This document shows positions 1 through 64,000 of a stretch of 64,000 bases of DNA, one piece after another. Source of the stretch: Ryuthela nishihirai (lineage: Eukaryota > Arthropoda > Arachnida > Araneae > Heptathelidae). The stretch is from positions 64,509,901 to 64,573,900 of the forward strand of contig JAWZYU010000009.1 in NCBI GenBank assembly GCA_038380435.1, read 5' to 3'. Each line of letters starts with the position of its first letter. The first letter of the stretch is position 1. The notes beneath the pieces are model-generated. The model had not been told where the DNA came from and made no database searches. It saw only the letters and a program-made list of their open reading frames with translations. Position numbers and translations under genes: made by a program.

Positions 1-55
1 CTGGGAACTGCAGATTTCAAGGCAGGTGTACTACCAACTGAGCCATCCCCGCAGT
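1..55 (-). mobile_element. SINE-1 tRNA-like head fragment
   Basis: The first 55 bases are the reverse complement of the tRNA-like head seen in the full SINE-1 copy at 16,223. They keep the 'actgagccatcccc' A-box side and the 'gaactgcagatt' middle. The body would lie before the window start, so the copy is cut by the window edge. Confidence 0.6.
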
Positions 56-744
56 AATACAGAGTGACAATGGGAAATTTGGCACCGGGCGGTATTTAGA
101 AAGTTTCAAAAAGAGGGGTAGATGGAAAAGAGTTAAAATTCTAAACGATAAACTAGAAAATGAGATTAGAGGTTCTAAACTGTGTTCTATTATAGGTAAG
201 GACTTTAATTTTTTTGGAAGCACAATTTGATTCATAAGATACCAGTTTATGGAATAAGGGAAGTTTTAAGTACTTGGATCTAAATCTGTTATAAGACAAA
301 TTTTCAAATGTCAAAGAAATATTGCAAGCCTCTAACGGTAGGTGTCGCACTCGAAAGTTGACAAGAGATGTGCAAAAAAAGTTACAGACCAGAAAAATCC
401 GTGTTGCAGGCAGAATTTTCCGAAAAACAAATCTTTCCTGGATTCAAACGTGCGAACTTTTTTGAAAAAATGAAAACAATAGGCCCATCTACACAATAGT
501 GAAAAACTATTGGATCAAGAATCATCATCCTACGGTTAATGGTTTCCGAGATTTCACCCTAGAAAGAATCGGCGTACTTATCTAAATGCCTGATACACCA
601 CCTGATATACCAGCGATTAATGCTAATTCCAACAACACTATTTAAGTTTAGCATGGTTTTTAAAGTAGAACTTTTAGTTTTCGATTGACAAGACTTGCCG
701 TATAAATTTACTTACGGTAAGTCACTTTGCATGCCTACTTTGTC
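56..744. other. AT-rich non-coding sequence, nothing recognised
   Basis: About 690 bp of AT-rich sequence with only short, shadow-like open frames. I see no repeat, RNA gene or conserved protein motif here. Confidence 0.5.
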
Positions 745-764
745 TCATCTATCTCCCCTTGAAC

Positions 765-1078
765 ATCCGCAAAATTCCCCGCCCTGCCCGCGGTCAGTAG
801 GGGACACAGATGGGCTTGAAAAGGCCGCCGTCCGTCGGATGGGACGTTAAGCCGTGGCCCCGTGTGCGGGAGAGAGCCATACCCTGTGCACGTTAAGAAA
901 GAAGCCATACCCTGTGCAGGTTAAAGGATGGCCTTGACGGAAGGCTGCTATCTGTCTCCCAACAGCTGTTCCAGTGGGTCCCCTCCCCCAACCTTCTCTG
1001 AGCCTTCGGGGTCCATGTGACCTGGCCCATGGTGTGCAAAAAAGTGCCGCTCAGAGGTAAAACAACCCAACCCAACCC
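765..1078 (+). mobile_element. SINE-1 copy, lacks the tRNA head
   Basis: SINE-1 body and tail: 'ccgcaaaattccccgccc', 'ggtcagtaggggacac', 'cacgttaa', 'agtgccgctcagaggtaaaa', ending in the (CCCAA) tail. There is a local duplication near 'agccataccctgtgca' (about 878-920). The copy starts inside the body, as expected for incomplete reverse transcription. It is flanked by an imperfect TSD, ccccttgaaca before and ccccttgttca after. Confidence 0.85.
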
Positions 1079-1344
1079 CTTGTTCATAATTCCAGTATTT
1101 CGAAAGAGACTTTACCAGTTTTCCCATACAAATTAACATTTTTAAATTATTGTAACACATAACATATATCACAATAAAGAATATTTTAATTGTCGCTGGC
1201 CGATGACAATGTAGACGTATACAAATTCCCCCGGATTAAAGATAGTTAAGGATTATACTTGTCACGTGTAGAGACGTTTGTAAGCATACAGTTAGTCATA
1301 TGCATTACTCGCAATAATTTTTCCAACAATCAATTTCTTATTTT

Positions 1345-2020
1345 CATTCTTCATTATTCAATAACAATTTTTACAACAATCTCTCATTTCAGTCTTCATT
1401 ATTCAATAACAATTTTTACAACAATCTCTCATTTTCAGTCTTCATTATTCAATAACAATTTTTACAACAATCTCTCATTTTCAGTCTTCATTATTCAATA
1501 ACAATTTTTACAACAATCTCTCATTTTCAGTCTTCATTATTCAATAACAATTTTTACAACAATCTCTCATTTTCAGTCTTCATTATTCAATAACAATTTT
1601 TACAACAATCTCTCATTTTCAGTCTTCATTATTCAATAACAATTTTTACAACAATCTCTCATTTTCAGTCTTCATTATTCAATAACAATTTTTACAACAA
1701 TCTCTCATTTTCAGTCTTCATTATTCAATAACAATTTTTACAACAATCTCTCATTTTCAGTCTTCATTATTCAATAACAATTTTTACAACAATCTCTCAT
1801 TTTCAGTCTTCATTATTCAATAACAATTTTTATAACAATCTCTCATTTTCAGTCTTCATTACTTCACAACAACTTTTATAACAATCAGTTTCTCACATTC
1901 AGTCTTCATTATTCCACTACAATTTTTGCAACAATCGACTTCCCATTTTCAGTCTGCATTACTCCACAACAACTCTTACAACAATCAATTCCTCATTTTT
2001 TCCGTCTTCATTACTCGACA
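1345..2020. repeat. 46-bp AT-rich minisatellite
   Basis: About 11 near-identical 46-bp units run from 1,349 to 1,855; the phase marker 'cagtcttcatt' recurs at 1,391, 1,437 and 1,483. Three or four longer, diverged units follow to about 2,015. Homogeneous units at one end and degenerate ones at the other suggest recent expansion from an older imperfect block. A short open frame crosses the start, but the array is AT-rich and stop-containing, so it is not coding. Confidence 0.95.
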
Positions 2021-2540
2021 ATCATCTATGTCTACCTGGTATTAAAATGAAACTGCCCTTAGCTCTTTTTTTTGTTCCTACCATTATGATTGTTTCTCGT
2101 CTGTAAAAATCAGCTCTATTTGTTAAATGTACAAAAACAAACAAAGTAACATAAAACACTGACTAAACGATGCTCATAATAAAAGAATAAAAAAAATTCA
2201 ATCAGTTAGGAATCTGGATCACATCCCCCACTAGATACATTTTTTTCTTATGAGAAATTCGTTTCCGTCTAATACGAACTTAATCTTATACGAATTCTTT
2301 TAACATCGTGTTAGTCGGGAATTGTATGTATACTGCTCGACATTGAAATTAATCTAGCCAGAAAAAGTAAACAAATCATCTGAAACTCCTGACAGACAGA
2401 GATGATCAGATAGGATATGACATGATTCCATTGACATGTCAATTCAATAAATAAAGCGAACCCCGTACAGTAAAATGTACGTCTCTTAGTATATATTGAA
2501 ATCGTCGTGGTTTGTGATATATTCAGTGACGCGTCGTGGC
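2021..2540. other. AT-rich non-coding sequence
   Basis: About 500 bp of AT-rich sequence between the 46-bp array and the Tc1-like remnant. No supported gene or repeat. Confidence 0.5.
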
Positions 2541-2559
2541 ATAGAGGCGTAGAGATTTG

Positions 2560-3250
2560 AGATGGTGTTCTCAGGGATCTCCCATCACGTCATATGGTCA
2601 TAGTCCCATTGCACAACTATGTTAAACATAGTTGTGCATAACGATATTAACCATAGTTGTGCTATGGGACTACAAGTCCATACATTGTCTACATAGTCTG
2701 GTTGTTGATCGGATTTCTTTAATTTTTGCATGCATTTTCTGGAGGTCAATGGTGGACTTGCAAGCAATAACCAATCATGCCCAAACGTTATTGAATGGCC
2801 AGCCATCTCCCAGACCTGTTACCCATCGGATGATGTAGCCCATCGGATGATCTGGATGTCTTGTAGACATCTCCTGGAGATGGCAGCAGTACGTTGGCTA
2901 GTATTATCTTGCTGGAAGATGGCATTACGGATACCAACCAAAAATGGAAGTAGGACAGGTTCAAAGATGTCGAATAAAAATAAAAATCAGTAATGTGAAA
3001 GTCCGACATTCACATTACCGATTACATACCAGAGATGACATTATGTTGCAACTGATGGCTCCCCAAAGAAGGTCAACTGCCCACCCTGTTTCCACTCATA
3101 GAAGACCATTTCGATACCATTGGCACCAAAAAGGTCTCGCTGTCCTTGTTCTATGGCCAACATGGGCAGCGATATGGCGGATAATCTATCCGGTTTCACG
3201 CAACCATTCGTTTCAACCACCCTCAAATATGTCTAGCTGCTAATATGGTT
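2560..3250 (-). pseudogene. Tc1-like transposase pseudogene, internally deleted
   Basis: On the minus strand, 3,240-3,000 translates to a helix-turn-helix-like stretch (IIRHIAAHVGH) of the kind that opens Tc1 transposases. After a large gap the catalytic region appears near 2,930-2,800 as NAIFQQDN followed by TAAISRRCLQDIQI, the block holding the second catalytic Asp of the DDE fold. The first Asp block and the C-terminal Glu block are not recognisable, and frames change between the pieces. It is a dead DNA-transposon copy. A hairpin (2,612-2,638) lies at its 3' side. Tc1 assignment rests on the FQQDN motif. Confidence 0.55.
2603..2666. repeat. Hairpin-forming nested palindrome
   Basis: GCACAACTATGT at 2,612 is followed after three bases by its exact reverse complement, and an outer GTCCCAT/ATGGGAC pair extends the symmetry. 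It lies at the 3' side of the Tc1-like remnant and may be an unrelated foldback. Confidence 0.6.
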
Positions 3251-3644
3251 GGTAAAAAGGCTCGTCGTGGCATCTTCTACACTTTGTCCTCAATATTTAC
3301 TATCTTCCGCATCTAGTTCCAGACCACTACAGCATTTGAATCACTTGGCTTAGCAACTCAGCATTCGTCCTAATCTCCTGCAGATGCCACGTGTTTGTCA
3401 TGGAAACGTAATCATTTGCATACATCACTGCCCTACACTCACATGCTGATTTCCATATAAATCTGACTACTCCAGCTTGGTAGGCTAATTTCAATACCGA
3501 GCACTGTACAGTCAATTTTATAACATATATTTGTTTAAACAGGATTCCATTTTATACTCCACCTTCACAGCTATCGCGATTTATACGTCTGGGTTATTCT
3601 AGGTCACGCTCATAATCTGTTTTTAGCTTCGTATCCTAACTGCT

Positions 3645-3915
3645 CTTCCATTGAGATTTATCCCTCAACCCCCACACTTCCGTCTGTGAGAAACGGGACA
3701 CCGAGGGTGGCCATGGCCACGTGTGCATGAGAACTGTACTCTGCGCACATTAAAGAAAGCATTGGATGTCTTTGATAGGAGGTTTCCATCTGTTGCCTAA
3801 GAGTTGCCCAATGTCCAACCTTCTCTGAGCCCTTGGGGCCATTTTAACTCATAACAGTATTTTGTGTGCACAAAATGCTACTCAGAGGTGAAACTACCCA
3901 ACCGAAACAATTTTG
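3645..3915 (+). mobile_element. Old SINE-1 copy (body and tail)
   Basis: Diverged SINE-1: 'gagaaacgggacaccgag', 'gcacattaaagaaag', 'ttccatctgttgcctaa', 'aaccttctctgagccctt', and the 'ctcagaggtgaaac' tail ending in 'acccaaccgaaac'. The order of blocks matches the full copy at 16,223. Divergence is clearly higher than in the 16.2-kb copy. Confidence 0.8.
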
Positions 3916-3992
3916 GGTTACCGTCAATCGAGTATTTAGAACCTAGAAAATCCAGTCACCTCTGGAGAGTATGAAAGCTCCTGTTTCAGATG

Positions 3993-4445
3993 CGGAAGTT
4001 GGCTCAATTGGTAGCGTGACAGGCTTGTAATCTGTAATTCCAAGGTTCGAGTCCTACCTGGGTCAGTGTTGAAATTTATCTCCGCTAACTCTACCCTTAT
4101 CTCGGTCGGAAAGGGGAAGACACCAAAGGTCTTGAAAAGGAGCCATCCGTCAGATGGGATGTAAAACCGTGACTCTATGTACACGAGAGCCATATCTCGT
4201 GCATGTTAAAGAACACGCTGGATGACCTTGACGCGAGGCTTCCATCTGTCTCCTAACAGCAGTCTAGTCCCTTCGCTAATTTTCTCTCAGCCCTTGGGCA
4301 AAGAATGTAAAATCATCAAGAGGAGTCAATTCCGTAGAACTAATGTAAGGTGTGCCCAGAATATTTACTTCTTTGCATTGCTGTTTCAATACTCAGGTGA
4401 AAGTGGCTAACAGAAGTAAAAAAGAACATAACCGAACATAACCAA
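3993..4445 (+). mobile_element. Old SINE-1 copy with tRNA head
   Basis: The head 'gttggctcaattggtagcgt' (A-box type) is followed by 'aggttcgagtcc' (B-box type) and then the body 'ttatctccgctaact'. The tail is diverged and ends in repeated 'gaacataacc'. The body has an internal deletion compared with 16,223. It lies directly behind another old SINE-1 copy in the same orientation. Confidence 0.75.
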
Positions 4446-4599
4446 AAAAAGTAGGCTTGGGATTCTTATACTTTAAATCGCCTTTAAAAGAGGCAATTGA
4501 AATTGAAACTAATTAAAGATTCTGAAAACGCAAATGCACCTAACCCACGAATTACACTTAACGGGCAAATAATTATATATACCTACCTAATAACCTTCT

Positions 4600-6005
4600 T
4601 CTCCACCTTTTGCCCTCACAACAGCAGCCAAAAGTCTTGGAAAGGACTCAATGAAGTGATGAAAACATGGAGATTGTATTGCAACCCCTGAAGCGAGGAT
4701 CGCTTATCGTAGAGCATCCACAATTGTGGATGGGGATTGGTGGGCTCGAGAATATCTTTCCAATTCGTCCACAAATTCTTAATGAGGTTGAGGTCCGCGA
4801 TCGAGGGGGTCATTCGAGTGTGTTAAACTCACTTCAATGTTCTTGAAGCCAATTGGTCGCCACTCCGGAAATATGCAGTGTGGCGTTGTCCTGTTGAAAG
4901 ATGGTGTCATAGTGCGAAAAGAGAATCGTTACAAACGGGTGTAGATGGTCGCCGAGGATGTTCACGTACCTTGTAGCCAGTGGCGGAGGTCACATTAGTT
5001 TAGAGGTACTCCAAGAAAGCCCATGTAAACGCACCCCAAAATGTTACACTCCCTCCACCAGTTGGTAGTGCGCCAGGCTCGTAATCTGCAGTTATTAAGT
5101 TCAAGTCCCAGTTAGGCCAGCATTGAGGTTTATCACCGAAAAACTCCCCGCCCTGCCCACGGTCAGTAGGGGACACCAATAGGCTTGGAAAGGTCGCTGT
5201 CCGTCGGATGGGACTTTAAGCTGTGGTCCGTGTGCAGGAGAGCCACACACTGCCCACGTTAAAGAACACGCTGGATGGCCTTGACGGGAAGCTACCATCT
5301 GTCTCCCAACAGCTGTTCCAGTGAGTACTGTCCTTCAACCTTCTCTGAGCCTTCGGAATCCCTGTGACCTGGCATTAAGCCTATTCTGTGCAAAAAAAGT
5401 GTCACTCAGAGGTAAAACAACCCAGCCCAACCTGCCTGTATAACCTCAACTTGGTAGCTGGATCCATCGTTTCGTGTGGTTTACGTCACACACGCACGCT
5501 CCCATCAGCGTGATAGAGTTTAAACGTGAGTCGTCATACCAGATGAAGTGTTTCCAGCCTCCGTAATTCAGTTGTGATAAGTCTTTTGCAAACTGCAGCC
5601 TAATCATTCAATGCCTTGCAGTCAACAAGGGGCCACAATGTGGACGTCGACTGCCATAGCCTATTTTTTCTATGGTACGATGGATAGTCTTTGTGCATAA
5701 GCTTGTGGATGTGCCCTCATTCAATCCCTACATTTTCTGCTCCATGGTGGCAATGCAATTCCTTGCAGCAATGCAGGACAGTCTGAGCTCATCTCCAGAG
5801 TTACGTCCACATTTCTCTCGCTTATGGGAAGTTTTTTTCACTTTTCGTGTAGTCTTAGTTTACACTTGCGACGGTCTAACGAGGAAATCCCAACAGTTCA
5901 GCAGTTACGGTGGTTGAACAGCCGGCCTTCCTCGCACCTACTATCTGGCCATGGTGAAACTCACTTACGTCGCTGCCTTTCCCCATGGCTGGTTTCCAAT
6001 GCGTA
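4600..6005 (-). pseudogene. Tc1-like transposase pseudogene split by a SINE
   Basis: Read from high to low coordinates, the minus strand shows a Tc1 DDE transposase in order: PLLTARH near 5,620, IWYDDSR (first catalytic Asp) near 5,540, then a SINE-1 insertion (5,045-5,435), ILGDHLHPF and FQQDN (second Asp) near 4,890, and ADLNLIKNLW at about 4,780. In active Tc1 proteins the last block normally reads PIE-NLW or PIE-HLW with the catalytic Glu. Here that Glu is Lys. Frameshifts, stops, the SINE and the lost Glu make it inactive. The family call is secure; the termini were not found. Confidence 0.85.
5045..5435 (+). mobile_element. SINE-1 copy inserted in Tc1 transposase
   Basis: Starts with the head 'ccaccagttggtagtgcgcc' and 'agttcaagtccc', continues with the full body and ends 'aaaacaacccagcccaacc'. 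It lies between the first and second catalytic blocks of the minus-strand Tc1 transposase. The SINE is therefore younger than the transposon. I could not define a clean TSD by eye. Confidence 0.85.
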
Positions 6006-6184
6006 GAGTTTAATATTCCCTAATTTAGATGTTATTGTGCTCCCAACCGAAGTCAATTATGAGCAAATTACTATTTTTTCCTTTATTTAAGCACCGTTGT
6101 TTTTGATTTTGGTTTTATTTAATGCCTTCATGCACTGCATACTTTACAGTTTATTTTTGACTCTAGGTCTATTACTTGTTGTTT

Positions 6185-6481
6185 CGCTCAAAAAAGTATC
6201 TGAACGCTATGGTTGATTAGAGAATTCAGAAAAAATATCTGGCAACGATTTTTTTAGAAATTAGTGATCTGGCAAACTTCGTGTCACGTGATTACAGAAT
6301 TCAGGAAAAATATCTGGAGCGTGTACAGCAACTGTATACGCTCCAGTTACCGTTCACAGCAAACTGGAACGTATGCAGTTACTGCACACGCTCCAGTTTG
6401 CTGTGAACGGTAACTGCACACGCTCAATATTTCCGTGAGTGAGCCCACACGATCTAGTATCAAAATAATATGACCACCTAC
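6185..6481. mobile_element. Palindromic MITE, long form
   Basis: The terminal repeat 'cgctcaaaaaagtatc' starts the element and the interior carries nested inverted repeats ('tggagcgtgtacagcaactg', 'tttgctgtgaacggtaactg'). It ends in 'aaaataatatgaccaccta', the form also found at 11.27, 41.7 and 60.7 kb. It has no coding capacity. The terminal motif CAGTCGCTCAAAAAAGTATC with TA target sites elsewhere points to Tc1/mariner machinery. Confidence 0.85.
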
Positions 6482-6483
6482 AG

Positions 6484-6685
6484 TCGCTCAAAAAAATATC
6501 CGAACATTATGGTTGATTACAGAATTCAGAAAAAATATCTCACAACGCTTTTTTTTTAGAAATTAGTGATCTGGCAACCTTCGTGTCACCTTCGTGTCAC
6601 GGAATTTCTAAAAAAAATCGTTGTCAGATATTTTTTCTGAATTCTGTAATCAACCACAGCGTTCGGATACTTTTTTGATTGACTG
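6484..6685. mobile_element. Palindromic MITE, short form
   Basis: Begins CAGTCGCTCAAAAAAATATC and ends with the inverted GACTG flanked by TA. The two arms are near-perfect inverted copies of about 100 bp containing 'ggcaaccttcgtgtca'. It directly abuts the long form at 6,185. Confidence 0.9.
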
Positions 6686-6754
6686 TACTATTTTTGATCA
6701 GGGAGATAATGAACACAGAATGATGCCCACGCTCCGTTTTGTCTTGATGCAATC

Positions 6755-7110
6755 TATAATCTCCTTTCCGTGTCTATTTTGAGCTAGTCACGGTGAAATA
6801 GTCAAGTCTGTTGTGAAATACGATATCATCTCTCGATACTTAATTTTTCTTTCGTTAGAATATTTCTCCAGGCTTTCAATTAATCAGCTGTCTTCTGTTG
6901 CAAGAAAAGATTGAGCATCAAGACCAAGTATGTTGTCAAGCTATGTGTAATCGGTAATGTGAAAGTCCGGATATATGTCGCCGATATCTTTTGGGCTGTC
7001 GCACTGCCCTTTCTGATGGGTATCCCTAATACCATATTCCACCGTATTTCACAACAGACTCGACTACTGCACTGTGACCAGTTCAAAATAGACACAGAAA
7101 GAGATTATAC
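6755..7110. repeat. Fold-back pair: inverted 66-bp repeats
   Basis: Sequence 6,755-6,821 ('gtgtctattttgagc' through 'gtctgttgtgaaatacg') recurs in inverted orientation at 7,044-7,110 with roughly 85-90% identity. About 220 bp of non-palindromic sequence lies between the arms. The arrangement suggests a fold-back or degraded terminal-inverted-repeat element. An open frame of 120 codons on the plus strand (6,911-7,273) starts inside and runs out through the right arm; it has no recognisable domain. Confidence 0.65.
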
Positions 7111-7424
7111 CAAGAAGAGGAATAGCATCGGTAGCATTCAGAAAGTAGGGGACGCTTATGAACAAATAACTAGAATGATTGGTAGGAGAACGCTGAAAAG
7201 TGACGTTTTCAAGCATAAAGAAACCTGCAACAAATTATTCAAAGCTAGCACTATAGCTCCGGAACATACGTAACCTGTGAATATATAATTTTTCAAACAT
7301 TACTGCGTCGTATTAAACTGGAATTATGATTCCCAAAATTGAATAAAATGCCTCTACCTCCAATTTATAATTTGCTACTAATTTTTTCAAAAAATATATT
7401 TTCGTTAAGTTTTGATTAAATAGC

Positions 7425-7650
7425 CGTCCCGTGAACGAGTGGTTAGTACGCTTGGCTATTGATCTAAGGGACCTACTGATCTAAGGGACCTGGGTTCGAG
7501 CCCCGGGTAAGGTATGGATGTGTGTGTCGTTTTTTCTGCTCAGGTCCTGCCATCCTCTCAGACCTTCTACTATGGAATATAAACTGACAGGCTCCTGTCA
7601 GACCTCTGTGGCAAGCAGCTGCTTGAGGGGGTATTTATTTTTTTCATTAT
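7425..7650 (+). mobile_element. SINE-2 (tRNA-derived), full-length-like copy
   Basis: The tRNA-like head reads 'gtgaacgagtggttagtacg' (A box) and 'gggttcgagccccggg' (B box). A 17-base piece of the head, 'gatctaagggacct', is duplicated. The body includes 'gacaggctcctgtcag' and the end is 'caagcagctgcttgaggggg' plus a T-rich tail. Minus-strand relatives lie at 14,975 and 42,340, and tail pieces at 41,178 and 53,272. It shares no body sequence with SINE-1. Confidence 0.85.
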
Positions 7651-7964
7651 TTCATCAAGTATTATGAATTCACCTGCCACCCCACAAAATTATTTCCCGA
7701 CAATTCATTAGCTTGTATTTCATTTCCATTTTAAATTATTGCCTTAAGTCAAAAGTTGGGTTTCGCACTTTGATGCACACAACGGCTACATAGAGAGGTC
7801 ATAAGAACTCCAGGGTTCAAAGGTTAGTAGAGGATCCACTGGACAGCTGTTAGGTAACAGATGGGAGCCTTCCCTCAAGGTCATCCGGTTCTTCTTTCAC
7901 GTGGGCAGAAATGTCGGGCCACATTCTCACAGAGCCACACATGGGCCACATTCTCACGAGGACA

Positions 7965-8116
7965 GGACCGAAGTTCTCGCCAAAAACAGGACAGAAATTC
8001 TCTCCAAAATCAAGATGGGAGTGCTCTCCAAAATCAAGACGGGAGTGCTCTCCAAAATCAAGACGGGAGTGCTTTCCAAAATCAGGGCGGGAGTCCTCTC
8101 CAAAATCAGGACAGGT
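7965..8116. repeat. 24-bp tandem repeat
   Basis: Five to six units of 'ctctccaaaatcaagacggg' plus four bases. One degenerate unit ('aatcaggacaggagttctca') follows the SINE insertion at 8,414. The unit length is divisible by three, so all reading frames stay open, which explains the overlapping open frames here. It is not a gene. Confidence 0.85.
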
Positions 8117-8413
8117 TGGGTTGGGTTCTTTTACCTCTGAGCGGCACTTTTTTGCACACCATGGGCTAAATGGCCAGGTCACATGGACCCCGAAGGCTCA
8201 GAGAAGGTTGGGGGAGGGGACTCACTGGAACAGCTGTTGGGAGACAGATGGTAGCCTCCCATCAAGGCCATCCAGCGTGTTCTTTAACGTGCACAGGGTA
8301 TGGCTCTCCCACACACGGGGCCACGGCTTAACGTCCCATCCGACGGACGGCGGCCTTTCCAAGCCCATCGGTGTCCCCTACTCACCGTGGGCAGGGCGGG
8401 GAATTTTGCGGAG
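8116..8413 (-). mobile_element. Young SINE-1, lacks the tRNA head, with 12-bp TSD
   Basis: This 298-bp minus-strand copy runs from 'ttgggttgggttcttttacc' to 'gaattttgcggag'. It is flanked by the perfect direct repeat AATCAGGACAGG at 8,104-8,115 and 8,414-8,425. It stops in the body before the tRNA head, so it is a 5'-truncated insertion. The TSD sequence belongs to the 24-bp array. Confidence 0.95.
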
Positions 8414-8535
8414 AATCAGGACAGGAGTTCTCACCGAAAACTGCTGAAAAAATCTGAGTGCTGGTGAAGGGAAGACGCAAACCTGGGAACATCAGATTAA
8501 AAATCTGCACCTACCAACTGAGCCAACAACTTCTT

Positions 8536-9400
8536 TACATCTGGAGTAATTAGTTCCTTTCTCTAATTCATTGGCTAACGTATTTTATTCAATAAATATA
8601 ACTCACTGACTAAAATATTTTTGCAGCATTTTGAACGGTTTGCAGATATTTGATGACGAAACCAAATTTCAAAGAAAAAAACTAGTCATTCTCGCTCGCT
8701 CTCCTCAACATTTCGTTAAAAATATTTCCTCAGAAGTTGTGACTTGTACTATGCATTAAATTTGTTTATTTTGTAGCCGAGTACTTTTTGTTTCTTATTG
8801 CCTTATACCAACCAATGAATAATCGGAAATACTTCCCAAGAGAAATGATAATATTCAAAAGGCCAATAGATGAGAGCCAATTCCCTCGTGCCACGAGGGA
8901 CAAAATCTCCTATTGAAATACTGATTTCCGAAAGAATAATGTGCTGCATGATTTACGCGCCATTCATCCGCATAAGACGAAAACGCCACAGCTGAAAAAT
9001 TACGTTCAATTAAAGTGATGAAAAAAGAGGTACTTTTGGCTGCCAATGCTGTTGTTTTATTTACTTATTTCCTTTAGTAAGAACACAACTGAGCTGATAA
9101 ATTATGCCTCTACGTAGTTTAAATGGAAACTGTTTTCGAATTCAATCTCTGTCCTTTTTCCCGATTGATTTTAACATGAGAAAATTTGTTATCGTCGCTG
9201 GTGATTTGTACAGTTCGTGTATTGATATAATTTGCGACTAAAATGCATCGTATCATAACCTACCTCATCAGTATCCCCTCCTCTCTTTTTAAGAAGTCAG
9301 AAACGAATTTTTTTCAGCCTCAGATAAATTGGTCAGTCTCTTCATCCGAAGCTATTTATCTTTGAAGAATAAAAAAAACCAGAAGAAGTCATCCCTGTAG
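8536..9400. other. AT-rich non-coding sequence
   Basis: No recognised gene or repeat. A short inverted pair 'ccctcgtgccacgaggga' sits at about 8,882-8,899. Confidence 0.5.
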
Positions 9401-9519
9401 ATCGAATTGTTCCTAACGTGTTGTTGCGGCATTAATATTTTCTACTCTATTGGTCAAACCACAGTACAAGCTCGTTATAACCGCTTTACGTTAGTCTTTT
9501 CGCAGTGTTGGAGTTCAGC

Positions 9520-10140
9520 TCTTACAACAGCACACGGGAGCTGCTTCAGCATTCGATTTCCTTTATTCAGACCCCTTCCCCCCCCCCCTTCATCATCGAC
9601 AACATAACCTGCGAGACGGGGAGGGTCGGAAAGAGAGAGATCGCAGCAGCCAGAAGGGGAGGGGAAGAAAAAAGAGCGTTCGGCCGGTGCTCATTATCGG
9701 CAGCTAGTGGTTTCTAAAAACGTCATTTGTAACAGAGTGCTGTGGCAGGAAGCTGTCTACACCTTATTCGGCTGAGGCCTATGGCTGGACCTCGCCATGC
9801 CGATAGAAAGCATCGGGCCTAGCCTCACTTTGCTTCACGTGAGGGTAGATAATCCCGATGAAAGCTCTCAGCCTAGTGATGAAATGAAGACTGAAAAGAC
9901 AGTATATTTTGTACTGGCTCCAGTCCTAACCCAGGAATGGCAGCCCCCCCTCCTCCCCCATCGCACACACTTTTTCCCGCACTTTCTCGCTCGCTCTCAG
10001 TTCATCGTTCTCCAGAGGATGGAGTACGTGCCTTTGTGCTCGGGTGGAGCAATTTGTGCTCGGTCATTCTGCTCTGTGTCTACTCGCAGCGATCGCCTCA
10101 GCTGCAAGAGACATTCGATAATAATGCACTGGTCTGGTAG
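9520..10140 (+). other. GC-richer island, possible exon or promoter, unresolved
   Basis: This stretch has more C, G and CpG than its surroundings ('gcgttcggccggtgctc', 'gacctcgccatgccgatag') and polyC and GA-rich runs. An open frame of 117 codons (9,797-10,150, plus strand) crosses it but shows no familiar motif. It could hold a 5' exon or promoter of a host gene outside the window. No splice or promoter assignment is firm. Confidence 0.25.
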
Positions 10141-10560
10141 AAATCGGTAGATAATAAAATATTGATTTCCTTTTTTTAATCGGGTTTTTTTTTTTTTGGC
10201 TTCAATTTTAAAAAAGGCTTCTTACGATTCTCAGTTAAATCTTCCTCGTAAGTGGAGTTTTTTGGTGACAAATGTAATTTTGAGAATATTATGATGACAA
10301 CAGTTGCGTGCGAAGGAAGTGGGCAAAGGTGGGCAGCAGCACACACGGAAAATTTCGTTAATTGGACAAAGAGTATATATTCCTCGCCTATGAATTTTGG
10401 TTTCGATTTTAGCCTTTCAGTGATACATAAAAACGACTTCCGTATTCTATTTGACCTCCATTAGAAGATTAAAAATGATTCAGAGAGACACTTTCGAAAC
10501 GGCATATGGGATGATCATTTGCAAACCTCTTATTCTGACACATGGGATTTCCTTTCATTG
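10141..10560. other. AT-rich non-coding sequence
   Basis: Nothing recognised apart from homopolymer runs near 10,170-10,200. Confidence 0.45.
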
Positions 10561-10567
10561 GATTTGG

Positions 10568-10858
10568 GTTGTTCGGTCGTTTTACCTCTGAGCGACACTT
10601 TTTTTCACACAATGGGCTAAATGGCCAGGTCACAAGGACCCGAGGGCTCAGAGAAGGGTGAGGAGAGGTGTCCCACCGGACAGCTGCTAGGTGATCGCGT
10701 CAAGGCCATCCAGCGTGTTCTTTAACGTGCACATGATAGGGCTCTCTCCCCCTCACGGGGCCACGGCTTAACGTCCCATACGACGGACGGCGGCCTTTCC
10801 AATACCATCTGTGTCCCCTACTAACCGGGGCAGGGCAGGGAGTTCTGCTGAGAAAAAT
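10568..10858 (-). mobile_element. SINE-1 copy, lacks the tRNA head
   Basis: Minus-strand SINE-1 from 'gttttacctctgagcgacac' through 'acgtgcacatgatagggctc' to 'cagggagttctgctgagaaa'. There is a deletion around 10,690 compared with the full copy. The tRNA head is missing. Confidence 0.85.
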
Positions 10859-11077
10859 CTCAACTCTGAATTAAGATTGGAAAATACGATAATAGCTGAT
10901 TTCCGGTGAGATCATTGTATCCATTTCGGGTTGGCAACTCCTGGGTTGGAAGCTATGACGTCACAGGTATAACGTTTGTCACAAGTTACGTGACTAGCCC
11001 AGATCACAGGTTAATTAGCTAGCACAGACACTGGTTTCAATATTTGCCCATTGTAGCACATAATCGATGCTAGTGTA

Positions 11078-11268
11078 CAGTCGCTCAAATAAATATCCGA
11101 ACATAGTTAATTACAGAATTCAGAAAAAATATCTGGCAACGATTTTTTCAGAAATCAAAGATTTGGCAACCTTCGTGTCACGATACAATTTCTAAAAAAA
11201 TCGTTGCCAGATATTTTTTCTGAATTCTGTAATCAACCGTAGTGTTCGGATACTTTTTTGAGCGACTG
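11078..11268. mobile_element. Palindromic MITE, short form, TA target site
   Basis: CAGTCGCTCAAATAAATATC opens the element and its inverted copy closes it, with TA on both sides. The two arms form one long palindrome. It shares its right boundary with a long-form MITE. Confidence 0.9.
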
Positions 11269-11270
11269 TA

Positions 11271-11586
11271 GGTGGTCATGTTATTTTGATACTAGATCGT
11301 GTGGGCTCACTCACGGAAATATTGAGTGTGTGCAGTTAGCGTTCACAGCAAACTGGAGCGTGTGCAGTAACTGCACAGTTTGCTGTGAACGGTAACGCTC
11401 CAGTTTGCTGTGAACGGTAACTGGAGCGTGTACAGTTGCTGTACACGCTCCAGATATTTTTCCTGAATTCTGTAATCACGTGACACGAAGGTTGCCAGAT
11501 CACTAATTTCTAAAAAAATCGTTGCCAGATATTTTTTCTGAATTCTGTAATCAACCATAGTGTTCGGATATTTATTTGAGCGACTG
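11271..11586. mobile_element. Palindromic MITE, long form
   Basis: Starts 'ggtggtcatgttattttgat', contains multiple inverted 'tttgctgtgaacggtaac' and 'gagcgtgtacagttgctg' blocks, and ends with the family terminus followed by TA. It is the inverted orientation of the copy at 6,185. The frame of 71 codons on its minus strand is an artefact of the palindromes. Confidence 0.9.
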
Positions 11587-11589
11587 TAC

Positions 11590-11975
11590 CTGCCGTGCAG
11601 AGGACCAACTGATGCTGTTCCAAGAGTTTTACGCTACACCCTTAATGGTGCAGCTCATACAGTGTTTAATTTTGTGTGCTCACTCCCGTGGATATTTTTT
11701 TCCTGGAAAATGTTTTTGTAGTATAAATTGCATTTGAACGATAAGCAATTTTCCTGTTGGAAAACATGAACAGAAAGAAAATCAACAAGCGGGCGTATAT
11801 GACACTTGAAAAATATATTAATAATTGAAAGCAACCGATAATCTTTCCTGATTGGCTGGAAATATAAAGTACGTTAACGTGCAGCTAAATGAAGTATTCT
11901 AACAAAATTCTGCGTCACAATCTCAACTGTGGTCGCCATGCATACCCAAAAATGTGATCAAAACAGTTCATACCG
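11590..11975. other. Non-coding sequence
   Basis: AT-rich, no recognised feature. Confidence 0.45.
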
Positions 11976-11977
11976 CT

Positions 11978-12365
11978 CTGAGTTGTGCTCTTTTATTTTT
12001 TGCACACTATGGGCTAAATGAACACGTCATAAGGACCCCAAGAGCTCAGAGAAGGTTGGGGAAAGGAACTCACTGGGCAGCTGCTAGCAGAGAGATGGTA
12101 GCCACCCGTCAAGGCTGTCCAGCCTTTCTTTAACTTGCGCAGATTATTGCTCTCATTCACACGGGACAGAGATTAACATCCCATCCGACGGACGGCCGCC
12201 TTTTCAAGCTCATCGATGCCTCTTTTTTCACTAAGGATAAGCAGAGGGGGGGGGGGCGGAATTAGTGGAGATAAATCTCTGCGCTGGAATATTTCAGACT
12301 CGAACTTGAAAATTGCAGTTTATGATTCAGGAATGTTACCAAGTGAGCAACCACCACCACCCCAG
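11978..12365 (-). mobile_element. Old SINE-1 copy with head
   Basis: Diverged minus-strand SINE-1 with 'gcacactatgggctaaatg', 'ggctgtccagcctttcttta', 'cccatccgacggacggccgc' and 'ggagataaatctctgcgctg', then a degraded tRNA head ending 'ccaagtgagcaacc'. A run of nine or more G lies at about 12,246. Confidence 0.8.
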
Positions 12366-12369
12366 TTTG

Positions 12370-13530
12370 AGACGCAGTTTTATAAAAAGTCGAAATGTCA
12401 AAAGCTCCAATTGAATTTCGCGCCTTGTTTTCAGATTAATAATAATTAAAAGTCAGTAAATGATAATTAATTTTCACTTTCAGACTGTACATTATGATTC
12501 ACATCTTTTAAGCAATCTTTCGCATAACAGCATTGGCACAAAGGTTAGAAACCTTTGCACAAATGGGTATTTTCCTCTGATCAGCAAGGAAAAATTCTGC
12601 TACGAAACTGGAACTGTGTTGCTTTCAAATATGGATTCGGAAACACGAAGTCTGGTAAGAGTAAAAAATGAAATGCTAAGGATACGGAATGTAAAAATAA
12701 CTCGGAAGGGGGAAAACAGAAGCTCTTGAAGAAATATTCCCTGGAGCGTCTAAAAATATTAGAAAGAAGAAAAGCCTCGAGAGGGGAAAAAAGAATCCAG
12801 GTAAAGGAAGAGTAAAACGAAAAGAACGGAGAGATATGCAGAATTTAAAAAAAGGGGTTAGAAGTAAACACTTCGGGAAACATTAGGTAAGGCAGAAGAC
12901 GAACCAGAGACAGAATAAGAAAGAAAAATCTGGCAGAAGTGTGTGGACTGTAGACAAACGATTTTCAGATGGCTGATCTTGAGACTTGAAGTGAAGGCAG
13001 CAAAGATACAAAACGGTTAGAGCTTGCAATCCATTTTATTTTTAGCCAGACGGCAAAACGAATCGTCTGATTCATTACTTTACAGCTTTATTTTCTGCTT
13101 CTTCTTCTCCATCTGTCTTGATATTCAAATGCATCTTCTATTTTTTATTATTCTTAACCTAGAATTATTCTCTTTCTGTTTGAAATAATAGTACACCATA
13201 TCAAGGATTCATTCCAATCCGCCATATTTTATATTGCTTAACCAATCAATTGAAATATCCCATCCATATAACGTCCCTGGAAAGCTTCTAAATTCATGCT
13301 CAATGTAGGTGACCATTTACTAGCCGAAATAAATACAAGACGACGATATAACCGATGCGCAAAGCAGAAAAAAAAATTTGAACGAAAATTGTCTGTACTA
13401 TGTGCAAAATTACTCTTTGCAAAAAAAATTGTTCTGCACTGTATTATTCATAAGAATCGTGTTTTTCGTATTCATTACAATAAATAATTCAGGAAAATAT
13501 TAATATTTTTTCTATTCGATAAAGCATCAC
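12370..13530. other. AT-rich, purine-rich non-coding sequence
   Basis: About 1.1 kb with no supported gene. A purine-rich stretch (about 12,640-12,960) is probably simple-sequence drift. Open frames of 60-90 codons lack recognisable domains. Confidence 0.45.
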
Positions 13531-13539
13531 TGTGACAAA

Positions 13540-14142
13540 TAATCCCCATCGAAAAATACAACTGGAACAAATAATGTCCCATTGAAAAATACCACTGCAA
13601 CAAATAAGTCCCATTGAAAAAAACCATTGCAACAAATAAGTCCCATTGAAAAATACCACTGCAACAAATAAGTCCCATTGACAAATACTACTGCAACAAA
13701 TAAGTCCCATTGAAAAAACCTCTGCAACATATAAGTCCCATTGAAAAATACCACTGCAACAAATAAGTCCCATTGAAAAATACCACTGCAACAAATAAGT
13801 CCCATTGAAAAATACCACTGCAACAAATAAGTCCCATTGAAAAATACCACTGCAACAAATAAGACCCTTTGAAAAATGCCACTGCAACAAATAATTCCCA
13901 TTGAAAAATAACACCAAACAAATACGTTCCGTTGAAAAATACCACTGCAACAAATAATCCCCATTGAAAAATGCCATTGCAACATATAATCCCCATTGAA
14001 AAATGCCACTGCAACAAATAATCCCCATTGAAAAATGCCATTGCAACATATAATCCCCATTGAAAAATGCCACTGCAACAAATAAGCCCCTTACAAAATA
14101 TCACTGCAACAAATAGGTCCCATTGAAAATTACCACTGGGAT
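13540..14142. repeat. 32-bp minisatellite, open in all three minus frames
   Basis: About 18-19 units with period 32 ('aaataagtcccattgaaaaa' plus 12 bases; phase markers at 13,761 and 13,793). Because 32 is not a multiple of three and the unit lacks minus-strand stops, all three minus frames stay open and give the same 32-residue periodic peptide (for example FQWDLFVAVVFFNGTYLLQW), over 159-194 codons. This is the expected by-product of a stop-free repeat, not evidence of a protein. Confidence 0.95.
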
Positions 14143-14970
14143 GCATATCTCCCATACACCTCCCCATTCATCCACTTCCTCCTCTTGCAAAGACGGACCG
14201 TAATAAATTCATTAGCATAATATGAACCAGTTTAAGAAACAAAATACAAAAAAAAATTGTGAGGGGGTTAAATTGTTTGTCAACAAACGGAAATTTTTTT
14301 GGGCTCCAGACTCAGAATAGAACAACGTAACATATGTCAGGATATCATATATTTAAGCTTAAAATGGTCCTATCAGTTTCAAAATGGGAAGAAATCTGAT
14401 TTTTTTTTTCAGCTCTATCAATTTCGTCTGTTTCATAGGTAAGAAATTTTCGAACCTGACGTTATCCATCGAGCAAAGATATTGAATCTAAGAGACTCCG
14501 AAACGAGCAAAGATATTGAATCTAAGAGACTCCGAAACGAGCAAAGATATTCCTACCAAAGGCACTCAATTTTACTGTGAGTTGAAGATGCTTTTGTTCA
14601 AGTGACAGTAATTACTCTGAGAGTTGGATATGCCTTTAACATGTGGCAGTGGATTACTCTAAGAGTGAGGATGATTTCTATGAAGTGGCAAGGACTTGCT
14701 CTGAGAATTAAGGCGAGTGCAAGTATCCCTCGAAATAAGCTGGTTCGAGATAAGATTTTTTCAATCTCACAGTAAAATTAAGGACACCATTCGAGATACG
14801 TGGTCTTCACTAGCTTATGCGACGATTCAGTTTCATGGTCTGAACTCGTTATACCTTATGTTACAGGACCCAATCTCATCTGAAGAAACAAAGATGCCAG
14901 ACAATCAAGTACTCTTAACACTTTGTTTACGTTTCCTAATATAATGCATTTGTCATCTTATAAATAATAA
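14143..14970. other. Non-coding sequence with a 34-bp triplet of units
   Basis: Mostly unique AT-rich DNA. At about 14,472-14,553 the unit 'gagcaaagatattgaatcta' plus 14 bases is present two and a bit times in perfect tandem, a recent local duplication. Weaker tandem similarity ('ttactctgagagt', 'ttactctaagagt') follows to 14,705. Confidence 0.6.
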
Positions 14971-14974
14971 AAAT

Positions 14975-15150
14975 AAATACTCCTCAACAGCTGCTTGCTT
15001 CAGATGTCTATCAGGAGCCTGTCAGTTTATATTCCATAATAGAATATCTGTGAGTATGGCGGAATCTCAGCAGAAAAATAACACAAACATCCATCCCGGG
15101 GCTCGAACCCAGGTCCCTTAGATCAGTAGCCAAGCGCGCTAACCATACCG
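14975..15150 (-). mobile_element. SINE-2 copy, minus strand
   Basis: Reverse complement of the 7,425 copy: tail 'aaataaatactcctcaacag', body 'caggagcctgtcagttta', head 'ggggctcgaacccaggtccc' and 'agccaagcgcgctaacca'. The match runs from the A-T tail to the head, so it is nearly full length. It abuts the inverted-repeat element at 15,160. Confidence 0.85.
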
Positions 15151-15159
15151 TATTTTTAT

Positions 15160-15735
15160 TATGCACTGGTTTCCATAAATTAAAGAATATCCCTATGTTA
15201 AGTCAATGGAAAGCTAACGTCAAAAGCTCTATAACTTCAAAAATAAGTGTTTTCGTTTTGAAAAATGTGATTGCAGATACAGATCTCATTCAAATAAATC
15301 AATATCTTGATTTTGAACAATATTCGTTCAGTATTTAATGAGTTATGGAAGTTTAAATATTTAACAATAGCAATGCCAGTCTTAAAAAACTTATACAAAA
15401 CTGAAGAATACTGAAAGAATTCTTTACACAAAGTTCTAAAATAAAACTTATTTTATTAAACACTTTGATACAATACTTATTACTAAGTTTTAATTAACTT
15501 CTGAAGTCAATTTTTGTGGCTGGCATTGTTATCGATAAATATTCAAACTTCCATAACTTATTAAATACTGAACGAATATTGTTGAAAATCGAGATATTGA
15601 TTTATTTGATTGAGATCTTTATCTACAATCACATATTTAAAAACAAAAAAAACTTATTTTAGAAGCTATAGAGCTTTGACATTAGCTTCCCATTGACTTA
15701 ACATTGGGATTTCCCTTAATCTATGTAAATTGGTG
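15160..15735. mobile_element. Long inverted-repeat element (arms about 220 bp)
   Basis: Left arm 15,160-15,385 and right arm 15,510-15,735 are reverse complements at roughly 85% by eye. Matching blocks include 'atgttaagtcaatgg', 'caatattcgttcagtattta' and 'agttatggaagttt'. The spacer is about 125 bp and AT-rich. It is non-coding and unrelated to the CAGTCGCTC MITEs. It is probably a fold-back MITE that is old, since the arms have diverged. Confidence 0.8.
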
Positions 15736-15756
15736 TATATTGCTATGGATGCATAA

Positions 15757-15822
15757 ACTAGGTTTATCTTGTAAAGATTACATTGAAACTAGGTTTATCT
15801 TGTAAAGATTACATTGAAACTT
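15757..15822. repeat. 31-bp direct duplication
   Basis: 'aaactaggtttatcttgtaa' plus 11 bases occurs twice in perfect tandem. A recent slippage-type duplication. Confidence 0.8.
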
Positions 15823-15824
15823 TT

Positions 15825-16205
15825 GAGTTAAAAACACATCTTATAAGATTTATATTCATATAAGATTAGCAGCTGCTTGAAGTGTAATTAAATCTTTATT
15901 TTAGTGGATTTTAGATTTCACTGAATCCCATTATACTTCACCGCGAAATACGTCGTTTGGCACTTACATGGTCGACATATTGAGTGCAGTGATGTTTCCC
16001 CTCCTTACGTCATTTATGCAGAGTAACGCATCGATTTCAATCTCGTGCCAGTGCTGCCTTCCTAGTATTAAGTACCAGCATCCTATGTGACTCTTCTCTG
16101 TCCCAATTTTTTCTCTCACGTTGGGACTAGAGGTTCAACTCGAGTTCTCTATAGTTGTGCATATAAATGTTCTAGGCCTAGGAAAATTCTCTAGTGCTCA
16201 ACCTG
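15825..16205. other. Non-coding sequence
   Basis: No supported feature before the full-length SINE-1. Confidence 0.45.
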
Positions 16206-16222
16206 GGCTCTCTAAACCTGTA

Positions 16223-16609
16223 GGGGCGGGGGTGGCTCAGTCGGTAGCGCGCCAGGCTCGTAATCTGTAGTTCTCAGGTTCGAGTCCCAGCTGGGTCAGC
16301 GTTGAGATTTATCTCCGAAAAATTCCCCGCCCTGCCCACGGTCAATAGGGCACACCGATGGGCTTGGAAAGGCCGCCGTCCGTCGGATGGGAGTTAAGCC
16401 GTGGCCCCGTGTGCGGGAGAGCCATACCCTGTGCACGTTAAAGAACACGCTGGATGGCCTTGACGGAAGGCTACCATCTGTCTCCCAACAGCTGTTCCAG
16501 TGGGTCCCCTGCCCCAACCTTCTCTGAGACTTCGGGGTCCATGTGACCTGGCCATTTAGCCCATGGTGTGCAAAAAAGTGCAGCTCAGAGGTAAAACAAC
16601 CCAATCCAA
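16223..16609 (+). mobile_element. SINE-1, full-length reference copy with 13-bp TSD
   Basis: The clearest copy of the dominant family, 387 bp. The tRNA-like head has an A box (TGGCTCAGTCGG, 16,233) and a B box (GGTTCGAGTCC, 16,277), the internal RNA polymerase III promoter of tRNA-derived SINEs. A body of about 300 bp follows, with 'gtgcacgttaaagaacacgc', 'accatctgtctcccaacagc' and 'ccaaccttctctgag', and then a tail 'gctcagaggtaaaacaaccc' ending in CCAATCCAA. It is flanked by the perfect TSD CTCTAAACCTGTA at 16,210-16,222 and 16,610-16,622. The short CCCAA-type tail instead of poly(A) suggests a non-L1 LINE partner. Confidence 0.95.
16233..16287 (+). promoter_or_regulatory. RNA polymerase III A and B boxes of SINE-1
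   Basis: TGGCTCAGTCGG at 16,233-16,244 matches the A-box consensus and GGTTCGAGTCC at 16,277-16,287 matches the B box exactly. The 33-base gap between them is normal for tRNA-type promoters. These would drive SINE transcription, not a host tRNA. Confidence 0.85.
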
Positions 16610-16759
16610 CTCTAAACCTGTATTGGTGGCGGATGATAGCGATGATGAAATAGCAGCTGATGGCCATCGTCTTGCATCTCCCACCTCATTCACGGCATAA
16701 TTTTCCTCCACTTTCTTCTTCAATCAGGCTGCTAAATCCATTAAAACTAAGGGAAGGGT

Positions 16760-17135
16760 AGGGGTTAGGACTAATGAGAGCACGCCACGCACGAAATCTT
16801 CAGTTCCTAGGTCTGATTTCCCACAGCGCCAGCGTTGAGATTTATCTCCGCTAAAACCTCACCCTGCCGTCGGTCAGAAAGTGGACAATGATGGGCTTGG
16901 AAAGGCCGCCGTCGGTCAGACGGGACATTAAGCCGTGGCCTGCGTGCCGAGGTGCCATACCATGTACACCTTAAACAACACGCTTGATAGCCTTGACGGG
17001 AGGCTACCATCTATCTCCTAACAGATGTGCAGTGGGTCTCTTTCCTCCAACGTTCTCCGAGCCCTCGTGGTCCTTGCCTTTTAGCGCATTGTGTGCAAAA
17101 AAAGTGCCGCTCAGAGAGAAAACAACCCCTCCCAT
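16760..17135 (+). mobile_element. Old SINE-1, parent of the 42-bp array
   Basis: Degraded head ('tgagagcacgccacgcacg'), then body ('ttgagatttatctccgctaa', 'gatgggcttggaaaggccgc') and tail ('gtgtgcaaaaaaagtgccgc'). The tail runs without a break into the 42-bp minisatellite, whose unit contains the same 'tcagaggcaaaacaaccc' string. Confidence 0.85.
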
Positions 17136-17800
17136 TAAATGCATAAAAGTGTTCAGAGGCAAAACAACCCCTCCCATAGAATGCATAAAAGTGTTCAGAG
17201 GCAAAACAACCCCTCCCATTGAATGCACAAAAGTGTTCAGAGGCAAAACAACCCCTTCCATTGAATGCATAAAAGTGTTCAGAGGTAAAACAACCCCTCC
17301 CATTGATTGCATAAAAGTGTTCAGAGGAAAAACAACCCTTCCCATTGAATGCATAAAAGTGTTCAGAGGTAAAACAACCCATCTCATTGAATGCATAAAA
17401 GTGTTCAGAGGTAAAACAACCCCTTCCATTGAATGCATAAATGTGTTCAGAGGTAAAACAACCCCTCCCACTGAATGCATAAATGTGTTCAGAGGCAAAA
17501 CAACCCCTCCCATTGAATGCATAAAAGTGTTCAGAGGTAAAACAACCCCTCCCATTGAATGCATAAAAGTGTTCAGAGGAAAAACAACCCTTCCCATTGA
17601 ATGCATAAAAGTGTTCAGAGGTAAAACAACCCATCTCATTGAATGCATAAAAGTGTTCAGAGGTAAAACAACCCATCCCATTGAACGCATAAAAGTGTTC
17701 AGAGGTAAAACAACCCATCCCATTGAATGCATAAAAGTGTTCAGAGGTAAAACAACCCATCTCATTGAATGCATAAAAGTGCCTCTCACATATAAAACAA
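17134..17800. repeat. 42-bp minisatellite derived from a SINE-1 tail
   Basis: About 16 units of 42 bp ('gcataaaagtgttcagaggt' plus 'aaaacaacccctcccattga' plus 'at'; phase markers at 17,521 and 17,563). The core 'ttcagaggtaaaacaaccc' is the SINE-1 3' end, and the last unit returns to a SINE-like end ('aagtgcctctcacatataaa'). Because 42 is a multiple of three and the unit lacks stops in several frames, long open frames run on both strands (281 to 295 codons with 14-residue periods such as ECIKVFRGKTTPPI). I treat these as non-coding. Confidence 0.95.
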
Positions 17801-17829
17801 CCCAAATCAGATTCTGTTTGATTTTCTGA

Positions 17830-19005
17830 ATCTTGACTGATGAATAAAAAGTAAAATTCAATTCTTCTAGGTAAAAAATCTCTCCTATTTGCTATCAATT
17901 ATATCCACAACTCATCAGCGCTTACTTCTGTTTGTTCTCAGTATTGCAGGTTTCTTTTGCTTTCTATCCAGGTTCCGGTTGAAACACCGGAGAATAAAAA
18001 AAAATTTCCTTTTCGGTTCAACGATCGAGTTTAAATTCCTGTTTCGGAAACATGGCTTCCTTAAAGTTTGCGCATTTCGCATTGTTTCTGTTTTTCTTTT
18101 TCTTTCAGTTCGTGAAACTTCTCTTTCTGTTCCTCGTCCATCTTCAGTTCCAGGGTTTTTATCATCGCATGTTTAACGGTCCAGTTTGTTTCCAGCCCCA
18201 TCGTAAGGAGAAAAAAGAAGCAGCTCCTTCTAACTTCTCAAATTTATTTTTAGTAGCAGAGTTGTTTAACTTGTCTGGCGTTACCGTTGTAAATTGTTGG
18301 AGTAAAAAGAATAAGATTTTTTCTTTATTTTCTAGGTTTCAAGTAATAGTTGTCAGGTAGCCTCGGTATGTGCTTTCAACCTTTATTTTTTTTTTTCAAA
18401 GGAGATAATTTTTTTTGTCTTAATTTTTTCTGCAGTCTTTGTGTAGTCGTATTCTTATTTCTTTACGTGGGTGCTTTCAATTAACTAGCTTCGGTTAAAT
18501 TCCCCAAGCTTTCGAAGAAGTCCTTAAAACAGAAGCTCACTCCACAACCATTAAGTTTTTTTTAATAGAATTTTAAACACGTCGGCAAAGTGCATTAAAA
18601 ACATTTTTGCTCTTGCTTCTTACTGTTAACGGATTTCCTGTGCTTTCAAGCCCGGTAAAATAATTTCCTCGATGATCGATTTTTCACTTATTATTTAAAG
18701 ATAATTTGCTGCTCTGCATGCTCAACAGCGTTTCTAACTTTTTATAATCGTCGCCTAGTTTCCAGAAAATACATTCAAAAGTAGCAGAAGGCAAATTTCT
18801 GCTTTTCCTAAGCTGTTACAGTCAAGTTACTTTTGGCACAGGTTTTTACATTATGACCTCTTCTAATATTCAGTTTAACTCTGTTTCCTGAGTTGGGGTG
18901 AGTACAAATGAAACTGATTTCATATCTTAGAATTTGATGAAGGAAGAGTTCAATAAATATCAAACTTTGGGAGTTACCTCACTCGCCACGTTTTGCTATT
19001 CAGAC
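17830..19005. other. T-rich non-coding sequence
   Basis: About 1.2 kb of pyrimidine-rich DNA. Two overlapping plus-strand open frames of about 100 codons (17,889-18,360) are rich in Phe, Leu and Ser from T-runs, with no recognised domain. Confidence 0.45.
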
Positions 19006-19009
19006 CAAT

Positions 19010-22000
19010 AGTCCTTTAAGGAGAGGTGATTTTATTTCATCATTCCTTGATGCACGATTAGAAATCTTTTCAAAAAGAGTGATCTTATTTTATCATTCCT
19101 TGCTGTCTGGACTAGAAATCTTTTAAGGAGAGAGAGTGACCTTACCTTACCATTCCTTGCTGTCTGGACTAGAAATCCTTTAAGGAAAGAGAGTGATCTT
19201 ACCTTATCATTCCTTGCTGTCTGGGCTAGAAATCCTTTAAGGAGAAAGAGTGATCTTACCTTATAATACCTTGCTGTCTGGACTAAAAATCCTTTAAGGA
19301 GAGATAGCGATCTTATTTTATCATTCCTTGCTGTCAGGACTAGAAATCTTTTAACGAGAGAGCGATCCTACTTTATCATTTCTTGCTGTCTAGACTAGAA
19401 ACCCTTTAAGGTGAAAGAGCGATCTTATTTTATCATTCCTTGCTCTCAGGACTAGAAATTTTTTAACGAGAGAGCGATCTTACTTTATCATTCCTTGCTG
19501 TCTGGACTAGAAATCCTTTAAGGAAAGAGAGTGATCTCACCTTATCATTCCTTGCTGTCTGGACTAGAAATCCTTTAAGGAGAGAGAGCGATCTTATTTT
19601 ATCATTCCTTGCTGTCAAGACTAGAAATCTTTTAAGGAGAGAGAGCGATCTTATTTTATCATTCCTTGCTGTCAGGACTAGAAATCGTTTAAGGAGAGAG
19701 AGCGATCTTATTTTATCATTCCTTGCTGTCTAGACTAGAAATCATTTAAGGAGAGAGAGCGATCTTATTTTATCATTCCTTGCTGTCAGGACTAGAAATA
19801 CTTTAACGAGAGAGCGATCTTACTTTATCATTCCTTACTGTCTGGACTTGAAATCCTTTAAGGAGAGAGAGCGCTCTTATTTTATCATTCCCTGCTGTCA
19901 GGACTAGAAATCTTTTAACGAGAGAGCGATCTTACTTTATCATTTCTTGCTGTCTAGACTAGAAACTTGTTAAGGAAAGGGAGTGATCTTACCTTATCAT
20001 TCGTTGCTGCCAGGACTAGAAATCCTTTAAGGAGAGAGAGCGATCTTATTTTATCATTCCTTGCTGTCAGGACTAGAAATCTTTTAAGGAGAGAGCGATC
20101 TTACTTTATCATTCCTTGCTGTCTGGACTAGAAATCTTTTAAGGAGAGAGACTGATCTTACCTTATCATTCCTTGCTGTCTGGACTTGAAATCCTTTAAG
20201 GAGAGAGAGTGATCTTACCTTATCATTCCTTGCTGTCTGGACTAGAAATCCTTTAAGGAGAGAGATTGATCTTACCTTATCATTCCTTGCTGTCTGGACT
20301 AGAAATCCTTTAACGAGAGAGCGATCTTACCTTATCATTCCTTGCTGTCTGGACTAGAAATCCTTTAACGAGAGAGCGATCTTACTTAATCATTTCTTGC
20401 TGTCTAGACTAGAAATCCTTTAAGGAGAGAGAGTGATCTTACCTTATCTTTCCTTGCTGTCTGGACTAGAAATCCTTTAAGGAGAGAGAGCGATCTTATT
20501 TTATCATTCCTTGCTGTCAGGACTAGAAATCTTTTAACGAGAGAGCGATCTTACTTTACCATTTCTTGCTGTCTAGACTAGAAATCCTTTAAGGAGAGAG
20601 AGTGATCTTACCTTATCATTCGTTGCTGCCAGGACTAGAAATCCTTTAAGGAGAGAGAGGGATCTTATTTTATCATTCCTTGCTGTCAGGACTAGAAATC
20701 TTTTAAGGAGAGAGCGATCTTATTTATCATTCCTTGCTGTCTGGACTAGAAATCTTTTAAGGAGAGAGACTGATCTTACCTTATCATTCCTTGCTGTCTG
20801 GACTAGAAATCCTTTAACGAGAGAGAGCGATCTTATTTTATCATTCCTTGCTGTCTGGACTTGAAATCCTTTAAGGAGAGAGAGTGATCTTACCTTATCA
20901 TTCCTTGCTGTCTGGACTAGAAATCCTTTAAGGAGAGAGATTGATCTTACCTTATCATTCCTTGCTGTCTGGACTAGAAATCCTTTAACGAGAGAGCGAT
21001 CTTACTTAATCATTTCTTGCTGTCTAGACTAGAAATCCTTTAAGGAGAGAGAGTGATCTTACCTTATCATTCCTTGCTGTCTGGACTAGAAATCCTTTAA
21101 GGAGAGAGAGCGATCTTATTTTATCATTCCTTGCTGTCAGGACTAGAAATCTTTTAACGAGAGAGCGATCTTACTTTATCATTTCTTGCTGTCTAGACTA
21201 GAAATCCTTTAAGGAGAGAGAGTGATCTTACCTTATCATTCCTTGCTGTCTGGACTAAAAATCCTTTAAGGAGAGAGAGCGCTCTTATTTTATGATTCCC
21301 TGCTGTCAGGACTAGAAATCTTTTAACGAGAGAGCGATCTTACTTTATCATTTCTTGCTGTCTAGACTAGAAACCCTTTAACGAAAGGGAGTGATCTTAC
21401 CTTATCATTCGTTGCTGCCAGGACTAGAAATCCTTTAACGAGAGAGAGGGATCTTATTTTATCATTCCTTGCTGTCAGGACTAGAAATCCTTTAAGGAGA
21501 GAGCGATCTTACTTTATCATTCCTTGCTGTCTGGACTAGAAATCTTTTAAGGAGAGAGACTGATCTTACCTTATCATTCCTTGCTGTCTGGACTAGAAAT
21601 CCTTTAAGGAGAGAGAGCGATCTTATTTTATCGTTCCTTCCTGTCAGGACTAGAAATCTTTTAAGGAGAGAGCGATCTTACTTTATCATTTCTTGCTGTC
21701 TGGACTAGAAATTCTTTAAGGAGAGAGCGATCTTACTTTATCATTTTTTGCTGTCTGGACTAGAAATCCTTTAAGGAGAGAGCGATCTTACTTTATCATT
21801 TCTTGCTGTCTGGACAGAAATCCTTTAAGCAGATAGCGATCTTACTTTATCATTTCTTGCTGTCTGGACTAGAAATCCTTTAAGGAGATAGCGATCTTAC
21901 TTTATCATTTCTTGTTGTCTGGACTAGAAATCCTTTAAGCAGATAGCGATCTTACTTTATCATTTCTTGCTGTCTGGACTAGAAATCCTTTAAGGAGAGA

Positions 22001-25000
22001 GCGATCTTACTCTATCATTTCTTGCTGTCTGGACTAGAAATCCTTTAAGAAGAGAGCGATCTTACTCTATCATTTCTTGTTGTCTGGACTAGAAATCCTT
22101 TAAGGAGAGAGCGATATTACTTTATCATTTCTTGCTGTCTGGACAGAAATCCTTTAAGGAGAGAGCGATATTACTTTATCATTTCTTGCTGTCTGGACTA
22201 GAAATCCTTTAAGGAGAGAGCGATCTTACTTTATCATTTCTTGCTGTCTGGACTAGAAATCCTTTAAGGAGAGAGCGATCTTACTCTATCATTTCTTGCT
22301 GTCTGGACTAGAAATCCTTTAAGAAGAGAGCGATCTTACTCTATCATTTCTTGTTGTCTGGACTAGAAATCCTTTAAGGAGAGAGCGATATTACTTTATC
22401 ATTTCTTGCTGTCTGGACTAGAAATCCTTTAAGGAGAGAGCGATCTTACTCTATCATTTCTTGCTATCTGGACTAGAAATCCTTTAAGGAGAGAGACTGA
22501 TCTTACCTTATCATTCCTTGCTGTCTGGACTTGAAATCCTTTAAGGAGAGAGAGTGATCTTACCTTATCATTCCTTGCTGTCTGGACTAGAAATCCTTTA
22601 AGGAGAGAGATTGATCTTACCTTATCATTCCTTGCTGTCTGGACTAGAAATCCTTTAACGAGAGAGCGATCTTACCTTATCATTCCTTGCTGTCTGGACT
22701 AGAAATCCTTTAACGAGAGAGCGATCTTACTTAATCATTTCTTGCTGTCTAGACTAGAAATCCTTTAAGGAGAGAGAGTGATCTTACCTTATCTTTCCTT
22801 GCTGTCTGGACTAGAAATCCTTTAAGGAGAGAGAGCGATCTTATTTTATCATTCCTTGCTGTCAGGACTAGAAATCTTTTAACGAGAGAGCGATCTTACT
22901 TTACCATTTCTTGCTGTCTAGACTAGAAATCCTTTAAGGACAGAGAGTGATCTTACCTTATCATTCGTTGCTGCCAGGACTAGAAATCCTTTAAGGAGAG
23001 AGAGGGATCTTATTTTATCATTCCTTGCTGTCAGGACTAGAAATCTTTTAAGGAGAGAGCGATCTTATTTATCATTCCTTGCTGTCTGGACTAGAAATCT
23101 TTTAAGGAGAGAGACTGATCTTACCTTATCATTCCTTGCTGTCTGGACTAGAAATCCTTTAACGAGAGAGAGCGATCTTATTTTATCATTCCTTGCTGTC
23201 TGGACTTGAAATCCTTTAAGGAGAGAGAGTGATCTTACCTTATCATTCCTTGCTGTCTGGACTAGAAATCCTTTAAGGAGAGAGATTGATCTTACCTTAT
23301 CATTCCTTGCTGTCTGGACTAGAAATCCTTTAACGAGAGAGCGATCTTACTTAATCATTTCTTGCTGTCTAGACTAGAAATCCTTTAAGGAGAGAGAGTG
23401 ATCTTACCTTATCATTCCTTGCTGTCTGGACTAGAAATCCTTTAAGGAGAGAGAGCGATCTTATTTTATCATTCCTTGCTGTCAGGACTAGAAATCTTTT
23501 AACGAGAGAGCGATCTTACTCTATCATTTCTTGCTGTCTAGACTAGAAATCCTTTAAGGAGAGAGATTGATCTTACCTTATCATTCCTTGCTGTCTGGAC
23601 TAAAAATCCTTTAAGGAGAGAGAGCGCTCTTATTTTATGATTCCCTGCTGTCAGGACTAGAAATCTTTTAACGAGAGAGCGATCTTACTTTATCATTTCT
23701 TGCTGTCTAGACTAGAAACCCTTTAACGAAAGGGAGTGATCTTACCTTATCATTCGTTGCTGCCAGGACTAGAAATCCTTTAACGAGAGAGAGGGATCTT
23801 ATTTTATCATTCCTTGCTGTCAGGACTAGAAATCCTTTAAGGAGAGAGCGATCTTACTTTATCATTCCTTGCTGTCTGGACCAGAAATCTTTTAAGGAGA
23901 GAGACTGATCTTACCTTATCATTCCTTGCTGTCTGGACTAGAAATCCTTTAAGGAGAGAGAGCGATCTTATTTTATCGTTCCTTCCTGTCAGGACTAGAA
24001 ATCTTTTAAGGAGAGAGCGATCTTACTTTATCATTTCTTGCTGTCTGGACTAGAAATTCTTTAAGGAGAGAGCGATCTTACTTTATCATTTTTTGCTGTC
24101 TGGACTAGAAATCCTTTAAGGAGAGAGCGATCTTACTTTATCATTTCTTGCTGTCTGGACAGAAATCCTTTAAGCAGATAGCGATCTTACTTTATCATTT
24201 CTTGCTGTCTGGACTAGAAATCCTTTAAGGAGAGAGCGATCTTACTCTATCATTTCTTGCTGTCTGGACTAGAAATCCTTTAAGAAGAGAGCGATCTTAC
24301 TCTATCATTTCTTGTTGTCTGGACTAGAAATCCTTTAAGGAGAGAGCGATATTACTTTATCATTTCTTGCTGTCTGGACTAGAAATCCTTTAAGGAGAGA
24401 GCGATCTTACTCTATCATTTCTTGCTATCTGGACTAGAAATCCTTTAAGGAGAGAGCGATCTTACTTTATCATTTCTTGCTGTCTGGACTAGAAATCCTT
24501 TAAGCAGATAGCGATCGTACTTTATCATTTCTTGCTGTCTGGACTAGAAATCCTTTAAGGAGAGAGCGATCTTACTTTATCATTTCTTGCTGTCTGGACT
24601 AGAAATCCTTTAAGGAGAGAGCGATCTTACTTTATCATTTCTTGCTGTCTGGACTAGAAATCCTTTAAGGAGAGAGCGATCTTACTTTATCATTTCTTGC
24701 TGTCTGGACAGAAATCCTTTAAGGAGAGAGCGATATTACTCTATCATTTCTTGCCGTCTGGACCAGAAATCCTTTAAGGAGAGAGCGATATTACTTTATC
24801 ATTTCTTGCTGTCTGGACTAGAAATCCTTTAAGGAGAGAGCGATCTTACTCTATCATATCTTGCTGTCTGGACTAGAAATCCTTTAAGAAGAGAGTGATC
24901 TTACTCTATCATTTCTTGCTGTCTGGACTAGAAATCCTTTAAGGAGAGAGCGATATTACTTTATCATTTCTTGCTGTCTGGACTAGAAATCCTTTAAGGA

Positions 25001-25560
25001 GAGAGCGATCTTACTTTATCATTTCTTGCTGTCTGGACTAGAAATCCTTTAAGGAGAGAGCGATCTTACTTTATCATTTCTTGCTGTCTGGACAGAAATC
25101 CTTTAAGGAGAGAGCGATATTACTTTATCATTTCTTGCTGTCTGGACTAGAAATGCTTTAAGGAGAGAGCGATCTTACTTTATCATTTCTTGCTGTCTGG
25201 ACTAGAAATCCTTTAAGGAGAGAGCGATCTTACTCTATCATTTCTTGCTGTCTGGACTAGAAATCCTTTAAGAAGAGAGCGATCTTACTCTATCATTTCT
25301 TGCTGTCTGGACTAGAAATCCTTTAAGGAGAGAGCGATCTTACTTTATCATTTCTTGCTGTCTGGACTAGAAATCCTTTAAGCAGATAGCGATCTTACTT
25401 TATCATTTCTTGCTGTCTGGACTAGAAATCCTTTAAGGAGAGAGCGATCTTACTTTATCTTTTCTTGTTGTCAGGACTAGAAATCCTTTAAGGAGAGAGC
25501 GATCTTACTTTATCTTTTCTTGTTCTGGACTAGAAATCCTTTAAGGAGATAGCGATCTTA
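19010..25560. repeat. Satellite of 53-57-bp units, about 117 copies
   Basis: The unit reads 'gaaatcctttaaggagagag', 'cgatcttactttatcatttc', 'ttgctgtctggacta', with length variants from changes in the GA run and from loss of 'ta' in 'gactagaaat'. It contains the palindrome CCTTTAAGG. Monomer types alternate ('ggagagagag', 'acgagagag', 'gcagatag', 'gaagagag'). Two segments are near-identical at a constant offset of 2,345 bp: about 20,150-21,835 and 22,495-24,180. The left part is mixed; the right part (21,700 on) is dominated by the 'cgatcttactttatcatttc' type. Edges are degenerate (19,010-19,130 and 25,560-25,760). No open frame of note. Confidence 0.97.
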
Positions 25561-25760
25561 TTTTAATTATTTTATCGTTTTTAAGGCTATGAATTTTTAA
25601 GGAGATTTAAGGATTAACTAATTCAGTTTTATATAAAAGTACCTTATTTTACCATTCTCTTCTGTTATGAATTTCTTTAATGAGAAATAATGATCTTACT
25701 TTAGCATTCCTCACTGTCAAGAATAGGAGTTGTGTAAGGAGAGATTGCTCTTACTTTACA
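25561..25760. repeat. Degenerate right edge of the 56-bp satellite
   Basis: Units decay in steps: 'aaggagatttaaggattaac', 'gaatttctttaatgagaaat', 'gtgtaaggagagattgctct'. Edge decay is typical where unequal exchange no longer homogenises units. Confidence 0.75.
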
Positions 25761-27180
25761 ATTACGATTCACCACTCGGCCTGAGAAATGATGGATCAAA
25801 TGGTTTAATACAGATCCATAAACAACAGATGACAAAACAGACAAATGACAAGCGAAATATTAGTAGGAAGGTTATCAACAAAAGTGAAAATTTCCTCAAA
25901 GTAAATCAGTATATTAGAATAATCATTGTAACAAGAATATTTTTATTCTTTGCTGGTAGCACGAGAGTCCCATTATTCTTAAATGCCCCTTGCTTCCAGA
26001 ATTCCTTACTACGTCTTGATTATAATAAGCTTTCCTACAATTCTCACAGTTAGCAAAACGAAATAACGAAACGAATAACGAAAACATTAAGATTTAGATG
26101 ATAACACAACAAACACTTTAAACGCACAATTAGCAAAATTTGCAGCTCTCGTTACGAGATCTAGACAGAGGTATTTAACGTCGTTTTAAAACTATCAAAT
26201 TCTCACACGATAGTTGAACATAACTCGAAAGAATACGACCTAATCCACACTTAGCAAGTCCAATATTTTCCCCATATCTTTGAACGACATTAAATACAAA
26301 CGCAACTCGATGTAGCTTTAATTTTCTGCTGTTTATCGGAGTGAAAATTAATTAAAAGGGTCCAAAATTAGTTGCACGGAGTTTTGCAAATAACAATAAG
26401 CAGAGCTAAGGTGTGGTACAACCTCACGTTTGATCTCTATCCAAAATAACTTTGGAGCACGATGCCGCCTTGTTCACGACTATTACACGGCAGCCGATAA
26501 CGGTTGAGCGACCAGACTCCGTTGCTAAGGCTACGGGAGTATAAAGCAAGAGACTAGAATAATGCTCTGTTATTAACGTAGGAATGAAAACGAAGGTGCT
26601 TGGCCGGAAACAAGAGTATGCCTTTGCTTTCTTTCATTTTATCTACATCGTGCATGCTAATACTCAAACCAAAAGAGCAAGTTGGTAGCAGAACTTAACT
26701 TTTCATGTTAATAAAGGGAATTTTTTTTTTTACTTTTCAGTAATCCGTCTGATGTAGGTGGTCCATATGCCACACGGTGGTGCTATTATTAGAGTACTGC
26801 TTGCATAACGTTCTCCCAGATTAAATGTGTCATTGCGAAATTTTTACACAGTAACACATGTCAACAGAAATGTTTTAATGCAGGTTTTTGCTTTTTTTTT
26901 TCCCCATAACAGTTTCGTTTAAAAGTGGGCTGTGACGCTTTTTTTTTCTCCTTCAAGTTTAATAGAATTAATATTTCCTTTCCTACGCTTTAAGTAGTTT
27001 TTAGTTGCAGTTCTGAGAAATTCTTGAATAAATTAACTTGAAAATTCCGTGTTTTATTTTATGAACCCAAAAAGAATAATATTCAAACCTTTGTCTTTGA
27101 AGTATTATTTATAAATTTGCCCTTCGCATCCTACTTGGAAGTAGGATATTCTCTACTCACCAGATTTATTACTGTTTTCA
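25761..27180. other. Unique non-coding sequence, possible promoter near 26.5 kb
   Basis: About 1.4 kb without recognised repeats, one of the longest unique stretches here. At 26,519-26,545 there is 'ccgttgctaaggctacggga' followed by TATAAAG. The former is close to an RFX-type X-box (one mismatch in the second half site) and the latter to a TATA box. No open frame after it is convincing. The promoter call is speculative. Confidence 0.25.
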
Positions 27181-27186
27181 GAGGGG

Positions 27187-27812
27187 GCGGGGTGTGCTCA
27201 GACGGTAGCGCACCAGGCACTTAATCTGCAGTTCCCAAGTTCGAGTCCCATCTGCGCTAGCGTTGAGATTTTCCCTGTAAAACTCCTCGGTCAGTAGAGG
27301 ATGCTGATGGGCTTGGAAAGACAGCCGTCCATTAGATGGGAGGTTAAGCCGTGTCCCCGTGTTCGGGAGAGCCGTACAATATGCACGTTAGAGAACACAC
27401 TGGATGGTTTTGAAGGGGATATTACCATCTGTCTCCCGACACCTGACCATTGGGTCCCTTTCCTCCACTCTTCTCTGGGCAATCGGTGTCCTTGTGAACT
27501 GATCATTTAGCCTATTGTGTATAAAAACGTACAGTCGCTCAAAAAGTATCCGAACGCCATGGTTGATTACAGAATTCAGAAAAAATATCTGGCAACGATT
27601 TTTTTAGAAATTAGTGATCTGGCAACCTTCGTGTCACGTGACACACTGGATGGCCCTTCGTGTCACGTGACACGAAGGTTGCCAGATCACTAATTTCTAA
27701 AAAAAAATGTTGCCAGATGTTTTTTCTAAATTCTGTAATCAACCATAGTGTTCGGATATTTTTTTGAGCGACTGTACAGCTCAGAGCTGAAACAAGCCAA
27801 TTGTTTTCAGAT
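27187..27812 (+). mobile_element. SINE-1 with head, split by a MITE
   Basis: The head 'ggtgtgctcagacggtagcg' and 'agttcgagtccc' begin an ordinary SINE-1. Its tail is interrupted after 'gtgtataaaaacg' by a 243-bp MITE (27,532-27,774) and resumes 'cagctcagagctgaaacaag'. With the MITE and one TA removed, the tail reads like other SINE-1 copies ('aaaagtgccgctcagaggta'). Confidence 0.9.
27532..27774. mobile_element. Palindromic MITE, short form, nested in SINE-1
   Basis: CAGTCGCTCAAAAAGTATCC to inverted end, TA at both sides (27,530-27,531 and 27,775-27,776). The centre duplicates 'ccttcgtgtcacgtgacac' around 'actggatggc'. About 243 bp, two arms nearly perfect inverted repeats. Confidence 0.92.
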
Positions 27813-27914
27813 ATTTGGGATTTGGGTTAGCCATGTGACTTTTCCATGGCAGGAAAAGAACTCGGAGATAGAGAGATTGACTGGTCACCACTAGTCACCG
27901 ATCCACTGGTCACC

Positions 27915-28215
27915 AGTAGGATACTTGAGTTGGGCTAAGTAGCCAGGTCACAAGAACCCCAAAGGTTCAAAGAAAATTCTGGAAAGGAATTCACTGGCAG
28001 CTGTTAGGAGACATAAAAGTCTCCTGTCAAAGCCATCCTGTGTGTTCTTTAACATGCATAGGATATAGCTGTCCTGCACACGGGGACACGGCTTAACGTC
28101 CCATTTGACGGACAGTGATCTCTTCAAGCCCAAAGGTATCCCCTTTCTCACGGAAACTCTCACTCAGTCCCAGTTGGGACTCGAACTTGCGAACTGCTGA
28201 TCACGAGCTACGGAT
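27915..28215 (-). mobile_element. Old SINE-1 copy, minus strand
   Basis: From 'ttgggctaagtagccaggtc' through 'gtgttctttaacatgcatag' and 'cggcttaacgtcccatttga' to a degraded head 'cagttgggactcgaacttgc'. It directly precedes the RT fragment. Confidence 0.85.
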
Positions 28216-28239
28216 GGGCGTTTCGTGCTACGGATTGAT

Positions 28240-28485
28240 CCAACACCTACTCCTATTAAGAAGAGTTCGAAACATCCCGTGAAGGTCATTAAGCGTAATA
28301 AACCAGCAGAAGAATTAAAGTCATATAGACAAATATCTTTGACTTCTAAGGTTCTTAAAATTTTTGAAAAATTAATTTTGAAAAGACTTCTGTGGATTCT
28401 TGAAGAAAACAATATCTTCTCTGATCATTTACATGGATTTAGAAGAGGCAGGTCAACTAGTAATTTAATTGGAGCAATCCTTGTG
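28240..28485 (+). pseudogene. Non-LTR retrotransposon reverse-transcriptase fragment
   Basis: One open plus-strand frame gives ELKSYRQISLTSKVLKIFEK, then LILKRL and HGFRRGRST, the N-terminal RT blocks of Jockey-type LINEs (usual form: YRPISL...KIFEK...HGFR-G-ST). Only about 80 codons remain, with no YxDD active-site block. It sits between a minus-strand SINE-1 and a plus-strand SINE-1 tail. Clade assignment is by motif only. Confidence 0.8.
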
Positions 28486-28578
28486 ACCTGGCCATTTAGC
28501 CCATTGTGTGCTATTTAATGCTTTGGTTTAGCCCACTGTGTGCAAAAAAGTGCAGTTCAGAGGCAACCCAACCCCTCA
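28478..28578 (+). mobile_element. SINE-1 tail fragment with internal duplication
   Basis: 'ccttgtgacctggccattta' then 'gcccattgtgtgc' twice, then 'aaaaaagtgcagttcagagg' and 'caacccaacccc'. Only the 3' 100 bp is present. Confidence 0.8.
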
Positions 28579-28744
28579 TGCACATATCATGGAAACGTCT
28601 GTAAGTTCATGGAGCCTTGATAGCGTTTCTCAGGATTGTTGTAAAGGACCATATTTTTTATAGTCAGTGGGAGAGAAATTTTTGTATTTAACACTTTGAT
28701 TTCCGAGAATTTTTTCAGCTCCCTCTTTTATATCCCATTCAGTA

Positions 28745-28945
28745 AGCCTTAACTAGCATAGTGGTTAGGCAGCTAGCGACTGTTCCAGCAAGGCTAACTT
28801 TGTGTGCTGTGTTAGCTGTAACTGAGGCAGTGGTCAGCAGTGACTTCGGTTTTAGTAGGGCATGTCCTTGTATGAGAAGGCCTGTAAAAGCTAGGAGTAG
28901 CTTCTAGGATTCTTCTCTGTCCTATATGTTGCAAATCAAAATCAA
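28745..28945 (+). mobile_element. SINE-3-like tRNA-derived remnant
   Basis: 'actagcatagtggttaggca' resembles a tRNA A box. The 3' part 'tgtatgagaaggcctg', 'tagcttctaggattcttc' parallels the SINE-3 copies at 42,190 and 55,376 ('tatgagaagccaggaca', 'gagcttctagatta'). Highly diverged. Confidence 0.45.
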
Positions 28946-29234
28946 TCAGTATTGGAATGTCAAAGAAATTTTTACGCTTAATTAAACATTTTAATCAGGA
29001 ATCTGTTTAAAATATTTTATGTTTTTATGAAGAGCTATTTTAAATTTTATACTCTAGTTTTGAAAGCATTTTTCTTAATCTTATACTTAGAGTTTTAATG
29101 AGAACTAAGTCCTCCTATCCTCGAACCTTTTCTAGCGAAGTATCTAGTGAAGTATAATAGTTAATGAACTGCTACTTATGAAAGAAATTATCGCACTTCC
29201 ACAGAGCGCTTCATTATAAAAGATTACAGAGTGC
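28946..29234. other. AT-rich non-coding sequence
   Basis: Nothing recognised. Confidence 0.45.
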
Positions 29235-29245
29235 GAGATTAGTAG

Positions 29246-29628
29246 TTGGGTTGTTTTACCTCTGAGCGGCACTTTTTTGCACACCATGGGCTAAATGGCC
29301 AGGTCACATGGACCCCGAAGGCTCAGAGAAGGTTGGGGGAGGGGACCCACTGGAACAGCTGTTAGGAAACAGATGGTAGCCTCCCGTCAAGGCCATCCAG
29401 CGTGTTCTTTAACGTGCACAGGGTGTGGCTCTCCCGCACACGGGGCCACGGCTTAACGTCCCATCCGATGGACGGCGACCTTCCCAAGCCCATCGGTGTC
29501 CCCTACTGACCGTGGGCAGAGCGGGGAATTTTGCGGAGATAAATCTCAACTCTGACCTAGCTGGGACTCGAACCTGGGAATTACAGATTACGAGCCTGGC
29601 GCGCTACTGACTGAGCCACCCCCACCCC
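29246..29628 (-). mobile_element. SINE-1, full-length, minus strand
   Basis: A 383-bp copy from 'ttgggttgttttacctctga' to the head 'gcgctactgactgagccacc'. B box is intact as 'gggactcgaacc'. It is flanked by GAGATTAGTAG (29,235) and GAAATTAGTAG (29,629), a TSD with one mismatch. Very close to the 16,223 copy, hence young. Confidence 0.93.
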
Positions 29629-29799
29629 GAAATTAGTAGTGTAACAGAAATATCTCTTTCGTTTCTATTATGCAGTTAGCTAATGAGAATTTCCCAAAAA
29701 ATTAGATATTGTTTCAAGAGAAAACAGATGATGTAGTAACGATAATTGTGTTTATTATGAGGCTATTCTGGAGGGAGGCGAAATAGACTGTAATAATTA

Positions 29800-29935
29800 G
29801 GACTACAAATAATCTGACAGGACCTGTCATTAAAATACCCCACAAAACAAAGTCTGTGAGGAAGGCGAGACCTTACCAGAAAGACATCATAGGAAAAAAA
29901 AGAAACATCCATGCGATATCAGAGTGAAATCTCAA
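29800..29935. mobile_element. Possible SINE-2-like remnant
   Basis: 'atctgacaggacctgtcatt' and 'aaatacccc' recall the SINE-2 body in minus orientation but in scrambled order. Weak, listed for completeness. Confidence 0.3.
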
Positions 29936-30126
29936 ACCTGCCACAGTTGGTGCTGCGAACCTGAGAACTGCAGATTAAGCGATCGTGGGCGTGCTACAGA
30001 CTGAGTTATTCCCGATCCCCCAGTGCATTAAGAATGCACCTGGGGGATCGGGATAACTCAGTCTGTAGCACGCCACGATCGTAATCTGCAGTTCTCAGGT
30101 TCGAGCACCAACTGTGGCAGGTTTGA
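29931..30126. repeat. Large palindrome made of two SINE-1 heads
   Basis: Left arm (29,931-30,027) and right arm (30,031-30,126) are near-perfect reverse complements of about 95 bp around the three-base centre 'aag'. Each arm is a tRNA-like SINE-1 head ('gaacctgagaactgcagatt' versus 'aatctgcagttctcaggttc'). The right arm continues into a SINE-1 body; the left does not. The transcript or single strand would form a strong hairpin. Confidence 0.88.
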
Positions 30127-30505
30127 GATTTACTCTGATAAGAAGCTCTCGATAAGAAAGGGGACACCGATGGACTTCTAAAGGCTGACATCCGTCGGAT
30201 GGGACTTTAAGCCTTGCCCCCTTGTGCAGGAGAGTCATATCCTGTGCGCGTTAAAGAACATAGTGGATGGCCTTGACGGGTCCATCTGTCTCCTAACAAC
30301 TGTCCAGGGATCCCCTTCCCCAATCTTCTCTGAGTTATTGGGGTCCTTATGAACTGACCATTTACCTCGGTCATCTGAGCCATTTACCTCGGTCTGAGCA
30401 ATCGGGGTCCTTGTGAACAACGGGTGAACATCGGGGTCCTTTGTCGGTGAACAACGGGGTACCGTTGTATGCAAAAAAATGCCGCTCAGCAGTAAAACAA
30501 CCCAA
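30036..30505 (+). mobile_element. SINE-1 copy with head (right side of the palindrome)
   Basis: Head, body ('ttaaagaacatagtggatgg') and tail ('gccgctcagcagtaaaacaa'). Between 30,340 and 30,460 a tail segment 'ggggtccttgtgaac' with 'cggtctgagc' is repeated several times, lengthening the copy by about 100 bp. Confidence 0.85.
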
Positions 30506-31210
30506 AGGATGCATTATAATGCCATGCGTTTTGGTGTTAGCATAACTACTCCAAATAACTGAAGGTGTTCTGTTCAGAAGTAACAAAGTTGCAACCAAAT
30601 TTAGAAGTTCCATTATATCAAATATATTTCTTGTTGGCAAACTTTGCAGCCATTAAAACCCAATTATAATGCCTCATCTCTGACATTATCTACTTATTTC
30701 TTTTACGATTGATGCCTCTTCTTCACATCTTTAGGAGCGAAGTTTTCCTAAATATATTTAATTTGTCAAATGCTTGCATACCAACCTTAATCAGTCAATC
30801 TGTGAGTCATGTGTTACCAAGAAAAACGTGTTAGTTGTTGAAATCAATATTTTTCCATTATTTTAAAAGAATGGAAAGTCACAATAATATCGACATTTCA
30901 GGAAAACAAAAACCTATTTCCAGTGCGCCATCTTTCATTAAAATCGATCCAGCGCATGGGAGATATTTACACACAGGAATGATTCTTATCTATAGTCCTT
31001 GCATTGAAGGAGGGTGTTGGATGTCAACAATTTCAACCAAAATAAAGATTTTTCAATGCTATCATACAAGTTACGAAAAATAGCATTAATTTCGCTAAAT
31101 CCCATATTATATGAAAGCGACAGAGCATCCACACTGTCACACTTCTTAAGTGCGACACTGTTCTCTTTTAAACTAACGTAGAAACATAATACTCTTTGAA
31201 ATTGAACAAT
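30506..31210. other. AT-rich non-coding sequence
   Basis: No recognised feature. Open frames of 82-92 codons overlap on both strands at 30,835-31,264 without recognisable domains. Confidence 0.45.
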
Positions 31211-31214
31211 ATGA

Positions 31215-31940
31215 GGTTTAGTTTGGGTTGATTTACCTCTTAGCGGCTCTTTTTTTGCACACAATGGGATAAACGAGCGGAAGATCCCATGGGCTCAGAG
31301 AAAGTTTAAGGGGATTGGTTTGGGTTGTTTTACCTCTGAGCGGCACTTTTTTGCACACAATGGACTAAATGGCCAGGTCACAAGGACCCCGAAGCTCAGA
31401 GAAGGTTGGGGGAGGGGACCCACTGGAACAGCTATTGGGAGACAGATGGTAGCCTCCCGTCAAGGCCATCCAGCATGTACTTTAACGTGCACAGAGTATG
31501 GTTCTCTCCCGCACACGTGGCCACGGCTTAACGTCCCATCCGACAGACGGTGGCCTTTCCAAGCCCATCGGTGTCTCCTACTGACCGTGGGCAGGGCGGG
31601 GAATTTTGCGGAGATGAATCTCAACGCTGACCCAGCTGGGACTCGAACCTGGGAACTACAGATTACGAGCCTGGCGCACTACCGACTGAGCCACCCCGCC
31701 CCAAGTTTAAGGGGATCCACTGGACAGTTGTTAAGAGACAGATGGTAGCCTCCCGTCAAAGCCAAGTAGTGTGTTCTTTAATGTACACATCCGCACACTG
31801 AACCACGTCTTAATATCCCATCTGAGGTACAGCAGTCTTTCAAAGTCCAGAGATAATTCTCAAAGCTGTCCAAGGTAAGACTCGAGACTGGGTGCTACGA
31901 GAACCTGGTGCGCTACGTATTGACCCCCTCCCCCCCCATC
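31215..31940 (-). mobile_element. Old SINE-1 split by a young SINE-1
   Basis: Left part 31,215-31,315 ('ttacctcttagcggctcttt', 'gggctcagagaaagtttaag'). Right part 31,717-31,940 ('ccactggacagttgttaaga', 'cacgtcttaatatcccatct', 'ctacgtattgaccccctccc'). They join into one diverged minus-strand SINE-1 when the young copy and one TSD are removed. Confidence 0.9.
31316..31702 (-). mobile_element. Young full-length SINE-1 nested in an old SINE-1, 14-bp TSD
   Basis: Exactly 387 bp, the same length as the 16,223 copy, in minus orientation from 'tggtttgggttgttttacct' to the head 'accgactgagccaccccgcc'. Perfect TSD AAGTTTAAGGGGAT at 31,302-31,315 and 31,703-31,716. This confirms the family's length and both ends independently. 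Confidence 0.96.
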
Positions 31941-32200
31941 CCATTGTCACTAGGACATCATTTTTCAGCTTGGACAGTACGAAAGACAGAACATTAATTC
32001 TGAATCGATAGTTTTCTGGATTGTAGAATCTCTCATTTCAGACCTCTTAATCAATGTGTAAATATATAAAAAGCAAAATATACCGTAATCACAATGATAT
32101 TATTAGTGCATGATTTTATCGTCATTTTAAGCAGTGTATGAAGTATCAGCAATCAAGAGGTGCCGACTAAATGCTGGAAAGCAATCGTTGCTTTCGATGC
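31941..32200. other. Non-coding sequence
   Basis: No feature recognised between the SINE and the degenerate repeat block. Confidence 0.4.
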
Positions 32201-33365
32201 CTCGTCATTTCTATTCCGTCACTCCGACCCTTATTTGACCTCAATGTGAAACCGGATCTGAAACTTCCTCTTATTCCTGAGTTCTGCTGCCTGAAATAGC
32301 CCTATTCAGACATTTTTCAGCTGTCCAGCACTGTTACATCGATAAGCCTTTGACCTTGAAGGACCCATCGTACCTACATTTTGGCATAATTTCTAAGTTC
32401 GTCGACTGAAAAATACTCCCAGAGATAATTCTCAAAGCTGTCCAAGGCAAGACTCGACTGTAATTTTTGCCCTCTACAACCATTAGATCAATATTTGATC
32501 TCTGGCCTCCCATTGAAATCCCATTGCAACCAAAGTTTAACAATATTTCTGATATATATAAATATTAATCAAAACACCCATAGGAACCAGTTTCAGATTT
32601 CTAATACTGGAAGATCGAAATTTCTCTTTTGACGTACAGGGATGCCTAGAAACCCCCATTTCTTAACCTACCCTACATCTAGGGCCCAAAATGCACCAGG
32701 ACACCAATTTTCAAATTTCTAGCACTGATAGATCAAGATTTGGCTTGTACATATCAATCAGTGCCTTCCACCATCTTGATTTTCAGTCTGTCAGTCCGAC
32801 CCCTATTTGACCTTGAACGCAACATCGGATCAAAAAAATCCCTCTTGTTTCTAAGTTCTAGCATATCAAACAGCCCTATTCAGCAATTTTTTAACTCTCA
32901 GAACCAGTATATCGAATTTGACCTTTGGCCTGAAAGAACCAATCGCATCCAAAATTTTGGATAATTTCCGAGTTCTATAACTCAAAGTACCTGCGAAGCA
33001 CCAATTTTTAGCCCTGTAACACTGGTAGATTTATATTTGACTTTTGACCTCAAAGGACCCATCGCATCCAAAATTTCGCAACATTTCTAAGATTTACGAC
33101 TCAAAATATCCCATGGAACCGATTTTTTAGCTCTCTAGAATTGAAAGATCTAATTTTTTCGAGAACGTCCGGATCTAAAATTTCATAACATTTTTAAGAT
33201 TCGCAACGTTTCTAGCATTCATAGATCATGGTTTGACCTCTATATGACCTTAAATGATACCCCGGAGGTCAACTTTTGGATTTTTTTCGAGATCTACGAC
33301 CCGGATTATCACTAAGCACAAATTTTCAGAGCCTTAGCGTTCCTGCATCATTCCCCCTGGCAGCC
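32200..33365. repeat. Degenerate 110-120-bp repeat block (ancestral type), copy 1
   Basis: Imperfect units share the string types 'gatcgaaatttgacctttga', 'cctagaaggacccatcg', 'aaaatttcttaacatttcta', 'agctctctagcactggtaga'. The part 32,225-32,420 is collinear with 43,010-43,205 ('tgaaacttcctcttatt', 'aatagccctatt', 'ggcataatttctaagtt'). The end (33,225-33,365, 'ctgcatcattccccctggca') is collinear with 51,170-51,350. Hence this is a dispersed block with a fixed beginning and end, not random drift. Confidence 0.8.
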
Positions 33366-33570
33366 GTTAGTTAGCCATCAGTCAATTAGTCAATCGCTCT
33401 CAAATAGCCTATATATATATTAAATATACACTGAGATGCCAGTTTATTAGCTACATTTTATTAATTAATTAGTTATTAGTTATTCATTACCAGTTTATTA
33501 GTAATTCATTATCTGTCTTTAATATGAGACACTGAGACACCATGCTCGTTTCGCCAATATTTATACTGCG
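33366..33570. other. AT-rich spacer
   Basis: TTAT/TTAG-rich low-complexity DNA ('attagttattagttattcat') before the 77-bp array. Confidence 0.6.
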
Positions 33571-36120
33571 CCCTTTTGTCTAGGTCTAGACTCTAGAAGC
33601 CCTTTTGTCCTTTTGTCCTCTCTTTAGTCCTTTCGTCTTCTCTTTAGCTATTTTGTCTAGGTCTAGACTCTAGAAGCCCTTTTGTCCTTTTGTCCTCTCT
33701 TTAGTCCTTTCGTCTTCTCTTTAGCCCTTTTGTCTAAGGTCTAGACTCTAGAAGCCCTTTTGTCCTTTTGTCTTCTCTTTAGTCCTTTCGTCTTCTCTTT
33801 AGCCCTTTTGTCGAGGTCTACACTCTAGAAGCCCTTTTGTCCTTTTGTCCTCTCTTTAGTCCTTTCGTCTTCTCTTTAGCCCTTTTGTCTAGGTCTAGAC
33901 ACTAGAAGCCCTTTTGTCCTTTTGTCCTCTCTTTAGTCCTTTCGTCTTCTCTTTAGCCCTTTTGTCGAGGTCTAGACTCTAGAAGCCCTTTTGTCCTTTT
34001 GTCCTCTCTTTAGTCCTTTCGTCTAAGGTCTAGACTCTAGAAGCCCTTTTGTCCTTTTGTCCTCTCTTTAGTCCTTTCGTCTTCTCTTTAGCCCTTTTGT
34101 CGAGGTCTAGACTCTAGAAGCCTTTTTGTCCTTTTGTCCTCTCTTTAATCCTTTCGTCTTCTCTTTAGCCCTTTTGTCTAGGTCTAGACTCTAGAAGCCC
34201 TTTTGTCCTTTTGTCCTCTCTTTAGTCCTTTCGTCTTCTCTTTAGCCCTTTTGTCTAGGTCTAGACTCTAGAAGCCCTTTTGCCCTTTTGTCCTCTCTTT
34301 AGTCCTTTCGTCTTCACTTTAGTCCTTTTGTCGAGGTCTAGACTCTGGAAGCCCTTTTGTCCTTTTGTCCTCTCTTTAGTCCTTTCGTCTTCTCTTTAGC
34401 CCTTTTGTCTAAGGTCTAGACTCTAGAAGCCCTTTTGTCCTTTTGTCCTCTCTTTAGTCCTTTCGTCTTCTCTTTAGCCCTTTTGTCGAGGTCTAGACTC
34501 TGGAAGCCCTTTTGTCCTTTTTTCCTCTCTTTAGTCCTTTCGTCTTCTCTTTAGCGCTTTTGTCTAAGGTCTAGACTCTAGAAGCCCTTTTGTCTTTTTG
34601 TCCTCTCTTTAGTCCTTTCGTCTTCTCTTTAGCACTTTTGTCTAGGTCTAGACACTAGAAGCCCTTTTGTCCTCTCTTTAGTCCTTTCGTCTTCTCTTTA
34701 GCCCTTTTGTCTAAGGTCTAGACTCTAGAAGCCCTTTTGTCCTCTCTTTAGTCCTTTCGTCTTCTCTTTAGCCCTTTAGACGAGGTCTAGACTATAGAAG
34801 CCCTTTTGTCCTTTTGTCCTCTCTTTAGTCCTTTCGTCTTCTCTTTAGCACTTTTGTCTAGGTCTAGACACTAGAAGCCCTTTTGTCCTTTTGTCCTCTC
34901 TTTAGTCCTTTCGTCTTCTCTTTAGCCCTTTTGTCTAAGGTCTAGACTCTAGAAGCCCTTTTGTCCTCTCTTTAGTCCTTTCGTCTTCTCTTTAGCCCTT
35001 TTGTCGAGGTCTAGACTCTAGAAGCCCTTTTGTCCTTTTGTCCTCTCTTTAGTCCTTTCGTCTTCTCTTTAGCCCTTTTGTCGAGGTCTAGAATCTAGAA
35101 GCCCTTTTGTCCTTTTGTCCTCTCTTTAGTCCTTTCGTCTTCTCTTTAGCCCTTTTGTCGAGGTCTAGACTCTAGAAGCCCTTTTGTCCTTTTGTCCTCT
35201 CTTTAATCCTTTCGTCTTCTCTTTAGCCCTTTTGTCTAGGTCTAGACTCTAGAAGCCCTTTTGTCCTTTTGTCCTCTCTTTAGTCCTTTCGTCTTCTCTT
35301 TAGCCCTTTTGTCTAGGTCTAGACACTAGAAGCCCTTTTGTCCTTTTGTCCTCTCTTTAGTCCTTTCGTCTTCTCTTTAGCCCTTTTGTCGAGGTCTAGA
35401 CTCTAGAAGCCCTTTTGTCCTTTTGTCCTCTCTTTAGTCCTTTCGTCTTCACTTTAGCCCTTTTGTCGAGGTCTAGACTCTAGAAGCCCTTTTGTCCTTT
35501 TGTCCTCTCTTTAGTCCTTTCGTCTTCTCTTTAGCCCTTTTGTCGAGGTCTAGACTCTAGAAGCCCTTTTGTCCTTTTGTCCTCTCTTTAGTCCTTTCGT
35601 CTTCTCTTTAGCCCTTTTGTCTAGGTCTAGACTCTAGAAGCCCTTTTGTCCTTTTGTCCTCTCTTTAGTCCTTTCGTCTTCTCTTTAGCCCTTTTGTCTA
35701 GGTCTAGACTCTAGAAGCCCTTTTGTCCTTTTGTCCTCTCTTTAGTCCTTTCGTCTTCTCTTTAGCCCTTTTGTCTAGGTCTAGACTCTAGAAGCCCTTT
35801 TGTCCTTTTGTCCTCTCTTTAGTCCTTTCGTCTTCTCTTTAGCCCTTTCGTCGAGGTCTAGACTCTAGAAGCCCTTTTGTCCTTTTGTCCTCTCTTTAGT
35901 CCTTTTGTCCTCTCTTTAGTCCTTTCGTCTTCTCTTTAGCCCTTTTGTCTAGGTCTAGACTCTAGAAGCCCTTTTGTCCTTTTGTCCTCTAGTCCTTTCG
36001 TCTTCTCTTTAGCCCTTTTGTCTAGGTCTAGACTCTAGAAGCCCTTTTGTCCTTTTGTCCTCTAGTCCTTTCGTCTTCTCTTTAGCCCTTTTGTCTAGGT
36101 CTAGGTCCAGGTTCTACACT
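33570..36120. repeat. 77-bp satellite array, about 33 copies
   Basis: The unit is 'gcccttttgtccttttgtcc', 'tctctttagtcctttcgtct', 'tctctttagcccttttgtct', 'aggtctagactctagaa' (77 bp; markers at 35,563 and 35,640). Internally it is built from shorter CTTTTGTC/CTTTAG(T/C)C sub-repeats of about 8-20 bp. The plus strand is strongly pyrimidine-rich apart from the GGTCTAGACTCTAGAAG segment. Variants: tctagg, tctaagg or tcgagg before TCTAGAC; some units lack one 'ccttttgt'. No coding. Confidence 0.97.
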
Positions 36121-36164
36121 CTAGAACCTTCGAGGAGGCTCGCATCCACCCGCCAGTAGCACTG

Positions 36165-36320
36165 AGCAGTTGCGTTATTTTGGTGGTGGCAGAGTGGAAT
36201 AGAATTTTCCCCAACTCAAAACACCATCCGAGGACTTTCCAAGCCCATCGTGTTCTCTTTTAAACAACGAGGGCAGAGTGGAAGTTAGCAGATGACTCTT
36301 TTAACACAATGGGCTGGAGG
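36165..36320 (-). mobile_element. Rearranged SINE-1 piece, left inverted repeat
   Basis: SINE-1 body fragments ('ctttccaagcccatcg', 'gagggcagagtggaa') fuse at 36,296 to a SINE-1 tail piece ('aacacaatgggct'). The stretch 36,242-36,315 recurs inverted at 38,141-38,211 with only small indels. Confidence 0.7.
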
Positions 36321-37190
36321 TGGAAAGTGTGATCTGACCTTTCGCTCCAGATATTACCACAAATGTTCAATAATATTGAGGTCTGGAGATGGAGGTGGCT
36401 GCTGTAACTCATCCTCATTCTCTGCAAACTACAACTTGATATGATTCGCACAATACACAGGTGAATTATCAGCTTGAAACCAGGGACGGTCATTAGGGAA
36501 CAATATCCGCAACATTGGGTGTAGGTGGTCCCCGAGAATGGATTCGTACGTTGCGGGTGTGACACGAATCCTGAAGAATAACTAATGGCCCTAAGGATAT
36601 GGCACCCCACAGCATCAGGGATCCACCTCCATACTTAGCAGTCGGAACCAAACAGTTAGGGGTGGTACGCTTCTGCAGATTTCCGTCCGACGTACACTCT
36701 ACCAGTGATGGAAAACAATGTGTTCATCAGACCAGATGACACGTTGTCAGTCTTTAACATCTCAGTTTTTATGTGCTTTGCATCAATTTTTGTTTTTATG
36801 TTCTTACACGTTTTGTTGCATTGATGTCGGTAATCAGCGGTTTGTGGATTGCAGCAAGGCCATAAATGCTGGCACGATATACTTCCTGACGAACTGTTAT
36901 GACGGAAATGGAATTATTCCGACTGGTGTTCAACTCTGCTGCTATTTGCGGTGCCGTGGTCTTGTGCTTCCGTTGTAAAACTCATGCCAACGTTCACTGA
37001 CAACTTCGTATGGTATTCACAATTTGCACGTTTGGAGGCAACGCCCTGTTCTTTTTGATAGGTAGTCATAATCTTCGATACAGTTCCTCGTGTTACACCT
37101 ACTATTTCCGCCGTTCTGGTTACTGAAACTCCTGCAAGATTCGCACCAATGATGATGCCTTTTTGGAGGTCACTGAGATCTGACATGGTC
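36318..37190 (-). pseudogene. Tc1-like transposase pseudogene
   Basis: On the minus strand the N-terminus at 37,186 is open for 90 codons: MSDLSDLQKGIIIGANLAGV then SVTRTAEIVGVTRGTVSKIM, a helix-turn-helix DNA-binding region typical of Tc1 transposases. Then come the first catalytic Asp (VIWSDE, about 36,740), ILGDHLHP (about 36,520), the second Asp (FQADNSP, about 36,465) and the Glu block (SPDLNIIEHLW, about 36,385). All three catalytic positions survive, but stops and frameshifts break the frame at least four times. Active relatives are about 340 residues. No TIRs were identified. Confidence 0.88.
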
Positions 37191-37690
37191 GAAAATTACA
37201 CCACAACAGCTGTTTCACCTGTGCCTGTGACACTGCTACGTGATCGCCAACATCGTGCTTCTTCCCTTTATATACCTCACATTGCGGGTGACGTCGTCCC
37301 TGTGACATGCATTCCTCCTATTGCGTGTACTCCAGTCGCCATCGGTGTTTCCATTATTTTGATAAACCCATGCATATATAGTTTGTTTTAATACAGCACT
37401 GATAAACCATAATGAAAGTATTGAAAGGAAAAGGCTACTAGGAACCAACTTCTCGTTGTAAGGAGATTTTAAATTCGTTGTAATCGTTGTAAGGATATTA
37501 AATTTTAACAAAAACCAACAATTCGCAAAATCGAATTTTCAAATTGTGACCAGAATCAGCAGTTGAAATATAAATTATTATTTTTTTTCCACCTCACTGC
37601 TTTTTTGTGTTGGTCGAATGTACTTTGCTTAAGGATCTTTCGGCCGATTTCATCGAAGTTTAATGGGCTTTTCCATCATTAACAGTCTGA
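37191..37690. other. Non-coding sequence next to the Tc1 copy
   Basis: May include the non-coding left end of the Tc1 element, but I could not find a terminal repeat. Two overlapping 80-90-codon frames on opposite strands have no recognisable domain. Confidence 0.4.
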
Positions 37691-37849
37691 ATAGATGCCT
37701 CTGTCATCTGCGCTGCAAAGGAAGGAAATAATAGTGTCATTGATCAGATCAGTTTGTTGTAAGCATGAAGATACGCTAACAAATGGAACAGTATTAACAA
37801 AACACTCCATTTTGCGGAGGACGATTCAGTCGTTAATGCGAAAGACTCA

Positions 37850-38160
37850 ACCTGATATCCACAGGTTCCGTGCTAGACTCGTAATCTGCTTTTCCGAGGT
37901 TTGGACTCCACCTGTGCCAACGTTGAGATTTATCCCCGTTAACTTTCGGTGAGAAAGTAGATACCGATGGGCTTGGAAGGTCTGATAGATGTAACATAAA
38001 GGCATGGCTCCGAGAGCAGGAAAGCCAAAATCTGTGTATGCTAAAGAATACTCTGGATGGTATTGAGGGAGGTTTCCATCTGTTTCCTAACAGCTGTCCA
38101 ATGGGTCCCTCTTGGGCTCTTTTGTGATCTGGCCATTTAGCCCATTGTGTTAAAAAGTCA
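37850..38160 (+). mobile_element. Old SINE-1 with head
   Basis: 'gtgctagactcgtaatctgc' head piece, 'ttgagatttatccccgttaa', 'gatgggcttggaaggtctga', 'ttccatctgtttcctaacag', tail 'gatctggccatttagcccat'. The tail breaks at 'ttgtgttaaaa' into the inverted-repeat junction. Confidence 0.75.
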
Positions 38161-38275
38161 TCTGCTAACTTCCACTCTGCCCTCGTTGTTTAAAAGAACA
38201 CTGATGGGCTTGGAAAGGCTGTCGTCCGTTGGATAGTTTTGAGTTGTGGTCCTGTGTGCTGGAGAGACACCTTAT
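38141..38275 (+). mobile_element. Rearranged SINE-1 piece, right inverted repeat
   Basis: 38,141-38,211 is the reverse complement of 36,242-36,315 ('gtcatctgctaacttccact', 'ctgccctcgttgtttaaaag'). It carries the same unusual tail-to-body fusion. A SINE-1 body fragment continues to about 38,275. Confidence 0.75.
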
Positions 38276-38284
38276 TGCGTTAAA

Positions 38285-38560
38285 AGTTGGGCTGTTTAAC
38301 CTTTGAGAGGCGCTTTTCTGCACAAATTGGGCTAAATGGACAGATCGCAAAGGCCCCAAAGGCTCAGAGAATGTTGGGGGAAAGGGACATCACTGTTATT
38401 TGGAAACAGATAATAGCCTCCCATCAAGGAAATCCTGCGTGTTTAACTTGCACAGAGTATGACTCTCTTGCACACGGACCCACGGCTTAACATCTCATCC
38501 GACCGACGGCAGCCTTTCGAACACTAACGGTGTTCTCTTTGACATTTACGTTAAAGTGCC
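38285..38560 (-). mobile_element. Old SINE-1 body and tail, minus strand
   Basis: 'gttgggctgtttaacctttg', 'gcacaaattgggctaaatgg', 'cacggcttaacatctcatcc', 'gacggcagcctttcgaacac'. Diverged; head not seen. A further tail-like piece continues to about 38,690 in plus orientation ('gggagtctcccatctgtctc', 'cagtactactcagaggt'). Confidence 0.75.
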
Positions 38561-38789
38561 CAATAGATGACCTTGAAGGGAGTCTCCCATCTGTCTCCAT
38601 TCGATTCTTTTCCCTTGTTCAGTTTCGAATTCTTAGGATCGTTGTCAGCTGATCGCTGTTGCATAAAACAGTACTACTCAGAGGTTGTACCATGCAACTC
38701 AACAACCTATTCGTATCGCTCGCCATTGAGAGAGCTTAAACATGTGACATTGGCGTATCAAGGGCAGGAATTAATTTCCAGCCAAACCT

Positions 38790-39440
38790 AAATATCAAAT
38801 TTTATTGAAGAATAAAAGCAATAAAAATTTCAATGGACGCATCGCGAAATTCCAAAAATGATATCATTCTAGATAAAATGCAATAATTAGTAGGGAGAAA
38901 GAAATGAGATCACAGGAATGTCTGGAAAGACGGAGGAAAATTGAACTGTCGAAATTTCTTCTCGAAAGTGACACTTTCATAACTCAGAAACCAAAAGTTC
39001 TGAGATTTAGTGAAGCTTCGCCTGTTGAAAGGTAAGGAGTGGCCTGGTCCCTTCCTTACCTTGTTTATATCACCTGCTGGCAGTTACTTGACGTGATCTT
39101 AACGACTTTTAAATTACGTCAGGTTGGAGAAGATGGCATTTTTCCAAAAGAGGAAAGCTAGAATTCCCACAGGATCTAAACCTTTCTGTGCTGAGCGTTT
39201 CTAAAGCACCTCTCACACTCTCCAGATTGAGAGAAAGAGAAGGAATTACGAACGTTTGTCAGACAAATGGAGCGAGCTGGAAAAACACACTTTCCGCCAA
39301 ACTAGTCAGAACTAGATTGAAATGTAAAGACGTATAAAGCGTTCATTCAGATTTGATGTGGGTGAATTTTTTGGAAAAACTGGAATCTCGTTTTCGCCTC
39401 AAAGAATTTAATGTGATCCTTTCAAGGACCAAATCTAGAA
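38790..39440. other. Unique non-coding sequence
   Basis: No recognised feature in about 650 bp. Confidence 0.45.
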
Positions 39441-39454
39441 AACAAATAATGAGT

Positions 39455-39790
39455 GGATGGTTGGGGAGGGGGGGGGGCAAGAATATCAGGCTCCAGAAGA
39501 AAAGTAAAGAGGATGGGGTGGGTGCAATGATATCAAGCTAAACAAAAATGGTGGGGGGCAAGATATTCAATTGAGCCCCCAAAACTAGGAGGGAAGCAAA
39601 ACATTCAGTCGACCCCCCCCCCCCAAGAGCAAAGGGAAGAGCACGAAACTCAGTTGAGGCGCTAAAAAGTACGGGGGGGAGGGCAAGAAATTCAATCGAA
39701 CCCAAAAAAGTAAAAGAATGGCAAAAAACACAATCGAATCCCCCACCCACTCCAAAAGAAAGAAGGGGTAGGGAGTACAGGCTGGAGTTA
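39455..39790. repeat. Degenerate G-run/C-run repeats of about 50-60 bp
   Basis: Four or five imperfect units carry a G-run followed by 'caagatattcaattgagccc' or similar ('aagaaattcaatcgaaccc', 'aaaacacaatcgaatccccc'). The alternating G-runs and C-runs let neighbouring units pair with each other. Confidence 0.6.
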
Positions 39791-40154
39791 TATTGCAGTA
39801 CAAAATTTGCTCGTCGATTTTAGAAGTCTTTCAACCTTTCCTGAAAAATGAATGAAATATACAAAAGTTTCATTTTTTTTATCTCTTTCCCTTATTAGAA
39901 TTCTCAAAGGGGGAGGCCAAGGCCCCCTTGACTTCCTCCCTCCCTAGATTCTGTCCTGGTCCCTGTGCTCTCGAGCTTATGTATGATCTTTCCGTTGATA
40001 TGTAGCATTGCGTTTCATTTATTTCTTACATCTCATTTTCATCATACTCTTACATTTAAGAAAGTTGATGGGTCATCAGCCGAAAAACTCTTAAACATGA
40101 CAAAAAAAAATCTATTCTTTTCATCGACAGCAGTGCAAGTCAGACAAGCTAAAG

Positions 40155-40470
40155 AGTTTTAAAAATAATCGAGATTTATTCAAAAGAAAAAAACAATCTA
40201 GAAAGGTTCCTAGAATTATGAATTCTGAAAATTCGCTTTCTCCAAAGTTTTGTATTTACCAGTAAGTTGCCTGAGTACTTTTGCAATGTGAAAATTTGTT
40301 GGTTTTTCCATTCCTGTTAAAGCTTCCACTGCCTTTGATACAGATACCTCTATTTCTTCAAACCCATTTTTGTACATGTCGAGCTTCAAACTGTGATTCC
40401 GTAAAAGTGCTCTATATGTATGCATTATGCTGTTTCTCTGTGTGAATGTGTTCGTGAAATATCTCTACAT
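40155..40470 (-). pseudogene. Possible 3'-terminal exon or gene fragment
   Basis: A minus-strand frame of about 80 codons ends at TAA 40,216-40,218 and includes LDMYKNGFEEIEVSVSKAVE and ALTGMEKPTNFHIAKVLRQL. Unlike most frames here it has balanced composition and an amphipathic, helix-like pattern, and it overlaps no repeat. A minus-strand AATAAA lies at 40,175-40,180, about 36 bases after the stop. 'gatctcttcag' at about 40,475 (minus) could be a splice acceptor, although an in-frame stop follows it by two codons. I recognise no family. It could be a last exon, a processed fragment or chance. Confidence 0.35.
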
Positions 40471-40850
40471 CCACTGAAGAGATCTGAACGTAATGCATCT
40501 TGTTGGAGCAAGAGAGAGTGCTTTTTCAGAAAAGGATGTCTGCAAAAGAATATCTTCCAACGAATTTCTGTTCTCTAAGTATAATGCAAATACATATTTC
40601 TACCATGAAAAAATAAGAGAAGAATTTTCTTTTGTAATGATATCCTCAGTTATCATGGTGATACTACAATAGGGACGTGGAACCTACGTCTCACGAAGCG
40701 GAGTTGTCCTTCCTGCGGTCTAAAAGTGAATCGGTATTAATGTTTTCTAGTGATAGGGAACGGAATTCAGTTTAAAGAAGTTTATTTGTATTCAGTAGAT
40801 TGCGCATACGAGAAAAAGGTTAGAGAGAAACCAATATTTTACTCTTATAT
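40471..40850. other. Non-coding sequence
   Basis: No recognised feature. Confidence 0.45.
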
Positions 40851-40854
40851 ATAT

Positions 40855-41155
40855 ATACACTCATGAACACAAAAATTGCAACACCCATAAGGATGAATAC
40901 AAATCATTACCGCAAGTAGCACCGAAGGTCCTATACAAATGATTCCAGTGACGACATCATGGCGTATAGAAATATATACGTAGGAAATACGTAGGAAATA
41001 GAGCTGGTGCTGTCGGTCCTGTGACTCCAATAAATGCCTCCGTAGCAGACAGTGGAAGTGAAACTAGTGCACGTGTGTAGGGCTTGAGACCCAATAACTC
41101 TTGGATGTTATTTGTGTCATTTTTCAGTGTGAAGTGTTCCCTTCTCCACATACTG
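40855..41155. mobile_element. Tc1-like terminal fragment
   Basis: 'cactcatgaacacaaaaatt' then 'gcaacacccataaggatg' resembles the terminal sequence of a common arthropod Tc1-type group (ends like CATGAACAAAAATTGCAACACC), preceded by an ATATATA-rich target. The opposite end and the transposase are not seen, so only one end remains. The call comes from remembered pattern, not a search. Confidence 0.45.
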
Positions 41156-41177
41156 CAATCAGATATCTGGCAAGCAG

Positions 41178-41225
41178 CTGCTTGAGGGTTAATTTATATA
41201 TAATTTTTATATTAAACAACGATTG
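41178..41225 (+). mobile_element. SINE-2 tail fragment
   Basis: 'ggcaagcagctgcttgaggg' followed by an AT-rich tail is the SINE-2 3' end as at 7,605. Only about 45 bp. Confidence 0.75.
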
Positions 41226-41247
41226 CTTTGATAAAAAAAAATAGATT

Positions 41248-41578
41248 TTGGGTTGGGTTGTTTTACCTCTGAGCGGCACTTTTTTGCACACCATGGGCTA
41301 AATGGCCAGGTCACAAGGACCCCGAAGGCTCAGAGAAGGTTGGGGGAGGGGACTCACTGGAACAGCTGTTGGGAGACAGATGGTAGACTCCCGTCAATGC
41401 CATCCAGCGTGTTCTTTAACGTGCACAGGGTATATTAACGTGCACTTTAACGTGCACAGGGTATATTAACGTGCACTTTAACGTGCACGTCTCCCTGCAC
41501 ACGGGACACGGTTTAACGTCCCATCCGACGGACAGCGGCCTTTCCAAGCCCATCGGTGTCCCCTACTGACCGTGGGCA
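41248..41578 (-). mobile_element. SINE-1 copy with internal micro-duplication
   Basis: Minus-strand SINE-1 without tRNA head, from 'ttgggttgggttgttttacc' to 'cactgaccgtgggca'. At 41,409-41,490 'ctttaacgtgcac' plus 'agggtatattaacgtgca' is present almost three times, a local tandem expansion of the central motif. Confidence 0.9.
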
Positions 41579-41677
41579 CTGGCGATCTGCTTAGAGAGTG
41601 GAGTGGCCACTTAACTCCCTGGAGTTGGATTCTGTCTAATATGTATGCGATATGCTGAGGATGTTGATGTCTGGGTA

Positions 41678-41975
41678 CAGTCGCTCAAAAAAGTATCCGA
41701 ACACTATGGTTGATTACAGAATTCAGAAAAAATATCTGGCAAGGATTTTTTTGGAAATTAGTGATCTGGCAACCTTCGTGTCACGTGATTACAGAATCCA
41801 GGAAAAATATCTGGGGCGTGTACAGCAACTGTACACGCTCCAGTTTACGTTCACAGCAAACTGGAGCGTGTGCAGTTACTGCACACGCTCCAGTTTGCTG
41901 TGAACGGTACTGCACACGCTCAATATTTCCGTGAGTGAGACCACACGATCTAGTATCAAAATAATATGACCACTT
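41678..41975. mobile_element. Palindromic MITE, long form
   Basis: TA then CAGTCGCTCAAAAAAGTATC; internal 'tggggcgtgtacagcaactg' and 'tttgctgtgaacggtactgc' palindromes; ends 'tcaaaataatatgaccactt'. Same structure as 6,185. Its right end runs into a sequence shared with 60,435-60,530. Confidence 0.88.
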
Positions 41976-42170
41976 ATGTACAAATTCCCGTATACAAACG
42001 ACGCCTCATCTCCCATTACCCTTTTTTCAGAATGAAATCAAATTGCTCAGGAGACCATCGGTACCTGGGGGGCCATTGTTTACCTGGGACCATTTCCCTA
42101 TCACACCATTTGTACCATGAATAAGGGTGTGAATTATTGTTGTGCACTATGCGTTTAAGTTCATGGCAGA
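41975..42170 (-). pseudogene. Possible transposase remnant beside a MITE
   Basis: The minus strand is open for about 55 codons without a Met start (from 42,170, including HPYSWYKWCDREMVPGKQWP). After a one-base frame change it continues RVMGDEASFVYGNLY. The GDE-A-F string is like the first catalytic Asp block of Tc1/mariner transposases. The last 70 bp recurs at 60,435-60,530, again next to a MITE end. This makes it a candidate for the autonomous partner of the MITEs; the evidence is thin. Confidence 0.35.
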
Positions 42171-42184
42171 TATGCACTTCATTA

Positions 42185-42330
42185 GAGGTTTATATCTGGT
42201 CTAGTGGTTAGCACTCCTGACTACTTGTATGAGAAATTGTTGTATGAGAAGCCAGGACAAACCCAATAGAGCTTCTAGATTATGCACGTCCTTATTCCCT
42301 CAAAAAAATAAAAGAAATATGTATTTCACA
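42185..42330 (+). mobile_element. SINE-3 partial copy
   Basis: 'ctggtctagtggttagcact' is an A-box-like tRNA 5' half. It jumps to 'tatgagaagccaggacaaac', 'agagcttctagattatgcac', 'gtccttatt' and an A-rich tail. Matches the 3' half of 55,376-55,560; the B-box half is deleted. Confidence 0.65.
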
Positions 42331-42344
42331 TTTTCTGCCCTTGT

Positions 42345-42755
42345 GATCCAATAAAACAAATAATAGTAAATAAATATCCCCTCAAACAGCTAGAGTCGCT
42401 CAAAAAAATATCCGAACACTGGTTGATTACAGAATTCAGAGAAAATATCAGGCAACGATTCGTGTACGTTCACGAAGCTTGCCAGATCACTAATTTCTAA
42501 AAAAATCTTTGCCAGGTTTTTTTTTCTGAATTCTGTATTCAACCATAGTGTTCGGATATTTTTGGAGCGACTGTACTTGCCACAGAGATCTGACAGGAGC
42601 CTGTCAGTTTATCCGCCATGGAGAAGGTGTGTCTGGATGGCGAGACCTCAGCAAAAAGGCAGCAAAAATATCCATGGCTTACCTGTGACTCGAACCCACG
42701 TCCCTCTGATCATTAGCGAAGACCCTCTAATCACTCGGCCTGTGGTTATTGTTGT
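42345..42755 (-). mobile_element. SINE-2 copy split by a MITE
   Basis: Left piece ends 'atcccctcaaacagc'. After the MITE (42,393-42,573) the right piece resumes 'cttgccacagagatctgaca' and runs through 'caggagcctgtcagttta' to the head 'gtgactcgaacccacgtccc' and 'taatcactcggcc'. Without the MITE and TA it matches the minus strand of 7,425-7,650 across the junction (cagctgcttgccacag). Confidence 0.9.
42393..42573. mobile_element. Palindromic MITE, short form, nested in SINE-2
   Basis: 181 bp, starts GAGTCGCTCAAAAAAATATC (first base changed from C), ends GCGACTG, with TA on both sides (42,391-42,392; 42,574-42,575). Part of one arm is missing, so the palindrome is asymmetric. Confidence 0.9.
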
Positions 42756-42965
42756 TCATCTTAAGCGATATTTTTCTATATCTCTGTATTCATTTAATAT
42801 TCGAATTCTGATCCTGCTTAATATGTATGCATACATTTAATCTGTATATATCAAAAAATATTACAACATTTTAATGTTCGTGACCTACAAGTGATTCCTA
42901 AACATTCGTGATGTGTATCGAAACCTATGAGTGATACCTAAATTTTTTTATGTGTATCTGATCCT
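42756..42965. other. AT-rich non-coding sequence
   Basis: No recognised feature; a short imperfect direct repeat 'gtgtatcgaaacctatgagtg' type lies at 42,880-42,960. Confidence 0.4.
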
Positions 42966-43340
42966 AGAAATCAATTCTAGAACTCTTCATTTCCAGCTGT
43001 CATTCCTATCCCTATTTGATCTTGAACATGACACCGGATCTGAAACTTCCTCTTATTTCTGAGCTCTGCTAATTGAAATAGCCCTATTGAGATATATTTC
43101 AGCTCTCCAGTACTGCTGTATCGAAATTTGGCCTTTGACCTTGAAGGACCCTCGCATAAAAAATTTGGCATAATTTCTAAGTTTGACGACTCAAAATTGC
43201 CTCAGGCACCAATTTGTAACTCTGGTAGATTGATATATACCTTTGACCTCGAAGGTCTCATTGCAACCAATATTCAGAAATATTTCTAATATATACTGCC
43301 CAAAATACCCCTTGGAACAATGTTTTAGCTCTCTAGCACT
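42966..43340. repeat. Degenerate 110-120-bp repeat block, copy 2 (left part)
   Basis: Three spaced units with 'ctttgaccttgaaggaccc' (about 43,133), 'ctttgacctcgaaggtct' (43,241) and 'cttagacctagaaggatccc' (43,359), spacing 108-118 bp. Collinear with 32,225-32,700. It flows directly into the 70-bp satellite. Confidence 0.85.
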
Positions 43341-46300
43341 GGTAGATCGAAATTTGCCCTTAGACCTAGAAGGATCCCTCGAATCCATCATTTCTTAAAC
43401 TTTCCTACATCTAGAGCCCGAAATTTGCCCTTTGACCTAGAATGATCCCTCGAATCCATCATTTCTTAAACCTTCCTATATCTCAAGCCCGAAATTTCCC
43501 CTTTGACCTAGAAAGATCCCTCGAATCGATCATTTCTTAATGTTTCCTACATCTAGAGCCTGAAATTTGCCCTTTGACCTAGAAAGATCCCTCGAATCGA
43601 TCATTTCTTAACGTTTCCTACATCTAGAGCCCGAAATTTCCCCTTTGACCTAGATGGATCCCTCGAATCGATTATTTCTTAACGTTTCCTACATCTAGAG
43701 CCCGAAATTTCCCCTTTGACTAGAAGGTCCCTCGAATCGACCATTTCTTAACGTTTCCTACATCTAGTGCCCGAAATTTCCCCTTTAACCTAGAAGGATT
43801 TTTCGAATCAATCATTTATTAACGTTTCCTACATCTAGAGCCCGAAATTTCCCCTTTGACTAGAAGGTCCCTCGAATCGATCATATCTTAACGATTCCTA
43901 CGTCTAGAGCCCGAAATTTGCCCTTAGACCTAAAAGGATCCCTCGAATCGATCATTTCTAACGTTTCCTACATCTAGAGCCCGACATTTGCCTTAGACCT
44001 AGAAGGATCCCTCGAATCCATCATTTCTTAACGTTTCCTACATCTAGAGCCCGACATTTGCCTTAGACCTAGCAGGATCCCTCGAATCCATCATTTCTTA
44101 ACGTTTCCTACATCTAGAACCCGAAATTTGCTGTTCGATTCCCAGCTGGGTCACCGTTGAGATTTATCTGCGCAAAATTCCACGCCCTGCCACGGTCAGT
44201 AGGGGGACACCGATGGGCTTGGAAAGGCCGCCGTCCGTCGGATGGGACGTTAAGCCGTGGCCCCGTGTGTGGGAGAGCCATACCCTGCGCACGTTAAAGA
44301 ACACGCTCGATGGCCTTGACGGGAGGCTACCATCTGTTTCCCAACAGCTGTTCCAGTGGGTCCCCTCCCCCAACTTTCTCTGAGCCTTCAGGGTCCATGT
44401 GACCTGGCCATTTAGCCCATTGTGTGCAAAAAAGTGCCGCTCAGAAGTAAAAAGCCCAACCCAACCCGAAATTTGCTCTTTGACCTAGAAGGATCCCTGG
44501 AATCCATCATTTCTTAAAGTTTCCTACATCTAGAGCCCGGAATTTTCCCTTTGACTAGAAGGATCCCTCGAATCCATCATTTCTTAACGTTTCCTACATC
44601 TAGAGCCCGAAATTTCCCCTTTGACTAGAAAGTCCCTCGAATCCATCATTTCTTAAAGTTTCCAATATCTAGAGCCCGAAATTTGCCCTTTGACTAGAAG
44701 GATCCCTCGAATCGATCATTCATTAAAGGTTCCTACATCTAGAGCCCGAAATTTGCTCTTTGACCTAGAAGGATCCCTCGAATCCATCATTTCTTAAAGT
44801 TTCCTACATCTAGAGCCCGAAATTTGCCCTTTGACTAGAAGGATCCCTCGAATCGATCATTTCTTAACGTTTCCTACATCTAGAGCCCGAAATTTCCCCT
44901 TTGACTAGAAAGTCCCTCGAATCCATCATTTCTTAACGTTAACTACATCTAGAGCCCGAAATTTCCCCTTTGACTAGAAAGTCCCTCGAATCCATCATTT
45001 CTTAAAGTTTCCTACATCTAGAGCCCGAAATTTCCCCTTTGACTAGAAGGATCCCTCGAATCGATCATTCATTAAAGGTTCCTACATCTAGAGCCCGAAA
45101 ATTGCTCTTTGACCTAGAAGGATCCCTCGAATCCATCATTTCTTAAGGTTTCCTACATCTAGAGCCCGAAATTTGCCCTTTGACTAGAAGGATCCTTCGA
45201 ATCGATCATTTCTTAACGTTTCCTACATGTAGAGCCCGAAATTTGCCCTTAGTAACCTAGAAGGATCCCTCGAATCCATCATTTCTTAAAGTTTCCTACA
45301 TCTACAGGCCGAAATTTGCTCTTTGACCTAGAAGGATCCCTCTAATCCATCATTTCTTAAAGTTTCCTACATCTAGTGCCCGAAATTTCCCATTTGACTA
45401 GAAAGTCCCTCGAATTCATCATTTCGTATAGTTTCCTACATCTAGAGCCCGAAATTTGCTCTTTGACCTAGAAGGATCCCTCGAATCCATCATTTCTTAA
45501 AGTTTCCTACATCTAGAGCCCGAAATTTGCCCTTTGACTAGAAGGATCCCTCGAATCGATCATTTCTTAACGTTTCCTACATCTAGAGCCCGAAATTTCC
45601 CCTTTGACTAGAAAGCCCCTCGAATCCATCATTTCTTAACGTTAACTACATCTAGAGCCCGAAATTTCCCCTTTGACTAGAAAGTCCCTCGAATCCATCA
45701 TTTCTTAAAGTTTCCTACATCTAGAGCCCGAAATTTGCCCTTTGACTAGAAGGATCCCTCGAATCGATCATTCATTAAAGGTTCCTACATCTAGAGCCCG
45801 AAATTTGCTCTTTGACCTACAAGGATCCCTCGAATCCATCATTTCTTAAGGTTTCCTACATCTAGAGCCCGAAATTTGCCCTTTGACTAGAAGGATCCCT
45901 CGAATCGATCATTTCTTAACGTTTCCTACATCTAGAGCCCGAAATTTGCCCTTAGTAACCTAGAAGGATCCCTCGAATCCATCATTTCTTAAAGTTTCCT
46001 ACATCTACAGGCCGAAATTTGCTCTTTGACCTAGAAGGATCCCTCTAATCCATCATTTCTTAAAGTTTCCTACATCTAGTGCCCGAAATTTCCCATTTGA
46101 CTAGAAAGTCCCTCGAATCCATCATTTCGTAAAGTTTCCTACATCTAGAGCCCGAAATTTGCTCTTTGACCTAGAAGGATCCCTCGAATCCATCATTTCT
46201 TAAAGTTTCCTACATCTAGAGCCCGAGATTTGCCCTTTGACAAGAAGGTTCCCTCGAATCCATCATTTCTTAACGTTTCCTACATCTAGAGCCTGAAATT

Positions 46301-49300
46301 TGCCCTCTTACTAGAAGGATCCCTCGAATCCATGATTTCTTAAAGTTTCCAACATCTAGAGCCCGAAATTTCCCCTTTGACTAGAAGGATCCCTCGAATC
46401 CATCATTTCTTAACGTTTCCTACATCTAGAGCCTGAAATTTGCCCTTTGACTAGAACGATCCCTCGAATCCATCATTTCTTAACGTTTCCTACATCTAGA
46501 TCCCGAAATTTCCCCTTTCACTGGAAGGATCCCTCGAATCCATCATTTCTTAACGTTTCCTACCTCTAGATCCCGAAATTTGCTCTTTGACCTAGAAGGA
46601 TCCCTCGAATCCATCATTTCTTAAAGTTTCCTACATCTAGAGCCCGAAATTTGCCCTTTGACTAGAAAGATCCCTCGAATCCATCATTTCTTAAAGTTTC
46701 CTACATCTAGAGCCCGAAATTTGCTCTTTGACCTAGAAGGATCCCTCGAATCCATCATTTCTTAAAGTTTCCTACATCTAGAGCCCGAAATTTGCCCTTT
46801 GACAAGAAGGATCCCTCGAATCCATCATTTCTTAACGTTTCCTATATCTAGAGCCTGAAATTTGCCCTTTGACTTAGAAGGATCACTCGAATCCATCATT
46901 TCTTAAAGTTTCCTACATCTAGAGCCCGAAATTTGCCCTTTGACCTAGAAGAATCCCTCGAATCTATCATTTCTTAAAGTTTCTTACATTTAGAGCCCGA
47001 AATTTGCCGATTGACTTAGATGAATCCCTCGAATCCATCATTTCCTAAAGTTCCCTATATCTAGAGCCCGAAATTTCCCCTTTGACTAGAAAGTCCCTCG
47101 AATCCATCATTTCTTAAAGTTTCCTACATCTAGAGCCCGAAATTTGCTCTTTGACCTAGAAGAATCCCTCGAATCCATCATTTCTTAATGTTTCCTACAT
47201 CTAGAGCCCGAAATTTGCTCTTTGACGTAGAAGGATCTCTAATCCATCCTTTCTTAAAGTTTCCTACATCTAGAGCCCGAAATTTGCCCTTTGACTATTA
47301 GGATCCCTCGAATCCATTATTTCTTAACGTTTCCTACATCTAGAGCCCGAAATTTGCTCTTTGGCATAGAAGGATCCCTCGAATCCATCCTTTCTTAAAG
47401 TTTCCTACATCTAGAGCCCGAAATTTGTCCTTTGACTAGAAGGATCTCTCGAATCCATCATTTCTTAACGTTTCCTACATCTAGAGCCTGAAATTTGCCC
47501 TTTGACTTAGAAGGATCCCTCGAATCCATCATTTCTTAAAGTTTCCTACATCTAGAGCCCGAAATTTCCGCTCTGACTAGAAGGATCCCTCGAATCCATC
47601 ATTTCCTAACGTTTCCTACATCTAGAGACTGAAATTTGCCCTTTGACCTGGAATAATCCCTCGAATCCATCATTTCTTAAAGTTTCCTACATCTAGAGCC
47701 CGAAATTTGCCCTTTGACTAGAAGGATCACTCGAATCCATCATTTCTTAAAGTTTCCTACATCTAGAGCCCGAAATTTGCCCTTTGACCTAGAAGAATCC
47801 CTCGAATCTATCATTTCTTAAAGTTTCTTACATTTAGAGCCCGAAATTTGCCGATTGACTTAGATGAATCCCTCGAATCTATCGTTTCTTAACGTTTCCT
47901 ATATCTAGAGCCCGAAATTTTCCCTTTGACTAGAAAGTCCCTCGAATCCATCATTTCTTAAAGTTTCATACATCTAGAGCCCGAAATTTGCTCTTTTACC
48001 TAGAAGGATCCCTCGAATCCATCATTTCTTAAAGTTTCCTAAATCTAGAGCCCGAAATTTGCCCTTTGACCTAGAATAATCCCTCGAATCCATCATTTCT
48101 TAAAGTTTCCTACATCTAGAGCCCGAAATTTGCCCTTTGACTAGAAGGATCCCTCGAATCCATCATTTCTTAAACTTTCCTACATCTAGAGCCCAAAATT
48201 TGCTCTTTGACCTAGAAGGATCTCTAATCCATCCTTTCTTAAAGTTTCCTACGTCTGGAGTCCGAAATTTCCCGTTTGACTAGAAGGATCCCTCGAATCC
48301 ATCATTTCTTAACGTTTCCTACATCTAGAACCTGAAATTTGCCCTTTGACTAGAAGGATTGCTCGAATCCATCATTTCTTAACGTTTCCTACATCTAGAG
48401 CCCGAAATTTCCCCTTTGACTAGAAAGTCCCTCGAATCCATCATTTCTTAAAGTTTCCTACATCTAGAGCCCGAAATTTGCTCTTTGACCTAGAAGAATC
48501 CCTCGAATCCATCATTTCTTAATGTTTCCTACATCTAGAGCCCGAAATTTGCTCTTTGACGTAGAAGGATCTCTAATCCATCCTTTCTTAAAGTTTCCTA
48601 CATCTAGAGCCCGAAATTTGCCCTTTGACTATTAGGATCCCTCGAATCCATTATTTCTTAAAGTTTCCTAAATCTAGAGCCCGAAATTTGCCCTTTGACC
48701 TAGAATAATCCCTCGAATCCATCATTTCTTAAAGTTTCCTACATCTAGAGCCCGAAATTTGCCCTTTGACTAGAAGGATCCCTCGAATCCATCATTTCTT
48801 AAAGTTTCCTACATCTAGAGCCCGAAATTTGCTCTTTGACCTAGAAGGATCTCTAATCCATCCTTTCTTAAAGTTTCCTACATCTGGAGTGCGAAATTTC
48901 CCCTTTGACTAGAAGGATCCCTCGAATCGATCATTTCTTAACGTTTCCTACATCTAGAGCCCGAAATTTCCCCTTTGACTAGAAAGTCCCTCGAATCCAT
49001 CATTTCTTAACGTTAACTACATCTAGAGCCCGAAATTTCCCCTTTGACTAGAAAGTCCCTCGAATCCATCATTTCTTAAAGTATCCTACATCTAGAGCCC
49101 GAAATTTGCCCTTTGACTAGAAGGATCCCTCGAATCGATCATTCATTAAAGGTTCCTACATCTAGAGCCCAAAATTTGCTCTTTGACCTAGAAGGATCCC
49201 TCGAATCCATCATTTCTTAAGGTTTCCTACATCTAGAGCCCGAAATTTGCCCTTTGACTAGAAGGATCCCTCGAATCCATCATTTCTTAAAGTTTCCTAC

Positions 49301-51135
49301 ATCTACAGGCCGAAATTTGCTCTTTGACCTAGAAGGATCCCTCTAATCCATCATTTCTTAAAGTTTCCTACATCTAGTGCCCGAAATTTCCCATTTGACT
49401 AGAAAGTCCCTCGAATCCATCATTTCGTAAAGTTTCCTGCATCTAGAGCCCGAAATTTGCCCTTTGACCGAGAAGGATCCCTCGAATCCATCATTTCTTA
49501 AAGTTTCCTACATCTAGAGCCCGAGATTTGCCCTTTGACAAGAAGGTTCCCTCGAATCCATCATTTCTTAACGTTTCCTACATCTAGAGCCTGAAATTTG
49601 CCCTCTGACTAGAAGGATCCCTCGAATCCATGATTTCTTAAAGTTTCCAACATCTAGAGCCCGAAATTTCCCCTTTGACTAGAAAGTCCCTCGAATCCAT
49701 CTTTTCTTAAAGTTTCCTACATCTAGAGCCCGAAATTTGCCCTTTGACTAGAAGGATCCCACGAATCCATCATTTCTTAACGTTTCCTACATCTAGAGCC
49801 TGAAATTTGCCCTTTGACTAGAAGGATCCCTCGAATCCATCATTTCTTAACGTTTCCTACATCTAGATCCCGAAATTTCCCCTTTCACTGGAAGGATCCC
49901 TCGAATCCATCATTTCTTAACGTTTCCTACCTCTAGATCCCGAAATTTGCTCTTTGACCTAGAAGGATCCCTCGAATCCATCATTTCTTAAAGTTTCCTA
50001 CATCTAGAGCCCGAAATATCCCCTTTGACCAGAAAGTCCCTCGAATCCATCATTTCTTAAAGTTTCCTACATCTAGAGCCCGAAATTTGCCCTTTGACTA
50101 GAAGGATCCCTCGAATCCATCATTTCTTAAAGTTTCCTACATCTAGAGCCCGAAATTTCCCCTTTGACTAGAAAGTCCCTCGAATCCATCCTTTCTTAAA
50201 GTTTCCTACATCTAGAGCCCGAAATTTGCTCTTTGACCTAGAAGGATCCCTCGAATCCATCATTTCTTAAAGTTTCCTACATCTAGAGCCCGAAATTTGC
50301 TCTTTGACTTAGAAGGATCTCTAATCCATCCTTTCTTAAAGTTTCCTACATCTAGAGCCCGAAATTTTCCCTTTGACTAGAAAGGCCCTCGAATCCATCA
50401 TTTCTTAAAGTTTCCTACATCTAGAGCCCGAAATTTGCCCTTTGACTAGAAGGATCCCTCGAATCCATCATTTCTTAACGTTTCCTACATCTAGAGCCCG
50501 AAATTTGCTCTTTGACCTAGAAGGATCCCTCGAATCCATCATTTCTTAAAGTTTCCTTCATATAGAGCCAGAAATTTGCCCTTTGAATAGAAGGATCCCT
50601 CGAATCCATCATTTCTTAACGTTTGCTACATCTAGAGCCTGAAATTTCCCCTTTGACTAGAAGGATCCCTCGAATCCATCATTTCCTAACGTTTCCTACA
50701 TCTAGAGCCCGAAATTTGCCCTTTGACTTAGAAGGATCCCTCATATCGATCATTTCTTAAAATTTCCTACATCTAGAGCCCGAAATTTGCCCTTTGACCT
50801 AGAATAATCCCTCGAATCCATCATTTCTTAAAGTTTCCTACATCTAGAGCCCGAAATTTGCCCTTTGACTAGAAGGATCCCTCGAATCCATCATTTCTTA
50901 AAATTTCCTACATCTAGAGCCCGAAATTTGCCCTTTGACCTAGAATAATCCCTCGAATCCATCATTTCTTAAAGTTTCCTACATCTAGAGCCCGAAATTT
51001 GCCTTTTGACCTAGAAGAATCCCTCGAATCCATCATTTCTTAAAGTTTCTCACATTTAGAGCCCGAAATTTGCCGATTGACTTAGATGAATCCCTCGAAT
51101 CTATCATTTCTTAACGTTTCCTATATCTAGAGCTC
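43341..51135. repeat. 69-71-bp satellite, about 106 copies
   Basis: The unit is 'gaaatttgccctttgacta', 'gaaggatccctcgaatccat', 'catttcttaaagtttcctac', 'atctagagccc' (69-71 bp, depending on gactag or gacctag and small indels). Higher-order structure: a block of about ten units is duplicated at an offset of 702-703 bp (markers 'cgttaactac' at 44,941 and 45,643; 'cccttagtaacc' at 45,248 and 45,951), and a larger segment recurs about 3.3-3.4 kb later (marker at 49,015). One SINE-1 interrupts it at 44,133. Both edges pass into the 110-120-bp degenerate repeat. Confidence 0.97.
44133..44464 (+). mobile_element. SINE-1 inserted in the satellite, 13-bp TSD
   Basis: 332 bp, starting at the B box ('gttcgattcccagctggg') and so 5'-truncated through the tRNA head, ending 'aaaaagcccaacccaa'. 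TSD CCCGAAATTTGCT at 44,120-44,132 and 44,465-44,477, which is satellite sequence; excising one copy restores a normal 70-bp unit. Confidence 0.96.
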
Positions 51136-51571
51136 GAAACAGCCCCGGACAAAAATTTTCAAACTTCTACTACTAATAGATCAAGATTTGACCTCTACGC
51201 GACCTCTATTTGACCTTGAAGGACACGTGAGAGGTCAAATTTCGAACATTTTCGCGATTTACGATTAGGATTTCCCTATGTGCAAATATTCAATGGCTCT
51301 ACCATTTCTGCATCATAGTTAGAGTAATCCCCTGTCAGCCCTCACTCACTCCCAATGGTCTGTATATCTAACACTGGAAATCAATCGGTGCCTTAATCAC
51401 CGATTGATTTCCAGTGATCCTTCAGCACTGGTTGATCTGTATTTGACTTTTGACCTCGAAGACCCAGCAGATCTCAAATTTCACCACATTTCTGAGATCT
51501 ACAATTCAAAACACCCTCAGGAACCAATTTTTTCGCTCTCTAGCATTGATAGATCTAAATTTCACCTTTGA
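51136..51571. repeat. Degenerate 110-120-bp repeat block, copy 2 (right part)
   Basis: After the last 70-bp unit ('atctagagctcgaaacagc') the longer unit resumes ('cggacaaaaattttcaaact', 'aatagatcaagatttgacct'). 51,170-51,350 matches 33,225-33,365 through 'ctgcatcat' and 'cccctgtcagccctcac'. A perfect hairpin follows at 51,372. Units then continue to the LTR. Confidence 0.8.
51372..51416. repeat. Perfect 19-bp-stem hairpin
   Basis: CACTGGAAATCAATCGGTG, loop CCTTAAT, then the exact reverse complement. It lies about 25 bases after the conserved end of the degenerate block ('cagccctcactcac'). Confidence 0.9.
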
Positions 51572-51575
51572 CCTT

Positions 51576-52529
51576 TGTCGTGACCTCTAGTTCGGATCCT
51601 GTCCGACTGGGTCAGATGTGATGTCCCTTGTGTTCGCATCCTGTCAGACTGTGACAGATGTCGTGACCCGTTGTTCGTATCCTGTCCGACTGTGACAGAT
51701 GTGATGACCCAGTCCACACAGGAGAGAGGGACGATGATGAAATTACTTAAGAAGGATTCACTTCGGTGAATTCACAGATTCGCGTGTTTTTACGCCCGTG
51801 CCACTGTATGCCTCAACTGTACTGCGTTGGATGAAGAATAACAATGGTCCATCTATTACTGCACGAGAGTTATATAGGGACGACGCAATTTATTTATAAT
51901 ATGTACAGCTACGTGCTGGAAATGAACTCCACTCCATGGGCCTTTGCTGCTTCACACTGCGGTTCTTTCTGAATCCACAAAACTACTATCAAATTCACCG
52001 CTCAACTCCTGAGCCTTTGCTGCTGCAAATATTACTATAATGAGGTGGAGAATTGCACACTCTGCGAATTCTCACTTTACAGACCTCAAAACCTCGGTGA
52101 AAGGATTACCACCTTTGCCTACACTGTGGTTCCTTCTGAATCCACAAAAATAAAACAGATTCACATCAGAATCTAGATACCCTCCTGTAATCACACCCTC
52201 ACTTCAAGGGTTAATTTGAGAAAGGCGTCGTCCTTTTGATGCGTGTCGAAGCGACCTCTTCGCTTGATAGCTAACGCACAGACTGATTCTTCCAACTCCT
52301 TCCCCTAGCCTCGTGCGCGAACTTTCGCGCCGCGGGCTAGTTAGTCATATACGGCATAAACAACTGCTGGCATTCGTCACCACTTTCCCGGAGCAGCTTT
52401 AGACCCGAAAAACAACAACAGTGAATCATCCCAGCACAAACATTTCCAACACATAAAAATATATACAATAATATAATACAGCAAAAATATACAATAAATA
52501 AATAAATATAAAATTCTAGGGACATGACA
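51576..52529. mobile_element. Solo LTR, 954 bp, 5-bp TSD
   Basis: Begins TGTCGTGACC and ends GGGACATGACA, so it has TG...CA ends with a short terminal inversion (TGTCGTG/CATGACA). The 5-bp direct repeat ACCTT flanks it (51,571-51,575 and 52,530-52,534). Removing the element and one ACCTT restores 'cctttgaccttgaagaatcc', a normal piece of the degenerate repeat. Inside are a three-copy tandem (51,583-51,718), a TATATA at about 51,870 and AATAAATA-type signals near the 3' end. No second LTR, primer-binding site or internal region follows, so it is a solo LTR left by LTR-LTR recombination. The superfamily is not determinable. Confidence 0.85.
51583..51718. repeat. Three-copy tandem of about 42 bp inside the solo LTR
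   Basis: Units begin 'gttcggatcctgtccgactg', 'gttcgcatcctgtcagactg' and 'gttcgtatcctgtccgactg', each followed by a 'gacagatgt' type string. Being near the LTR 5' end (U3 region) these could be enhancer-like repeats; orientation is unproven. Confidence 0.85.
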
Positions 52530-52735
52530 ACCTTGAAGAATCCTCCCCCCCCCCCCCCGATCTAAAATTTCTTAACATTTCTGAGTTCTGCAACCAATTT
52601 TTCACGTTTCTAGCACTCATAGATCAAAATTTGACCTCTACGTGACCTCCAGTTGACCTGGAAGGATACGTCGGAAGTCAAGTTTCGAACGTTTTCGGAC
52701 TGTAGTGGCTCTTTACTTAACAATGAGTTTGTTTT
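52530..52735. repeat. Degenerate repeat after the solo LTR
   Basis: Resumes at 'accttgaagaatcc', then a run of about 15 C, then 'aaaatttcttaacatttctg' and 'tagatcaaaatttgacctct'. It is the same family as 32.2-33.4 kb. Confidence 0.75.
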
Positions 52736-53270
52736 AAAACTCGGTTTGTGAGCTTGAAGACTCGGTTCGATCCTGACTAAGAATGAAGACTGAGTCTATA
52801 GACGAGTAATCACAACGCAGTGTTGCAGCCTTACTAACATGTTTTGCAGGAAAGGAGGCATCAGGCAATGCAAACAACCCTCCTTACTTATTTTAAAAAG
52901 AAATCTGAAAGCCTTTAACTGATCCATAGACGGCAGATGATGATCCAAACCACCCTGACGATCCAGAATCTTTCTCTCGTCAGTAATGCCTACCTATTTA
53001 TTAATTATTGTATTATTATTTAATGCATGTTCATAATGTTTATGTTTAAAATATTAAAATTTTTATATTATTGTATGAAAGAGAGTCTCAATTGTCGTAC
53101 ACCTAGAACGCAACTCATTAATTCGGGTTACATTTACGTCGTCGGGAAAGACTGCCTAGACTCCGGAGCCTCTGTTTAACATCCAACCCAACGAACGATC
53201 TTTCCCCAGTTTTCCTTTCTCTCTGAGAACAGAGGACGTTTAACGGAGATAATCTTAGTTTAGGAAAGCT
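52736..53270. other. Non-coding sequence
   Basis: No supported feature; AT-rich stretch at 52,990-53,080. Confidence 0.4.
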
Positions 53271-53271
53271 A

Positions 53272-53315
53272 AGCAGCTGCTTGAGGGGGTATTTATTTTT
53301 TTATTTTTTTTAAAG
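53272..53315 (+). mobile_element. SINE-2 tail fragment
   Basis: 'aagcagctgcttgagggggt' plus 'atttatttttttattttttt', the SINE-2 3' end. Only the last 45 bp is recognisable. Confidence 0.75.
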
Positions 53316-54300
53316 CTCTAAGTGGGAGCATAAAATTATGACCCTGAAGAACTAGAAACTCAGCTAACTCGCATTCCAGCAAGTTGGGGAATTAAACCTA
53401 AGAACTTCAGATTACGAATCTACGACTCCGCTGACTTGGATCGATTGCTTCCTTGATTAATTATGACCTGTATTCTCAAGAAAAAGAAAATGCTCATAAA
53501 GCTCCCGAAATGAGTTCTCTTTGATAATGTCAGGAGTTGCTGCATTAAAAATATTATTTTTATTTGCGGAACCACTTATCGTAACGAAAGAGAGAGGGAT
53601 CTCTTTCACATACTCGTTAAAATTCATCGTGATCTTTTAAAGTTACTTTTGACAAAAAAAACGTGTTTCATTTAGTAAATATATCTGAAAAAAAAAATCC
53701 GAAACAGGCGCTGCTTTAAACAAAACGACATAAAAAAGGGACTGATTAAATATTAAGACGTGTTGCTGAAAGACCAAATGCACTTTTGCCGTCATAACAT
53801 TTTTTTTAAGCAAAGTTCTTCTTGCATGATTTAAAAGTATGAATTTTAATGATAATTTTAGCATTTTAAATTTGTTTTTCTACTACAGTAGGATGACTTT
53901 TGCCAGCTCCTTCACGCGTTCTTACATAATGGGTTAAAAATGTAGTTTTTTGCATCTTTAATATATATAGACTTTAAGGTAGCGTGCTCTTAGGCAGATG
54001 CATTTTATGCATATTAACTTTTATTGCTTCCTTTCTGTTCAGCCGAACAGAAAACCGAACCTTCCCATCATCAGTCACTTCGAAGTCGTAAAGATGCGCG
54101 ATCTTTTACCCGAAAGTCACTTCGTTTGAGGGCAGTACCTCCATAAGCTCCTGCTCCGCGTAGAGCACACAGACTTCACCACACGACACAGCTTAAAGGT
54201 TCGGCAATGCTTATGAAAAATTCAGCACCCAAATGGCTGTGATAAATCGATTTTCGTAATATTTTAAATAACGTCTGCTGAGCAACTCTTGAGGCCATGA
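53316..54300. other. Non-coding sequence
   Basis: An old SINE-1 head remnant may lie near 53,385-53,450 ('aacctaagaacttcagatta', 'cgaatctacgactccgc', minus orientation). Otherwise nothing recognised. Confidence 0.4.
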
Positions 54301-54311
54301 CAATATCATAC

Positions 54312-54600
54312 TATGTGGGTTGACCCAGTTTGAAAACACTCCAACCACCAGTGCCGAGTCGGGGCTGGATCCTCTAATGGACCGAGATTAGCGAGGGTTC
54401 CCTCGAGGGCAATGACTAAGCTCGCGTACGCACTGACAAACGACTTCCCACGCACCACGGGGACAGCGGCGGGTTTATTAATTTTATATCGGCCGGCCGA
54501 GTGGTGGGTGTCACCGCCGAGGTGGCTGCGTGAATCACGGTGGTGCCCTCCATGGGTTTGGCTGCAAGAACAGATGACGCACACAATCCGCACTTCGGAA
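54312..54600 (-). other. CpG-rich island with an open minus-strand frame
   Basis: About 290 bp of GC- and CpG-rich DNA in an AT-rich setting ('cggccggccgagtggtgggt', 'gtgccgagtcggggctggat'). A 95-codon minus-strand frame spans it (includes FVSAYASLVIALEGTLANLG). A TATAAAA lies at about 54,495 (minus). It could be a gene promoter with first exon, a conserved non-coding RNA or a piece of a mobile element. I recognise none with confidence. Confidence 0.35.
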
Positions 54601-54810
54601 GACGTTCGACTCTGTTAATGACTTTTCTGCTTCATGAAGTAAGTAAATAGAGTGACAGAGAAATCATTTTTATGCGATGTTGCCACAAGAGAGGCACACT
54701 CGAAGTTTAGCAAATCGGTTTTTTATTTCCTGTCGAGTAAATTAGTCCTGACAGTAATTTTTCAGTTGTAACCTGAACTGGCTTTTTGTTTTTCCTAGGG
54801 TTGAATAATG

Positions 54811-55385
54811 ATGTCAGAGATCATTAACATTCAAATCATTAATTTGAATTATTCCAAATGAGTTACGTGTATGTGGTATACGACCCTGATCGGTTATTCC
54901 ATATAATACTGGCAGGAGGTGGAAAGCACATTGAATGGATCATATGACTATCCCACATGAAATGAAAAGCATGTTGAAAAGAGTTGCAAATCCCATTTGT
55001 AAAGAGATGGAAAGCATCTTGAAATGATGGAAAGCATCTTAAACCATACTAATATGAAATGGAAAACATGTTGAAATGAGATGGAAAGCACATTAGAAAT
55101 GGATGAAAAGCGCATTGAAAATTGATGAAATGCATGTTGAAATGAGATGGAAAGCATGTCAAAAAGAAATGGAAATGAGATAGAAAGGAAGGTACTTAAA
55201 AGGAACTGGAAAACTTATTTGTAAAGCATACTAAAAGGGGAAGAAGGCAAAAATATTTTTTTTGTTAAATTATATTTTTTAAGGTCGGAGAACATTAATA
55301 TTCATATCATTAATTTGAATTAGTGCTAATGAGTTAAATGTATGTAATATACGATAATGATTATCTAATGCTGCTTAGTGATGAC
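54811..55385. repeat. Direct repeats of about 85 bp around a degenerate 22-30-bp array
   Basis: 54,811-54,895 and 55,281-55,365 share 'cattaatttgaatta' and 'aatgagttacgtgtatgt' type strings in the same order. Between them (54,915-55,200) imperfect units of 'atgttgaaatgagatggaaa' repeat about ten times. The frame of 69 codons on the minus strand (54,948-55,157) is a by-product. Confidence 0.7.
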
Positions 55386-55562
55386 TCAGTGGTATCGCTT
55401 TGGCACGCGGTGACATTGCAGCTGCTGGGATCTGGGATCGAATCCCGGGATGCAACGGTTGTGTTCGTGCATCTGTATATGGTATGAGAAACCAGGACAA
55501 ATCGATAGAGCTTTTAGGTTATCTCCGTCCTTTTTAAAAGAAATAAATACCAAAACTGACCG
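55376..55562 (+). mobile_element. SINE-3 (tRNA-derived) copy
   Basis: 'gatgactcagtggtatcgct' (A-box-like) and 'ggatcgaatcccgggatgc' (B-box-like) head the copy. The body has 'tatgagaaaccaggacaaat', 'cgatagagcttttaggttat' and 'ctccgtcctttttaaa' with an A-rich end (agaaataaata). Distinct from SINE-1 and SINE-2. Partial copies: 42,185 and probably 28,745. Confidence 0.75.
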
Positions 55563-55945
55563 TGATATACTGTACAATATGATTCAAAAATTTGGACAAC
55601 TGAAAATACTATTGCACAGAATACACATCGATAAACCGATTGAGAAAATGATATAAGAAACAGAACAGACAAAGGTTGCTACGGCTACAAGTGATATTAC
55701 GATAATTCGAAAGGATAATATAAAGGAGTGATAGCTGAGAGACACGCATTTTGAGCTACTTGAACCATACTGTATTTAAAAGTCAATCTTTGCTACTAAG
55801 GCTGACCAAGATATCAAAGATCAAGGTTTGTGGCACTTCAATTTGAACTGTTGGGAATGAACAAGGCAACCGAAAAAAGCAAACCTCTTCGTCAAGTGAA
55901 CTTTCTTTTTACCGAATAGTGTTTTTTTTTTAAAGGAATAAACTG
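55563..55945. other. AT-rich non-coding sequence
   Basis: Nothing recognised before the LINE remnant. Confidence 0.4.
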
Positions 55946-55950
55946 AAAGG

Positions 55951-56605
55951 ATGAAAATTGGTCAGTCAAATGGTGCTTCAGTTGCTTTGAATGGCTGCAT
56001 TCTTGAGCAAGTGTCTCAGTTTAATTTTCTTGGGAGCTATGTAGCAGATACTGGTGATGTGTGGCATAAGATAAATGTTGATGGGACTTTTAAGAATCTA
56101 TGGAGAGTGCGAAAAAATAGGAGTATACACATAAAGATTAAAATTAGACTGTATAATAGTTTGGTTCTTTCCAGACTAGTAAGGTATGGTAGCGAAACGT
56201 GCACCTTTTGTAAGCAGGATTAACAAGAAACTTGATGCCTTTGATTCAATATATGCTTGCACAGTATCTTGGACACTAAATGGTTTGACTTTTTAAGTAA
56301 TGATGAGGTTAGAAGGAGTCATCAACCTCCTTTGAGCAACATTTGTTGCAGAGAGAGACTGCGTTGGTTTGGCCAGGTTGCTCTAATGCATAGCTGGAGT
56401 TTGGCAAACGAGATTATGAACAGTGTGCCTAAAGGCTTCAGGAAAAGGGGGTGACCTAGGATGCGATGGGCAGACAATGTCCAACAGGACCTTTCTAGAA
56501 TTGGCCTACAATGGTCAAATGCAGCAGTTGTAGCTCAGAGCAGGCATGTCTCGAGAGGAAAATTACACACTCTAGTTGGACCTCCGTAGCTCATGGCTGC
56601 ATGAG
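55951..56605 (+). pseudogene. LINE (non-LTR retrotransposon) 3' end, copy 1
   Basis: The C-terminal tail of an RT polyprotein is readable across two frames: VSQFNFLGSYVADTGDV, KIKIRLYNSLVLSRLVRYGS, ETCTF, then WFDFLSNDEVRR, CCRERLRWFGQVALM, and after a stop PRMRWADNV. This is the post-RT region of invertebrate LINEs (usual form YGSETW...R...WFGHV). At least two frameshifts or stops. Ends near 'ttggacctccgtagctcatg'. The RT catalytic core is absent. Confidence 0.88.
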
Positions 56606-57205
56606 GATTTTGTATGTTTGTGTGTATATATGGTTTTAAAAACAAAAAAAGTGAGAAGAGTTTTGCACTTTGCACACAAAACAATGTTTGATTTTATTTG
56701 CTCTAAAATAAATCATTTACCTGTTCAGAAACGCATCTAGAAAAGCAGCCTTGGGGATGGTGCTGAAAGGGACTTTATTGAGTCGGGAATTCCATTCAAC
56801 TATAATTTTTTTATAACACATTCCTTTCAAATAATGCAATTATTTGAATACGTTTGAAATATTACCTTTTGAAATAAATATTCTTGAAAAATGTGTGTCA
56901 TATTTTTTCTCCTCCGTTTCAGTTATTAACATTCTCCAAGTCCCACCGATACTCCAGCACCATTCTCCAATCCGTCCCTATACCTGTTAGCCTTGCACCG
57001 CAGGACAAATCTATAATCTCCCACATATAAGCCACCATGTTATCTGTTAGTGCATCGCCTAATACTGCTTTTAGACTCTCTTATTAGCTTTCTTAAGTGA
57101 TTAAGTCAGATTGCTCATGTGATGAGCAGCTAGCAGGCTAAACTGCTACCTTATAAGAAATATCTTGAGTTTCAGTTTACTCTATACAGTAGAGATGAGT
57201 TTGGA
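56606..57205. other. AT-rich non-coding sequence between LINE copies
   Basis: No recognised feature. Confidence 0.45.
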
Positions 57206-57208
57206 CGC

Positions 57209-57708
57209 TGGCTTTTAAGAATCTATGGAGAGTGTGGAGAAATAGGCGTATACACCTAAAGATTAAAATTAGACTGTATAATAGTTTGGTTCTTTCTAGG
57301 GTAAGTTATGGTAGTGAAACTTGGATGCTTTGTAAACAAGATAACAGGAAACTAGATGCTTACGCAGGATCTTGGGCATTTGTTGGGTTCAGCTTTGTAA
57401 TTAATGATGAGGTTAGACAAAAGGAGTCTGCAACCTCCTTTAAGCAGCATATTGTGCAGAGAGAGACTCCGTTGGTTTAACCATGTTGCCCCTATGAATA
57501 ATTATAGATTGGCGAATAGGGTTATGAAAGTGTGCCTGAAGGCCTCAGAAAGAAGGGGAGACCTAGGATGCGGTGGGCAGACAATGTCAAACAGGACCTT
57601 GTTAGAATTGGTGTGCAGTGGCCAGATGCAGTAGATGTAGCTCAGGATAGACTTGCTTGGAGAACTAAATTGCACGGTCTGGTTGGACCTCCGTAGCCCA
57701 TGGCTGCT

Positions 57709-57757
<49 letters not shown>

Positions 57758-57770
57758 GACGACGACGACG
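57209..57770 (+). pseudogene. LINE 3' end, copy 2, with (GAT)n tail
   Basis: A second, 5'-truncated copy of the same LINE: KIKIRLYNSLVLSRVSYGSE, TWMLCKQDNRKLDAY, then RERLRWFNHVAPMN and RPRMRWADNVKQDL in shifted frames. It ends 'ttggacctccgtagcccatg', 'gctgcttgatgatgatgatg' and a (GAT)n microsatellite at 57,708-57,765. The short-repeat tail instead of poly(A) is typical of RTE/CR1-like LINEs. The two copies are about 85% alike and in the same orientation. Confidence 0.88.
57708..57770. repeat. (GAT)n / (GAC)n microsatellite
   Basis: 'tgatgatgatgatgatgatg' continuing to 'gacgacgacgacg'. It is the LINE copy 2 tail. Confidence 0.95.
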
Positions 57771-58090
57771 TGAAAATAATTAGTAAAAAATATAAATAAT
57801 TTCATTTGATGAGAAATTCAGCCTTTAAATCAGATAGCAGTTAAAAATGAGCACCATTCAGCCTTTGATATACTGTATATATATATTTAGGTATTCTCCC
57901 TTTCTTTCATTAATGGATCGCTTTTAGCGTTTGCAATGATGTTGCTCAATAATATTCAGCTTCTATGAATTATGTCTTGTATTTCTTATTTTAAAAGAAG
58001 AGTTCATTTCTGTCATCAAAAATTATAAATTATTTAAAGTTTGTAATAAAATAAATGAATTAAAAAATAGTTTAGCGGCACGAATTTCTA
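57771..58090. other. AT-rich non-coding sequence
   Basis: Target region of the mariner-like element; no feature. Confidence 0.45.
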
Positions 58091-58597
58091 TATACAGGGT
58101 TACTCAAAACTTTTGGGCCAAACTTTAAGGGGTTTGCATGGTCGGAACTCAATCGGTTAGAACTCAAGCTGTAGAACTCAAGCGCTAGGAGTTAGCAGTT
58201 ACTGTGTCAGGAAATGAAGAAACACAAGAATGACAGAAGAGGTATGAAACAATTGCAGAAATTACAGAACAGAAAGTGCAGAATTTTATTCAACAAATTA
58301 CAGAAACTGCTCTAAAGAGCGACCGCCAATATTAATGCAGGTTTCACACATTCGACGTAGTGATCGGCGTACATGGGCGAAAACACCAGGCATTTCTCGT
58401 ACAGCGGCAATAAAAATCCTGGAAACAAGGTCCTCATTGGAATCGATGGGGCTATCTTAGATGAGGCTTTTAATATGGCCCCATAAGAAAAAGTCCAGAC
58501 ATGAGAGATTGGGCGATCGTGGCGGTCAAGCGATGGAACCACCCCGACTAATCCATCGTCCTGGAAATGTTGCATCCAAGGCGTTCCGCACATCTAC

Positions 58598-58707
58598 GCT
58601 GAAATGGGGTGGCGTTCCATCGTGTTGGAACCACATACGTGTTTGAATATTTGCTGAAATGGGGTGGCGCTCCATCGTGTTGGAACCACATACGTGTTTG
58701 AATATTT
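58598..58707. repeat. 55-bp duplication in the mariner-like transposase
   Basis: 'gctgaaatggggtggcgttc' plus 35 bases recurs at once with one mismatch. It duplicates the second-Asp region (FQHDGAPPHF) and shifts the frame since 55 is not a multiple of three. Confidence 0.92.
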
Positions 58708-58854
58708 GCTGGAACAGGGTTCAGTAATTCTGGCAAGACTTCTTGTAAAAATACGAGGTACGTTCTCCCTTTCGGTCGGCCTGGCAGAAGGTACGGCCCA
58801 ATCATGGAGGATTCCAGCCCCAAACATTTATAGAGAAGCGCCACTGGTACGAGT

Positions 58855-58922
58855 GTGGACATATGGCGTGCGGTTTACTGTGGCGTGCGGTTTACTGTGA
58901 CATATGGCGTGCGGTTTACTGT
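58855..58922. repeat. Three tandem copies of a 17-28-bp unit
   Basis: 'ggcgtgcggtttactgtg' occurs three times, two of them preceded by 'acatat'. Located just after the first-Asp block on the coding strand. Confidence 0.9.
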
Positions 58923-59629
58923 GGGTATTAAAAATGCCCTCACGTGTAAAGGTGAATTCGTCAGTGAATAAGACATGTGAATCAAAGTCCGGTTTCGCTG
59001 CAGTCTGCTGCAGGAACCACTGTGCAAAATCCACACGAGACTGATAATCTATGTGTGTTAAGGCGTGCACCCTATGTGCATGGTAGAGGTGTAATCGTTC
59101 GTCTCGTAGAACTCGCCACATCGTCGATTGGGGCACACTTACGGCATGAGAAATTGCTCGCGTGCTACATTCGGGACGATCTCCAACCCTACGTAGAATT
59201 TCCTCTGTAACACGTGGCGTCCTCACTCTCCTTGCACGCCCTGTATCCTGCAAGCCGCTGACAAAGGAGCCATTTCGCACAGATACCGGTGTAATCGCTG
59301 AAAGGTTTTACGATCAGGCACACGTCTGATCGGAAAGCGCTGCCGGTACTGTCTTTGGGCTTCCCTCAGATTCCCGTCCGCAGCACCATATGTGAAATGC
59401 ATGTCCGCCTTCTACTGATTCGTGAAACAATCCATCCGTTCTGCAATCCACGGTATAACTGACGACGAGTGCAAAAACCAGCACTTATAAGTGTTCACTG
59501 AAAAGCGCCCTCTAGCGCTTCACCGCTGGAGTTCCGACCATGCATTGTATGACGAAAAGTGCTTGTTTAGGTGTGTTCTATCACCCCTTAAAGTTTGGCC
59601 CAAGAGTTTTGAATCACCCTGTATATATA

Positions 59630-59950
59630 TTGAAATGTGTCATTATTTTTCCTGATCAGGCTATGTCTCAATAATTATCGAAGTGGCTTGGTCCCGGGGC
59701 CCAATAATTTGAGCCTGAAAGCTATAATATGTGGTTTAATGTATGGATGTAATACTTTTCTCAAAGTCCTATCACCCACATGAGTGATGTATATCGACAT
59801 TATTTCTATTTACTAAAAACAAATGCGCTTTGATCCTTTATATTACATGCTGTTCACTGCGAAGTTGATTCCTTAATTGCGATTCTTATGTCTAGCACTC
59901 AAGAATTAAAGACTGTTTTTTTTTAAACTACAAGTCTTCAAATATCCTTC
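59630..59950. other. Non-coding sequence
   Basis: Nothing recognised. Confidence 0.4.
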
Positions 59951-59959
59951 ACTCTGAGA

Positions 59960-60160
59960 TATTGGGTTGAATCAGACAATAACGCGCCAGTTCGCAATGT
60001 TCGAATCACTCCCACTCCTTGTGAACATGTCGAATTTTTTTCCGCTAAGCCATGTTCTGCCCTCGATGATAGAAGGTACAACGCTGGCCTGGAAAAAATG
60101 AGCTCGTGAGCTGATGTGCAGGAGATTCATCAGCTGACGCATGCAGGAGAGTCGCGTGAC
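59960..60160 (+). mobile_element. Very old SINE-1 head and body remnant
   Basis: 'tgggttgaatcagacaataa', 'cgccagttcgcaatgttcga', 'tttttccgctaagccatg', 'ggcctggaaaaaatgag' and 'gcaggagattcatcagctga' follow SINE-1 order with many changes. Confidence 0.5.
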
Positions 60161-60239
60161 TGATAAAAAAAAAACAAGCTATAGTATATGATCTCCATGG
60201 AACGTTTCTCTCTCTCCTAGCATCTGTTCAGTCCATTCT

Positions 60240-61545
60240 TTACCTGGAGCGAAGTTGGTTCGTAATTTGCACCTCTCCAGGTTCGAGACTCTGCTATCCC
60301 AGCGTTGAGATATATCTCCATTAAATCTCATCCTCCCCTCGGTGAGAAATGGGACACCAAAGGGCTCGGAAAGGCCGCCATCCGTCGGATGGTACTGTCG
60401 CTCAAAAAAGTATCCGAACACTATGGTTGATTACAGAATTCAGAAAAAATGAGCAATTTGATTTCATTCTGAAAGAAGGGTAATAGGAGATGAGGCGTCG
60501 TTTGGATACGGGAATTTGTACAGTCGCTCAAAAAAGTATCCGAACACTATGGTTGATTACAGAATTCAGAAAAAATATCTGGCAACGATTTTTTTTAGAA
60601 ATTAGTGATCTGGCAACCTTCGTGTCACGTGACACGAAGGTTGCCAGGTAACTAATTTCTAAAAAAATCGTTGTCAGATATTTTTTCTGAATTTTGAAAT
60701 CAACCATAGTGTTCGGATACTTCTCTGAGCGACTGTAGGTGGTCATATTATTTTGATACTGGATCATGTGGGCTCACTCACGGAAATATTGAGCGTATGC
60801 AGTTACCGTTCACAACAAACTGGAGCGTGTGCAGTAACTGCACACGCTCCAGTTTTCTGTGAACGGTAACTGGAGCGTGTACAGTTGCTGTACACGCTCC
60901 AGATATTTTTTCTGAATTCTGTAATCACGTGACACGAAGGTTGCCAGACAACTAATTTCTAAAAAAATCGTTGCCAGATATTTTTTCTGAATTTTGTAAT
61001 CAACCATAGTGTTCGGATACTTTTTTGAGCGACTGTAGGTGGTCATATTATTTTGATACTAGATCGTGTGGGCTCACTCACGGAAATATTGAGCGTGTGC
61101 AGTTACCGTTCACAGCAAACTGGAGCGTGTGCAGTTACTGCACACGCTCCAGTTTGCTGTGAACGGTAACTGGAGCGTGTACAGTTGCTGTACACGCTCC
61201 AGATATTTTTCCTGAATTCTGTAATCACGTACACGAAGGTTGCCAGATCACTAATTTCTGAAAAATTCGTTGCCAGATATTTTTTCTGAATTTTGTAATC
61301 AACCGTAGTGTTCGGATACTTTTTTGAGCGACTGTACGTTAAGCGGTGATTCCGTGTGCAGGAGATCCATATCCTGTACATGTTAAAGAACACGCTGCGT
61401 GGCCTTGAAAAAGTCTGCGATCTATTTCCTAACAGTTGTCCATTGGGTCCCCCTTCCACGACTTTCTCTAATCCTTGGGGGTCATTGCAACCAGGCACCC
61501 ATTGTGTGCGAAAAAGTGCCACATGGGTAACACAACCCAGCCTTA
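60240..61545 (+). mobile_element. SINE-1 split by a 940-bp MITE cluster
   Basis: Left piece 60,240-60,392: 'aggttcgagactctgctatc', 'gttgagatatatctcc', ending 'gccatccgtcggatgg'. Right piece 61,337-61,545: 'cgttaagcggtgattccgtg', 'gttaaagaacacgctgcgtg', tail 'aaaagtgccacatgggtaac'. Joining them at the TA restores the SINE-1 string 'cggatgg(ga)cgttaagccg'. Confidence 0.9.
60395..61334. mobile_element. Tandem cluster of four MITE units
   Basis: Between TA at 60,393 and TA at 61,335: a broken unit (60,395-60,528) carrying the 70-bp sequence also seen at 41,975; a short form (60,531-60,735); and two consecutive long forms (60,738-61,035 and 61,038-61,334). Consecutive units share a single boundary 'gcgactgtaggtggtcat'. 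The two long forms are about 95% alike. Confidence 0.88.
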
Positions 61546-61670
61546 CCGTGGGATGAGATGTTAAGCCATGTAACCATGAGCCCAGTTCTGTGCCCTTGGG
61601 GTCCTTGTGGTCATTTAGCTGATTGTGAGCCAAAACAAGTGCCACTCAGAGACATAACACATTTACCTAT
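61337..61670 (+). mobile_element. SINE-1 right piece plus a second degraded tail
   Basis: After the tail at 61,545 a further SINE-1-like stretch follows: 'gggatgagatgttaagccat', 'cccttggggtccttgtggtc', 'gtgccactcagagacataac'. This may be another older copy or an internal duplication. Confidence 0.6.
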
Positions 61671-61739
61671 AAAAAAAAATACCAGAAAACTTCTTGCAAG
61701 TACGAGAAGTTCCCGTCTATTTTGATAATGACGAAGTGA

Positions 61740-62075
61740 AATAGTTCAATTACAAGAAGACGCCCAAAATATTAGAAAGAAAATGAGTGAGCTGTGCGAA
61801 ACCGTAAATGTCAGAGGTCCTCAGTGCATCTTTTTCTTCCCGGAATTTCATCTCCCAGCTGATGGATTTCTTTCCGCGCTCCATCTCTGTCAGAAGACGT
61901 TGTCTGGCGCTTCTCAGACTTCGTCCGAAGAGCAAAAACCCTCGTTCCAAAAGAAGAAAAAACACTTGTCGAAATAATCACACGCCGCGAGTTGTTAGAA
62001 TAAATTGCCTCAACACAGACAGCATCACCGGGTTGGCTGGGAGCCATCACCAGGTGGTCAGGTGATCGAAAGCAA
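61740..62075. other. GC-richer stretch with overlapping open frames
   Basis: Open frames of 64-85 codons occur on both strands at 61,750-62,065. The minus strand includes MERGKKSISWEMKFREEKDA, which is charged and helix-like, but no family is recognised. The region overlaps no repeat and might be an exon. No splice sites are convincing. Confidence 0.25.
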
Positions 62076-62289
62076 ATGTTTTAATATCCTGAGTGATCAA
62101 ATGCTGGGCAGCAGTTAATGCTAAGCTGGAGAAAAGTTTTTTTTTATATAGTTGATGATTAAACTAAAATTCTGGTTTTAGCGTTCATGTTTTTTTCCTT
62201 CTTGAAGCTGATGAACTTTCTTTTCAGGAGCTATTCAAAACGAAATTCTCTACGACATGTTTCAAATCTGTCGTTTATTTGAAAGTGGG

Positions 62290-62432
62290 GCAAATTAATT
62301 TCACCGAGTGGCACTCTTATTGTCTAATAATGGAAAATATGGTCAGGCCACAAGGACTCAAATTTCAGCAGAGTCGTCAAGGACATCCAGTATGTCCTTT
62401 AGCAAGTTCAGAATATGGTCCTTTGCACATGC
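62290..62432 (-). mobile_element. SINE-1 tail remnant, minus strand
   Basis: 'ccgagtggcactctta', 'tggtcaggccacaaggactc', 'cagagtcgtcaaggacatcc', 'agtatgtcctttagcaagtt'. Internal deletion; strongly diverged. Confidence 0.6.
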
Positions 62433-62434
62433 GC

Positions 62435-62622
62435 GGAGGAGAGGTTGACTCAGTCGGTAGCCGCCAGATTCGAGTCTCACCTGGCCAGCTCTTAGATTTA
62501 TATACGCTAAACCCACGCCTTACCCTCGGTCAGAAAAGAGACATCTATGGGCTTGGAAAGGACGCCGTCCGTGGGATGAGACGTTAAGCCATGGTTCCGT
62601 GTTCCGGAGAGTCATACACTGT
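62435..62622 (+). mobile_element. SINE-1 head and body, truncated by a MITE
   Basis: 'gaggttgactcagtcggtag' (A-box-like), 'agattcgagtctcacctggc' (B-box-like), 'tatgggcttggaaaggacgc', 'gacgttaagccatggttccg', stopping at 'gagtcatacactg' where a MITE starts after TA. No continuation was found past the MITE-derived array. Confidence 0.8.
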
Positions 62623-62623
62623 A

Positions 62624-63115
62624 CAATCGCTCAAAAAAGTATCCGAACACTATGGTTGATTACAGAATTCAGAAAAAATATCTGGAGCGTGTACAGCAAC
62701 TGCACACGCTCTTTGCTGTGAACGGTAACTGCACATGCTCAATATTTCTGTGAGTGAGCCCACACGATCCAGGTTTTTGTGAGCTCACACGATCCAATGT
62801 GCTGTGAACATTAACCGCAACCGCCCCAGTTTGCTGTGAACGGTAGCTGCACACGCTCAATATTTCTGTGAGTGGGCCCACACGATCCAGGTTTTTGTGA
62901 GCTCACCCGATCCAATGTGCTGGGAACATTAACCGCAACCGCTCCAGTTTGCTGTGAACAGTAACTGCACACGCTCAATATTTCCGTGAGTGAGCCCACA
63001 CGATCAAGGTTTTTGTGAGCTCACACGATCCAATGTGCTGTGAACATTAACCGCAACAGCTCCAGTTTGCTGTGAACGGTAACTGCACACGCTCCATATT
63101 CATTGCATTATATAT
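62624..63115. mobile_element. MITE with core amplified as 118-bp units
   Basis: Opens CAATCGCTCAAAAAAGTATC after TA (62,622-62,623), with the usual left arm to 62,690 ('tctggagcgtgtacagcaac'). From 62,741 a 118-bp unit made of MITE core ('aatatttctgtgagtgagcc', 'cagtttgctgtgaacggtag') plus extra sequence ('aggtttttgtgagctcacac', 'gatccaatgtgctgtgaac') repeats three times (starts 62,741, 62,859, 62,977). The right terminus is not present. Confidence 0.88.
62741..63094. repeat. 118-bp tandem repeat derived from the MITE core
   Basis: Phase marker 'aatatttc(t/c)gtgag' at 62,741, 62,859 and 62,977 gives exactly 118 bp twice. Units are about 95% identical. The open frames on the minus strand here follow the repeat and are not coding. 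Confidence 0.93.
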
Positions 63116-63138
63116 TCATACGCATTATATATATTAAA

Positions 63139-63303
63139 AAAAGTATCCGAACACTATGGTTGATTACAGAATTCAGAAAAAATATCTGGCAACGATTTTT
63201 TTAGAAATTAGTGATCTGCGACCTTCGTGTCACGTGACACGAAGGTCGCCAGATCACTAATTTCTAAAAAAATCGTTGCCAGATGTTTTTTTCCGAATTC
63301 TGT
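63139..63303. mobile_element. Palindromic MITE, short form, both ends trimmed
   Basis: Starts 'aaaaaaagtatccgaacact' without the first 9-10 bases and ends 'tttttttccgaattctgtta', losing the outer arm. The centre 'ccttcgtgtcacgtgacacg' is the perfect family palindrome. Confidence 0.88.
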
Positions 63304-64000
63304 TAAATAATTTCACGTAACTGGAGAGCATCGCATATAGTATAATAGCATAATAACCTTGTCGAAGAAAAACTGCAAATATCGCTCTTTCGTATGAAGA
63401 AATTTGAGAATTTGAACTAGTTTCAGGCAGACGTTGTGCATTTCACAAAAGCCAAACGTTCCAAATTTTCAGCAGAAATTATGGCGTGGATCCATCACCA
63501 TTTCTTCGATGTTTCAGTTTCAAAGCTTCCTAGGGATCTTTGATAAAACAATAGTTAATTAAATTTATTATTATTACTAATTGAGGCAACTAGATCATTA
63601 ATTCATTATTTTTGCTCAGGTGCCATAAAACAGAGGATTGCAACTGCTGCACATTTGAAATTAATATCCTGTTTCATTCTGATCAGTATCTCATAATGAA
63701 CACTTTGATATAGCTGGCTTGGTTGCATCCAAAAGTGTCCCACAGAGTGATATAAGCGCCCTGAAAAATTCTGGAAGAGTTTGCGCATGTCTGCTTCATT
63801 AGAATCTCGATGAGACTAATCAGCAGTAGTGATAGCAAAAAGATTTCCGATTCTCATCGTTTTCTGCTATTATATTAACCCAACCTTCGCGAAATTGCCT
63901 CACTCTCTCTCTAGAACACTTCACACAAATTGGCAAGTAATCAAATTCGGGAAAAGAAAACATTCTGGAACAGAAAACATACATTTAGTGTTTCATTATT
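63304..64000. other. AT-rich non-coding sequence
   Basis: About 700 bp at the window end; no recognised gene or repeat. Confidence 0.45.

Follow-up and report, generated by a model that had tools for sequence, protein, structure and literature searches.

The window analyzed here is a stretch of 64,000 nucleotides from Ryuthela nishihirai and carries an array of approximately 70-bp tandem repeats, which TRF places at positions 43348–44131 and 44465–51139. Segmentation by wrap-around alignment gives 106 complete 70-bp monomers (11 + 95) with an interruption of about 330 bp between the two parts; the roughly 100-fold expansion that the original prediction had proposed is thus borne out. Segment 1 (43348–44132, plus strand) consists of 11 complete monomers and one partial monomer and is diverse and un-homogenised. 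Segment 2 (44465–51134, plus strand) holds the other 95 complete monomers. All results pertain to one genome (3.11 Gb) and one assembly.

The array is flanked by parts of a repeat element, termed copy A, which is one copy of a dispersed, approximately 700-bp transposon-like element with a terminal hairpin and five diverged units, u1–u5. To the left, on the plus strand, are a degenerate end hairpin and units u1–u3 (42966–43347), recognized by a BLAST match to 32201–32692, by a profile of the units and by the family alignment. The units u1, u2 and u3 lie at 43015–43117, 43118–43229 and 43230–43347, all on the plus strand. Directly after the last monomer is a single u4 tail (51135–51180, plus strand, profile match), followed by u5 and the right end of copy A (51181–51366, plus strand; BLAST, alignments and profile). 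A truncated further copy is found head to tail with copy A at 51372–51575 on the plus strand. It starts with a hairpin/palindrome at 51372–51416 (−22.1 kcal/mol, z = −10.6), continues with a u3-like unit, shows 81% identity to 33020–33157 and also has a left-end match. The boundaries originally drawn around the locus hold overall, with the refinement that 51372–51575 belongs to this second, truncated copy. A 41-bp tandem repeat of about 3 copies (51576–51710) directly adjoins it.

Two further stretches of the element in the window are unexpanded, both on the plus strand. Fragment C (52559–52700; BLAST and profile) has a truncated u4 and then u5. Block B (32171–33365; BLAST, alignment, profile and tree) displays u1–u4 and then u1–u5 with a truncated u4, the first u4 being at 32614–32733; an unexpanded parent block predicted near 32,200–33,365 is present here, and it is really two element copies head to tail. 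Block B (32182–33365) shows lags of 117–119 bp (z = 3.3–3.4), the strongest lag being 415 (z = 5.4). A 77-bp array at 33570–36104 begins about 200 bp after block B, and its first 131 bp match only that array within the window.

The profile was built from seven units of approximately 118 bp from both blocks, the block B u4 included. Matches are found at 32234–33338, 43015–43423, 51064–51304, 51435–51554 and 52531–52700, all on the plus strand and with scores of 18–105 bits, versus best scores of 3.5–7.9 bits in 10 windows shuffled in 2-base blocks. This confirms that the array merges on both sides into degenerate units of about 118 bp, and that the edge repeats are alignable beyond chance. Three more weak pieces (5.2–8.7 bits, one on the minus strand) were left uncounted. 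Some units are nearest to a neighbour and not to the unit of the same number, e.g. u2 of copy A to the second u3 of block B, and thus the numbering of u1–u3 follows order more than sequence. Unit identity is clear for u4 of copy A and of the first block B copy, and for u5.

The array is nested inside u4. Block B aligns by BLAST with the left flank at 32201–32692 and with the right flank at 32616–32750, and the doubly matched part, 32616–32692 (77 bp), corresponds to the 70-bp unit. Together with the profile, this overlap upholds the reading of the 70-bp unit as the first approximately 70 bp of the 118-bp unit. When the block B u4 is taken out of the profile, 106 array matches remain (10.6–32.6 bits, all on the plus strand), and of these only the match at 51064–51180 reaches the second half of the profile, to profile position 122. 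The tail after the last monomer is similar to the tail of the first block B u4 with z = 11.0 and to every other unit tail with z ≤ 5.8; u5 follows it in normal order, and the tail of u3 precedes the first monomer. Since the u4 tail is present once at the right edge and is followed by u5, the 45–50 bp absent from the monomers were not lost, and what had been described as missing is missing from the monomers only. A founder formed by deletion of these 45–50 bp between neighbouring 118-bp units, with later expansion of the shortened unit, agrees with the absence of the tail from all array matches except the last, but such a deletion would have removed the u4 tail, which stands between the last monomer and u5, while the u3 tail stands before the first monomer. 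An extra duplication would be required to fit it, and we regard a deletion as improbable. The retained tail, together with the empty sites described below, fits a tandem duplication of 70 bp and not a deletion of 45–50 bp.

A genome search with two monomers gave at least 86 matches, 48 inside the array and 38 elsewhere. Among the matches listed, the 38 outside the array are each single and partial, and in this one search no second array of the 70-bp unit is found among them. When the flanks are joined with the array removed, one alignment runs from u3 through a single u4 into the tail in 29 of the 38 dispersed copies; the other nine, without a single spanning alignment, are broken or partial. 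TRF detected no array of the 70-bp unit in the 38 loci; locus L013 has two rows of period 68–69 approximately 1.5 kb away, a different unit by eye. The proposed genome search for unexpanded parents therefore finds them as empty sites, and the parent, first taken for an older repeat array beside the satellite, is instead a dispersed transposon-like element with the array inside u4 of one copy. That the array might be ancestral in the family, the single-u4 copies being collapsed arrays, is a reading to which we give almost no credence: collapse to one unit would mimic an empty site, but 29 spanning copies as well as block B and fragment C are without the array, and u4 aligns over its full length of about 118 bp with the profile of the other units. 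Beside one dispersed copy (L059:1997–3001) is a 128-bp tandem repeat (7.8 copies, 96%), the printed unit of which is unrelated to u4.

The family alignment consists of 20 rows, i.e. copy A, block B twice and 17 loci (L010, L015 and L019 were left out, their best match not spanning), and displays a sharply delimited element, about 700 bp long, with five units inside it. The block B u4 was rejected as the only parent sequence, being about 25% diverged, and the family alignment was used instead. The end hairpin, allowing up to 2 mismatches, is found at 605 sites in the 3.11-Gb genome, with 0 sites for the reversed control. The first 30 of the list, which is not a random sample, comprise 22 exact hairpins and 8 with one mismatch. 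These copies carry up to five units each (L042 has none), and no arrays are found in these 30 loci, picked by hairpin and not by u4, the largest tandem being of 2.7 copies at periods of 25 bp or more. A left flank (about 25 bp shown) is common to 16 of the 30 hairpin-sampled copies (L029–L058), so that one subfamily either took additional sequence along when it moved or was multiplied as part of another repeat. Against the family majority, the flanks of copy A deviate in 99 of 505 columns (20%); the median divergence of the monomers from the array consensus is 5.7%. The array thus probably arose later than the element copy.

The ends of the element were compared with those of Helitrons, which begin with 5′ TC, end with 3′ CTRR, have a hairpin shortly upstream of the 3′ end and insert between A and T without a target duplication. 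The minus strand of the element ends in CTAG, with an inner stem GGTGCC/GGCACC 9 nt before it, and the other end reads TCTAATA, by eye, in 7 of 32 printed rows (4/17 and 3/15). The stem of the end hairpin runs to the very end as one palindrome, which is taken to be unusual for Helitrons. On the outer side of the CTAG end, 26 of 30 copies have A (T when read on the minus strand), as do 10 of the 14 that do not belong to the common-flank subfamily. A T follows all seven clear other ends, a weak point since the same T was part of what made these ends look alike. Features named for HINEs in PMC7492417 include sub-terminal inverted repeats, a short microsatellite and an end palindrome. The element displays the end palindrome and a GTCA-like tail at the other end; no sub-terminal inverted repeats were seen by eye. 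With the TC end clear in 7 of the 32 printed ends, the element may be called Helitron-like at most.

At the left edge of the array u4 starts with GATCGAAATTT; at the right edge, 70 bp further in the unit, the sequence is CTCGAAACAG. The word common to both is CGAAA (5 bp), at 43348 and 51135. A short shared word had been predicted at the junction and is present, but as CGAAA and not as cgaaat; a sixth base (TCGAAA) is common only if the right-edge T is ancestral, and the family majority at this position is C. Under a base-composition model, a random junction would share at least five bases with a chance of approximately 0.006. Among 19 other copies, as read from the printed rows, 2 have CGAAA at the u4 start, 10 have it at +70 (one copy is gapped there) and 0 have it at both positions. 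The junction word CTACATCTAGAGCCCGAAATTTG, allowing up to 3 mismatches, is matched 102 times in the window, each time within the array; 50 other loci give one 3-mismatch site, in L012, which is read as an ordinary u4 (+70) site. The founder fits slippage or joining between the two 5-bp repeats. We infer this step, as the edge bases may have changed later; the left-edge CGAAA, for its part, could have been copied from array monomers.

Taking edges, tail and empty sites together, we consider it very likely that the array is a satellite born in place inside u4 of one old copy of the dispersed element, by a duplication at a 5-bp repeat and subsequent growth. The old copy would have carried CGAAA at the u4 start and again 70 bp further on. 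Misalignment at CGAAA, by replication slippage, joining or unequal exchange, would have duplicated the intervening 70 bp. From the resulting tandem pair, unequal exchange or conversion would then have built up an array of about 106 monomers. Later, a SINE would have entered at a distance of 11 monomers from the left end, with re-amplification continuing on its right side in blocks, the clearest of which is 11 monomers long. What the sequence shows directly is that the array is nested in u4, that the tail is retained, that empty sites exist, that the SINE has a target duplication and that 11 monomers are repeated as a segment; slippage, unequal exchange and the succession of events in time are deduced. 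A circle of the 70-bp segment (eccDNA) formed at CGAAA, copied by rolling circle and returned into u4 by homologous recombination would be expected to leave the same edges, and rolling-circle routes are among those proposed in PMC12628747 for satellites derived from Helitrons. This route is unneeded, and the monomers of segment 1 differ pairwise by 12% (8.4 of 70), so that they retain no sign of a single burst of near-identical copies; we judge it unlikely.

Over the whole array the mean pairwise difference between monomers is 7.0 of 70. Eight runs of 4–11 monomers are repeated with 97.5–99.3% identity. The clearest, in segment 2, is a segmental duplication of 11 monomers at lag 10 with 99.0% identity, and it is longer than the longest run (5) in 200 shuffled orders; the other seven runs (4–5 monomers) do not exceed the shuffled maximum. 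A false expansion or false junctions in the assembly might be suspected of a repetitive array that is seen in the assembly alone, but the monomers are non-identical (the 7.0 differences just given) and the SINE has a clean target duplication; an artefact of this kind is highly improbable. The array contains 32 TGACCT words, considered for a possible regulatory role, and no perfect direct repeat of them. Viral contigs scanned with the monomer and one parent word gave no match. The 70-bp array most likely has no function beyond that of a local repeat.

The interruption is a SINE-like insertion (44133–44462, plus strand), recognized by its target-site duplication and family matches, which splits one monomer. 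The duplication is 15 bp, AACCCGAAATTTGCT, at 44118–44132 and 44463–44477; 28 further matching pieces of the SINE family are found in the window, and one relative overlaps an Rfam tRNA match at 31628–31700. As the interruption is a SINE with a target duplication, the two array parts are one array with one split monomer. Another SINE copy (16818–17134) has within its 3′ tail the start of a 42-bp array of 16 copies (17111–17781), which ends with a similar SINE-tail sequence; this is possibly a second tandem array in the window seeded at a dispersed element.

The mean nearest-neighbour distance is 4.0 in the 11 left monomers versus 1.8 or less per 11-monomer block of segment 2, a measure of homogenisation picked once the array had been inspected. 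To the left of the SINE, monomers show 3–7 differences from the nearest segment 2 monomer, the first 15 to the right of it 0–2 differences from their nearest, and the last 15 at the right edge 0–4 (mean 1.4). The left edge is thus an un-homogenised layer, and the change falls at the SINE. Tentatively, the SINE, 11 monomers from the left end, may have acted as an exchange barrier that isolated the founder-side edge from re-amplification, a reading that we hold to be possible though somewhat less than probable. It rests on the drop in homogenisation at the insertion and on the right edge, which has no insertion and is homogenised nearly to the last monomers. Either this is so, or the edge had been neglected before the SINE arrived there; array edges are expected to diverge (PMC6562703). 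If the barrier is real and the SINE cut the founder-side edge off from re-amplification, the locus would keep a layered record of element, founder duplication, first array, SINE and second amplification.

Founder-like monomers had been expected at the edges, an expectation that fails. Similarity to the family consensus shows no edge gradient over all monomers (rho = −0.04), and similarity to the nearby block B copy shows none either (rho = 0.03, the first monomer being two bases short); the last two monomers have close copies (1–4 differences) at two interior places. One pair of ancestral states is seen in 6 of 11 monomers of segment 1 versus 2 of 95 in segment 2, to which little weight is given as the pair was chosen after seeing the data. 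A tree of 124 rows, with few columns and many open forks, splits the 106 monomers plus the first block B u4 from 17 other u4 copies with branch support of 100/96. Within it the block B u4 falls among the monomers on a long branch (0.25), and thus monophyly of the monomers from a single founder relative to block B lacks support.

Other repeats in the window are a 55-bp array at 19012–25565, with about 117 copies and a 169-bp higher-order period, and a Tc1-like transposase fragment at 58828–59307 on the minus strand. The fragment has an HTH_Tnp_Tc3_2 match just under the Pfam cut-off and is 64–65% identical to two Araneus ventricosus proteins.

For most satellites, to our knowledge, the origin can no longer be traced, the founder and the sequence around it having been overwritten or lost. 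At the present locus one can still read the host element, its unexpanded sisters, the founder junction and, as a marker of later time, the SINE, and with all four in one place, models of satellite birth and homogenisation become testable there. By way of the unexpanded copies the birth point can be read almost to the base. The locus further suggests that a transposon copy may come to seed a satellite when point changes happen, by chance, to give it a short word for a second time at a suitable distance. Birth of minisatellites from short direct repeats was reportedly proposed by Haber and Louis in 1998 and by Taylor and Breden in 2000. A literature search by words, not by sequence, found no paper on this 70-bp repeat.

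In human, minisatellite birth from stretches flanked by direct repeats of 5–10 bp, also within transposons, is described in PMC3389668 and is also named in PMC2820488. Common to the human transposon tandem repeats and the present array are direct repeats of about 5–10 bp bounding the duplication and the derivation of arrays from transposons (PMC3389668). The array described here is bounded by, and in phase with, the short direct repeat CGAAA, and unexpanded loci run through one unit. It differs from those human cases, as presented there, in having about 106 copies at one locus and many unexpanded copies as empty sites.

PMC12628747, PMC9659126, PMC7492417 and PMC6947457 review satellites that derive from Helitron-type internal repeats. 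DINE-TR1 in Drosophila (PMC6947457) and Cg_HINE in oyster (PMC7492417) are examples of satellites from Helitron/Helentron internal repeats and share with the present case the link of a satellite to a dispersed element that has an end palindrome and, internally, tandem-like units. Unlike these, the new monomer here is a 70-bp sub-part of a 118-bp unit, and the parent is only Helitron-like. For the miDNA4 MITE satellites of Xenopus (Scalvenzi and Pollet, as told in PMC12628747), direct repeats of at least 5 bp are proposed to change the internal copy number, and a short repeat likewise appears to be involved here. In that account miDNA4 has a single monomer or arrays of variable copy number, whereas the analysis of the present genome turned up one copy that carries a long array. 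That tandem arrays can arise from short direct repeats within transposons is known already, and the array in u4 is a new, well-resolved and unusually clear case.
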